The notes under the pieces: model-generated
What the model saw: the letters and a program-made list of their open reading frames with translations, nothing else
The model's database searches: none
Told to the model about the DNA's origin: nothing
Position numbers and translations under genes: made by a program
Shown: in pieces, positions 1 through 64,000 of the stretch
How positions within the stretch are numbered: position 1 is the stretch's first letter
Layout of the letters: each line of letters starts with the position of its first letter
Source: Limonium bicolor
Taxonomy: Eukaryota > Streptophyta > Magnoliopsida > Caryophyllales > Plumbaginaceae
Assembly (NCBI GenBank): GCA_023374045.1
Contig: CM041781.1
Span: 139,120,982-139,184,981, forward strand
Direction of reading: 5' to 3'
DNA length: 64,000 nucleotides

Positions 1-2890
1 CATACTACCCATTCCTTGGGTAGACAATTCAAGTATATATATAATGAGTATATGCACCATCATATAATACACAAATATGTGCAACCAGTAAATAATATTC
101 CCTGTATGATCTTCAAGCACCACACAGAGGTGTCCAACATAACTCAGCAAAACACAATATAACATACAATTCAACATAATCTTCCCAAGCGGCTTATCCC
201 CAAGTTTTTAATATGGTTTACTCAAGTTTTATATTATTTTGAAAACACAGGCTCCTATTCCACCTTGTATCACCCAGGATTTTACCTCAGAAGATAGCTT
301 GTAAAAATATAAATCTAACAGCGCAAACGGGATCGAAAACGGACTTCAAACGAGTCCTAAAAGTGCGAAATATTGTTGGTCCGAACTTGTGTCCGGACAA
401 AGTAAGTTCGGACACAAGCCGAGGAAAACGTACTGCAGAAAACCATCAGTCCGAACTTGTGTCCTGACTTTGATGTTTGGACACAAGTCGACAGTTAGAA
501 AACTGGAAAGCGACAATTTCCGAACTTGTGTCTGGACTTCGAAGTTCGGACACAAGTCGAGTTTCAAACTTCGGAAAATCTCTTACGTGGTCCGAACATT
601 GGTCCGAACTTGCAAGTTCGGATATAAGTCAAGACTTGAAAGCTGGACCCGTCCTCGCATGTTGTCCGAACGTTGACGCTCGGACAAATGTTCGGACACA
701 GCCAAACGACGAAACCCTTTGAAATCTTTTGGGGCCTGTCCGAACATTGATGCCTAGACGGACGTTCGGATAGGTCCCTAAGTGCAATTCCCAGTGCGTA
801 CGCAGGGACCCAGAAACATCAAAAAGCATGTATAAACCATAGGAACAGCAAGGAAAACATTTGAAGGGGTAAAGTTAAAATTAAGTACCTCGAAGTAGTG
901 CTCAAACTCATAAGATCAACTCATAACTATTAAGAGTGTCGTTAGTGAGTACCAAAATGAATGTAACCTTAAAAACAGCAGCGGATTCAAAACATCTAGG
1001 GCATTACCGCCACACCCAACCCCCTGGGTGCTCAGGCTAATGAACTAAATAAACATCAAAAAAAATGTTAATTCAACTTACGCCGAAGCCAAAATAAACC
1101 TTCAGTGTATGAAATATTGGAAAACAACACAATAACTCCAAAACATGGTAATTCAAACATCGCCTCAATAACTCATAATTCCTAAGCTATGTTATTTCGC
1201 CGTCCCAATCCCCACACTTAGTCATCCATACCTGCGATCATAAAACATAGACAAAACAAAGAAAGGAACGCACAAATCAGAAAAATTGAGTAAAGACTAC
1301 CTCAACCTGTAAAATATGTTTTTGAGACTCATTTGCTATTTGTCAATCAGCCGAGAACGATTTAGTGAACGTTAGAGGAACTTCCAAAAGGACATCAAAA
1401 CACAGTAGGGAGCTTTCAACAGGAGATCATCTCAATACCAAATACGGGATCACCTATGGGACCCCAAACAAAAAGACAGTCACCTATGAGACCGTCAAAC
1501 ACCACCTCACCCTAAGTCCTTAAGTGTGCACACCCCCTATGAAACAGCAGTAACATAGAGTAGATCTGAGGGCTTAACTGCAAAAATGTGTCCAGCGCAA
1601 ATAATAATAATCATGGGGAGCATCTATGGGCTCTAAAACAATAGAATACAACCTGTGAAAGACTCCCAAAATCCAGAACAAAAATCCACAGCACAATCCA
1701 ATTCCTCAATTCCAAAAGGTGGGAAACAATCCCAAATTTCCAAACCATAACTGAGAGTCCACAAAAGCACAGCGAAACCTTTACCCAATCGTTTACAAAA
1801 CTTAAGTCAAACAACATTGAGCATAGAATTTACCTGATAAATCAATTCACCTCAACAGTCTATCTCCTCAGGATTAGTAGAAGCACTCGTCGGCGTAATT
1901 GGGGTCTAGATATATATAACCAATAATCAGACGCTGATAGTCATAATCGAATAAATAAATAAACTACTAAGTAGAAATACTTTACCTAGTTGAATTCCTA
2001 ATTGGCACCAAGGGAAATGATCCAGCAAAGGTAGAATGGAGAACGTGAATTATAAGAGCTCAAGGAAGAAGATGCGTGAATAAATTTTGGTAGGGCAAAA
2101 ACGTAGAAGCGCTGTGATGAGGGTGAAGCGTAGTGGTGAAGAACGTGATATAAATAAACAAATTATAGGAATAATGGAAATCAATATTGTTAAAACAAAT
2201 TAATAATCATTCATTTTAAAATAAAAGAGTTAAATAATTATGGAATTCAAATAACTTAGAAAAGGAAATTAAAATAAATAGTTAACATTGTAAATTGTTT
2301 TTAGGAAATTTAGACAACAACTTAACATTTGAGAATCATCAGGAAGAAGTCAAACCTCTAACAACTTCTTTCTTAGAAATTAGGAAATTACTTTCAAATT
2401 TTGGAATTTGTTTAGAAGATAGATCGTTGTAACAATATGAGAGAGAGAGAGTGTAATAGGAAACCATTTATTTGAAATAGATAGGAGATTGGAATAAAAT
2501 TAAATAAAATAGAATAGAGCAATAATTCTAGTGAGAGGTTATCATAACGTTAAAGAAAATTCTAGAATTCTAATAACAACAAAATCAAGAGAATGATTTA
2601 TTATTAATTTAAGGAAGTCAAAACGGATTTGAACTCTTTGTAATTAGAAATAATGAATAGTAGGAAGTAAAATCGAGTTTGGATTCCACACTACAACAAA
2701 CAATTTAAATGCAAAATAAATTAAGAACACATTCAAAGACTTTCAAACAACATTGAAACATTGAAGAGAGGTTGAAGTAGTATTTGAAATAATAATATCA
2801 TCAATGACAATATACGTAGTAAGGATTTAGGGACTGTAGATAATCGCGGATATTTTTAGGAATATGAATAATCTAATGAAGAAATATAGC
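1..2890 (-). mobile_element. Old LTR-like fragment, minus orientation, family unassigned
   Basis: No convincing gene is present; the short open frames here are low-complexity or lie inside repeats. Read on the minus strand, the order resembles the Tekay LTRs elsewhere in the window: a TATA-like, pyrimidine-rich leader near 2150-2040, several AG|GTA donor-like sites (near 1985, 1838 and 890), then a tandem dyad-repeat block at 382-775. No LTR terminus can be identified, so assignment as an LTR is inferred from this order. A GA microsatellite lies near 2440. The right limit, where a gag remnant of another lineage begins, is approximate. Confidence 0.4.
382..775. repeat. Tandem dyad-symmetric repeats with TCCGAACTTG / CAAGTTCGGA cores
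   Basis: About six imperfect units of roughly 60-80 bp each contain CCGAACTTG(TG) followed within some 10-40 bases by its inverted counterpart AAGTTCGG(ACACAAG). Each unit could fold as a hairpin in RNA or offer paired half-sites in DNA. The units create short overlapping open frames on both strands, which I do not regard as genes. The same architecture with different stem sequences recurs in S, A, B, D and E. Confidence 0.8.
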
Positions 2891-2944
2891 TAATTTCCCT
2901 GGGCCACTATGATACTAATCTCGGCTTATTCCCTCTTACCAAAT

Positions 2945-4341
2945 ATTATACTATTTCTAACATGGAATTTCGTGGGTATTTCAATACCAAACAATTTACT
3001 ATGGTCGAGCTCAGGGTGGACTTCATCTTCTTGCTGAGATCGAGATTGTTGATTTCCTTACTGCTTCTGCGACCTGGCTTGCTGCTTCCCCTTTTTCTTG
3101 CTTTCCTCAATAATCCTGAGCTCTTTTGCCACGGTAGCACAGTTTACAGCCCTGTGGCTTTGATTTCCATGGAATTCACAGAACACCACTAGGACTTCTC
3201 CCTGCTGTGGCTTCCTAAGTGGAGGGAGATAGCCTTCTCTTACCGCAACCGCATATTTTCCTGGATCAATATGGATGGCAACTCTTGCTGCCTGATACTG
3301 CGATCCCTAAGAAGATGATCCAGCGGGTGCTTTCTAGTATGATCCATACCTCGATCCCCCTCCTGAAGAGCTTCCGGCACTTCCTCCCTGATTTCCCTTC
3401 TTTTCTAGCGCGGTTGTTCCTTTGAAGCTATTTGCTATCTCATTGGCCTTATTTTCAGCTATCTAAGATTTTAGAAAATCATGAATCATCTCAGCTAACT
3501 CTCCGTGAGTTTTTGGTGCTTTAGTCACGATTTTCCCAGAGAGTCGAGGTTGTACTAGACCATTATCAAATGCTTTGATTAAGTTTTTCTTGTCAACATC
3601 ATCAATCTCCGCTACTTTCTTGTGAAAAGGCTCACTATATTCTTTCACCGTTTCCCCCTTTCATTGTTTCAGATCAATTAATTTGATTGTTTCCTTCTTG
3701 ACTTTTTTTCTCTTAGTAAAGTACTGCTGGAATTCTTCGGTTAATTGTTTGAAACTGGAAATGGACTGTGGAGGTCTGGTGGAGATCCACCCTAATGCTC
3801 TCTTCGAAAGCGTCCCCCGAAATAAATTGCAAAGAGCAAGAGAACTGATCCCTTACGTGTGCAAACATAAACTTTTTAATGTGTTGAGCAGGGTCCCCTA
3901 TTCCATCGTATTTTTCGATTGCAGAGGTGACGAGGTGAGGCGGGAGCTTTGCTTTCCTATTTCTTTCTGAAAATGGATAGAGACTCATGTCGATTGAATC
4001 ATCTTCTTCTGTCTCCTCTTCAATGGTGATTGAAGTCTCCTTTCATTCCACTCGTCTTCCCCCATTGCTTCCTTATGAATCCTTATTTCTTAAAAAATCT
4101 ATGGCTTCACTCATCTCTTCCCATTTCCTCTGGTATTCCTCATCTCTCTGCATCAACGTTGTTACAGTACTTCATTTCAATCCATGATCTTTTCGTCAAT
4201 TGAACTGACCAGTCCTTTCAGTATATCTTCTAGGTCCTTCTTGGAGATGACCTATAGAGTTTCAGCATTTACATCTCCGGTGATGGTTGGATCGCTTACC
4301 CCTTCGTCACCTCGCAGCGGCTTCCTGGTTCTTGGAGCCAT
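2945..4341 (-). pseudogene. Broken gag of a non-chromovirus Ty3/gypsy element (F)
   Basis: A gag-type coding region is readable in pieces on the minus strand, starting from an ATG at 4341 (product begins MAPRTRKPLRG). The piece at 3988-3713 contains EKYDGIGDPAQHIKKFM, which fits the plant retrotransposon Gag pattern of a KYDG-DP-H segment. The piece at 3648-3463 (KEYSEPFHKKVAEIDDVDKK, then a TKAPKTHGELAEM stretch) matches the C-terminal half of that domain. Near 3190-3140 a variant zinc knuckle of the form CEFH...SH....C follows. Stops and frameshifts separate the pieces, and nothing of pol remains. It is a decayed fragment. The lineage (Tat or Athila-like) is inferred from the knuckle style and primer site. 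Confidence 0.75.
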
Positions 4342-4453
4342 TCTTCCACGTCTAAAACCTGCAAAACGCAGTCAATCATTTTAGACTTTTCTTACCTATA
4401 CCAAAGAACCTTTTTCTCCTACGTGGTCTCGTGGTTGCTATGGAGCTGTTCGT

Positions 4454-4471
4454 TTCCCACAGACGGCGCCA
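4454..4471 (-). other. Primer-binding-site-like motif of remnant F
   Basis: The minus strand reads TGGCGCCGTCTGTGGGAA just inside the LTR boundary and about 110 bases upstream of the gag ATG. TGGCGCC-type sites in this position are common in plant Ty3/gypsy elements. It fixes the orientation of the remnant. Confidence 0.65.
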
Positions 4472-4473
4472 AA

Positions 4474-5035
4474 TGAAATGAAGTATTCAGTCTTTCCCCA
4501 CTTTGATCTTTCATGACCACCCTAACATGTTACCTGGTTTAGAATGAGAGTAGAGCAAGAGATGATGTAAACAACTTTACAGAGAGCTAACTCAGATTAG
4601 ATTGGTATTGAAGCCTGTCTTATTTCATGGGGGTACACCTCTATTTATAGTGCTTTTACATCTGTTCTGAGACTTCCAGCCTGTCTTATTTTATACATAT
4701 ATCGTTTCTACCCCTTATTTATAGGATCAAAATGACCAGACATTTCTACCCTTTTTAGTGGCCCTGACCGGACGCATGCATCCGGCCGTCATTTATCTCT
4801 TTTGATTATCTTCGACCGATCACTTTATACTTTACTTAGTCTGGTCTATCCGGTCACAGGCGACTGGGCGGACGAATGCTTTATACTCTATTTCTACCCT
4901 TATCTTGTCCGGTCACAGGAGACCGGACGTTTCCTATGCCTTTTATGGTCGGGTTCATTTCTTCCCTTCTCAGTTCCGAAAAGGGGAGAAGATCTAAGGA
5001 GTTTTTGGAGCCTTGAAACAAGTAAGTTCACTTTA
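4474..5035 (-). mobile_element. 5' LTR (partial) of remnant F
   Basis: The stretch upstream of the primer site on the minus strand holds TATAAATA-type boxes (near 4652 and 4717) and a pyrimidine-rich presumed transcript start. It ends, read on the plus strand, with TGAAATGAAG at 4474. The right limit is a guess because no clean terminus or target duplication was seen. No gene is present. Confidence 0.5.
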
Positions 5036-5149
5036 AACACATTTTTAAGCTTTAAAGGAAATTTTTTTGTAGAACATGTTAGGGCCGAGAACTTATGGGT
5101 TTCAATGGGTCATGTTAACCTAAAAATGTACTTATAAATGATGGTACCA

Positions 5150-7906
5150 TGTTTGGCTAAGCTACCTAGGTGGATGATGACTTATAATGTCATAAAAATA
5201 AAAAAAGGCGTTAAAATGCAAATTGTGAAAGTTTCTAGGTATAAACCTAAAAGCCTAAGACTTAGACTGTTATTATGAGTATTATGTCATTCAAATGTTA
5301 CATTTGAAGTTTGTAATAAGGCCAAGTGTTTAGGCCATTTTAATGTATTATTTAAGGCTTTTATGCTTTAAAAGTTATATATTTGGTTAGTATAAAGTTT
5401 GGTGAGGAAAACTGATGTTAATAGGCCGTTTGGTGAGTTTAATACCACCTAAAATATAAAGGAGAAATACTTACAAATTTAGAAAAATTGGATTATGTTT
5501 AAGGCTAAAATTAAGTTTTTAAAACAATTATAAACTTAAATGAAGTTTTAGTGAACAAAAGGGTAAAGTGTAGGTGGCTAAGTACAAATAAGTTAAACTT
5601 ATGGTGTTAAAATGTTAAATAGCCAAAAACTAGGCCTTATTTGGAGTATAGATGAAAAATATAAGTTTTTATAAAGTTTAGGGACTAAATGAAAATTCTA
5701 GGAAAATTGGGGTCAAATATGTAATTATGGAAAAGTTATGGTCAAGGCAGTAGGTTGGTGGTAAACCTTGACCATATAGGGAGTGCTGACCAAATGGGGT
5801 AAGTAAAATAATTAAATAAAAATTTAAACAAGATTAGGAGTTAAATGTAAAGTAATATAACTATTGGGGCAAATTATAATATCTGGAGAAGCTTGGGGGT
5901 GGACTAGAATTAAAATGAACATAGGGGCTGTTCAAAATTATTGGGAAGATTTGGATGAAAGTTGGAATTAAATTAAGAAGATTATGAAGTATAAGAGTTA
6001 AAAGGGTAAAATTGTAATGTTTTGGAGTTAAGAAAGGTTTATGAAACTAGTGGGGTTAAAATATAATTTCTGGAAATTAGGGACAGAAAACAACAATAAA
6101 AACAGCCTAGGTTGTGTTGGTAAATTATTAGAATTTTTGGGGTTGGTTTTAGAATCAAATTAATAGAATTGTATAATATATAGTTTGAGGATGGTTTTGT
6201 AAAGTTGTTAAAGGAATGTGGGGCAAGTTGTAAATAAAGAAAAGCTAAAGATTAGGGGAATCAAAACTGTAACAGCATGGTGGCGGTTCTGTTTTTATAA
6301 TATATGCTTGGAAACTAAAGGTTGAAATTAGTTTAGAGTATAAATATTATAACATAAGACATAAGGAGTAAAATTGTAACATTAAAAAAAACTAGGGTGG
6401 AGGATTTGAAATTATTGGAATTATATGGGTTGTGGCGAGAACGTGATAGGTTAAGAAATAATGTTTTTTTAACACATGATTGAGAGTATTATAAGTGTAC
6501 TGTTATACAAGTCCAAATGACATTAAAGGTAGAGATGAATGTAAGTAAGAAATTTTATAATTCACTAAACTAAGATAAGTATTTAGGGACTAGTGGAATT
6601 ATAAAATAATGTGGGGATTATATAAACATTAGAGTTTGAAATGATATTTTGATGTAACACCACATGACATTAAGATCATAGGTCAAAATATTGAGAGGTG
6701 AAGGATAATACAATATGAGAGAACTAAATGTAACACATGAGACTGTAAGGAATATTAATATACAATGAGTTTTATAATTCATATAAAATTATGTGAATAT
6801 GTGAGGTGTAGGTAATTATATCATATGGTGTAGTGATTGTAGAGAAGGATAAAGTAATATATATGATGGAGTATTTAATTTGACAACATTAGGTATGACC
6901 ACTAATGTCAAGTTATACAGAGTTGGACAAACAAGTGAACTATATAATTCAAAGATTATAATAGGAATTATATGGACTTGTTGACTTAGCTAAATTGACC
7001 AAGTCAACCCAAATTGACCCAAGTAAACTTAATTGACCAAAGAGAGTCAAGATGACCAACTCACAATCTAAAGGGGATTTTGAAGTTTAATAAACTATAA
7101 GGACAACTATAACTTATAGTAATGAACTATATTGCTACAAATATATAAGGATATATGTATGAGGATAATAACCCTTGAAAAAATGGGATGTTATAAGGTT
7201 TAAACATCGTGAATAGTAGACCAACATCATATGCCATACATAAATGTAACACGAGTAAAGTACGAGCTAAAAGAATCCTGAATACAATGAAAAACCCAAG
7301 TTACTACGACAACCGGTTAAAAGATTAATCATGAGGTTAACATCGAGAGGGTTAGTAGTTATTAGAATACCGACTCAATAGAACTACATAAGTTAATACC
7401 TAGTGATATGTTCCAGAGATACGCACTAGGAGTTACGAGCGGTACAAGCATTGTGGATAAGAGTGATATGTCACGCTAGCATTGTTTAGCGGTGAACGGT
7501 ACGTTATTGTATGGTCCGAGTGTCCCTGAGGGCTTCCTCGGGTTCAGATGTTTGTGTGAATGCATGATAAGATGGATATGTGTGATATATTATATGCTTA
7601 CGAATTTAATTGCCTGTCATACCATGATATTAACTGTGTGCGATGCCTTTTCAAACTAAGGCAATTTAAGTATGTAAACTCGAACCGAGTATGGATCATA
7701 GAAAGCGACAAATCACCTATCAATGACTAATGACATAGATCATATTGTCCTTGAACATGGAAGTAACCTAGGTAACGTCTAAGCAAACTTTAAAGACCTT
7801 AAAGGTCCCCACATGGAGAACATCACTCTTTATAACCTAAGCATAGATCTTAGGTAAAGGTTATGCACCTTACTATAAGGCGGGAACAATTGAAGATGAG
7901 GAAAAT
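5150..7906 (+). mobile_element. AT-rich LTR fragment related to the T1 LTR family
   Basis: No coding sequence is seen over 2.7 kb. Several passages match the reverse complement of T1's LTR: the GGGGTTGGTTTTAGAAT region near 6140 against the block near 30190, and the CTTGACCATATAGG region near 5770 against that near 30390. A block near 7490 (GTGAACGGTACG) resembles the GGTGAACGGTA motif found about two thirds of the way through S, B and D LTRs. It is therefore read as an old plus-strand LTR that was later hit by C at 7907. Confidence 0.55.
6968..7047. promoter_or_regulatory. Cluster of TTGAC (W-box-like) cores
   Basis: At least six TTGAC cores, mostly TTGACC, fall within about 80 bases on both strands. 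TTGAC[C/T] is the known binding core of plant WRKY transcription factors. Its function here is inferred only. Less dense copies occur in T1's LTR near 30370-30420 and 31800-31850. Confidence 0.4.
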
Positions 7907-9244
7907 TGAAATACCCCCGACTTAAATATGGCGATTAAATTATTCTAATATGATATTTGGATCACTAATGATGCCTAAAGAATATTGGTGAAGAAAGTAA
8001 AACCAAAAGAAAAGAGAAAACGTGTAAAAAGCATAAAACGTAAAAACATGTGTTACACAACCATAGGAAGTATATGACCTCGACCAGGGTCCTAGATGGA
8101 TTTCTAAGACTTAATTATTCACTAAGAACTTGTGGGAACAAATCCCGAAGAAAACGAATCCATATAGTGGGTTAAAAACGCAAACGAAGTCCTAAAACAT
8201 GTATTTCGAGAAATCCCGGAAATGGACTCGTAAAAATTAAAGCTGATTATATAACTATAATTTAACATTAATGAAGGTCGAAGAACCATGAAAATTAACA
8301 AAACAGGAAAAATCCGGAAAACGGGCCCAGTTAGAGATTAGTGCCAAACCGGGAAAAATAAGAGTGTTTCTTACGAATAGACAAAAACACTCTTACTTAA
8401 GTAATAGTGGGGGCCAGTTTTGGGAGTAACTCACCCTCCTCTCTTAATTATCTAGTTTCTTATTAGTGAGAACAAGACAAAAAGGAATAAAGCTAAAAAC
8501 AAAAAGGTACAAAAGTTGCTTTTGTTTTTCTCTCTCCCCCATTCCACACTCCCTCTCACGTTTTCTTTCCCTTTTCCTTCCTTCCACACCGGTTCTCTCT
8601 TCTTCCTCTTCCAGCAATGGCGATTTGAGCAACCCTCCACCCAACTCAACTTCCTCCTCCATTTCAATGGCTTCAACAAACCTAAAACACTACAAAAATT
8701 ACATATTATTACTCCTCTCAACTTGGAGATTCCTTTCCACCCCTTAAAAGTCCCAAACCTTAAAGTTGGTCTCCATGGCTGAAGCTCCATTTGAAGGAAG
8801 GAGAAGTCCATTGTGAGCTAGAATACCTCCTTGTTTATTTAAGGTAAGAAAGAAGCCTAAAATCTCTCTTTTCTAGCCTTTTCCTTGCAACCCAATATTC
8901 CAGCTCTTGAGCCCCATTGCTCTTCTTGTTCCAGCCGATTTTGCCTTCAAGTTAAGAGCTGGAGCTTTGATTTGGTTGTTTCTAGAAACTTCATCCAGAA
9001 GTTGGGAGGTAATACCTCTTTTAGAGCAATAAATATTCTCTTGTGTTCTAGGGTTTAATCTAAGAGTTAAATATTCATTTAGTGTTGTTGTTTGTTCCAT
9101 GGGAAATGGGTTGTATCTTAACCAGATTGTCAAGCAAGAACAAAGAAAAGAGCAAGGAAGGAAGGATCAGAGGAAAGGAAAGGGAACTAAGGAAATTCCA
9201 AGGTAAAATGACTTACCTTTGAAACTATCTCTGAATGCCTTGTG
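7907..9244 (+). mobile_element. Head of LTR C, truncated by T1 insertion
   Basis: It begins TGAAATACCCCCGAC, the terminus shared by the Tekay LTRs here. It continues with a GGAACAAATCCCGAAGAAAACG block near 8137 that is also in S near 12548. A pyrimidine-rich leader (8516-8760) and AAG|GTAAGA-like donor near 8842 follow. It stops where T1's terminus TGTAACACCCC begins at 9245, so the rest of C lies beyond T1 and outside the window. Open frames in the CT-rich leader are not considered genes. Confidence 0.72.
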
Positions 9245-12200
9245 TGTAACACCCCGCTCCTTAAACACGTAATAATCGCTCTCGTAGCAATAAATAAAAC
9301 GTCTTACAGCGGAAGAAATAATAACAATACTCACTCGGGCGTCACCGGCCATTATTCCTCCATGCGAGTAACGAAGCCTAACTATATCCAACAACCAATA
9401 TAAACAAACTGCTAACCGTTGTGATAACGAGATAACTCCTATACATCATACTAAGTTCATAAACCATAAATGTCGACAAGTGAGCGTATACCCAATCCCG
9501 ATTATACATAACCGTACCATAATACAATTCCTAGTCTGACATCGTTATACAAATAAACTCCATGTGCGGTAATTAAAAATAAACTCTAACTACCCTGTTC
9601 CCGCACTTTGGCTTCACCGATAATCAATAACCTGCACAATGAGTGTAGTCTTAGCGATAAGCGCTGAGTTTGCCGGGCCTGGACCCTAATGGTCACTTAG
9701 TCATTTTAACCATCTTATTATTAGATTGGTTTCATGCTTTTCTATTTTACAGTTATAATCAATACTGTACTATACGTGCAAAAATATACATAAACACATC
9801 CATCCTAACATTCATAAACACTCAACCATCCATCCAATTCAACAATCATAAAATATCACAAACAACAATTGTATATCGAACATATCGAATAATAATAATG
9901 AATAAACGCCGTGGCGAACACCATCCTTAGTTAATTTAATTTGGCCTTCAAGGCCCCATCCATCCAAACCATGTTAATTAAATACCAGTTGGGCGTCATG
10001 TTGGGACAACCCGATAACCTCACCATGGACAGTAGTCCTCCCGTACACACAAAGGTGCTCATTTCGCCAGAGGTCCGGAGGCCCCTGACTATTCACTTTG
10101 CCTCGTAAGCGTCCATATAAAGGCCGTAGCCACCTGACCCACGATCCAAATAGGGCTCGTTGGGTATAAACCTGGAGCGGAACCCGATCGGGAACCCCTT
10201 AGTGATCACAAATGCGCAACCAGGTAGTTCGTAAACTACAATGGATTCCTCACCTCAACTCTTACCATCTCTCTCTCATAATGTTTAAGATATGCTCTTA
10301 GTCTTATGGAGAATATAATTTATTAATTAGCTGCCCACTAGGTCTCACGTATACTTAGAAGTAATCTAGGTTATATTCATGTTCGAGATCCATGCTCTAG
10401 AGACTGACAATGTCGTGACTCGTTCCTAAGTGTTTTACTTAGGTTACCATATGCTTAATTTTAATAATAATGGTATTATATCAAGTAACCGTTATGTCAT
10501 CACATTAAACACATATGTATGTTTATATAAGTCGATCTATAGTCGACGTAGTGTTAGTCCCGTAGGACGCTCGTGCATAAATGAATAATGCAGTAACACA
10601 ATAATCACATACACGTATACAAAACACATAACACACAAGTGATATCAACCAAATCCGAGCGCAAGGAATTCCTTAGGACAACTCGGATCAAACCCCTTTA
10701 CATAAAGTACACCTCAGACCTAGGATGCACAGTGTAGTCCACTAGCTCGTCAAGCGCCTTCGCCTGAAGTATGATCTAAACGGGAATAAACTATAAGTCA
10801 GTCTCCATGACTAACTACATCCGGTATTTCCGAATAACAAGTAACCCCGACAGTTCATCCCCGGATTCTACAGTTACTTGTTACGGGTTTCTCTAAACCG
10901 GTCGGCTTTGTTACTAAAACTCGTATGTCGAAATGTTTCGACTGTTAAGTTTAATTCGTTATATTTCCTTAATCTTATCCATCATTTATTTAGGTATATA
11001 ACCTATAGTTTCATGTATGCGTGCATTATTTATTATATTGTATTATTTTTCCACCATCCATTATAATACATTGTATTATATATTCCATTGTATTTAATAC
11101 ACTTTATTCCATTCAAAAACTTATAACATATAGTTTGTAACTATTTTTATGTAATAACCACCACCATTATATTTGAAATACCCCAAACCTTGATATGTGG
11201 TTTAAATATCAAACTATGGTATGTAAAGGCTAAAAAGTGCCTTAGTAACATCAGTGAACAATTTAGACCGTAATAAATGCAATAAAGCATTAAGACACAG
11301 TTTGAGCAAAAACATGCTCTAAGCTATGAGTGAACTTGGTTAGGACCCAAAGAGCCTACCAAGACTTGATAACATTTAATTATGATTTGATAGGGTTAAA
11401 TAAGTCCTTAGGAAACTTTGGTGGACAGTTAAACCAAATAAAACACAAGAAAATACCTTAAAGTCAATAAGAGCAAAATGTGCTCTAAGCTTGGAATAAT
11501 TTGTATAAGACCTAATGGTCATACCTATACCTTATAAATATGTTAATGAACATATTAAATCAATTACCAAAGAAAACCAAGCTTGAAAACAAGTTAAAAC
11601 ACAAAATGTGCTTTAAGGAGTCTTAAAGCACGTTTTTGAAAAATTGTCTTGTAATGAGTTTTGAATGGCTAAATGTCCATCATTACTCTTTAATTAACAT
11701 GTGTACTATATAGTAACACATTTGGGTGGCTATATTAATGGGAAATCAAAAATTTCACTTCTAAGTGCCTTGTTTAGGTGAATAGTGATTTTTATAAGCT
11801 AGTTTGTAACATATTGTGTTAAGTATTAAATGAGTCAACAAAGACCAAACTACCCCTAAGTATATGATGGGGCCGGTTTTTAGCAAGGTGAGTCACCACC
11901 ATGTAAAAAATCAATTAAAGGAAGGAAGGAAAGAAAGTAAAAAAGAAGAAAGTTACTTATTAACACAAATATCTTGTAAAAGCAAACTTATCTTCATTTC
12001 TCCTTTCCCTTCTCAATTCACACGTCTTCTTCCTTTCTTCTTGCTCTCCATTCACGTTTGCTACAGCAACACCAACACCATCACCATTTTCCATCTTTGA
12101 ACCCTTGTAAAACCTAGCTCACTTAACCAAATCAAAAACAAACACCACCATTCTCTTCCTCTCATCAAGCTCTTCATTCCTATCTTCTCAAAATTTCAAG

Positions 12201-14311
12201 ATCACCATTTCGGTGCCATGGAGTTCCACCATTGATGGAGCTTGAGCTTGTCTTTCCACATATTATTGATCTCCTTTGCTCCTAGGTAAGGAATCTCAAA
12301 GAAAAATCAAGTTTCCTCCATGTTTTGTGTGTGACCGAAAATATTCATTGATGGAGCTCCTTGTGTTGCTTTGTTCTAGCTCCATTTGAATCTTTCAAGG
12401 ACTAGGTGGAGTCCTCTCTTCATAGATATTCAAACACCCTCCAAAGATTAAGGTAAAACAACTTGAAATACCCCGTATTTAAAAATAGTGATTAATTAGG
12501 CTAATAAGTAATTTAGAGGCTTAATTATAGTAAAATAATTATTAGGGAACAATCCCGAAGAAAACGGATCTTAAAATGGATTAAAATCACTAACGAACCT
12601 TAAAGTGCGTTTTCGAGGTAACCGGGAAAACGTGTCTTTAACGGGTCAAATAGACTCGTAACAATTTTGGTCAACTAAATAGTCATTAGTAAATATTAAG
12701 GAAGCGAGGACCAATAAAATCAATAAAACGAGAGATTAGTAAAAACTGTCAAAAACGGGAAGTTGTGGGGTAGAAATATAAATAACACAAAGTTATGTGT
12801 CCAATATTACAAATAAATTTCAAACCCCCACACTCTCTCTTGTGTGTCCGATTCCACATATATACACACACACTCTTCTCTTTTTACTCACTAAAGACAA
12901 AAGCAATTAAAATTGCAAAAGTAACCCCCACTCTCACTTTTACTCTCTCTCTCCTCCTCTCATCTCTTCTCTCACGTAAGAAAGCCCCCTCACTCACTTC
13001 TTCTCTTCCTCCTTGCTCCAGCGATTTCCATGGTGAAAAGAAGAGAACCCACACAAAACTCCCTTCTCTCCTCTTGAACTCTAGCAAACCTCTTCCAAAA
13101 ATTATAAAAACACCACCATTGTGTTCCTCTCTCAAGAGCTACACTTTCATCCTTCCAAATCCAAAAACAAGCATTTTCGATTTGTGGGTATATCCCATTT
13201 GAAGTTTCAACACCACCATTGGAGCCACCTTGGTCTCCTTGTTCTTCTAAGGTAAAAATCTCTTCAAAAGCTCCATCTTTTTCTAGCCTAAATGGCAAAA
13301 CGAGATTCATAACTAAACCCTTGTTGTTCCTTGTTGTTCTAGCCGATTTTGGCATCTTGGTGGGTTGTCATTTTGTTGTGTGAGCCACTCCAAACAGCAC
13401 TTGAACCATTGCAGGTAATAAATTCTAAACCCTAGAATGTACATTAGAACTTAAGTAATGTTTGAGTTTAGTTTAGTATTGAAAATATGTATGTTGGTGG
13501 GCTGTAGCATTAGAGGTTGATATTCAAAACCGGTAAAGAAGGAGAAGAAGAAGAAAGGAAATCTAGAAGAGAATCAGGTAATAGCTCACCCTTGTATAGC
13601 CTTGTATATGTATAATGTAACAGATTTTTAGAAGTAAAAATGTGTATTGTAAATGATAAGTATTAGTAGTGTAATGTGTAGGAGAATATAAGTATTTTGG
13701 AAGCTTTAAAAGATGTGTAAAACTCATTTAAAAACAGATGGGAATGGTATCTTGAGTGCAGAATTTTGTAGTGTTTTAGTGTTGTTTTAGTATTGGGATT
13801 GTATATGGGAGCTTGTGTATATTGATTGTCGAAAACAGGTGAAATGAGTGTTGAAAATGTGAACTAGAACATGTGGTGAGAGTATAAAATTATAGGGGAG
13901 ACTATGGCAAAATTTGCCTAGGATTAGAACACTTAAGAATTAAAACTAGATGGCTAATGTGAGTTGTAAACAGATTTTGATTTGGATAGTTAGAGGGAAA
14001 GTTGAGAGAGCTAGATAATGGATTCTAGATATAGTAAGGGTGTTAGAAATGACATTAAGAGAGGGAGATGTAGAGGAGAGGTGTAAGGTTAAAATCTGTA
14101 GCATAATGTAACTAGAGAAAAACTAGTGCAAGTGTTGAGTGAACTTGGAGAGTTATGTGAGTGAAGGTATAGAATTGTGTAAGGAATTAATGGATGAACT
14201 AAGGTATTAGGAGGCGTAATTAGTGTTAAAACATGTAGGATAAGTGTAGGAACAATGGGGAATATTGGGTTAAGAGAGGACTGAAAACAGAATTTAAAAT
14301 GCAAATACTGG

Positions 14312-14780
14312 GCCGGACCGAACTTGCGACCGGACTTGCAAGTTCGGTCGAGCCCAGACTTACAAAGACGGGTGAGCTACTGGAATCGACCGGACTTGCG
14401 ACCCGGACTTGCAAGTTCGTCGGGCCAGAGATTTTCCCCGTCTGTAACCTACTGGAATCGACCGAACTTGCGACCGGACTTGCAAGTTCGGTCGGCCAGA
14501 AAAATTTCCATCCTGTAACCTACTGGAATCGACCGGACTTGCGACCGGACATGCAGTTCGGTCGGCCCAGAAAAATTTCCCGAGGATAGCTACTGAATCG
14601 ACCGAACTTGCGACCGGACTTGCAAGTTCGGTCGGCCAGAAGAATTTTCGTATCCTGAGCTACTGGAAGCGACCGAACTTGCGACCGGACTTGCAAGTTC
14701 GGTCGGGCCAGGAATTTTCGGTACCGGTAGCTACTGGAATGGACCGGACTTGCAAGGTCGTCGCAAGTCCGGTCCTGACA
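14312..14780. repeat. Tandem dyad repeats of S (GACCGGACTTGC / GCAAGTTCGGTC)
   Basis: About seven units of around 60 bp share the lead-in CTACTGGAATCGACCG. Each holds CCGGACTTGCGACCGGACTT followed by GCAAGTTCGGTCGG, so the two halves pair. The final unit has the arms changed to GACCGGACTTGCAAGGTCG and its inverse. A poly-A run follows at 14780. Confidence 0.85.
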
Positions 14781-15867
14781 AAAAAAAAAAAAATATTTTT
14801 AATTTAAATAGTAATTGTATATATATATGTATATGTATACCCATACATAATGTATATGTATATGTGTGTAAGCATGCAAACCTTAAGTAAGAGATGGAAA
14901 CTTAAGAAAAGGGAAATAAATAGTAAGTATAAGTGTAAGAAATGTAAGGACATAGTAAGTAGGAGTTAAGTAATGATAGTTAAATTAATCATTCAATTGT
15001 ATGTATGTAATAGGACTTGGTTTGTGACATCGAAGGACGTTTGGAATTACGTACGACGGTGAACGGTATGAATTCCTCATGCCCCGAATGCTATCATGGC
15101 TACTCTGATTTGTGTGTTGTGTGCTAATTGATCACCAATAAAGATAAATGCACGAATCGGAGTTAATATGCCTACTTGTGAATATGTAGTGTTGTATGAT
15201 GTTGTATATTTTCTTTAAAGCTTAGTTTGTATACTTCATGAAATGTATGGATGATATGAATGTGTGTATGTAAGATGTATTGCACTGTGACCGATTGTGA
15301 TGAGCTGGACTTCTAACTTGTTCCTAACAATCTAACCATCCTAACTTAAAATGGTAATTAAATTGGAATGAGTAGAAGTCCGATATAGTTTCGGCCACGC
15401 GTGAGGATGCGGAGTCACGAGAGGTTGGCTCCAATTCCTGACTCTTAAACTGGTCCGCGGCCCAAATCCCTTAAGTGGGTAGCATCCCGGATTAGTGAGT
15501 CAAGTAAATCCCGGATGTGGGACGGAGTAGTCCCCAAGGCCGGAGGTCCCGACGACTTAACTTGAGTATAGCAAGAAAGTAAGAATGAGTAAGTAAGTAA
15601 AGGAAAGTAAGTAAGTGTAAGTATAAGTAATATGGTGAATGAGTAAAAGAGAATATGCATTCCGATTAACCCGGATGCACAATTTGGCTAACCTTGTGAA
15701 GGTAAGTATCGTGAACTCTATGTATTGTTGCCGTGAAGTGTATGATGTATTATAATGCATGTATGATTGTAGGTAAAGCATGTAGTATGAGTAATGAACA
15801 GCATGTTTAGCGGTCGCCATTAGTCGGCGTACCCTTGCTAGCAATCGGTATATGCGGAGTTCATGCG

Positions 15868-15912
15868 CAGCGTAAGCTGACCCCCTCGGGGGACCATTTT
15901 TACTACACGCAG
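15868..15912 (+). promoter_or_regulatory. Double hairpin and CAG|GTA site in S
   Basis: CAGC-GTAA-GCTG is followed by CCCCC-TC-GGGGG, then a T-rich stretch and CGCAG|GTAC at 15912. The same arrangement with other loops and partly different stems occurs in A, B and D at the matching LTR position. It looks like an RNA structure in front of a 3' splice-like site; the role is unknown. Confidence 0.6.
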
Positions 15913-16260
15913 GTACTCGCGATTGATGGAGATGTGAAGATCCACTTCCATTCTTTTATCTTCTTTTGGGATGTTAAACATTGAAATTAGGATGGGTGTA
16001 ATAGTACATGGCTGTAATTTTTGATTAGCCGGTGTACCATGTGTACACCTTTTTGGACAGGAAGGAGTGGCTTTGGTATAGATGAGTAGGAATTAAACTC
16101 ACTCTTTTTGGAAGCTTAGAAATGGGAATGTTAATCTGATATACTCTAAATACTCGGTAGTCCTTGGATGTAAGCGTATGGTATTTGTAAATGGCTAAGT
16201 GTTATTTAGTAGCTCGGTACATATGTTCATCAGACCGTGACTGTAAGTATTAGTAGCCTA

Positions 16261-16281
16261 GCTAACCGTATGGCGGTTAGC
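16261..16281. repeat. Inverted repeat near the 3' end of S
   Basis: Arms GCTAACCG and CGGTTAGC are separated by five bases, about 110 bases before the LTR end. A has arms GTTAGCCAC and GTGGCTAAC at the same place (19438-19459 and 28900-28921), so pairing is kept although the sequence differs. Confidence 0.6.
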
Positions 16282-17520
16282 GGCATTGTTTCACACCCGC
16301 CGAAGTAAGTAAGTAGTATTCTTCCGCTGAACTCATTGAATTAACAGGAATTAGACGGTAAGCATAGGATTAACGGTTGGGGGTTACACAACTACATTAA
16401 TGTTTTGAAATAATGTAAACCTAGGTTTACAATGAGATGGAGCTTAAAGCTTGAATACTCATTATGTTTTTGTATAATGTTTAGTAGTTGGCAAGGAACC
16501 AAATGCCTTACCGTTTTGTAAGGAAACAAGAAAGAAATTTGGGAGGAAAAAGAGGTAAATATGCTATCTCAATGTAGTTTAAATGCCTTAGGAAAATGAG
16601 CTTGATTTGCTTAATAAAATCCTAAGGAGCCAATGGCAAATGAGCTAGTAAAATGCTCTCAAGGAGTTTATTAAAGAACATATGTTTGGTGTATGTATTT
16701 GCAGGTCAAAGGCATTACTTATGTGGGAAATTCAGTGTTTAAGGTTTATGCAATTTAAGGGCCTAAGAGCCATGTTGTTTAAGGGCCTAAGTGCCAAGCA
16801 ATTTAAATATGCACTATATTGTGATGTAGTGCTAAATGTGTGAAGTCTTGTGTATAAAAATGTGTTTGATGAATTTTAGGTGTTCTTGAATGAAAAAGGT
16901 AGAAACCTAAGTGTTTGGATGTGAGTAAAACAAGAGAAGCTATGGCCAAATTTGGGGAAATGTGTGAGAAGTTTAATGTTTTAAGAAAGTTTTGGTGAAC
17001 TAGGAAGTATTAAAGGTGAATAAATGTTTACTTGAGAAGAAAAACATGTGTTAAGGTGATTTAGAGTGATGCAAGGATTTAGGTGTTATCTTGGAAGTTC
17101 TAGGAATTCAATGTGTGTTTTTAGGATGTATTAAAGTCTTGGAGAAGTTTTGTTTAAGGTTTAGGAATGTTGATGTACAAGGAAGAAATGATGTTTAGTA
17201 GGTTGAGGAAGGAATTCAGAAGTTGTGAAAAGAGGATTTGGTTAGTAAGAGGAGATGCTTGGGAGATGATGTTATGAAGGTGAAGAAGCATTTGTAGTGG
17301 TCATATAGGTGAAATACCACCTAGAAATCTTAAGGAGAAAACATTCCAAGTGCTAGGAATTTTGTAAGAAGTTTGTGAATGATAGAATGGTTTTGGTGAG
17401 TGATTTAAAGAGTTTAGCACATGGATAAAGGTGTGTTTGAGGCCCAAATGAGGTGAGGGTATACTAGGATATGTGGGGTGAAGTTTGGAGTTGAACGTAA
17501 AAAGGAAACAAAGATCTGGG

Positions 17521-17690
17521 CAGACCGGACTTGCGACCGGACTTGCAAGTTCGGTCGGGCCCAGTTTACCCTGTGGGAATTAGTTTCTGGAATGGACCGG
17601 ACTTACAAGTCCGGTCGGAGTAGAAAATTTTGACGGAAATGTGTTCTGGAATCGACCGGACTTGGGTAAGTCCGGTCGGACCAAAAAATG
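17521..17690. repeat. Dyad repeats in A's 5' LTR
   Basis: Three units open with TGGAATGGACCGG or a variant and contain CCGGACTTGC...GCAAGTTCGGTCGG or shortened forms. Compared with the 3' LTR (26935-27120), the second unit lacks about 11 bases and the third about 13. Both losses fall within repeated arms, as expected for slippage on a hairpin. Confidence 0.8.
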
Positions 17691-19141
17691 GTTAAGGTTA
17701 TGAAATGATATGTAATGATGGGGTTTGATAGGTAATGATGTTATAGGTTGTTAAGGACATGTTAGGTGAGTTTAAATGGCAATTAAGTGGGTGAAAAGTT
17801 GTATCAAATGTAAAGTAAAACAAGTTAAAAGTAAAGTTATGTACAAAGTTAACGGGGAAAGTTAAGCATTAGACATTAAATAATCAAGCAAACCCCGATG
17901 TTAATAAAAACACATGTGATGTTAACAGTTGTTCGAGAATCGCTCGAGGAACATAAGTGGACGTGGTAAAGTGGACTCCGGTGACAGTATGGTTTTCTTG
18001 CAACCTGTGTCCTACCGATTACACCGGCTGTATGCCAATGTGTTTTCTGTATGTTTGCCACGTTGTAAGATAAAACATGTAATGAGTTTACAGTAATTCA
18101 TATATGTGGTGTTCAACTCCGATACCATTTAACCTCGCAGTGTTAACCTTAGTTAACTGAGTCTAGGATCACATGAGAGTTCGGTATTCGGAGTAAACGA
18201 CCCGAACCATGGGACGTTCTAACCACGGCTATGCGTGTGTTAACTGTGTGATATGTTTTGTGAATGTAGGGATCTCCCTTGTGTGTTTAACCCAGTTGTA
18301 ATTCTGTATGGTTGTGTAGTTATGATAGTCTCCATAGTGGGTTCTAACTAATATCTAAAGTAAGTATGTACTAACAGTAGTGAGGAATCCGGTTGGCCGG
18401 TCGCGCGTTGTTTGGGAGGGGTATCCTTTGTAGCCTTACCCTTCTCTTTGTTATGGTTGTTTCCCTCACGGGTTATGATCTCCCATTAGCTTATTCCAAA
18501 GCTTAGCTATTCTGACTTATGATCGGTTTAGAGGGAACATGTGTTTGGTGGTGTGTTCGGGCCTCCAAACCCGAACCGCCTTAACTTAAGTTACTCATCC
18601 AACTATTAGGACGGTAATGAGTGTTGTTGTTATTGTATAACGAGCTTATCATGAGACTGGCAACATTCTCTAGGCTCACCAGTGTATAAACAATGTTTGG
18701 GTCGGTTCCTAAGAGAACCACTCCAGTTATTTATGTATTTTTGTTGTTGCAATATCTATTGCGGTATTATGTTGTGCACGTTCACGTGCAAAGTGTTGTT
18801 AAGTGTTGTATGTTGTATGTTGTAGGTTGTATAATGTGGAGTGTGTGGATCATGGATATGATTCCCAGTTTGTGATAAGAGGCGTTTAAGGATAACCCGA
18901 TTTAAGGGTATGTGTCGTCTATTAAGGAAGTAGCTCCATTAGAGGAGGAACACTCTAGGGATGAATACCATGAGTGACTTATTAAGTAAGGATATATTAT
19001 CCGATTGTTGAGCCCGTTGAGGCGAATGATTATGTGTTGTGTGTTTACAGTTGCATGTATGATTTAAAATAATCAACCGCATGCTAAGACGACAATTAGT
19101 TGTGCGTGGCCGGTAGCATGTGGGCTGCGGGATTACCATAC

Positions 19142-19197
19142 CAGCAAAGGTGCTGAGCCCCTTGGGGGCCACCCTTTCTCTTCTTTTCCTATTTCAG
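19142..19197 (+). promoter_or_regulatory. Double hairpin and CAG|GTA site, A 5' LTR
   Basis: CAGCA-AAGG-TGCTG then GCCCC-TTG-GGGGC, a long pyrimidine tract (CCCTTTCTCTTCTTTTCC) and ATTTCAG|GTAC. The pyrimidine tract makes this the most splice-acceptor-like of the copies. A second copy is in the 3' LTR (28604-28660). Confidence 0.6.
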
Positions 19198-19555
19198 GTA
19201 CAAGGAGCTGGAAGCCGTTCGAGAGTAGGACGGGGTAGTCGTTGTACATGGGTAATCGTTTATGTTGTATATATACAGTAGGCGTAGTAAGACCGAAATT
19301 GTTATCGGCATTAATTATAAATACTCGGTATAGTTGGAAGGTGTATGTTGTTGTTGCGTTAATGGAAAGGGATAGTAAGGTGTAGTCGCTCGGGAATTTA
19401 GCCCATCAGACCGGTACAATGTGTATGTATTAGCCTTGTTAGCCACGTGGGTGGCTAACGGCGTGTAACACCAACGAGATAAGTAATGTGATGAGGTTGT
19501 TTTCCGCTGCAGTTTATTGTAAGTGTGTTATTGTTGGATGGGGTGTTACAAAAAG

Positions 19556-19583
19556 TGGTATCAGAGCGAAGTATCGCTCTGAT
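19556..19583 (+). other. Primer-binding site and overlapping hairpin, element A
   Basis: TGGTATCAGAGC at 19556-19567 is the standard complement of the 3' end of plant initiator tRNA-Met. It lies five bases after the LTR. Its last eight bases form one arm of a hairpin, ATCAGAGCGA with TCGCTCTGAT, loop AGTA. Confidence 0.93.
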
Positions 19584-22500
19584 GACTGAATTACCGAGCT
19601 TAGGAAGTACCGAGTTAGGATTTTAGTACTTTGGGTTAAGGGTTGAGTGATAGCGTGAGAGATACGCTAATAAGGAACTACCAGTGAATACTGGAAACCT
19701 ACTATGTCCAACCCGCCCTCCACAACCCCTGTTTTATAACTTGGGAAACAACGCCAGAGAGATGGAAGTCCTCTCTTACTCGGGAATACCCGATCTAGCT
19801 GTTATTAAGTACCTCTAAAGGTACGGAGAACCTGTCACACGGTAGATCCCGAAAACTGGGAATCCCGGAGACGGTCTCCATCTGAACAATGTTAACCGCA
19901 TTTCATAGCAATGAATGAAGGATCTTGTGTATAGAGGAATAGAATTTCCGGCAACCTGGGTCGACATGCAGAGCAGTCGAGAATAACCAGTTTGCAACGC
20001 ACCAATCGTGCAACAGGCAAGAAGTGGATTAGTAAAACCCGAGATGAGTGTCTACGGGACCACAGTTGATAAATAATACACCAACGGTATACCAACCGAC
20101 AAGGGAACTACAACGTAGTGCCCAAACAAGAGACAAGTCTCAGTAACCACGACAAGTGCGTGGAACGGGCTATAAAGAGGATACGATACTAAGTAAAGAG
20201 GGACTCCAAGAGTGGGAGACACCCCAGTTGATAATTACCATATGAATACAGTGAGGAGTTATCCAGAGGGTTATTATCAAGGCAGTGAGATCAGTAAGGG
20301 CCAACAAGGCCACTGATGACAATATGGGTAAAAACAATACCACAACTGGTATGTGTTAAACCGATAGCCAGTTAGCATGGCGCACTTGCCGTAGCAAGTG
20401 CTGCTATAACAGGGCTGTTCGGGAAATTTATAACCACTACGAAGTACTTGGTGAAGTACCATGAAGTTAAGTGAGATCATTGTAACCATGGAAGGGCTTA
20501 ATAGCCTAACCTCTGTGATTGTAAGTACACCAGTCAGCAAGAAGCTAGACTTGGCTAAGGTAAGAAGATGTTGTGAAACCATGAAAATTTTCTTTCAAAC
20601 CCAGATTTATTCAAACCCTTTTCTTTTCAAAACCAGATTTTCTTTCAAACCAACCTTCTTTCCAACCTTCTTTTAAACCAAGTCAGTAAAACCAAGGACA
20701 GTTGGCGAGGATACAACAACGGATAAACTTTCCCTCGATTAAGTTCGGGAAGTAAGGAATGAATATTGTCACGGGACAATATAAGGGAGTTGACAACAGA
20801 ATGCTTCACCTAGGCGTGTGACGGACACTACGAGTGTACCAACTGAATTGTGGGACGACCGCGATAGGAGCTTGTGGGCCTGACAGACCTACTTATGGGT
20901 TAGTTGGGTAAGTAGCAATGTATCAGTATGATACCCCATATATGTATACGAGTAGAGTCCGAAACACGGGAAGTAGTCGACTCCGTTCTACGGTCAGCAG
21001 TATAAGTCAAACAACAGCTAAGGATTACCATGAATGGTTGAAGTAGAGGAACCCAGTTAAGATAACTAGACTAAAGGAACTAGTGAATTCATTTCAAGGA
21101 TATGTTTAAGAGTCAAGAGGTGCGAAGTGCACTAACTGTAATATAAAGACATCATACATGTCTTAAGAATTCCGAGGAATGAACATGATAGTTGGAACGG
21201 TGACCCAGCCTGTACATGGCAAGCAGATGCCTAATGTGGACACATTAATGTGCAATGAACGGGATGAAACTCCCAGAATGAGTACGTACACTACTAGGAA
21301 ATGTTGATCTTCACAAAAGGAGATAATAAGCCATTTAAGAACGCAAACGGCGTGGCTAAAGGAATGTACCAATAAGTGTGAACTAGATGTAAAGGCATAA
21401 CTTAGCAACACCCTGGAGCAATCCTTGAAGGGTGTTTGCATCAACAGTTGTTGCAGGAAATGACGTGACAGAAACACGAGGGTTGAAACTAACACCCATT
21501 TTAGACATAAGTTGTCAGGAGACGGACTGACAAACCTAAGGGGCATCCCATGAAAGGAAACGGAATGTAACGACCTTGTCATGGAGCTCAATATAATATC
21601 CAAACCATGTAATGTAGTACAGAGAAGTACATGTGTGTGGACAGACTACAATGAGCGCAGCTCAAGGCAGTAAGGCTTATAGCCACAAATAAATGTGTTA
21701 TGAAAATTAGATTGATTGCAAAAGTATATGTTATATAAGTAAGTAGAGCGGAGAACGAACCACTGCTTAAAGAGTGGGGATACCTCTCGATATTGTGAAA
21801 CCGCTGGAGCGGTAGTTATGTGAACCAAGGTCAAGAAATATGTTAAGATGGACAATATTCTTGTTATCTGAGAGCAGTTAGCTTAGTAGTGTGTGTGTAT
21901 AAAGTGAAACACCGAGCTGAATAATGCCGGCTTATGACTCGAATGATCGATGCTCAAGGAGCATTCAGTAGTCATCCAAATGAGGGATGAACCGTAATGT
22001 GAATAATGTAAATTTATGTGTGGAAGTTGAGGTGACAGTAGATACGATATAAGCTGATGTTATACAGGGAGTAAAAGCACGGTGCGCAACAAGCGACCGT
22101 TGTATAAATGTTGTTAAACGATAATGTAACAGATAAGACCAGTTATGAGTTAAACTCAGTGGACATGCAAGCAAGTGATGATACACAGACTGGGCAATAA
22201 GCCAATGGTCGGTACTATGTGATAAGGAACTCAGTGTGAATTCCTACTACAATCACATAAGGGATTTACTGTCAAGAGTTTACGCCTCTGCACTCTGTAT
22301 GACTGAGTGTTTTGGTATTGCACTTGCGCAGTAATGATCGAGTGGGATAGCTAGGAATTGGAAACATGTTAATTATGGAGGAATAATGTTATAATGGCCG
22401 ATGTATAGGAAATGCAAGACCGCACCAATAAAAGAGTACTTGTACAAAACCAAATGTGGAGACATAATTAACAGTAAGTGACTACAGTAGCACTAACTAC

Positions 22501-23098
22501 CAAATATCGGTATGGAATATACCCCAAATGTTGTAAATAACTGAGAGAGCACTACACACTAGGTAGTAGCTCAATCTCAACCGACAATAAGTCGGAAGGG
22601 AACAAGTCAGTAATTGCGAAATACATAGCTGTATACACAGTAAATTGTTATGGAAGTGGATAGAAAGTTTATAACTCACCGAATTCGCTAACGGTAAAAG
22701 ATACCACGCGTCGGTTGAGAAACCATTGTCACCAAGATAAAGGTGATAATTGGGGATGTACAATACAGTAAGAATAACAAATGGGGCAATTAAGCTCTAT
22801 AGTTACTAGAGTTTCGCAGCAGAAACTAGTGAGCCAGTGATTCAAGTGTTGAATGTACATGGTGAACACGAGTGAATGGCTAATTATTAACGCCTAGAAG
22901 CCTAACAGGCCAGAATCGAAACCAACTAAGAGTTTAAACAAACTCCAATGAGAATTCTTGGTTTAGGAACTAAACCGCTAATATGGTTAAGATCCTCTAA
23001 TCAGAATCCATTGTGTAATAGACCGCGTGGAAGTTAAAACACTTCACGACGGCAGAACATTTTAAGCCAATGTTTAGTGATTGATTACGTGGGCGTAA

Positions 23099-23119
23099 TC
23101 CCTTTTAAGGGGGGTAGAG
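23099..23119 (+). other. Internal polypurine-tract-like copy in A
   Basis: CCCTTTTAAGGGGGGTAGAG closely copies the tract next to the 3' LTR (TTCTTTTAAGGGGGGTAGA). Equivalent second copies are in T1 (33131-33151) and D (41498-41520). Confidence 0.6.
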
Positions 23120-24084
23120 CGCAAAACCACTTAGTGTATATTACCGTACAAGTGTACGTAGTGTATGTGATTTATATTGTGCATAGCACAAAATTATATT
23201 ATTGTTTTGATGATTGGTGTGTGTGTTACGTAAACATACACATTCATTCATGGTTTAATTGTGGAAATTGCGCACAGAAGATGCGAATACCATTGTGATA
23301 AGTGCGTGTATTTGTTAACAGTTGTGTGTGATAGTACAAGTGTGGGGAGTAGAGAAGCTCCCGGGGGAACAAAAGCCCCGACAGTGTATAAATGTGAAGT
23401 TGTGTGTTGTATTTTGACAAAATATATGTGTATATATATACTATATAGTGATCAAGAAAGGGTATGATACCGACATAGAACCTAGTGAGAATAAGATTCC
23501 CTAGGCAACAACATTAAAGTGAATGGAGATAACTGATAGACGGAGTTCTATCCTTTGGAGATGTATGATCATGATTAGAATGATTAAAAAGATAGAAAAT
23601 TGGAAATGAATGATTTACTTGATGCTTGAAAATGAAGTGGGAGGTGGAACTTGATTTGCATGTGATCAAGGGAAGCCGAACACAAATTGGGGTGGAAGGA
23701 TAGTTCAACACTGATGCTGATCACATCAGGGTTGGATGACTCTTGAAACTCCCTATAAGTGGTCACAAATAACCACGCTAAGAAAAGAAGCAAAGAGCTT
23801 AAGTTGGACTTGGAGTTGTGTGTGTTTTCAAAAGGATTTTAAATTGGTATTTATAAAACGTTGATGGACACTTTACGTAATTAAAGTCTTCTTACTTAAC
23901 CTCACAAGGAAATTTAAATTTAAGTGATTGTTTTAATCTCCCAAAGGCACGGGGACGGAAGGTGTCCATCGCGACCGGGTTCTGCGGGATCACAGTGTGT
24001 ATGTAAAGGATATTTTTGATTGTTGTACATGCTATGACATGTTGCGTGGTATGTGTAATAAATATTATTTTGACCTTGAGTTCC

Positions 24085-24375
24085 TAAAGGGTATGTTATC
24101 AAGACCTATGTGTCTAAAGGCTGTTATGTTATCAAGACCTATGAGTCTAAATGTGTTGTGTTGCATAGACCTATGTGTCTAAAGACTGTTATGTTATCGG
24201 GACCTATGTGTCTAATGTTGTTATGTTACCCAAGACCAGAGAGTCTAAGGGGTTGTTATGTATGTGTAAGTGTTGTTAAGATACCCGGACCATAGAGTCC
24301 GAGGTTATCATGTGGATATGTTATGTTATGTGTGGATGTGAATGTGTTGCCCGGACCATTAAGTCCGAGGTTGTG
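24085..24375. repeat. Degenerate tandem array with GGACC...GTCC dyads, A internal region
   Basis: Around seven units of 30-50 bp run from ACCTATGTGTCTAAAGG to CGGACCATAGAGTCCGAGG, with GTTATGTTATC spacers. The last units have perfect CGGAC/GTCCG arms. Confidence 0.75.
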
Positions 24376-24454
24376 ATGTAAAGTGTGTTTGGTCATGAAA
24401 GTTTATTTCCAAGTGATTCCTGTGTTCTAATTTAATGATGTGTGGGAAAGTGTG

Positions 24455-24490
24455 AACTTCGAGGACGAAGTTCTTTTAAGGGGGGTAGAT
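24455..24490 (+). other. Hairpin and polypurine tract before A's 3' LTR
   Basis: AACTTCG-AGGA-CGAAGTT (24455-24472) is followed by TTTTAAGGGGGGTAGAT and the LTR at 24491. The purine run is the expected plus-strand primer for reverse transcription. D and T1 keep the hairpin with changed arms. Confidence 0.85.
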
Positions 24491-27400
24491 TGAAATACCC
24501 CAAACCTTGATATGTGGTTTAAATATCAAACTATGGTATGTAAAGGCTAAAAAGTGCCTTAGTAACATCAGTGAACAATTTAGACCGTAATAAATGCAAT
24601 AAAGCATTAAGACACAGTTTGAGCAAAAACATGCTCTAAGCTATGAGTGAACTTGGTTAGGACCCAAAGAGCCTACCAAGACTTGATAACATTTAATTAT
24701 GATTTGATAGGGTTAAATAAGTCCTTAGGAAACTTTGGTGGACAGTTAAACCAAATAAAACACAAGAAAATACCTTAAAGTCAATAAGAGCAAAATGTGC
24801 TCTAAGCTTGGAATAAATTTGTATAAGACCTAATGGTCATACCTATACCTTATAAATATGTTAATGAACATATTAAATCAATTACCAAAGAAAACCAAGC
24901 TTGAAAACAAGTTAAAACACAAAATGTGCTTTAAGGAGTCTTAAAGCACGTTTTTGAAAAAATTGTCTTGTAAATGAGTTTTGAATGGCTAAATGTCCAT
25001 CATTACTCTTTAATTAACATGTGTACTATATAGTATCACATTTGGGTGGCTATATTAATGGGAAATCAAAATTTCACTTCTAAGTGCCTTGTTTAGGTGA
25101 ATAGTGATTTTTATAAGCTAGTTTGTAACATATGTTGTGTTAAGTATTAAATGAGTCAAAAAAGACCAAACTACCCCTAAGTATATGATGGGGGCCGGTT
25201 TTTAGTAAGGTGAGTCACCACCATGTAAAAATCAATTAAAGGAAGGAAGGAAAAGAAAGTAAAAAGAAGAAAGTTACTTATTAACACAAATATCTTGTAA
25301 AAGCAAACTTATCTTCATTTCTCCTTTCCCTTCTCAATTCACACGTCTTCTTCCTTTCTTCTTGCTCTCCATTCACGTTTGCTACAGCAACACCAACACC
25401 ATCACCATTTTCCATCTTTGAACCCTTGTAAAACCTAGCTCACTTAACCAAATCAAAAACAAACACCACCATTCTCTTCCTCTCATCAAGCTCTTCATTC
25501 CTATCTTCTCAAAATTTCAAGATCACCATTTCGGTGCCATGGAGTTCCACCATTGATGGAGCTTGAGCTTGTCTTTCCACATATTATTGATCTCCTTTGC
25601 TCCTAGGTAAGGAATCTCAAAGAAAAATCAAGTTTCCTCCATGTTTGTGTGTGACCGAAAATATTTATTGATGGAGCTCCTTGTGTTGCTTTGTTCTAGC
25701 TCCATTTGAATCTTTCAAGGACTAGGTGGAGTCCTCTCTTCATAGATATTCAAACACCCTCCAAAGATTAAGGTAAAACAACTACATTAATGTTTGAAAT
25801 AATGTAAACCTAGGGTTTACAATGAGATGGAGCTTAAAGCTTGAATACACATTATGTTGTTTGTATAATGTTTAGTAGTTGGCAAGGAACCAAATGCCTT
25901 ACCGGTTTTGTAATGAACAGAAAGAAATTTGGGAGGAAAAAGAGGTAAATATGCTATCTCAATGTAGTTTAAATGCCTTAGGAAAATGAGCTTGATTTGC
26001 TTAATAAAATATCTAAGGAGCCAATGGCAAATGAGCTAGTAAAATGCTCTCAAGGAGTTTATTAAAGAACGTATGTATTGGTGTATGTATTTGCAGGTCA
26101 AAGGCATTACTTATGTGGGAAATTCAGTGTTTAAGGTTTATGCAATTTAAGGGCCTAAGAGCCATGTTGTTTAAGGGCCTAAGTGCCAAGCAATTTAAGA
26201 TATGCACTATATTGTGATGTAGTGCTAAATGTGTGAAGTCTTGTGTATAAAAATGTGTTTGATGAATTTTAGGTGTTCTTGAATGAAATAAGGTAGAAAC
26301 CTAAGTGTTTGGATGTGAGTAAATACAAGAGAAGCTATGGCCAAATTTGGGGAAATGTGTGAGAAGTTCTAAGTGTTTTAAGAAAGTTTTGGTGAACTAG
26401 GAAGTATTAAAGGTGAATAAATGTTTACTTGAGAAGAAAACATGTGTTAAGGTGATTTAGAGTGATGCAAGGATTTAGGTGTTATCTTGGAAGTTCTTGG
26501 AATTCAATGTGTGTTTTTAGGATGTATTAAAAGTCTTGGAGAAGTTTGATTAAGGTTTAGGAATGTTGATGTACAAGGAAGAAATGATGTTTAGGTAAGG
26601 TTTTGAGGAAGGAATTCAAGAAGTTGTGAAAAGAGGATTTGGTTAGTAAGAGGAGATGCTTGGGAGATGATGTTATGAAGGTGAAGAAGCATTTTAGTGT
26701 AGTGGTCATTATAGGTGAAATACCACCTAGAAATCTTAAGGAGAAAACATTCCAAGTGCTAGGAATTTTGTAAGAAGTTTGTGAATGATAAAATGGTTTT
26801 GGTGAGTGATTTAAAGAGTTTAGCACATGGATAAAGGTGTGTTTGAAGTGCCCAAATGAGGTTAGGGTATACTAGGATATGTGGGGTGAAGTTTGGAGTT
26901 GAATGTAAAAAGGAAAACAAAGATCTGGGGCAGACCGGACTTGCGACCGGACTTGCAAGTTCGGTCGGGCCCAGTTTACCCTGTGGGAATTAGTTTCTGG
27001 AATGGACCGGACATAGGACCGGACTTACAAGTCCGGTCGGAGTAGAAAAATTTTGACGGAAATGTGTTCTGGAATCGACCGGACTTGGGTAAGTCCGGTC
27101 GGCAAGTCCGGTCGGACCAAAAAACATGGTTTAAGGTTATGAAATGATATGTAATGATGGGGATTGATAGGTAATGATGTTATAAGGTTGTTAAGGACAT
27201 GTTAGGTGGCTTTAAATGGCAATTAAGTGGGTGAAAAGTTGTATCAAAATGTAAAAGTAAAACAAGTTAAAATGTAAAGTTATGAAACAAAGTTAACGGG
27301 GAAAGTTAAGCATTAGACATTAAATAATCAAGCAAACCCCGATGTTAATAAAAACAATGTGATGTTAACAGTTGTTCGAGAATCGCTCGAGGAACATAAG

Positions 27401-29012
27401 TGGACGTGGTAAAGTGGACTCCGGTGACAGGTATGGTTTTTTGCAACCTGTGTCCTACCGGATTACACCGGCTTGTATGCCAATGTGTTTTTCTGTATGT
27501 TTGCCACGTTGTAAGATAAAACATGTAATGAGTTTACAGTAATTCATATATGTGGCGTGTTCAACTCCGATACCATTTAACCTCGGCAGTGTTAACCTTA
27601 GTTAACTGAGTCTAGGATCACATGAGAGTTCGGTATTCGGAGTAAACGATCCGAACCATGGGACGTTCTAACCACGGCTATGCGTGTGTTAACTGTGTGA
27701 TATGTGTTTGTGAATGTAGGGATCTCCCTTGTGTGTTTAACCCAGTTGTAATTCTGTATGGTGTGTAGTTATGATAGTCTCCATAGTGGGGTTCTAACTA
27801 ATATCTAAAGTAAGTATGTACTAACAGTAGTGAGGAATCCGGTTTGGCCGGTCGCGCGTTGTTTGGGAGAGGGTATCCTTTGTAGCCTTACCCTTCTCTT
27901 TGTTATGGTTGTTTCCCTCACGGGTTATGATCTCCCATTAGCTTATTCCAAAGCTTAGCTATTCTGACTTATGATCGGTTTAGGGGGAACATGTGTTTGT
28001 GTGGTGTGTTCGGGCCTCCAAACCCGAACCGCCTTAACTTAAGTTACTCGTCCAACTATTAGGACGGTAATGAGTGTTGTTGTTATTGTATAACGAGCTT
28101 ATCATGAGACTGGCAACATTCTCTAGGCTCACCAGTGTATAAACAATGTTTGGGTCGGTTCCTAAGAGAACCACTCCAGTTATGTTATGTATTTTTGTTG
28201 TGATGCAATATCTATTGCGGTATTATGTTGTGCACGTTCACGTGCAAAGTGTTGTTAAGTGTTGTATGTAGTGTATGTTGTAGGTTGTATAATGTGGAGT
28301 GTGTGGATCATGGATATGATTCCCAGTTTGTGATAAGAGGCGTTTAAGGATAACCCGATTTAAGGGTATGTGTCGTCTATTAAGGAAGTAGCTCCATTAG
28401 AGGAGGAACACTCTAGGGATGATGAATACCATGAGTGACTTATTAAGTAAGGATATATTATCCGTTTGTTGAGCCCGTTGAGGCGAATGATTATGTGTTG
28501 TGTGTTTACAGTTGCATGTATGATTTAAAAAATAATCAACCGCATGCTAAGACGACAATTTTGTGCGTGGCCCGGTAGCATGTGGGGTGCGGGATTACCA
28601 TACCAGCAAAGGTGCTGAGCCCCTTGGGGGCCACCCTTTCTCTTCTTTTCCTATTTCAGGTACAAGGAGCTGGAAGCCGTTCGAGAGTAGGACAGGGTAG
28701 TCGTTGTTCATGGGTAATCGTTTATGTTGTATATATACAGTAGGCGTAGTAAGACCGAAATTGTTATCGGCATTAATTATAAATACTCGGTATAGTTGGA
28801 AGGTGTATGTTGTTGTTGCGTTAATGGAAAGGGATAGTAAGGTGTAGTCGCTCGGGAATTTAGCCCATCAGACCGGTACAATGTGTATGTATTAGCCTTG
28901 TTAGCCACGTGGGTGGCTAACGGCGTGTTACACCAACGAGATAAGTAATGTGATGAGGTTGTTTTCCGCTGCAGTTTATTGTAAGTGTGTTATTGTTGGA
29001 TGGGGTGTTACA
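24491..29012 (+). mobile_element. 3' LTR of element A
   Basis: This 4.5 kb copy lacks the S insertion and shows the unbroken LTR. Landmarks are the CT-rich leader (25310-25400), donor-like AAG|GTAAAA at 25773, acceptor-like TTTGCAG ending at 26096, dyad repeats at 26935-27120, double hairpin at 28604-28631 and the terminal hairpin at 28900-28921. Confidence 0.95.
26935..27120. repeat. Dyad repeats in A's 3' LTR
   Basis: Three fuller units than in the 5' LTR. The second has CCGGACATAGGACCGGACTT then ACAAGTCCGGTCGG, and the third carries two consecutive AAGTCCGGTCGG arms. Confidence 0.8.
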
Positions 29013-32000
29013 ATATTATATGGTTTCCAACCATAATATATATCCATCCTTATATACATTATTCTCGCATATGTATATATTTTCCATATAAGTAAGTTTC
29101 ATGAGTTATAAAACTCTTATATTATATGTTACATTTTATCATCTTATATTAGATGATTATTCCCATTAGTTGTATTATATTATACAACTTATATTAAGAT
29201 TATTATCCTAATATTATGTAACAATTTATGTTGTATAATTACAACTCCTAAGGTTTAATCAATAAATACCTTAGTTTATAAATCTTATTTATTTATAGTT
29301 TGTCACATTATTTAATGTGAATATCCTTACTTATATTAATTCCATTAAAACCACATTAATACCATATAATTGTTATAACATTTATAACGTAGTAGACCAT
29401 AGTCTAAAATTCATATTCCAACTCTTAATAATTCGGTACAGCCCTTCATTTTATTTTAATTTCATTTTAACCACATAACATTATGTAATGTTATACCATA
29501 TACTAATATCATATAATATGATATTTTTATTCCTTTACTTTATAACCTATAGTTTTTATACAAAACTATTTATATTGCCGCATAGGCATATACATTTGTA
29601 CCTTATTCTTTTCAAAATCCATAGTTTCCTTTATTTACAAAATCACCCCATTATTTATACCATGTTATATATACCATATAATATAACATTTTTAACTTAT
29701 AAAAGGGTATAACCTATGGTTTTATTTTTGTAAAATTTCCGAACAGACCTTGTCTGATTATGAATTAATTTCTAACCCCTTTAACTTTCCAAATTTATAA
29801 TTTGACCACACATATAATGTTACGTAATATATATCATATATTATAACATTTTAAACCTTAATACAAATATAACCTATGGTTATATATTATTTTAAATTGC
29901 GAGCAGACCCATAATCTGTTCTATATTCTTTTTCTAACCCACCAAGTTTCTATAATTGCCATTTGGCCCAACTTATAACATATAGTTTTATAACATCGTT
30001 AAAGCTATATATTATACATATATCTTATTAAATACTCTTATTATTCCAAAATTACCAAATTTCACCTAAGGGTTATAATTACCCTTACTAACCATATACT
30101 CTCGGTATTTTACATTTCCACCCCATCTACTATTCGAAAGTGTCATAATGACATAATAACTATATATTATACATATATAGTTTATTTTAATTCCAAAACC
30201 AACCAAATAAATTCCTAAAAATTCCTAATAGCCCATGGGTGTTTATAATACCATTTTACACCCTTTAGTTTCGGTAATAACATATTTACCACATATGTTA
30301 CAAAATTGTTACAATTAAATACTTATCTTATTATAAAACTTTAAATAAGTTATTTAACTTATCTAATTTGGTCAAAACCTACCATATGGTCAAGGTTGAC
30401 CTCCTTAATATTGCCTTGACCATTAATTTCCATTTCAGAAATTACCATTTAACCCCAAAACTTTATAAAATCTTATAATATTTATTTAAACTCATTTAAA
30501 CCTCTAATTTTCAGCTTTATTAATATATAGCCCCCAAATTTAATTTAATTACACTTTATACCACAATTCCTTGCGGTAATATATATTTGCTACTTAAACT
30601 TAATTAATACTTTATAAATACATAAATAAAATGGCCTAAAGTACATGGCCTTATTACAAACATTAGCTTATAAAATAAATTACACATAAATGCCCAAAAA
30701 ATACTTTAAACTCTCGGCCTTACCACATAGTTTTCCATATTTACCAATTTTCCACATAATGTCTTAAATTTGACAATTATGATAATTAATTACTTATATA
30801 AATTTACTAAACCATTCCTTAATCACCTAAGGTCAAAATAAAACCTTAATAACCATATTCACTCACGGCATATATATACACATATGTATAAACACATATT
30901 AATATACCAAGTGTAGGTTTAAGTGATTTATACCTTATTTTTGCCAAGTTTAGGCCTTGTTTGGCCACAGCTGTTTGGAGATAAAATTTCCACAACTTTA
31001 TTTACATGTTTTCAAGCAGCAATTAAGGCATGATTAGACTCCAAACAAGAGCTAACCATAAGAAGTGTTAAATGTATATTTTCAAGGTAAAATTTACCTT
31101 AGAATAACAAGGTAACCAAGGTAGTCTTCGGCCTATTTATACAGAAGATAAAGAGTATCAAATGAGCTACTAAATCAAGCTTTAAAATTGGTATAACTCA
31201 GATTAGAAGATGGCTAATTTTCACCTTGATTAAAATGCCAGAAATGGTGTTTTTGGCATGGATTTGGCTATTCCTTGAAGCTCTTAATATACCAACTGAA
31301 TAAGTATGTTAATAAGAAGATAATAAGCCTAAGAGAACAGGTTTTACAACCGGTAATGAAAGGAAACAAGATATAAGTGATTAAAGCATATTTTTATACC
31401 TTAAGAACAAGATTAGGATTATCCACCTCCTTCCCTTGTTACAGCCAAGAATTTCCCTCCTTTTAACCACCAAAACAAGCAAGAAACATGGATGTAAATG
31501 GTTGATGCTTAGCTCCATGGAAAGAGGAAAGAAATGTGAAGAGAATGAATATAAAATGGCTTAATAAGCTTACCTGTGTCAATTGGTGTACTCTTCTGAA
31601 TTTGATGAGTTCCTACGGTTTTGAAGAAGCAAAATAGAGGATGAAGAGGCTTGGTGTCGGCTGGGAAGAAGATAATGAGAGGCAAGAGAAAGAATTAAGC
31701 TTATAAGGTAATGTTTACTACTTTATTGAATAGTAATTAGATGACTCATTGTTACATATTTTAGGTTGCTTAATGGGTGGGTAAGACATCCCTAGGAGGT
31801 CGGTAATGGATGGTCAAGTCAATGGATGACATTTGACCATGGTTAAAACTAAGTAATTAAATGTTATTTTGGGTACTATTCACCCAAGATCACCCATTTT
31901 GATTTTATTTTTAAACTTTGATTTAGACTTTATAATATAGTCTATCATGTCACATAAATGATATAAAGAATGTAATCTAGTCTTTAAAGTGACAAAAAGT

Positions 32001-32472
32001 CATTATCTTAGAGCTCATACACAAAAACGTGCTTTAAGGTGTTTTAGCGCACATTTTGTGTCACAAGGTGTTTCTGAGCTTAGTTTTCTTTGAGAACAGT
32101 TTTGTTGTGTTCCTTACATGATAAGTGATCTTAGGAACCCAATTTTATATCAAATAGAGGTCATAAGACCTTTAAGGTTTCTTAGAGCACATTTTTGCCC
32201 TACTTGACCTTGAAGCATGTAAATGCTTTTTCTTTGTGTTGGAGTGTTGTCCAATGATTGTAGTATGTTTAGTTATGTGTTAATATTCTTAGGACAATGT
32301 TTTAGGTCCTAAGAAGTTCATTTGGGTATGTATTTACCCTAAACTGTCAAAGGGTGCAATATTTTGCTTTGTGTTGACCATTGTTGTTCTCAATTGACTT
32401 TTAAGGCATGTTTAGGCCTTAATTAATGTGATTAGATGTTTAATCCATGTTTAATTAGTTTGGGGTATTTCA

Positions 32473-32507
32473 ATCTACCCCCCTTAAAAAGACTTCATCC
32501 CGAAGTC
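32473..32507 (-). other. Polypurine tract and hairpin of T1
   Basis: The minus strand reads GACTTCG-GGAT-GAAGTC, then TTTTTAAGGGGGGTAGAT, directly before the T1 LTR. The hairpin arms differ from those of A and D but still pair. Confidence 0.8.
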
Positions 32508-33130
32508 GCTTAATCAAATAGGTATGTATATAAATATATAACTACCCATTATTCCCATAATGTATATCTATGTGATATATCATTTACACACATCGTATTG
32601 TGCTTATACAGCACATAGCCATCACTTTGTGGCGTTAGTTCAATCATATATGGATATAGGTGATCCATCAACACCATTATTTCCTATCAATTCTACAAAC
32701 CCTGACAACCTCCCCGAGGTGTCCATAACATACCATCCTTCCACATTCCATATCTAATGATTCATTTCGTATCTAGGCGATACCATATGTAATCATTCTA
32801 CAAAGAAATATATATATATATATATCATAAGTAGCATAAAAAGTATTACACACATGGGTGTAAATACCTCATTCAAGTATCTCGTAAGATACATACATAC
32901 AAGTGCACATCACACACAAACAAACCAACAACGTACACCCCGCGTACCAAACATAACCAACAAAATCTCATATGCCCCGCATACCACCAATTCACTGTAT
33001 GCCATGCATACGAAACAAACAAACAGACAAACAAAACAAACCCCGTATGCCCCGCATACCACCAATTCACTGTATGCCTCGCATACGAAACAACAAAACT
33101 TAGTGCAAAAACGTGCACAGCCAAGAGGCT
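32508..33130 (-). repeat. T1 3' untranslated stretch with GTATGC/GCATAC dyads
   Basis: No gene is seen between the T1 polypurine tract and the pol remnant. An (AT)n run lies near 32808-32826. At 32945-33095 two roughly 70-bp units contain GTATGC-cc-GCATAC type dyads and a CACCAATTCACTGTATGCC block. A 121-codon plus-strand frame across these repeats is low-complexity and not accepted as a gene. Confidence 0.6.
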
Positions 33131-33930
33131 CTACCCTCCTTAAAAAGGGTTACGCCCCCGTACCCCACAAGTATATCACAACCGCTCAACAAGGAGCGCT
33201 GGATACTTGGCTCTCATAGAGTTCTCCAACTCGTGGATTATCCTCATATCAGAGAGACGGGTATGACTCTAGCCCTTGCGGGCTCCACAATACATAAAGG
33301 GTGAGGCACAGATTTGTTTGTGCTCTCTCCCGAATTCGTTCTAATGGGCCCACTCGCTCCATATTGAGGTGCAGACCCATGAACATAGGCTCAGTTTGCC
33401 TCTTTTCATTACTGTGTATCCTCTTGTTTGGATCACTAGCGTACATGCGTGTGTCTTCTCTCATTGATATTCAGCTTGAGGTGTAATATGACATTGGCTA
33501 TTGTTAGTACTTAGTGCTCTTTGCACTTGTCTTTATAATACTAAGACGTACCAGCCTACATGTCCACGGAGATAAAGCTTGCCATCCGTGTCTCCTGGTG
33601 GTTTTGTTCCGGAGTAACACACTGTTGTAGTTCTTTGATACACACTCTTGTTGATATCCATTACATCTTCCAGTATTCCCACTAGATTAATAACTGCCCA
33701 AGTGCAACACCAAAACACTCAGTCATACAGAGTGTAGAGGCGTAAACTCTTAGCAGTTAATATCTAATGAGTCCAACAGATAAGATGAGTGAACTATCAT
33801 GTGAGTGGTACATTCCAAGTCCATTTTTCCTTGCTTATGGTATCTGCTAGTGTATTAGCTTAGTCTCCCATCATTGCGTAGTCACGCGTTTCTGTCCACA
33901 ACATCTGGTAGATTTCCTCTAGATTGCAAG
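33131..33930 (-). pseudogene. Decayed C-terminal pol of T1 (chromodomain end)
   Basis: At 33237-33185 the minus strand encodes HELENSMRAKYPALLVE, which lines up with ELEDKMRAKYPSLFTD at the end of D's chromodomain. Upstream sequence to 33930 has many stops and frameshifts, and I could not read further domains. A second polypurine-like motif (33131-33151) lies just after the coding end. The rest of T1 would resume beyond the right edge of the window, because B interrupts it at 33931. Confidence 0.65.
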
Positions 33931-36900
33931 TGAAATACCCCAAACTTAGATATGGTGTTTAAGTGATAAGCTAAGATATAAGGAGGCTAAATAATGCCAT
34001 AGAAACATTAAGAAACATTTTTAATCAAAGAAAACATAAGGAAACACCAAAAGAGTAGTTTAAGCAAAAACGTGCTCTAAGCTTGGAGAGACTTGGGTGA
34101 GCACCCAAATATCATTCTAAGACCTTAGTAATATCCTAATGGTCATTTTAAGTCAATTACCAAAGAAAACCAAGCTCAAAAACAAGTTAAAACACAAATT
34201 GTGCTTTAAGGACTCTTAAAGCGCATTTTTGAAAAATTGTCTTAGAAAGGGGTTTTAAGTGGCTAAATACTCATGATTACTTCTTAATTAACTTGTGTAC
34301 TAATTAGTATCACATTAGGAAGTCTAAATCAATGGGAAATCAAAATTTTCACAATTATGTGCACTAGTTTGTGAATAGTAATCAAATAGTGCCTAGTTTA
34401 GTCTTTAATCAATTAAGTCTAATTAATTGGTCAAACAAGACCATGAGTAGCCTAATTAATGAGGGGGCCGGTTTTCTAAGGGTGTGAGTCACCAAGAGTA
34501 GCCAACTAATGTTAGAAGAAAAAGAGAAAAAGTAAGTGGTTTTACTATTTACTTTTAAGGAATCAAAATATCTCATTTATACCACCTCTCTCCTCCTTTC
34601 TTCATTTCTTCTTCATCTCACCGATCTTGGCTGCTCCTCTCTTCTTCTTCTACGTGAAGCTCAACCTCCATGCTAACTCCATCTTTCTTTGACCACGACT
34701 TGCTCATTTTGGCTCCAAAACCAAAACAAAACACATATTCTTCTTAGTTAGCTCAAGCTCCTTCTTCCTATCTTTTCAAAACTTCAAGAGCTTTGATTTG
34801 GTGCCAAGCCAAACCGCCATTAGAGGAGGAAACTCAAGCTTAGAGACTCCATTAGCTTCTCCATTCTCTTAAGGTAAAGAATATGTAAGAAAAATCAAGT
34901 TCCCATCATTTCTTCACATGTCCGAAAATTATCACTCATGGGGCTTCATGTTTATGCCTTGTTCTAGCTTGTTTTCTATTCTCCAAGGGCTAGAGGAGGT
35001 CCTTCTTGCTTTATATCCAAGCTTATTCTAAGACTCCAAGGTAAAACAATCAATTTAATACCTTAAAGCACATTTTAACCTAGGGTTTGTTCCTTAAGGT
35101 TAATGTATTATCTAGCACTCATTAGAGTCATTGGATATTGGTTAGAACATTGGCAAGGGGAGTTTAAGTGGTGGCCGAGATTGTTCAAGGAAAAAGGCTA
35201 AGGAGGAATGTTTGTGAGCTTGTAAAAGAACAAGGTAAATTACTTACCTTAAGGTGTTTTATTGTTTAAGGGAATGGGATTTAGATAGGTGATGAGTTTA
35301 GTGTAGAATTTACATTGGGAAAGAGGTGTAAAAACCTAGTAGAAACAATGATTATACTTGTGAACTTGTGACTAAGGAGCAAATGAGAAAAAGGAGATAG
35401 TTTAAGAATGGCAAGGTGAATTATAAAAGAATTTATATTGCAATGGGAGCCTTGTTGTGTGTATTTGCAGGTCAAAGGCTATATATATTGAGGAAATTCA
35501 GTGTTTAAGATTTATGCATTTAAGGGCCTAAGAGCCAAGTCATTTAAGGGCCTAAGTGCCAAGCAATTTAAGTTTATGCATTGTATTGTGATGTAGTGTA
35601 GTTTTGGTGTATGATGTGTGCTAAGGAGGTTTAATGAGAATTTGAATGTTGATAGCTATTTGATGGTGAAAAACTAAATGTTTTGGTGTAACAATATACT
35701 AGAGAACCCATGGCAAAATTTAGTGAAGAACCTAGGTGTTTAAGATGTGTTAAGGAGATTTTATGACTAAGGAAGTACTAAGAAAACTTTAGGTGTTGTT
35801 TTGATGAAAAAGAGTGCGTATAAGGTGTTCTTATGAATTAGAATGACTTAGGCATCATCATGGAGGATTTAGGAATCAAATGAATGTCTTGGGATATACT
35901 TGTGTATTTAGGACTTAGACAAATATTGGTAAACAAGTAGGAAGGAAATAATGTGTTGAAAGAATGAGGCATAACTTGTGAAGGAACTCTAAGTAATTGC
36001 ATAAAGGAATTTTAGATGGTGAGAGATGCTTGGGAGATGATGTTATAGTGGTGAGGAAATATTTTGGCATAGTGGTTATAATAGGTATGAACCACCACTT
36101 AGAAGCCTAGTGAAAAACATTACAAGTGTTGGCATTATTACAAGGAAATGCATAATGACTAAGATGGATATTGATGAGTGATTTAAGGAGTTTAGTGGAG
36201 GGCTTAAGGTGTGTTTTAAGTGCCTAAATGAGGTTAGAACATACTAAGATATATGGGGTGAAGTTTGGAGTCAAATGGGAATTTAGAAACAAAGGTCTGG
36301 AGCCGACCGACCTTAGGGACCGGACCTGCAAGGTCGGTCGAGCTCAGTTTACACTACCGGAAAGAGTTTTTGGAATGGACCGCCCTTGGGGACCGGACTT
36401 GCAAGGTCGGTCGGGCTTGTATTTTGAGTATGAATTGAGTCTCTGGAATGGACAGACCTTGGGACCGGACTTACAAGGTCGGTCATGCCTAAAATTTTGT
36501 ACGAGAATTGGTCTCTGAAATCGACCGAACTTGGGACCGACCTTGACAAGGTCGGTCAGGCCTATATTTTCCACGGGGAAAACTCTCGGGAATGGACCGA
36601 ACTTGGGGACCAGACTTGCAAGGTCGGTCGGGGTAAAAATTTTCAAACGGTAATACGTCCTGGAATGGACCGACCTTGGGTAAGGTCGGTCGAGCCAAAA
36701 AAAAAGGAAATTTTAAATTCTAAAGATGTTAATTGGTAATAAGGTATGCCATTAGTAGGGTAATGATGATTAGGAACCTAAGAACCTAAGGGATTAAGTT
36801 AAGTTAAGTAGAAACCCTAATGTTTAAAGTTAAGTTTATAAGGTTAAGTGGTAAGGACTTAAGGGAGCATTGGATGGGAATTTTGGGGACTAAATGAGTT

Positions 36901-37273
36901 AAGTAAGGTGCAAATAACTAATGGCCTAAGAATGAATGAATGTTTTAGGTTTGTGAATTGGGACCCCGGAGAAGGTTAAACAAACGACAGTCGACGATGA
37001 ACGGTACAGTCTTTCTTGTGACCTGCTTGCTAACGAGGTGTCCCTCGGCTTGTGTGTTATCTTTTTACGTGCTATGACTAAGTTAAGATAAAGCATGCAA
37101 CCGGATATACTTGTCTCGTTGTGATTGTGTCTTCTTACACTAACCCGCGAGGCTTGAAACTTGCTACTAACTAAGCTTAGTACTTATTGAGTTAAGGAGG
37201 GGAATTGAACATTGGAGACTGTTGGTTAATACCCATAAAGGTTTAACTAACACATGATACTTAAGATTTTCAC
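33931..37273 (+). mobile_element. 5' LTR of element B, first part (cut by D)
   Basis: It starts TGAAATACCCCAAACTTAG. It has the CT-rich leader (34580-34720), donor-like AAG|GTAAA near 34873 and CCAAG|GTAAAA at 35041, acceptor-like TTTGCAG ending at 35470, dyad repeats, then GATGAACGGTACAG near 37000. At 37273 it stops abruptly against D's truncated LTR. The missing tail (807 bp) is at 61664-62470, giving about 4.15 kb overall, close to D's LTR length. The candidate left target duplication is GCAAG; the right partner is off-window. Confidence 0.85.
36300..36695. repeat. Dyad repeats of B (GACCGACCTTG / CAAGGTCGGTC)
   Basis: Six units of about 60 bp open with TGGAATGGACCG or similar. The stem is ACCTTG/CAAGGT where S and A have ACTTG/CAAGT. 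Overlapping frames on both strands come from the repeat and are not genes. Confidence 0.85.
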
Positions 37274-40200
37274 TAAACATCAACATTCGTAATACCACAA
37301 CCAACCGAGTACTAGTATCTTAAACATAATCCCAAACTTACATCAGTTTAATATAAACAGTCGGGTGCACAGGCGCAACCGAACTCAAAATAAATGTCCC
37401 ACCCTAAGACTAACCGCTCCTACTCTCGTAGTGCGTCCTCATGGGCCTCTTACCTGCAAGTGTAAAAATAGCCCCCGAGGGGGTCAGCACGAATGCTGGT
37501 ACACCCTCTCATGGCCCCCAAGCTAACGGGGCTACGACGACTAATTGTCGATAGCATGGAAATTGATTACATACACAAGCATAATATGAAGTGCAATAAC
37601 AATAACCGTAGATGAACATATATAGTTCACAACCAATGAACGACTCAAGCGTTCCCTTATCAAGTGGGTTAGTAACCCCCTCCTTAGTCCTCATTTCCTT
37701 AATCTCATTTCCTTACCTTACCTTACTTAATCTTAATCTTAACCTCAGTATACAAACCTTTCCTGGAAGGGATTGGTTGTAGCTTAATTCGAACCTGGGA
37801 TTTAGGTGATCCCACCGCACCATCTTAATGCCACCTACTCTGGACAGGAGTCCAGCGCAGCTGAGCCGGCAACCGGCCCTAGGCTACAAGTCCGAAGACA
37901 AGTCCTTAAGCGGAGGGCGGATCTGATTCAGATACCGTCCCCCTTTTTCCTTAGCATGCATGACCGGAGATCGGTCCCGGGTTTCCTCACTCAAGTTCCA
38001 GTTAGTTGACATCTTAAACACCACGTGCTAACTAAGCCTTAACGGGCATTAACCAACAACCATCAAACTTAACTCTTTCTTAACTCAGTAAGTACTAAAC
38101 TTGGTTAGTAACAATCTCAAGTCTCGTGGGTTAGTGTAAGGCTAACACAAACACAACGAGAATAAATATAACCGGTTGCATGCTTTATCTTATTTAAGTC
38201 ATAGCAAGTAAACAGATAGCACACAAGCCGAGAGACACCTCGTTAGCAAGCAGGTCACAAGAAGGACTGTACCGTTCACCGTCGATCGTTGTTCGTTTAA
38301 CCTTCTTCGGGGTCCCAATTCACAAACCTAAAACATTCATTCATTTTTAGGTCATTAGTTATTTGCACCTTACTTAACTCACTTAGTCCCTAGGGATTCC
38401 CATTCAATATCCTCTCAAGTCTTTGCCACTTAGCTTTCCACTTAATTTTTAAACATCAAAACTTATACTTAATCTTAACTTAATTCCTTAAGTTCTTAGG
38501 GTCCTAATCATTACCACCCTACCAAAGGTATACCTCATTACCTATTACCATTCTTAGAATTCAAAATTTCTTCTTCTTCTTTTTTTTTTTAAGTGTTAAG
38601 GGTCGACCGACCCACCGACCGACCCAACCCCTGGGTCGGTCCATTACAGAAACTCTTCTCTGTCTCTTGAAACCCATCCGACCGACCCAGAGCTAGACCG
38701 ACCGACCCAAACCCTCTGGGTCGGTCCCTTACAGAACCCATTTTCCTACTTAAACCTTGCCCGACCGACCCAAAGCTAAGCCGACCGACCCAAACCCCCT
38801 GGGTCGGTCCAGTCCAGAGGCATTCCGGCTGGCTTAACATGGCCCGACCGACCCAAAACTGGGTCGGACCCTGGGTCGGTCCTCTACAGATCTCTCTCTT
38901 AAATTGCCTCTTTCAATTCCTAACTCTTCCACAAGTGTTCTAATAGGTCCAACACCATCTTGGCACCTTAAACCCACCTTATAACCTCCACCAAACTCGT
39001 TAAAACAACTTCCAAAGATCTTCTCAAACATTTACTCAATTCTTACAAAGCTCCCAACACTTAGCACTTATTTTCTTACATTTCTCACATGCATTCCACC
39101 AAAAGTTTCAATTAACCAAATGCTCCCTCCTTAAGAACTTGACCACACCATGTACACCACTTCCCAGCCTTATTGCATTTATCAAACCTTCCTTAGACTC
39201 TATACTCTAGTTCTCACCTAACCATTTCAAAGTTTCACCCTCACTTACATCTAATTTACCCAAGTTTTCTAGCTTCTTTTATCAACATTTACCTAAGTCC
39301 TAAATACCCAAGTACACTCTTTTGTTTCCTAAATCCTTCATAGTGACGCCTAAGTCATTACAAGTCCTTAGAACACCTTATTCTCACCCTTTTTCACCAA
39401 GACAATCTCTAGAACATCCTAGTACTTCCTTAGTCATTAAATTCCCTTAGAATATCTTAAACAACCTAAGCTCTCCTTTAAAATTTTGCCAGGGTTTGGT
39501 TTCTCTAGTATATAGTACCTCCTACACAGGTTTTTCTCCATCAAACAACCAATACCACACAAATTCTTATCGCAACACTTATAACACAATTTTCACTAAG
39601 ACTTCACCACATCATCATATATTGCTTAAACTTAAAATGCTTGGCACTTAGGCCCTTAATTGACAATAATCTTAACCACTGAATCTCCACATATATATGC
39701 CTTCAACCTGTGAATACACTCAACAAGGCTCCCATTGAAATAAAATGCTTCTTGTACTTCACCTTTATATTCTTAAACTATCTCCTTTTCTCATTTGCTC
39801 CTTAGTCACAAGTTCACAAGTATAGTCATTGTTTCTCCTAGGTTTAATATAACACCTTCCCAATATAAACTCTACACTAAACTCATCATATACCTACATC
39901 TCATTCCCTTAAACAACAAAACACCTTAAGGTAAGTAATTTACCATGTTTTCTCACAAGCTTAAAAGCTTTTCTCCTTAGGTTTTTCTTTGTTCAATCTC
40001 GGTCACCAATGTGTGTCTCCTTGCCAATGTTCTAACCAATATCCAATGACTCCAATGAGTACTAGATAACACATTAACCATAAGGAACAAACCCTAGGTT
40101 AAAAATATGTTTTAAGGTATTAATGTGATGTTTTACCTTGGTTTCTCAAGACAAACTTGGATATGAAGCAAGAAGGACCTCCTCTCTCCTTTGAAGAGTA

Positions 40201-41236
40201 GAAACAAGCTAGCACAAGGCATAAACATGGGGTTCCATGAGTATATATTTTCGGACATGTGAAGAAAATGGTGGAAACCTAGATTTTCTTACACTTTCTT
40301 TACCTTAAGAGAATGGAGATGCCAATGGAGTCTCCAAACTTGAATTTCCTCCTCTAATGGTGGTTTGACTTGGCACCAAAATGAAGCTCTTGAAGTTTTG
40401 AAAGATAGAAATGAGGAGCTTGAGCTAACTAAGAAGAATATGTATTTTGTTTTGGATTTGGAGCTAAAATGAGTGAGTTGTGTGCAAGAGAAGGTGGAGC
40501 TAGCATGGAGAAGGGCTTCACGTTAATGGAGAAGAGAAAGAGAGCAAGAAAACCGTGTGAAACAAGGGAGAATGAAGAAGTGAGGAGAGAGGTAAGTAAA
40601 GTGTGATATTTATCTTAAAAGGTGAATAGTACTTTTACTTTACAAATCTTTATTTGCTTAATGAGTCATGAAGGTGGTGACTCACCTTACAAGAAACCGG
40701 CCCCCATTAGTAACAAGGGGTACTTAAGTCATTGTTGACCAAATATCTCACTTATATTGACTTAGGTTATAAACTAGCTTAAATAATTTACTATTCATCA
40801 AAACAAGGCACATTGTTGTGAAATTTTTGATTTCCCATTGATATAGACTTCCAAATGTGATACTATATAGTACACATGTTAATTAAAGAGTAATGATGGA
40901 CATTTAGCCATTCAAAAACTCATTTACAAGACAATTTTTCAAAAACGTGCTTTAAGACTCCTTAAAGCACATTTTGTGTTTTAACTTGTTTTCAAGCTTG
41001 GTTTTCTTTGGTAATTGACTTAAAATGACCATTAGGATATTACTAAGGTCTTAGGACAATATTTGGGTACTCTCCCATGTCTCTCCAAGCTTAGAGCACG
41101 TTTTGTTAAAACTGCTCTTTTGGTGTTTCCTTATATTTTCTTGATTAGAAATGTTTCTTGATGTTTCTAAGGCATTATTTAGCCTCCTTATCTTAGTTTA
41201 TCATTTAAACACCATATCTAAGTTTGGGGTATTTCA
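37274..41236 (-). mobile_element. 3' LTR of D, truncated at its terminus
   Basis: It matches 57698-61663 closely, with mostly one-base differences. It lacks the counterpart of 57536-57697. Features in the minus direction: leader with CT-rich tract near 40540-40600, dyad repeats 38603-38885, double hairpin 37471-37499. Against B's plus-strand LTR (33931-37273) it makes a multi-kilobase inverted repeat. Confidence 0.93.
38603..38885. repeat. Dyad repeats in D's 3' LTR (GACCGACCC / GGGTCGGTC)
   Basis: Four to five units with GACCGACCC blocks and GGGTCGGTCC arms alternate with spacers such as TTACAGAAACTC. The stem is again different from A, S and B while the pairing scheme is the same. Confidence 0.85.
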
Positions 41237-41272
41237 ATCTACCCCCCTTAAAAGAACTTTGTCCTCAAAGTT
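41237..41272 (-). other. Polypurine tract and hairpin of D
   Basis: The minus strand reads AACTTTG-AGGA-CAAAGTT followed by CTTTTAAGGGGGGTAGAT and the LTR. Confidence 0.88.
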
Positions 41273-41545
41273 CACACATGTGTTTAACCATTCACGGTAC
41301 ACAATTCTCTTAATCTTAATACCACATCTTATATTCACATTAATACATCTCAAGACTCAAAGGTCAATCTCAAATACAATACATAAGTATTATACATAAC
41401 TCAAACTTACACCGAAGTGTTGCAACTTACACAAATTCACATCTTAAACAACCAAACAAACGACAAACATGATCGTTCCTAACTCAAAGCGAGGAAGCTC
41501 TACCCCCCTTAAAAAGGGGTACGCCCCGTACCCTATACAGACAAT
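41273..41545 (-). other. D 3' untranslated region with second polypurine-like motif
   Basis: A non-coding stretch of about 270 bp lies between the pol stop and the polypurine tract. At 41498-41520 the minus strand has CCCCTTTTTAAGGGGGGTAG, preceded by a GGGTACGGGGCGTACCCC palindrome. Nothing else is seen. Confidence 0.6.
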
Positions 41546-42745
41546 CTAGTCAGTAAATAAAGAAGGGTACTTCGCCCTCATCTTATCCTCTAACTCCCAC
41601 GTGGCCTCTTCGACATCCTGGTTAGACCAGAGAACCTTCACCAGTCGCACTGACTTGTGGCGAGTGTCCCTAGTCTTACTGTCCAAGATTCTCTGAGTAG
41701 TCTCCACGGATCTCATATTTGGTTCTAAAGTCAATCTCTCAGGTTCTAACACATGGGAGGGGTGGTGCATGTATTTCTTTAGCTGTGAAACATGAAAAAC
41801 ATCATGCACTTTACCCAGCTCAGCAGGTAAATTTAACCTGTAAGCAACCGGGCCCACCCGCTCCGTAATCTCATAAGGACCAACAAATTTCGGGCTTAAC
41901 TTGCCCTTCTGCCCAAACCTGAATACACCCTTCATCGGTGATACTCGCAGAAATACCCGGTCGCCCACTGCGAACTCCAGGTCCCGTCGTCGAACATCAG
42001 CATACGACTTCTGCCTATCTTGAGCAGCTTTCATATTCTCCCTGATTTGCTGAACTTCAGCCTTAACTTGTTCTAAGTACTCTGGTCCTATAATGACCGT
42101 CTCACTCGACTCATCCCAGCAGAGCGGTGTACGACATGGTCTACCGTACAACGCTTGAAAAGGTGCCATCTTGATCGAAGAGTGATAGCTGTTGTTGTAT
42201 GAAAACTCGATCAGATGCAATCTATCAATCCAACTGCCCTGGAAGTCTAAGGCACATGCTCTCAGCATGTCCTCGAGTGTCTGAATAGTACGCTCTGTCT
42301 GACCATCTGTCTGAGGATGGAACGCGGTACTCAGCTTGAGTTCTGTACCCAACGCTTCTCTGGTAGCTCTCCAGTACCTCGAAAGGAATCTGGTATCTCT
42401 ATCTGACACTATGGTCTTTGGTATGCCGTGATGTCTCATGATTTCTTTCTCAAATAACTCAGCTAATTTGGTCACCTTCCAAGTATCCTTCATCGGTATG
42501 AATCGGGCTACTTTGGTAAGGCGATCAACCACCACCCATATCATGTTGAGACCTCCCCTAGCAGGTGGAAGCCCAACTACGAAGTCCATGGAGATATCAT
42601 GGAACTTCCACTCCGGAACTGGCATCGACTGTACCATTCCGCCCGGTCGTCGGTGCTCGAATTTCACCTTCTGGCATGTGAGATACCTCAAGACGAACTC
42701 GGTAACATCTGTCTTCATCCCCGACCACCAGAAGTATCTCTTCAT
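41546..42745 (-). CDS. Integrase with chromodomain (part of D pol)
   Basis: A 399-codon open frame covers most of integrase, the enzyme that joins element cDNA to the host chromosome. The zinc-finger half begins MKRYFWWSGMKTD; the usual paired cysteines appear as YLTCQK, so the first one is replaced by tyrosine. The catalytic triad is visible: Asp in SMDFVVGLP, Asp in IVSDRDTRF, Glu in DGQTERTIQTLEDM. The region after KVHDVFHVSQLKKY is followed by VKVLWSNQDVEEATWELE, a chromodomain-type segment thought to guide integration to particular chromatin. The first ATG is not a natural start: a one-base loss near 42750 separates it from the upstream RNase H frame, with which it would be one polyprotein. 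Confidence 0.93.
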   Translation of the reverse strand: MKRYFWWSGMKTDVTEFVLRYLTCQKVKFEHRRPGGMVQSMPVPEWKFHDISMDFVVGLPPARGGLNMIWVVVDRLTKVARFIPMKDTWKVTKLAELFEKEIMRHHGIPKTIVSDRDTRFLSRYWRATREALGTELKLSTAFHPQTDGQTERTIQTLEDMLRACALDFQGSWIDRLHLIEFSYNNSYHSSIKMAPFQALYGRPCRTPLCWDESSETVIIGPEYLEQVKAEVQQIRENMKAAQDRQKSYADVRRRDLEFAVGDRVFLRVSPMKGVFRFGQKGKLSPKFVGPYEITERVGPVAYRLNLPAELGKVHDVFHVSQLKKYMHHPSHVLEPERLTLEPNMRSVETTQRILDSKTRDTRHKSVRLVKVLWSNQDVEEATWELEDKMRAKYPSLFTD

Positions 42746-42750
42746 GTCTT

Positions 42751-43899
42751 TTACATTTTAGAGGCTCCCGGATGGATGGAAACTGAAGAACAGTGTGATT
42801 CTCTAAGTATACGGTCTTTCAGATCCGTGTTACTTCGTGGTATGCATAATCGGCCCTTAAGTCTGATCAGATCATCATCATGAAGTCTGAAGTCGTATTT
42901 CTGACTCTCCAAGGTACCATCTGTCAGCTTCTGTCTGACCTCTCTCATATACTCATCTGTCCTCTGAGCCTCTCGCACCTCATCAACCAAGCTGGAAAAG
43001 GAAACTAGCGAATGGAGTGAGTGTGCTCGACGGCTCAGGGCATCTGCTACAACATTGGCCTTCCCTTCTTTGTATTGGAGGTCAATGTCATAGTCTTTCA
43101 GAAACTCTAACCATCTCCTCTGTCGAAGATTTAACTCCTTCTGAGTGAATATGTATTTCAAACTCTTGTGATCGGTGTAGATCGTGACACTAACCCCATA
43201 TAAGTAGTGGCGCCATATCTTCAAAGCGAAGACTACAGCTCCCAGCTCTAAATCATGTGTGGGGTAGTTCTCCTCATGTTTCTTCAACTGGCGTGAGGCA
43301 TATGCCACCACCTTGCCATGTTGCATGAGCACGCAACCCAGCCCTCTACCGGATGCATCACAATAAACCTCAAAGCCCTCTGTACCGCCTGGAATGGTCA
43401 GTACCGGTGCAGTGGTCAGTGAGTCCTTCAAGCGCTGAAATGATCTCTCACAGTCAACTGTCCACAGAAATGGCGCATCTTTCTTCATCAGACTGGTCAT
43501 CGGCTTCGCGACCTTGCTGAAATCTCTAACAAATCTCCTGTAGTAACCTTCCAGACCGAGAAAGCTACGGATGTCGGTAACAGTCTTCGGCCATGGCCAG
43601 GTACGTACGGCATCAATCTTTGCTGGATCCACTGCGATCCCAGCATCTGAGATGACATGACCTAGGAAAGAGACCTGGTCAAGCCAAAACTCACACTTGG
43701 AGAACTTAGCATATAGCTGGTTCTCCCTCAATATTTCCAACACCCTCCTCAGATGTCCCTCATGCTCAGCCTTAGACTTTGAATATATCAGAATGTCATC
43801 AATAAAAACCACAACCGACTTGTCCAGCTGCTCCCGAAACAAGCGGTTCATCAGATCCATAAACTTCGCCGGTGCGTTCGACAAACCGAACGGCATCAC
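42751..43899 (-). CDS. Reverse transcriptase C-terminal half and RNase H (part of D pol)
   Basis: This 382-codon frame starts within RT at [20 protein letters not shown]. The polymerase active site is [12 protein letters not shown] (F-I-D-D). A thumb/connection region follows ([29 protein letters not shown]). RNase H, which removes the RNA from the hybrid, shows Asp in [11 protein letters not shown], Glu in [14 protein letters not shown] and Asp in [12 protein letters not shown]. The frame ends in the integrase zinc finger ([14 protein letters not shown]), where a one-base deletion introduces a stop. Upstream, RT continues in another frame. Confidence 0.93.
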
Positions 43900-44307
43900 T
43901 GTAAACTCATAGTGGCCGTATCGTGTCCGGAATGCCGTCTTCTCAATATCTCCCCTCCTTAATGGCTATCTGATGATACCCCATCTGAGATCAATCTTGG
44001 AAAACACAGATGCTCCCTTCAACTGATCGAACAGATCGTCAATGCGGGTAGTGGGTACTTATTCTTCACTGTCACTGCATTCAGCTCTCTGTAGTCGATG
44101 CAGAGGCGGAGACTACCATCCTTCTTCTTCACGAAGAGGACTGGCGCTCCCCATGGTGACACACTTGGTCTAACGAATCCTTTATCCAACAAATCTTTCA
44201 ATTGCTCTTTTAACTTAGTCATTTCTACCGGAGCCATACGGTATGGTGCTTTGGCTATCGGTCCGGTACCAGGTAGCAGCTCAATGGTGAACTCTACCTC
44301 CCGAGTG
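43900..44307 (-). pseudogene. N-terminal RT segment of D pol, frameshifted
   Basis: From the E insertion point the minus strand reads through the protease-RT linker ([20 protein letters not shown]) and the first RT motifs ([18 protein letters not shown] then [12 protein letters not shown]). Just after KYPLP, near 44050, one base is missing. Further one-base changes near 43975 and 43945 break the stretch that should lead to the MPFGLS motif. The frame joins directly to the protease exon once E and one copy of GGTGG are disregarded, which proves that E interrupted a single pol gene. Confidence 0.85.
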
Positions 44308-44312
44308 GGTGG

Positions 44313-46086
44313 TGTGAGCCTCGATTTTAACCCTATCCTATGTTGATTAAAGTTGATTAGGATCTAAACGGGTTTTAGGTCCACTTATAACCTAAGATTA
44401 ATAACTATGTCACATAACAATAATATTAAAACCTAAGCTAGCTCACTGGAACCTATTATGAGTCGCCACCTAATTTTAACCTAGATCAAATTAGGAAAGG
44501 AGAGTTCGGGTTCGGGGGCTTGATATTCGACTTAATTAGGGTTCAATTACTTTCATTACCCTTCCTAGGTCGTTTTTCCTCTACTCAGTTTATTTACGGC
44601 TTATTACGAGTCGTTTTAACCTAAGTGCGCGAGCTTCTGTTTTTTGTGTTTTTTTAGCATTTTTTGACAGAAAATTAAAGTGAAATTAAAAGCTACCTAA
44701 ACTAGGGTTTCGGAGGCAGAATTAGGTCAAATTTTGATTACGTCCGTAGCCACGGACCAAACGTCCGAGACCACGGACCCCAGTTAACCTAAATATACAG
44801 AAAAGTCGAAATTAAAGGAAAACAAAAATTTGCAAGGTCCGGGGCCACGGACAGGATGTCCGTGGGCCCGGACATTATTAGAAAAACCTAAATTTTGAAT
44901 TTTTAAAATCCCGCCGCCGTCCGTGGGTGTCCGTGGTCTCGGACAACGCGTCCGAGGTCCCGGACCATAGGTCCGAGGTCACGGACCACCCACGGACAGG
45001 GGTTTTCAGAAGGTTCCCGAGGGTGTTTTGAGCTCAAATTTTATGGGTGTGTAGCCTGAAAGATGTACAAGACGTTAGTGATTGAAAGTTTTCAATTTGA
45101 ATTCGAATTAAGCACGAAACTTAGCAAACAAGTTATCTGACAGAGGCTTAAATAAACAGCAATACAGAAGCCTACGAAGGTTAGTTTGAGCCCAAATTTT
45201 GAGGCAAGACAGATAACCGTGGTGAGTCAGGGAAGTGGAGTTTCTACCTGTTTTACCTTCGGATTCACAACGTTTCTTCACACCGGGACTCGTCGAGTGC
45301 TCCGTTGATGGCAGACCCGAGAGGATTTCGACCCAAGCTTCTGGTTGTTGGTTGTTCTTGCTGTTCTTCACGTTTTAGAGGTGTTTTTGTGAGGTTTTGA
45401 TGATTATTGGTGCTTTGGGGATTGGAAAACGTGTTTAGATGGTGATTTCGGGGGATTTTCAGTATGATTTGGGTGGCCGGGTGTTGGAAAACGTGAGAGA
45501 AGAGAGGAGGCCGTGTTTTCTGACTCTCTAGGGTTCTTGAGCATGTGAGGTTCTGATTTTATCCAAAACCTATCCCCTTATATAGACTTCCTTAAAGATA
45601 AAGAGAATCTAGTAAAAGTAAGATTTTTCGATATTTAACTGAGTAACTTCCCAAAGGAATTTTGCTATGAAATTTTAACCACATGTCAAGAATGGATATT
45701 ATGAATTTTCTGAGGTGGAAACGAATTTTTTAAATGCTGGAGCATTTTTAAATTGAATTTCTCGTCAGATTCAATCAGAAATTGCTAGAAAATTATTGGA
45801 AATTCGAAAAATCAAAATTCCAACGCCATTATGCTTAAAATGTCATCCTCTATCATGGGTTAAAATATCAAAGCATTTCGAGCTGATTTGGGCACCCTTT
45901 GGAGGAGAGAGAAAGCCTATTGGAGAACTCAGAAGCCTTAAAAATTACGAAAACGCCCCTGGCAATGACGAAACTGCTCCTCAGCCCTGGAACACGCCGA
46001 TCGGGCCGGAGTCTCTTACTGCTTGGTGGAGATGGCTCTCACAACCTCGTAAACCTTAACCAGGGGGTCAAATTTTGGGTATAACA
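44313..46086 (-). mobile_element. 3' LTR of E
   Basis: It begins TGTGAGCCTCGATTTTAACC and ends TTTTGGGTATAACA on the plus strand. On the minus strand a TATATAAGG box (near 45580) precedes a leader with the dyad block at 44746-45000. Open frames inside have no known match and are repeated in the other LTR. Confidence 0.93.
44746..45000. repeat. Dyad repeats of E LTR (GTCCGTGG / CCACGGAC)
   Basis: Around nine half-sites of GTCCG(T/A)G(G/A) and their inverses CCACGGAC or CCCGGAC alternate over 250 bp. A second copy is at 52914-53170, and a shorter cluster at 51499-51540 lies in the leader. E is a different element type from Tekay, yet it shares the GTCCG core. Confidence 0.82.
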
Positions 46087-46103
46087 GATTGCCCCCCGTC
46101 AAC
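46087..46103 (-). other. Polypurine tract of E
   Basis: The minus strand reads GTTGACGGGGGGCAATC directly before the LTR. Confidence 0.75.
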
Positions 46104-46222
46104 TGGACTTTGTAACGAATGTGAAAAGTCTGGTTGATGCTTGAGTGGTGCCCCAAAATTTTGGACTCCACAGAATCCTCCACGTTGTGTGAAACCGGGT
46201 CAACGATGCCCAGCAATTCGGA

Positions 46223-46556
46223 GGCGCTGACTACCTAAGCTACAAAGCATTGTCGAGCTATTCTAAGGCGCTGACTACCTAGAGGTAATAGTGAAGTAAT
46301 GTCAGCTATTCTAAGTGCCGACTACCTATAAGGATGATACGATGTCAAGCTATTCTAAGGCGTTGACTACCTAAATGATGTATGCTGTCGAGCTATTCTA
46401 AGGCGCTGACTACCTAGAGTGATGAAAATGATGTCAAGCTATTCTAAGGCGTTGACTACCTAGAGTGATGAAAATGATGTCAAGCTATTCTAAGGCGTTG
46501 ACTACCTAGGATGATGAAAATGATGTCAAGCTATTCTAAGGCGTTGACTACCTAGG
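46223..46556. repeat. Tandem array 1 of E (about 8 copies, ~45 bp)
   Basis: The conserved core is AGCTATTCTAAGGCG(C/T)TGAC followed by TACCTAG. Spacers become more uniform (GAGTGATGAAAATGATGTCA) toward the right, as expected for recent local duplication. Confidence 0.9.
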
Positions 46557-46574
46557 ATGTGAAAACTGGATGAA

Positions 46575-46680
46575 AATGCAAGAATGCTGAAATGCTAATG
46601 ATGCAAAATGATGCTGATGCTGGTGATGATGCCGATGGTGTTGATGATGTTGATGATGCTGATGATGCTGATGATGCTCG
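46575..46680. repeat. GATGCT/GATGAT microsatellite-like tract
   Basis: An imperfect trinucleotide run of GATGATGCTGATGATGCTGA type. It generates histidine- or aspartate-rich frames on either strand that are not genes. Confidence 0.85.
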
Positions 46681-46889
46681 GATGCTTCTGGGGGACCGAA
46701 ACCCGTGTCGATGCTCCTGGCTGGACCCAATGTGGACTTATTGCCATCGCCCCCCAAGCCGGTGTGCAGGGATAACTCCTGGTAAAAACCCTGGGGACTT
46801 ATTGCCTTTGCCCACCATTCGTTGATCCCAAAAATAAGTTGACATCGCAAAAGGAGGATTTATTGCCATCACCTCGCCAACTTTCTGTC

Positions 46890-47430
46890 GCCAGGTCTTA
46901 TGACGCGCCTGGGTAATAGCTAGGTCTTATGACGAGCCCATATGAATGAGATGAATGCATGTGTTTGATGAGAGTGGGTAAGCTAAGAGGGTAATGCTAG
47001 GTCTTACCACGAGCCTAAGGGAATGCAACTAGGTCTTATGACGAGCCTAAGGAATGCACTAGTCTTATGACGAGCCTAAAGGGAGGTTCTAGGTCTTATG
47101 ACGAGCCTAAGGGATGGATCTAGGTCTTATGACGAGCCTAAGAATGCAACTAGGTCTTATGACGAGCCTAAGGGTAGTTCTAGGTCTTATGACGAGCCTA
47201 AAGGTTGGATCTAGGTCTTATGACGAGCCTAAGGGAATGCAACTAGGTCTTATGACGAGCCTAAGGGAATGCAACTAGGTCTTATGACGAGCCTAAAGGG
47301 AGTTCTAGGTCTTATGACGAGCCTAAAGGATGGTTTCTAGGTCTTATGACGAGCCTAAGGATGGATCTAGGTCTTATGACGAGCCTAAGGATGGATCTAG
47401 GTCTTATGACGAGCCTAAAGGTTATTCTAA
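46890..47430. repeat. Tandem array 2 of E (about 16 copies, ~33 bp)
   Basis: The core TAGGTCTTATGACGAGCCTA is nearly invariant across about 16 copies, with spacers AGGGAATGCAAC, AGGATGGATC and similar. It is not a CRISPR array: the repeat is not palindromic and spacers repeat. Confidence 0.92.
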
Positions 47431-47504
47431 GTGAAAGTGAGTAAAATGTATGATGGGTCTGAATGGATGTAAAGGGTTAGGGTTTATGTCAAACCCGGAA
47501 ACGG

Positions 47505-47815
47505 TGGGGCTCAAGACGGGCCTGCGTGTTTGAGTTGTGAAGGGGCTTAGGACGGGCCTGAGGGAATTTGATGTGGAGGTAGGGCTTAGGACGGCCTGTA
47601 AAATTTGATGTGGAGGTAGGGCTTAGGACGGGCCTGAGGATGTTTGATGTGGAGGTACTAGGACGGGCCTGCGGATTTTAGTGGAGGTAGGGCTTAGGAC
47701 GGGCCTGAGGAATTTTTTGTGGAGGTAGGGCTTAGGACGGGCCTGAGGAATTTTGTGGAGTAGGGCTTAGGACGGGCCTAGGTTTTTGTGTAGGGCTTAG
47801 GACGGGCCTGAGTGG
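47505..47815. repeat. Tandem array 3 of E (about 9 copies, ~38 bp)
   Basis: The core is AGGGCTTAGGACGGGCCTG with spacer AGGAATTTTTTGTGGAGGT. The core resembles that of array 2 (GTCTTATGACGAGCCTA), so arrays 2 and 3 may have a common origin. Confidence 0.9.
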
Positions 47816-47829
47816 TATGAGAGGGTTTG

Positions 47830-49453
47830 ATCCTTTGGGTTTTGGATTTTTGGGACTCAATCGTGTCATTGTTGCAATTGTTGGGACCAACAATTGCCCC
47901 CAGTATTTTTCCTTAAGGCAATCCGAGTTTTTTAGGATTTTATGGCAATCGATCGGAACGATCGATTGCCCCCAGTATTTTCTTTGATTAATGCAAAACA
48001 ATCTCACTCTCACAAGGTCAGGTTTATCTTGATGTGGTGCTTTCTATCTACACTCAAAGTATTTGATGCTTGCGCTCACTCTCCTTTTGGGTCAAACATC
48101 TCAACCATTGAATTTGACATTTGTTATTTACGCGTTCAACCTGTTACTTTCACGTGATTGGATACACAACTAGTCGGAAGTCTTTTGAGCTTATAACGTG
48201 GCTATGGGTGTGAATGACAAGGACAATGGAGGAATGTTTAGGATATGTGGAGCTATAAGGGTGACCAAAGCTGCAACTTGCACCGTCTCTCGGACTTGCT
48301 TCTTTGTCCTGAAGTCGTTTGGCTACTTCGTGATGACTTCGCTTGGGAACTCTGGATTTTTGAATTGTTTCCTTGCATCCTTTCTCCTTCTTCCAATTTT
48401 GGGTTTCTTCAAGGCTTTTCAGGTTTGCCTTTCTTTGGATTTCTTTCCTCGGGGTTCTTGTGTTTCCCGGTTTTGAACTTTGAGAGCTGTTTTGATGCTA
48501 GCTCATTTGGATCCTGTGTCACTTTGGGACCATTTACGGATCGCTTTGTCATGCTGGTAGCGGTTTTGCTTCTTTGGAGTTGTGAAGTTGTTGTTCAAAA
48601 GTCGGGCTCCTTGCTTCCTTTGGTCACCGGGTCGGTTATTCATCATTGGCGGGCTTGTTTGTGGAGCCTATAGTGTTGTAAAAGAGGATATATGAAAAGC
48701 TCAGCGGGGGTGCCTAGGGTTTAATGTCAGGGTTCACAAGCTTTTGGCTGTGTGGTGCTGTTTCCTAGGTGCTTCGTCATCCCTAATAGTTGTGTATCCG
48801 TTCTTTGTTACTTTTCACAGGTTTAAGCGTAAATTTACAAATTATCTCCTTCGGTCGGAGTCATGCCGTTTGCCTCACTTTGATGTGACCTCTCTGGAGC
48901 CGTGTAAAATGACACGCTCTTTCGCTCTTGGTTTTACCGCTCAAGGCACTCTCGCGAAACGTTCACTCAGAGACTTGTTTGCGCATTTAAACAAAAGAAA
49001 TAAACATTATCGCTCCTTAGCTCAGATTGCCCCCAGTATTGCTGTGGGGTTTTCTTTTTGACAAGCCTTTTGAGTACCCAAGTTATTTTGAGGAGGGTGA
49101 TTAGTGTGGGATGGTGGTAAACAATGGAGGTGAGTAGTGATGGGGCGATTGTTAAGTGATTTTTTTCCTGTTTCAAAAACCTCTTCCAGTTTAGACTTTG
49201 GTGAAGTGACGGAGAGATAAAGTGATAGGACACATGGGTGAAATGACTTGTTTTTTACCTTGTTTTGACGGCAAAGACGCATAACTAACTTGTGATAGTG
49301 GACAACGATTTCCTATATGCAAGAGTTTTCTCGGATAACATGAATAAAAATGCAACAAGTGTCAAGGCACAAAGTCACCAAAAGAAAACTCATGTCTGAC
49401 AATACAAACGAAAAAGGACATGAAACATCTAGAGAAAATTCAAAGTCCTAAAA
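47830..49453 (-). other. E 3' non-coding region with repeated GGGGGCAA motifs
   Basis: TTGCCCCCAGTATT occurs three times on the plus strand (near 47893, 47967 and 49027). The first two are next to inverted repeats (ATTGTTGG-gacc-CCAACAAT region and CAATCGATCG-gaa-CGATCGATTG). On the element's own strand these read GGGGGCAAT, like its polypurine tract. Plus-strand frames of up to 142 codons (48198-48673) are antisense to E and have no recognisable motif. Confidence 0.5.
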
Positions 49454-50684
49454 CTACTGCTCTGGAGGAGGTGGACGTGGGAAGACTGAATACATGTGAG
49501 CCATGAAAGCATCCATGCGACCCTCCATGCGCACCTGCCTACGCTCCATGCGACCCTGGGTGATGTGGAGAGACTGGATATCCCTCTGCAAGCTCTCAAG
49601 TGTGGCTGGCTGTGGTGGCGGAGCGGGTAAAGCGTAGTATGAGGAAAGTGGTACAGGGTACTCAGTACCCATGTAACTCGGTCCCTCACCCTGGTAGGTG
49701 TGTCCTCCTGACGGGTCCTCGTGGTGTGGGATGTCCTCAGGCTCCGGTGCCTGCTGCCTCTGCCTGGGCCGGACTGGTCTCTGAGAGAAGACTCTGGCCT
49801 GCTGCGGGAAAGCCCAACCCTGATCGGCTGAGTAGCCAAGGGACCTCAGCATCTCCATGGTGTAGGTGGGATACAAGGGCTCCCAATCATCACTCCCCAT
49901 CGGGACCCGCGCGCACTCGCATAGCCACTGAATGAAACTCGGGTAAACCAAAGCGTGGCGACCAGCCCGGGCTGCTATCATCAGGTGGTCTCTCATCAGG
50001 ACAGACAGCGGGATCAAGCCCTCCTCTGAGTCGGGGATGCTGAATGTACCATGAGGAAGCAGTAGCGAGCGAGACGTCGTTACGCGCTTTCGGTAGCACA
50101 TTACAGACAGGACCTCCAATAACACCCTATCAAGAGCGGTAGGTAAAGCGGAGGGGAGGATCACCTGCTTCCTTGGCTGATCCCTCGTAGAAGAACGAAC
50201 GCGCTCTGATAGAGTCGAGTGCTGCAGATAGAACTGGCGTGCCTCGCTCTCCAAGGCCGCCATCGTCTCTAGTCCCCCTGTGCTCAGGGTCACTAGGATG
50301 CAGGCCGTAAAAATGCACAAAATCATCTAGCCCACAGTAATGGGCCGACCACGTACATAGGATACCACAGCCCCAGTATCGTCCTGGTCCAAGTTAGCAT
50401 AGAACTCTATGACTAACTCCCTAACGTAACTCTTCGGGCAAGTAAGCAACCCCGCCCAGTCAAGGTGCTGAAACAGGTGATCGAGGTCGAAAGTGGCGAT
50501 CACGTCATCGCCGAAGAGACGCTCCTGCTGGATGGAAATATCCTGATTCTCATAGAACCAGCGCTCCTGCTGAGCTCCTCTGAAACGGGTATGGTCATAG
50601 GTAGGGGATGTCTCTCTGCGGCGCCTGCGACGTGGCTGAGAGCCTGATGCCCCAGCCCCAACTACCCCACGGAACTCCTACGAC
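49454..50684 (-). pseudogene. E gag-like ORF with plant-transposon-domain features, frameshifted
   Basis: One protein of roughly 400 residues can be followed on the minus strand from an ATG at 50684 (MEGRR) through two one-base frame changes, near 50660 and 50335. The longest clean piece is 290 codons (50326-49454). The N-terminal part is arginine-rich. Then come ERWFYENQDISIQQERLF and SYVRELVIEFYANLD, then VVSYVRGRPITVG and FVHFYGLHP. This spacing resembles the 'putative plant transposon protein' domain annotated in many plant genomes, though I could not search for it. The C-terminal third is proline- and glutamine-rich (QRPVRPRQRQQAPEPEDIPH), with a possible coiled coil (LESLQRDIQSLHITQGRMER). 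It probably plays a Gag-like packaging role, by inference. No zinc knuckle is seen. Confidence 0.6.
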
Positions 50685-52470
50685 CCTCCATGGTACGCCT
50701 GTGGATTCAACGAGACAAAAGACATATAATTCTGCAGGAATTTTGACAGAGTCTCCCCTAAATTTTCACGAATCCCGTGCTTTCAAATGCACTCCCACAC
50801 CGTATAATCAGTCCTAGGATCTACCACGTATGCAAATTTTAAACATTCCACAAGCAAAAACGCGAGAAACCACATTTCACACTAAAACACACTAAACTAG
50901 AACGGACGACTTTTGACAGTTATAAGCAATTTTATCCTTCCAAACAAACTTTTCACGTCTTAAAATGCCCTTCTAAAGCTAGTTGGCCATTTTAAACATA
51001 AAAAACCAAACTTCGAAAATTTGACCCGAGAACCACCATTGTCGTCTTCTTCCTAGCTCCAAATTTCATTTTTCTTCATTTCTTCACCAAAATGGACAAA
51101 TGAGTAGTCAAAATGTAGAGAAAATTTACCCAACGCAATGGTGGAAGAAGATTTTTGATTGGAAGTTGAGAGCTACACGAATCTGGTCTTCGAAGGTCCG
51201 CCCCGGACTGGACTTCGGACGCGAGTTTCTGCCCTCGTAAGTGCTCGAAATGGGGAGATCTTGATATGGAAATGCTCAGAATTGAAAGAGGGATGTTTTG
51301 TGAGCAAAATGGCGGTGGAATGGAGTGATTTGGTCAAGAAACGAGTGAGATATAGAGGAGAGAAGTTAAGGGTTTGGGAATGGAGTTTGCTGAAACAAAA
51401 ATGGTGAATTTGGGGAGAATCCCGATTTGAATCGGGTAGCTGAGGCTACTAATCAAAACGGCACCGTTTAGCGGTCAAACGGGCGCGCCCGAGTCAACGT
51501 CCGGGGCCACGGACAGCACGTCCGGGACCACGGACGCCCCTTTTTTTTTCCTATTTTATTCAAATCCAGACTAGGTTGAAATAAAAGAGGTATGAAATTT
51601 CAAAAGACTTTAGAATGAGATGCGATCCGATAAATGCCTTTAAAGAAGACGGGAAACGACCCTATGAAATTTTCCGACCAGTTTCACTGCTTCTCCTTCT
51701 TCCCCTCACTCCTTCACTTTAAACGGGCTTATTTTTCTCGGGCCTAGAACTAAATTGATGTTTCAAATTGGACCGAAAGAGAGAAATCACCTAAGTCTAA
51801 ACCTTTGGGCCAAAGCCCAAACGAACAATTCATCCAAACCGAACAAGGCCTTTGGGCTGCAGACAATAAAGCCGTAAATTCGGGCTGGGCTAGGTTGACG
51901 TAGGAGAAATTCCTATCAGTTTCTAGGCTGGGTAGTGGGCCGATCATACAAGCAAACAAAGCCCACACAAATTCAACATGTCCTTACTTGACGGTTAAAT
52001 CAAACCTGGTATGGGTCGATCCGGAGAGGTACTTGGGGCATAGGCCCTGGTCACCTCAAAGGAATAGGGCTTGCACGCTATTCTCTTTGGGCTTCCCCAC
52101 TTTTTTCACATCACTGTTAAGTGTGCGTCTACGGTCGGGTCTTTGAATGACCAAACATTGGGCTTGGTAAGGGCACTGCCAGGAAAACGCTTGGGGCTAA
52201 GGCCCAGGTATTGAGGGGGTGTGGTTAGACGACACCCTCCTCTTTTCCCCCGCTTATTCACATCACCTAAAAGGTGTGAGTCCCTGACAGGGGACCCTCG
52301 AATGGGTCCCGGGGTGAAATTGGTTTGCGTGGACCCTCGCTCTCATATGATGCAAGGGTGCAAAAATTAAAGTGCGCACAAAAGTAAACAAGCAGCACAG
52401 TAAAAGCCATAAACAATTTCAAGTTAAGCCCTCTTTCTTAAAATTAAACAAGTTAAAATTAAGAAGTTTG
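50685..52470 (-). other. E 5' leader
   Basis: This is about 1.8 kb between the primer site and the gag-like ORF without recognisable protein. It includes a GTCCGGGGCCACGGAC dyad cluster (51499-51540), a poly-T run, and glycine/serine-free short frames that are not accepted. Long leaders are usual in non-autonomous LTR elements. Confidence 0.6.
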
Positions 52471-52488
52471 TCCCCAGCAGAGTCGCCA
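52471..52488 (-). other. Primer-binding site of E
   Basis: The minus strand reads TGGCGACTCTGCTGGGGA three bases after the LTR end. It ends with the required TGG of tRNA-CCA pairing. The tRNA identity was not established. Confidence 0.8.
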
Positions 52489-52491
52489 GTC

Positions 52492-54254
52492 TGTGAGCCT
52501 CGATTTTAAACCCTATCCTATGTTGATTAAAGTTGATTAGGATCTAAACGGGTTTTAGGTCCACTTATAACCTAAGATTAATAACTATGTCATAACAATA
52601 ATTATTAAAACCTAAGCTAGCTCACTGGAACCTATTATGAGTCGCCACCTAATTTTAACCTAGATCAAATTAGGAAAGGAGAGTTCGGGTTCGGGGGCTT
52701 GATATTCGACTTAATTAGGGTTCATTACTTTCATTACCCTTCCTAGGTCGTTTTTCCTCTACTCAGTTTATTTACGGCTTATACGAGTCGTTTTAACCTA
52801 AGTGCGCGAGCTTCTGTTTTTTTTTTTTTTTAGCATTTTTTTGACAGAAAATTAAAGTGAAATTAAAAGCTACCTAAACTAGGGTTTCGGGCAGAATTAG
52901 GTCAAATTTTGATTACGTCCGTAGCCACGGACCAAACGTCCGAGACCACGGACCCCAGTTAACCTAAATATACAGAAAAGTCGAAATTAAAGGAACAAAA
53001 ATTTGCAAGGTCCGGGGCCACGGACAGGATGTCCGTGGGCCCGGACATTATTAGAAAAACCTAAATTTTGAATTTTTAAAATCCCGCCGCCGTCCGTGGG
53101 TGTTCGTGGTCTCGGACAACGCGTCCGAGGTCCCGGACCATAGGTCCGAGGTCACGGACCACCCACGGACAGGGTTTTTCAGAAGGTTCCCGAGGGTGTT
53201 TTGAGCTCAAATTTGATGGGTGTGTAGCCTGAAAGATTACAAGACGTTAGTGATTGAAAGTTTTCAATTTGAATTCGAATTAAGCACGAAACTTAGCAAA
53301 CAAGTTATCTGACAGGGCTTAAATAAACAGCAATACAAAAGCCTACGAAGGTTAGTTTGAGCCCAAATTTTGAGGCAAGACAGATAATACCGTGGTGAGT
53401 CAGGGAAGTGGAGTTTCTACCTGTTTACCTTCGGATTCACAACGTTTCTTCACACCGGGACCGTCGAGTGCTCCGTTGATGGCAGACCCGAGAGGATTTC
53501 GACCCAAGCTTCTGGTTGTTGGTTTTTCTTGCTGTTCTTCACGTTTTAGAGGTGTTTTTGTGAGGTTTTGATGATTATTGGTGCTTTGGGGATTGGAAAC
53601 GTGTTTAGATGGTGATTTCGGGGATTTTCAGTATGATTTGGGTGGCCGGTGTTTGGAAAACGTGAGAGAGAGAGAGGAGGCCGTGTTTTCTGACTCTCTA
53701 GGGTTCTTGAGCATGTGAGGTTCTGATTTTCCAAAAACCTATCCCCTTATATAGACTTCCTTAAAGATAAAGAGAATCTAGTAAAAGTAAGATTTTTCGA
53801 TATTTTAACTGAGTAACTTCCCAAAGGAATTTTGCTATGAAATTTTAACCACATGTCAAGAATGGATATTATGAATTTTCTGAGGTGGAAACGAATTTTT
53901 AAATGCTGGAGCATTTTTAAATTGAATTTCTCGTCAGATTCAATCAGAAATTGCTAGAAATTATTGGAAATTCGAAAAATCAAAATTCCAACGCCATTAT
54001 GCTTAAAATGTCATCCTCTATCATGGGTTAAAATATCAAAGCATTTCGAGCTGATTTGGGCACCCTTTGGAGGAGAGAGAAATCCTATTGGAGAACTCAA
54101 AGCCTTAAAAATTACGAAAACGCCCCTGGCAATGACGAAACTGCTCCTCAGGCCCTGGAACACGCCGATCGGCCGGAGTCTCTTACTGCTTGGTGGAGAT
54201 GGCTCTCACAACCTCGTAAACCTTAACCAGGGGGTCAAAATTTTGGGTATAACA
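52492..54254 (-). mobile_element. 5' LTR of E
   Basis: It is nearly identical to 44313-46086; differences are mostly one- or two-base indels and homopolymer length (for example the T run near 52820). It contains the second GTCCG dyad block at 52914-53170. Confidence 0.93.
52914..53170. repeat. Dyad repeats in E's 5' LTR
   Basis: Same arrangement as 44746-45000, with one C-to-T change in a GTCCG core (GGGTGTTCGTGG). Confidence 0.82.
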
Positions 54255-54259
54255 GGTGG

Positions 54260-54828
54260 CATGCCGGGCAGTTCCCGTGGGAATAAGTCGGGGAACTCCG
54301 ACACTTCCGGTAAGTCGGGGTCGAACTCAGGGTCTCTCTCTATGTCCTGCACATAGTAGAGGTATACTTCTTCCTTTCTCCTTAATTCTCTATGCATTGC
54401 CATGGCGGTGATGATCTTAGTCGAAGGCTCTCTAGGCCTCTGGCGGTATGATATTGTTACCCCAGATGGACTCCTGAGCAGCAATCTATGCTCGGCGCAG
54501 AGGATACGTCCCTTGTGCCACTCCAACCAGTTCATCCCGAAGATAACATCAAATCCTAGCTTACTGAACTCAATGAAACTGACTGGGAAGTCTTCCCCCT
54601 TAATTCTGATGGTGGCTCCTCGGTAGTAACGAGTGCAACGAACCTTCTCCTTAGACGGGAGCGTAACCGTGAAGTCGGGTAGCTCATCAGCGTCTAGCCC
54701 CAACCTGCTCGCAAATGGTGCTGAGACAAAGGTATGCGAGGCCCCTGAGTCGAAGAGAACTGATGCCTCAATGCCATTGATCGGAAAGGTGCCGGTAAGG
54801 ATAGTACCGCTGGCGTCGGCCTGTGCCT
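54260..54828 (-). CDS. Retropepsin (aspartic protease) exon of D, start of pol
   Basis: The exon is read from an acceptor-like CTTACAG ending at 54829. It encodes EAQADASGTILTGTFP, then the retropepsin active site VLFDSGASHTFVS (D-S-G), then RLGLDADELPDF and VIFGMNWLEWH, the usual second half of a Ty3/gypsy protease. It continues into the linker ending ELPGMPP, where E interrupts it. Protease releases Gag and Pol proteins from the precursor. No start codon fits upstream, so translation depends on fusion to Gag. The frame is phase 1 at the acceptor and matches the end of gag exon 3 at 55898. It is open without breaks up to E. Confidence 0.9.
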
Positions 54829-55025
54829 CTGTAAGTATGCTTAGTGCACCTTCCGTACCGAGTCCATAACCTAATTGTGTTCACAAGCTCCATGAGTATT
54901 GATGGTATAACAAGAGACGTAATCAATTATATGAACAACACTGTTATTTTATTCATGACCATCCTGTTTACAACATGTGCTTTAATCTTACATTACATTT
55001 CTCATCTCATTCTAACATTACATGG
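54829..55025 (-). terminator. Putative poly(A) region after the AlkB exon
   Basis: Downstream of the AlkB stop on the minus strand come UGUA-type motifs (TGTAATGTTAG, TGTAATGTAAG, TTGTAA), then AATAAA at 54953-54948, 73 bases after the stop. Plant poly(A) sites use UGUA-rich far-upstream and AAUAAA-like near-upstream elements, so transcripts could end here. This is inference from motifs in an AT-rich stretch. Confidence 0.4.
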
Positions 55026-55765
55026 CTAATATTGTCTAAAGGTTAGGTTCAATCTTCCTGGTCTCAAATGCGTCGTATTGACTACTGCTGATGGTGTTGT
55101 ATTCAGCTTGATTCTCTTAATCCCATGGTATAACATCCTTGATTCTCCTCCCAAAATTAATACATCACCTGACTTAAGTACTATCTTATCTGCACGGCCC
55201 GCACGCTTCTGCTCGCCGTATAAAAACTCCGCATCATCTCCAATGGACCAAGACACTACGGGTATCCCTCTTTCAAGAGACTCCGTTGTCTCGTCCTTAT
55301 CCTGGTGTAGTCCCAGTTTCCCGTCCTTTTCGTAGAAGTTTACAATACAAATGTCTGCTTGGATGTCTGGAATCGGTTCAGCCTCCAACTGCTGAGCGAT
55401 TTCCACGACTTGTGTAATAACTGGATGGAACTCTTCGGGTATTCCCGGTGGTGAGACTCCATCTTGCTCCCTCATGGTTTGGTAGTTCTTGGCATACGGA
55501 TTCCAATCCTTGCCCAAGCTCATCATCTTTAATTTCATCCTTGCTCCCCCTGGGTACTCCGGTGTGTAAAAACCTCCCGGTCTCATTCCTAGTTGATTGC
55601 ATCTCCTGATGATGGCTATTTGTGCTTCGGGTGTCAGGTATCCCCTTAATAGAATCATACCTGGGCGGATAACCTGACATCGTTCGGTTGGAAAGTGAAT
55701 GGTTTCGATGTCGGTGTGCTCCGGGCTAGATGTAGATGGTATAGGGTAGCAGATGTTGAATCTTC
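55026..55765 (-). CDS. AlkB-type 2-oxoglutarate/Fe(II) dioxygenase exon within element D
   Basis: The frame is open from an acceptor-like CACTTTAG (ending at 55766) to TAG at 55026, about 245 residues; an in-frame TAA lies inside the presumed intron just upstream. From the first ATG (55658) it is 210 residues. Iron ligands are His118 and Asp120 (GKLGLHQDKDE) and His178 (GGESRMLYHGI). The 2-oxoglutarate motif RxNxTxR is Arg202-Asn204-Arg208 (GRLNLTFRQY). NFY at 107-109 and RPGGFYTPEY at 26-35 also suit AlkB. The part before the ATG (GRFNICYPIP ... VIRPGM) looks like the start of a plant ALKBH1-like catalytic region, so I include it. AlkB enzymes oxidatively remove methyl groups from RNA or DNA bases. 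It lies on the element's coding strand between gag and protease, unbroken although gag and RT have frameshifts. Substrate and origin (host gene capture most likely) are inferred. Confidence 0.92.
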
Positions 55766-55897
55766 CTAAAGTGGTAGTAGGTTATGTCTTACTTAAGTTC
55801 TAAACTCATCTTATTTTTACTTAACTCATTCATTCACCAAACATGCATGATAATGCGGTAAGCAGGTAGTTTTATTACTAAATGGTTATAGTGGTAC
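55766..55897 (-). other. Putative intron 3, gag exon 3 to AlkB exon
   Basis: Donor CCAG|GTACCA at 55897 and acceptor CTTTAG at 55766 with a pyrimidine/adenine-rich CATAACCTACTACC before it. Removing these 132 bases keeps the frame from the gag zinc-knuckle exon into AlkB. Unspliced, gag stops within 15 bases of the donor. Confidence 0.6.
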
Positions 55898-57300
55898 CTG
55901 GCCTCGATGAGGGCTCAGGCTCATCGTCCCGGTCCACCATGTGTAGAGTGGGCCCCGTCTTCTGGGTCACCCTTGGGTTCTTGTCCGCCGGCTGCTGCAC
56001 TTTCCTCTGACCGTCAGATCCAGCTCCCTGATCGGTCTTGCCCTTGCCCCTGGTGTCGGGCCTATAGGCTCTGCTAGCAGGATTCCGGTAACACTCGTAA
56101 GCTCGATGTCCATACACTCCGCAGAAGTTGCACTCCACCTTATTCCCCTTACAGTCGAGCCCGGGGTGGTCCTTGTGACACCATCTACAGATGAAGCGTC
56201 GCTGGTAGCCACCACCGGCTCCCTTCTCAGTCTCAGGTCCTGATGATTCATATAGTCAATCCTCATATCTCGTACGGTTACTAATTTATTTCTTAACTCA
56301 TTCAATATCAATTTCCTTACCCTTTGGCGCCTTAGAGCGCAGTGGTGTAGCTGCAATAGCATAGGTCAGCTTCAATGGCTCTTCCGAAGCCTTCTCCTTT
56401 TCCTCCCTCCCCTTTGGGTTCTGATTTTTCTGGGCCTGAGGCTGGTACTTTTGTTTCTTGTACCCTCCTTGCCCTTGACTTTCTGAGCTCTTCCCAGCAC
56501 TCTTCCTCTTTGCATTCTCCTCGTCCCTTAGCTGGACGGTAATCTCAACCTTAGCAGCGGCATGATAGCACTCCTGCTTTTCCATAGTATTAGTCTCACT
56601 TATTTCTCATAATCTAAATCTTATTCATCACTTACTCAAATCTCAATCGTTCTTATTACCTGCAAGGTAGTGTAACTCGTCGGCCCCATGCCGTAGCGGA
56701 GTCGATGGCTAAGCCCGCCATAGAAGCGGTCCACCAAGATCTGGTCAGAATACCCTAGACCTGGCAGAAGACGGAGCAAGGCAGTGAACTCTGAGTAATA
56801 CTCGTCCACTGTCATCTTGTCCGACTGCTTAAGCGCATCTAACTGTAAGCGCTTCTTCGTCTGGACATGGGCGGGGTAGTACTTTGCTCGTAGCAAGGTG
56901 GTGTACTGCTCCCAGCCGAACTCTGGATTGGCCACATGCTCGGCCCTCACCAGCTTCCACCAATCGCCTGCCGCCCCCTTCAGATAGAAAGCAGCTAGGC
57001 GCACCTTGATCCCAGCAGGGACATCAAGGGTCTCGAAGGCGGTCTCTAGGTCGGAGATGTACGCCTCAAGCTTGGCGGGATCGGTCTCGCCCTTAAAATG
57101 CGCGGGTCGAAGATCTGCTAGACTCTTCACCCAGTTCGGTTCCCTAGGTTGTGGCGGTGGAGGTGGGCACCCACACCAGGCTGATAGCCCATGTGCCCTA
57201 AAGCGGCAGCTACGATCTCTGCGATCGTCTGCCCTCCAGGTATCCCTGAAGTATCCTCACCCCGGCCGCGACCTCGGCCTCCTCTAGGGCGTCCTGCCAT
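55898..57300 (-). CDS. Gag of D in three exons (57300-56660, 56573-56321, 56239-55898)
   Basis: Exon 1 starts at the ATG at 57300 (MAGRPRGGRGRGRG), an RGG-rich N-terminus. It continues with the capsid region: KSLADLRPAHFKGETDPAK, LAAFYLKGAAGDWWK, MTVDEYYSEFTALLRLLPGL. A one-base change near 57165 separates the N-terminus from the rest. Exon 2 (253 bp) is ECYHAAAKVEITVQLRDEE then a lysine/glutamine-rich linker. Exon 3 carries two knuckles, CRWCHKDHPGLDC (CX2CX3HX4C) and CNFCGVYGHRAYEC (CX2CX4HX4C), which bind genomic RNA. Introns of 86 and 81 bp separate them; splicing keeps the frame at both (phases 0 and 1). Exon 3 ends in phase 1 at 55898. Gag forms the particle and packages RNA. The second ATG (57312) in the same frame is also possible, but the equivalent codon in B is not ATG. 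Confidence 0.88.
56240..56320 (-). other. Gag intron 2 of D
   Basis: Donor AAAGG|GTAAGG and acceptor AATCATCAG, 81 bp, phase 1. It contains in-frame stops (the upstream frame ends ...KEIDIE), so it must be removed to reach the zinc knuckles. B has the same intron at 63627-63702. Confidence 0.8.
56574..56659 (-). other. Gag intron 1 of D
   Basis: Donor TTGCAG|GTAATAAG and acceptor GAAAAGCAG, 86 bp, phase 0, with an in-frame stop soon after the donor. B has the matching intron at 63294-63373, with the boundaries conserved and the interior diverged. Confidence 0.8.
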
Positions 57301-57518
57301 CTGAACAAGCATAACTTACATTAGATTCGTACTCACCATTGTTTTGGTTAGTAAGTTTATAACGTCCGTAGACGGTAAAGACAATCCACACTTATTAGTG
57401 GTCATCTGACTCTACTCACTCTAACTTCTCACACCCTTAACCCAACACTTATTCCTCAACTTATATCCTAACTCGGTGGTTACTCAAGTCCGGTATTTCT
57501 TGATCAGAGCGTAACTAC
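57301..57518 (-). other. D leader between primer site and gag
   Basis: About 220 bp without a gene. It ends with CTTGTTCAG immediately before the gag ATG, an acceptor-like sequence also present in B (TTGTTCAG|ATG at 62703), so an intron in the 5' leader is possible. Confidence 0.5.
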
Positions 57519-57530
57519 GCTCTGATACCA
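57503..57530 (-). other. Primer-binding site and hairpin of D
   Basis: The minus strand has TGGTATCAGAGC (57530-57519), tRNA-Met type, five bases inside the LTR. Arms ATCAGAGCGTA and TACGCTCTGAT with a two-base centre overlap it. Confidence 0.93.
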
Positions 57531-57880
57531 CTTTTTGTAACACCCAATCCAAAGCCTATCGTGGTTATCGCAATCTGAACACTTAATCGAATACGTCGCA
57601 GCGGAAATAAACAACACCTGGACCTTGCCACGGTCTGATCGTTAGAATATACCGGCTTAAATGCTTACAATACTTATCCAAAAATACTTATCCAGCTTAA
57701 ACATCAACATTCGTAATACCACAACCAACCGAGTACTAGTATCTTAAACATAATCCCAAACTTACATCAGTTTAATATAAACAGTCGGGTGCACAGGCGC
57801 AACCCGAACTCAAAATAAATGTCCCACCCTAAGACTAACCGCTCCTACTCTCGTAGTGCGTCCTCATGGGCCTCTTACCT

Positions 57881-57923
57881 GCAAGTGTAAAAATAGCCCC
57901 CGAGGGGGTCAGCACGAATGCTG
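57881..57923 (-). promoter_or_regulatory. Double hairpin and CAG|GTA site, D 5' LTR
   Basis: On the minus strand CAGCA-TTCG-TGCTG then CCCCC-TC-GGGGG, a T-rich run and CTTGCAG|GTAAG. The 3' LTR has the same sequence at 37455-37499. Confidence 0.6.
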
Positions 57924-59034
57924 GTACACCCTCTCATGGCCCCCAAGCTAACGGGGCTACGACGACTAATTGGCGATAGCATGGAAATTGATTACATACA
58001 CAAGCATAATATGTGCAATAACAATAACCATAGATGAACATATATAGTTCACAACCAATGAACGACTCAAGCGTTCCCTTATCAAGTGGGTTAGTAACCC
58101 CCTCCTTAGTCCTCATTTCCTTAATCTCATTTCCTTACCTTACCTTAATCTTAATCTCAATCTTAATCTTAACCTCAGTATACAAACCTTTCCTGGAAGG
58201 GATTGGTTGTAGCTTAATTCGAACCTGGGATTTAGGTGATCCCACCGCACCATCTTAATGCCACCTACTCTGGACGGGAGTCCAGCGCAGCTGAGCCGGC
58301 AACCGGCCCTAGGCTACAAGTCCGAAGACAAGTCCTTAAGCGGAGGGCGGATCTGATTCAGATACCGTCCCCCTTTTTCCTTAGCATGCATGACCGGAGA
58401 TCGGTCCCGGGTTTCCTCACTCAAGTTCCAGTTAGTTGACATCTTAAACACCACGTGCTAGCTAAGCCTTAACGGGCATTAACCAACAACCATCAAACTT
58501 AACTCTTTCTTAACTCAGTAAGTACTAAACTTGGTTAGTAACAATCTCAAGTCTCGTGGGTTAGTGTAAGGCTAACACAAACACAACGAGAATAAATATA
58601 ACCGGTTGCATGCTTTATCTTATTTAAGTCATAGCAAGTAAACAGATAGCACACAAGCCGAGGGACACCTCGTTAGCAAGCAGGTCACAAGAAGGACTGT
58701 ACCGTTCACCGTCGATCGTTGTTCGTTTAACCTTCTTCGGGGTCCCAATTCACAAACCTAAAACATTCATTCATTTTTAGGTCATTAGTTATTTGCACCT
58801 TACTTAACTCACTTAGTCCCTAGGGATTCCCATTCAATATCCTCTCAAGTCTTTGCCACTTAGCTTTCCACTTAATTTTTAAACATCAAAACTTATACTT
58901 AATCTTAACTTAATTCCTTAAGTTCTTAGGGTCCTAATCATTACCACCCTACCAAAGGTATACCTCATTACCTATTACCATTCTTAGAATTCAAAATTTC
59001 TTCTTCTTCTTCTTTTTTTTTTTAAGTGTTAAGG

Positions 59035-59320
59035 GTCGACCGACCCACCGACCGACCCAACCCCTGGGTCGGTCCATTACAGAAACTCTTCCGTCTCTTG
59101 AAACCCATCCGACCGACCCAGAGCTAGACCGACCGACCCAAACCCTCTGGGTCGGTCCCTTACAGAACCCATTTTCCTACTTAAACCTTGCCCGACCGAC
59201 CCAAAGCTAAGCCGACCGACCCAAACCCCTGGGTCGGTCCAGTCCAGAGGCATTCCGGCTGGCTTAACATGGCCCGACCGACCCAAAACTGGGTCGGACC
59301 CTGGGTCGGTCCTCTACAGA
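59035..59320. repeat. Dyad repeats in D's 5' LTR
   Basis: Same GACCGACCC/GGGTCGGTC arrangement as 38603-38885, with small indels. Confidence 0.85.
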
Positions 59321-61663
59321 TCTCTCTCTAAATTGCCGCTTTCAATTCCTAACTCTTCCACAAGTGTTCTAATAGGTCCAACACCATCTCGGCACCTTAA
59401 ACCCACCTTATAACCTCTACCAAACTCGTTAAAACAACTTCCAAAGATCTTCTCAAACATTTACTCAATTCTTACAAAGCTCCCAACACTTAGCACTTAT
59501 TTTCTTACATTTCTCACATGCATTCCACCAAAAGTTTCAATTAACCAAATGCTCCCTCCTTAAGAACTTGACCACACCATGTACACCACTTCCCAGCCTT
59601 ATTGCATTTATCAAACCTTCCTTAGACTCTATACTCTAGTTCTCACCTAACCATTTCAAAGTTTCACCCTCACTTACATCTAATTTACCCAAGTTTTCTA
59701 GCTTCTTTTATCAACATTTACCTAAGTCCTAAATACCCAAGTACACTCTTTTGTTTCCTAAATCCTTCACAGTGACGCCTAAGTCATTACAAGTCCTTAG
59801 AACACCTTATTCTCACCCTTTTTCACCAAGACAATCTCTAGAACATCCTAGTACTTCCTTAGTCATTAAATTCCCTTAGAATATCTTAAACACCTAAGCT
59901 CTCCTTTAAATTTTGCCATGGGTTCTCTAGTATATAGTACCTCCTAACACATGGTTTTTCTCCATCAAACAACCAATACCACACAAATTCTTATCGCAAC
60001 ACTTATAACACAATTTTCACTAAGACTTCACCACATCATCATATATTGCTTAAACTTAAAATGCTTGGCACTTAGGCCCTTAATTGACAATAATCTTAAC
60101 CACTGAATCTCCACATATATATGCCTTCAACCTGCGAATACACTCAACAAGGCTCCCATTGAAATAAAATGCTTCTTGTACTTCACCTTTATATTCTTAA
60201 ACTATCTCTTTTTCTTATTTGCTCCTTAGTCACAAGTTCACAAGTATAGTCATTGTTTCTCCTAGGTTTAATATAACACCTTCCCAATATAAACTCTACA
60301 CTAAACTCATCATATACCTACATCTCATTCCCTTAAACAACAAAACACCTTAAGGTAAGTAATTTACCTTGTTTTCTCACAAGCTTAAAAGCTTTTCTCC
60401 TTAGGTTTTTCTTTGTTCAATCTCGGTCACCAATGTGTGTCTCCTTGCCAATGTTCTAACCAATATCCAATGACTCCAATGAGTACTAGATAACACATTA
60501 ACCCTAAGGAACAAACCCTAGGTTAAAAATATGTTTTAAGGTATTAATGTGATTGTTTTACCTTGGTTTCTCAAGACAAACTTGGATATGAAGCAAGAAT
60601 GACCTCCTCTCTCCTTTGAAGAGTAGAAACAAGCTAGCACAAGGCATAAACATGGGGTTCCATGAGTATATATTTTCGGACATGTGAAGAAAATGGTGGA
60701 AACCTAGATTTTCTTACACTTTCTTTACCTTAAGAGAATGGAGATGCCAATGGAGTCTCCAAACTTGAATTTCCTCCTCTAATGGTGGTTTGACTTGGCA
60801 CCAAAATGAAGCTCTTGAAGTTTTGAAAAGATAGAAAGGAGGAGCTTGAGCTAACTAAGAAGAATATGTATTTTGTTTTGGATTTGGAGCTAAAATGAGT
60901 GAGTTGTGTGCAAGAGAAGGTGGAGCTAGCATGGAGAAGGGCTTCACGTTAATGGAGAAGAGAAAGAGAGCAAGAAACCGTGTGAAACAAGGGAGAATGA
61001 AGAAGTGAGGAGAGAGGTAAGTAAAGTGTGATATTTATCTTAAAAGGTGAATAGTACTTTTACTTTACAAATCTTTATTTGCTTAATGAGTCATGAAGGT
61101 GGTGACTCACCTTACAAGAAACCGGCCCCCATTAGTAACAAGGGGTACTTAAGTCATTGTTGACCAAATATCTCACTTATATTGACTTAGGTTATAAACT
61201 AGCTTAAATAATTTACTATTCATCAAAACAAGGCACATTGTTGTGAAATTTTTGATTTCCCATTGATATAGACTTCCAAATGTGATACTATATAGTACAC
61301 ATGTTAATTAAAGAGTAATGATGGACATTTAGCCATTCAAAACTCATTTACAAGACAATTTTTCAAAAACGTGCTTTAAGACTCCTTAAAGCACATTTTT
61401 GTTTTAACTTGTTTTCAAGCTTGGTTTTCTTTGGTAATTGACTTAAAATGACCATTAGGATATTACTAAGGTCTTAGGACAATATTTGGGTACTCTCCCA
61501 TGTCTCTCCAAGCTTAGAGCACGTTTTTGTTAAAACTGCTCTTTTGGTGTTTCCTTATATTTTCTTTGATTAGAAATGTTTCTTGATGTTTCTAAGGCAT
61601 TATTTAGCCTCCTTATATCTTAGTTTATCATTTAAACACCATATCTAAGTTTGGGGTATTTCA

Positions 61664-62470
61664 GGAATGGTACCGGCACATGTGTATTGGGGGAGGACGG
61701 TATGTGAATCAGATCCGACTTCCAAATAAGACTTGTCCTCGGACTCGTCGCCTAGGGTCAACAAACCGACCCGACCACCCGGACTACTGTTTGAGGTGGG
61801 AGGCATATTAAAGATGGCGTGGGGGATCAAGCCTACATCCCCAATAAACTAAGAAAGGTTGCTTATTGCCGGTGAGTGCACTGCTACCGGCTAGGGTTAA
61901 CCAAGGAGAATGTGGACCTAAGGAGTTAAGATCTAACTCACTTGTTAAGGGAATGCCTGAGACGTTCAATTGTGTGTGAACTATGTGTGTTCATTTGTGG
62001 TTTGTTGATGTACTGCGTTCATATTGTGATTGTGATTATAATCAACTTCCATGCTATCGATAATTAGTCGTCGTAGCCCCGTTAGCTTGGGGGCCACGAG
62101 AGGGTCGTACCAGCATTCATGTTGACCCTCTTTGGGGGCTGTTTTTACTCTTGCGGGTAAGCGGCCCATGAAGTCACACCACGAGAGTAGGAGTGGGTAG
62201 CCCTAGGTGGGACTTTATTTTGAGTACGGGTTGCGCCTGTGCATCCGTCTGTTGATAGTTAAACTTGATAAATGTTATGTGGTTTTGGAAATACTTATAA
62301 CTCGGTTGGTGTATGTATTTTGGATATTCGGTTGTAAATATTTAAGAAACGGTATTTCTTGTTGATCAGACCGTCGCAAGGTCCTGGAGTTGGTTTACTT
62401 GCGCTGCGATGTTTATGTATTAGTTGTTAAGTTTATGGTAACCACGATTGGCTTAGGACGGGGTGTTACA
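61664..62470 (+). mobile_element. 5' LTR of element B, second part
   Basis: The sequence GACGGTATGTGAATCAGATCC near 61699 and later blocks match the corresponding part of D's LTR (reverse complement near 58350). It carries the double hairpin (62111-62139: CAGCA-TTCA-TGTTG, then CCCTC-TTT-GGGGG), TTGCGGGTAAG in place of the usual CAG|GTA, and ends GGGGTGTTACA at 62470. It continues the LTR interrupted at 37273. Confidence 0.88.
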
Positions 62471-62475
62471 AAAAG

Positions 62476-62503
62476 TGGTATCAGAGTGTAGTTACGCTCT
62501 GAT
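62476..62503 (+). other. Primer-binding site and hairpin of B
   Basis: TGGTATCAGAGT differs from the tRNA-Met complement only in its last base. The hairpin arms ATCAGAGTGTA and TACGCTCTGAT keep pairing with one G-U. Confidence 0.9.
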
Positions 62504-63293
62504 CAAGAAACACCGGACTTAAGTGACCATCAAGTTAGGATATAAGTTAAGAAATAAGTGATGGGTTAAGGGTATGAGCTGTTAGAGTGAGAAGAGTCAG
62601 ATGACCACTGTTTAGGGTGGACCGTCTTTCCGTCTACGGACGTTATAATTCGTTAACCGAAACAGTGGTGAATACGAACCTAATGTGAGTTGTGATTGTT
62701 CAGATGTCAGGAAGGAGAGGCCGAGGCCGTGGCAGAGGCGACGATGCTTCAGATATACTGGGAGGGCAGACGATCGCAGAGATCGTAGCTGCCGCTTTGG
62801 GGCACATGGGCTATCAGCCTGGTGCACCCCCACCTCCACCGCCACAGCCCTGGGGACCAAATTGGGTGAAGAGCTTAGCAGACCTTCGACCCGTGTCATT
62901 TCAAGGGGAGACCGCCTTCGAGACCCTTGATGTCCCTGCTGGGGTCAAGGTGCGCTAGCTGCATTCTATCTGAAAGGGGCAGCGGGCGATTGGTGAAAGC
63001 TGGTGAGGGCCGAGCATGTGGCCAATCTAGAGTTTGGCTGGGAATAGTACACCGCATTGCTATGACCAAAGTATTACCCCGCCCATGTCCAGACAAAGAA
63101 GTGCCTACAGTTGGATGCACTTAAGCAAACCGACAAGATGACGGTGGACGAGTATTACTCAGAGTTCACCGCCTTACTCCGTCTTCTGTCGGGTCTGGGA
63201 TATTCAGACCAGATACTGGTGGACCGCTTCTATGGCGGGCTTAGCCATCGACTCTGCTACGGCATGGGGCCGACGAGTTATACTACCTTGCAG

Positions 63294-63373
63294 GTAATAA
63301 GAATAAATAAAATATGAGAAGGTGAATGAGGTTAAGATTTGAGAAATAAAGGAAACTAACACTTGGAAAGCAG
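63294..63373 (+). other. Gag intron 1 of B
   Basis: TTGCAG|GTAATAAG to TGGAAAGCAG, 80 bp; boundaries as in D. Confidence 0.75.
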
Positions 63374-63626
63374 GAGTGCTATCATGCCGCTTCTAAGGTT
63401 GAGATAACCGTCCAGCTAAGGGACGAGGACAATGCCAAGAGGAAGAATGCCGGGAAGAGCACCGAGCACCAAGGGCAGGGAAGGTACAAGAAACAGAAGT
63501 ACCAGCCCCAAGCCTAGAAGAATCAGCACCAAAAAGGAAAGGAAGGAACAGAGAAGGCTACTGAAGAGCCACTGAAGTTGACTTATGCTTATGCTGCTAA
63601 GCCCCTGCGCTCCAGGGCGCCAAAGG

Positions 63627-63702
63627 GTAAGGAAATACATCTTGGGTAAATAAGAATGGTTGACAACGTTGAGACACAATCACAGATGCCATGTGTAATC
63701 AG
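63627..63702 (+). other. Gag intron 2 of B
   Basis: AAAGG|GTAAGG to TGTAATCAG, 76 bp; boundaries as in D, interior diverged. Confidence 0.75.
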
Positions 63703-64000
63703 GTACTAAGACTGGAAAGGAAACCGGTGGTGGCTACCAACGACACTACTATTACCAGAGGTGCAACAAGGACCACCCCGGAGTTGACTGTAGGGGGAAT
63801 AAGGTGGAGTGTAATTTCTGCGGTGTGCTCGGGCACCAGGCATATGAGTGCTACGGGAACCCAGAGAGTAAGAATTACAGACCCGGTTTCAAGGTTAAGA
63901 CTAGGACCGACCAGGGAGCTGGACCTGACGGACACAAGGGGGCGCAGCAAGTGGCAAACAAGAATCCACGGGTAGCCCAAAAGTCGGGACCCACCTTACA

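Follow-up and report, generated by a model that had tools for sequence, protein, structure and literature searches.

A complete reading frame for an AlkB-family dioxygenase lies inside a single LTR-bounded copy of a chromovirus-type retrotransposon, hereafter E1, between the zinc knuckle of gag and the protease, in the 64-kb stretch of DNA analysed here (the window). It is considered somewhat probable (about 0.55) that splicing joins this ALKBH1-type AlkB to Gag, and that the resulting Gag-AlkB protein would demethylate the RNA or single-stranded cDNA of the element itself.

The AlkB frame extends from stop to stop over positions 55781-55026 of the minus strand (251 aa). The predicted exon, 55026-55765 on the same strand, encodes 245 residues from a predicted splice acceptor to a TAG stop; its first ATG is codon 36. 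In a Pfam profile search, the frame matched PF13532 (2OG-FeII_Oxy_2) over residues 41-249 with E=1.9e-44; the score was 152.7 bits where the cut-off is 31.2, and positions 1-194 of the 194 in the profile were covered. The best solved relative found by searching PDB sequences was rice OsALKBH1 (structures 5xeg and 5xoi; E=5.3e-72 for 5xeg). The HxD motif (HQDKD), the second histidine (YHGI) and the RxNxTxR motif (GRLNLTFRQ) are present, as H159/D161/H219 and R243-R249 in the numbering of the 251-residue frame, and align with those of E. coli AlkB and its relatives. By Pfam, PDB matches and motifs, the identification as AlkB is far beyond chance. The 21 PDB sequences matched at E values up to 0.1 were headed by rice ALKBH1, followed by E. 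coli AlkB and mammalian ALKBH1, and none of them was named ALKBH5. Several of the top named proteins among the matches listed are called ALKBH1C or ALKBH1D. On the basis of these PDB matches and protein names, the trees presented below containing no ALKBH5 rows, the domain is assigned to the plant ALKBH1 type rather than to ALKBH5, ALKBH9 or ALKBH10. No second copy of the AlkB exon is found within the 64-kb window, and Rfam at the gathering threshold gave zero matches between 44000 and 64000.

An earlier note, made from the letters of this DNA, had described an intact AlkB frame with the HxD...H and RxNxTxR motifs, lying on the coding strand of one LTR-bounded element between the gag zinc knuckle and the protease, and had suggested a profile search of 55765-55026 against 2OG-FeII_Oxy_2. 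The profile result above and the layout of E1 agree with that description: all ORFs are on the minus strand, and AlkB is flanked by the PF03732 and PF08284 domains. The 5' LTR of E1 (TG...CA) occupies 57536-61663 and the 3' LTR 37274-41236, both in minus orientation, with 98.6% blastn identity over 3983 columns. Because the 3' LTR lacks its final ~160 bp, the target duplication of E1 is unreadable. A primer binding site, TGGTATCAGAGC, which we take to be of the initiator tRNA-Met type, was read on the minus strand at 57519-57530 and also comes after the LTR of E2, a second copy related to E1. The polypurine tract region, AAGGGGGGTAGAT, was read at 41237-41249 on the minus strand, ahead of the 3' LTR. 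Short GACCGACC-type motifs recur within LTRs of the family (59020-59330, 38600-38890 and 36300-36700).

All coding parts of E1 are given here on the minus strand. The first gag exon (56660-57300) contains the start ATG and the capsid (PF03732, 3.1e-18; PF19259, 9.8e-13). It is frameshifted within its first third, and the capsid ORF runs from 57256 to 56636. The second exon (56321-56573) is rich in lysine and glutamine and is 85% identical to that of E2, with no gaps. The third (55898-56239) carries a CCHC zinc knuckle, read in the sequence, and ends in CAG/GTACC; the ORF containing it (56255-55878) matched PF13917 (0.0033) and PF00098 (0.016), both below the cut-off. The protease exon (54255-54870, within ORF 54880-54206; PF08284, 1e-26) is in phase with gag exon 3 and is truncated by the insertion of a nested element of 9.9 kb. 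Downstream of this insertion, on the same strand as AlkB, RT, RNase H and integrase occupy 43965-41546. The C-terminal part of RT and RNase H lie at 42751-43965 (PF00078, 1e-21; PF17917, 1.5e-35), and the integrase with a C-terminal chromodomain at 41546-42757 (PF24626, 4.4e-27, and PF17921, 1.6e-6, both above the cut-off). Matches of the integrase ORF to PF00665 (1.6e-5) and to PF00385 (Chromo; 1.9e-4, 21.7 bits against a cut-off of 25.1) are below the cut-off. By these matches, E1 has the chromovirus layout of RT, RNase H and integrase followed by a weak C-terminal chromodomain. The two pol ORFs of E1 show a single RNase H region, although their broken frames could hide a second. As gag and pol are frameshifted and the nested element separates pro from RT, this copy is not active as read.

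E1 is inserted in opposite orientation within an LTR of E2. The left part of this LTR (33931-37276, plus strand) matches the E1 LTRs in reverse at 80-82%. The right part of E2 (61664-64000, plus strand) comprises the remainder of the LTR, the primer binding site and the gag exons with introns 1 and 2; the end of the window cuts it off 44 bp short of the counterpart of the donor in front of AlkB in E1. The element nested in E1 (44313-54254) is also of the LTR type and arrived later; its LTRs measure 1.77 kb and are 97.7% identical. The target duplication on either side of it is the 5-bp GGTGG (44308-44312 and 54255-54259). Tandem repeats form arrays within it at 46.2-47.8 kb. Two of its ORFs, on the minus strand (50677-50327 and 50326-49454), match PF20167 (putative plant transposon protein) weakly, with scores under the cut-off.

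The LTR pair of E1 differs by 12 transitions, 7 transversions and 20 indel events over 3946 sites, which corresponds to a K2P distance of 0.0048. The LTRs of the nested element differ more (K2P 0.0103), although this element must be the younger, and the low figure for E1 therefore gives no safe age. Indel events are compared with substitutions in four repeat pairs: 20 vs 19 in 37274-41236/57698-61663, 23 vs 18 in 44313-46087/52492-54255, 8 vs 9 in 11173-12463/24490-25783, and 49 vs 39 in 16382-19551/25772-29013. This ratio of about one indel per substitution is likely due to assembly noise or gene conversion, and some of the frameshifts in gag and pol of E1 may consequently be assembly errors. 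The last two pairs are direct repeats (98.8 and 96.5% identity, respectively) that adjoin each other and match the LTRs of E1 or E2 at 70-76% in parts; they are perhaps a single long repeat with one copy interrupted.

Read without splicing, the gag frame of E1 encounters a stop just past 56660 and another just past 56321; a third ORF holds the zinc knuckle. Three GT...AG introns are predicted on the minus strand: intron 1 at 56574-56659 (86 nt, 71% AT), intron 2 at 56240-56320 (81 nt, 70% AT) and intron 3 at 55766-55897 (132 nt, 68% AT). Their AT content contrasts with that of gag exons 1-3 (42, 48 and 40%) and of AlkB (54%). Read-through of intron 1 or intron 2 would stop gag inside the intron; intron 3 ends at a near acceptor, CTTTAG/GAAG. 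Past the AlkB stop, another AT-rich stretch (54871-55025, minus strand, 68%) includes AATAAA at 54953-54948 and ends at a far acceptor, AATTAG/GTTA. Introns 1 and 2 are found at matching places in E2, in the stretch 63293-63702 that is the counterpart of 56240-56659 in E1, with the splice dinucleotides kept. Ungapped identity between the two copies is 84 and 75% in introns 1 and 2, and 89, 85 and 74% in exons 1-3; by E1-E2 divergence, the introns are not set apart from the exons. Regardless of AlkB, AT-rich GT...AG gaps in chromovirus-type gag, in two copies 11-26% apart in their exons, are unusual for plant LTR elements.

The donor that follows the zinc knuckle is in phase with both acceptors, the near one at 55766 in front of AlkB and the far one at 54871 in front of the protease. 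From this arrangement, a Gag-AlkB fusion made by alternative splicing is predicted. Use of the near acceptor would yield Gag-AlkB with its own stop, and use of the far acceptor Gag-protease or Gag-Pol. Unspliced RNA would be the genome for reverse transcription, so that the introns would be carried into new copies; this is proposed because both E1 and E2 retain introns 1 and 2. Plant LTR retrotransposons are generally intronless, the exceptions given in a review being Ogre and EVADE (PMC12786077).

It is presumed that Gag would bring AlkB into the particle, where the enzyme would demethylate packaged RNA or nascent cDNA (at m6A or 6mA, or at lesions such as 1-methyladenine), and that this demethylation would raise the output of the element. 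Tethered to Gag, AlkB would be next to packaged RNA and single-stranded cDNA, which are plausible ALKBH1 substrates, and this is regarded as its most probable role; a preference of ALKBH1 for single-stranded or unpaired DNA is described in PMC10469495. In Arabidopsis, m6A removal by ALKBH9B frees ONSEN RNA from stress granules, according to PMC12786077. The enzyme might instead work elsewhere than in the particle, with host transcripts as its substrate, or 6mA of DNA in R-loops or chromatin, and ease expression or integration, a reading that we hold to be rather unlikely. The chromodomain ties the element to chromatin, which counts toward such a role. So does the fact that the closest solved relative is OsALKBH1, rice ALKBH1 being described in PMC10469495 as taking 6mA off R-loops and restraining H3K27me3. 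The predicted fusion to Gag, however, would hold the enzyme to the particle.

The origin of the domain was examined by comparison with its protein relatives. Among the matches listed (the best 120 of 464 and the best 120 of 1844), the closest proteins are P0001, P0002, P0003 and P0004, with 72, 60, 69 and 62% identity to the AlkB of the window, respectively; the remaining proteins, among those listed or aligned, are of host-type ALKBH1 with at most 55% identity. A tree of 56 rows was built with the window sequence and 55 of 173 proteins chosen for spread, the root being placed on four algal or other eukaryote rows. The window sequence and P0001-P0004 form a clade (support 100/100) in which the window, P0001 and P0003 group together (100/98). 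This clade is outside 45 host-type ALKBH1 proteins (98/84), 40 of which have flowering-plant names; two liverwort rows and the four root rows branch still further out. P0001-P0004 also grouped in a 126-row tree, with an SH-aLRT of 96. An old separate lineage, with the gene retained in elements, is favoured by these trees, weakly so because the support of the host branch falls from 98/84 to 88/72 in a 32-row tree; fast evolution inside the element could have pushed the clade outward. In AU tests on the 32-row tree, placement of the window clade with 10 monocots (p=0.032) or with 3 orchids (p=0.0003) was rejected, and placement with 10 rows treated as eudicots was not rejected at 0.05 (p=0.052). 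The earlier note had proposed the capture of a host ALKBH1-like segment. The ALKBH1 type of the domain stands, but a recent capture from a sampled flowering-plant gene does not fit the 56-row tree, even though the eudicot grouping survived the AU test. We suggest only tentatively that a chromovirus lineage has had its own ALKBH1-type eraser since before the diversification of flowering plants, delivered as particle-borne Gag-AlkB through a splice switch with one donor.

P0001-P0004 could also be ordinary host ALKBH1 proteins from an unsampled plant group that was the donor of the element, in which case the clade would be silent on age and retention. These four proteins (sources ena and lgn) carry neither species name nor DNA context, and P0006, a host-type protein of 285 aa, likewise comes from a frame called on a contig, so that a long contig frame proves no element. 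Yet many named plant proteins are present in the collection and none is near P0001-P0004, among the best 120 of 464 and the best 120 of 1844. P0002, moreover, shares two features with the window. A motif precedes the AlkB domain in 191 of 223 proteins, and P0002 alone has LG there, as at the acceptor in the window; an ICYP run is also common to both. The shared LG hints that the exon start is the same. That the four are host genes is judged possible but doubtful.

An Artemisia protein, P0174, was discarded as a close relative; its high profile score is due to a partly duplicated host-type domain. In annotated proteins, no AlkB joined to Gag or Pol was detected, no recognised retroelement Pfam accession being present in 53 matches of 461-924 aa (search range of about 461-1468 aa). 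Further copies of the AlkB exon were sought in viral contigs (244 pattern matches) and in bacterial or archaeal contigs (169 pattern matches) and none was confirmed, which is weak evidence on other copies, the contigs being viral or bacterial/archaeal.

A host ALKBH1 segment could have been captured once, in one copy or a small subfamily, and have no role, its frame remaining open through a short time. The LTR divergence of E1 is low (K2P 0.0048), so that an open frame would need no selection; a single AlkB copy is seen, E2 leaving the window before the AlkB place; and the other genes of E1 are broken. The earlier note had pointed to insertion scars around AlkB as the mark of a chance insertion, and none was found at the two borders compared. 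Between 55960-55740 and 55060-54840, the longest common word is 9 nt, a length reached in 103 of 500 shuffles, and no poly(A) follows the AlkB stop. The recent insertion of a host pseudogene was rejected on these grounds. The absence of scars at the borders compared, the acceptors in phase and the four closer database relatives (60-72% identity against at most 55% for the others listed or aligned, in a 100/100 clade) argue against a simple one-off insertion and make a passenger without function improbable. More improbable still is translation of AlkB alone from the internal Met 36 of the exon, with the apparent acceptor unused: the catalytic core starts right at this Met, and P0001 and P0003 start at the same Met in the collection, but the 35 upstream codons are open, keep the F[DN]IC motif of host proteins and are in phase with exon 3 at the TTTAG/G acceptor, and introns 1 and 2 suggest that the element family splices gag.

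The orchid case presented below could, on its own, be the oddity of one genus. With a second capture, differing in AlkB subfamily, in retrotransposon clade and in position within the element, base demethylation would emerge as a recurring counter-measure among plant retrotransposons, and the idea that hosts restrain retrotransposons via methylated RNA or DNA could be put to the test. The splice switch, if true, would be a new means of setting the ratio of accessory protein to Gag-Pol, in elements that are generally without introns according to a review (PMC12786077).

AlkB in a retrotransposon is already known from Phalaenopsis, and E1 is not the first case. In a survey of 121 angiosperm genomes by Alvarado-Marchena et al. 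(2022), a 2-ODD domain was confined to two species of Phalaenopsis; it belongs there to giant Ogre/Tat elements with an ALKBH5-type ORF2 that has m6A demethylase activity in vitro (PMC9289625). On AlkB in retrotransposons, the passages found in PMC11963269 do no more than cite the orchid paper. No AlkB in a chromovirus appears among the literature matches listed, which comprise open-access titles and the starts of abstracts, subscription papers being mostly outside. Chromovirus clades such as Tekay are defined by trees of RT, RNase H and integrase, and the REXdb survey of extra ORFs considered those that have 250 codons or more and lie upstream or downstream of the polyprotein (PMC6317226); an internal exon of 245 codons such as AlkB would be missed by this rule. 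Sunflower Tekay elements have 5' extra ORFs of another kind, according to PMC11728184, and a word search of another paper on extra ORFs (PMC7264820) found no AlkB, oxygenase or Tekay.

AlkB domains are also carried by plant RNA viruses such as Grapevine leafroll-associated virus 3, which, like E1, are mobile genetic elements. The viral domains reach at most 22% identity among the best 50 of 1222 structural matches found with Foldseek, whereas OsALKBH1 is at about 50%, and the plant-virus proteins among the matches listed are of the replicase type. A viral origin was rejected, with E=5e-12 for the best viral structural match against 2e-28 for OsALKBH1. The plant ALKBH1 proteins (OsALKBH1, ALKBH1C/1D) are products of host genes, many with a longer N-terminus, whereas the AlkB of E1 is in phase with gag and belongs to a separate clade.

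The Gypsy_Pa_2799 family of Phalaenopsis and E1 are both Ty3/gypsy LTR retrotransposons with a full AlkB-family domain in which the catalytic residues are kept. Gypsy_Pa_2799 is a 25-kb Ogre/Tat non-chromovirus, whereas E1 is of the chromovirus type. The orchid domain forms a separate ORF2 of 565 aa beside a single Gag-Pol ORF, whereas that of E1 lies between the gag and pro frames; the former is expressed as its own ORF, the latter as a predicted Gag fusion through splicing. The former is of ALKBH5 type and was shown to be an m6A demethylase in vitro; the latter, of ALKBH1 type, is known from its sequence. E1 is therefore placed outside the orchid Ogre/Tat AlkB family on four counts, namely its clade of element, its subfamily of AlkB, the position of the domain and the way in which expression is predicted, and only by inference might its AlkB work like that of the orchid element. 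Introns of Ogre and EVADE produce subgenomic RNAs by splicing, as described in PMC12786077, whereas those of E1 are predicted; E1 differs from both in having its predicted introns in a chromovirus-type gag, with two acceptors that would switch between an accessory enzyme and pol.
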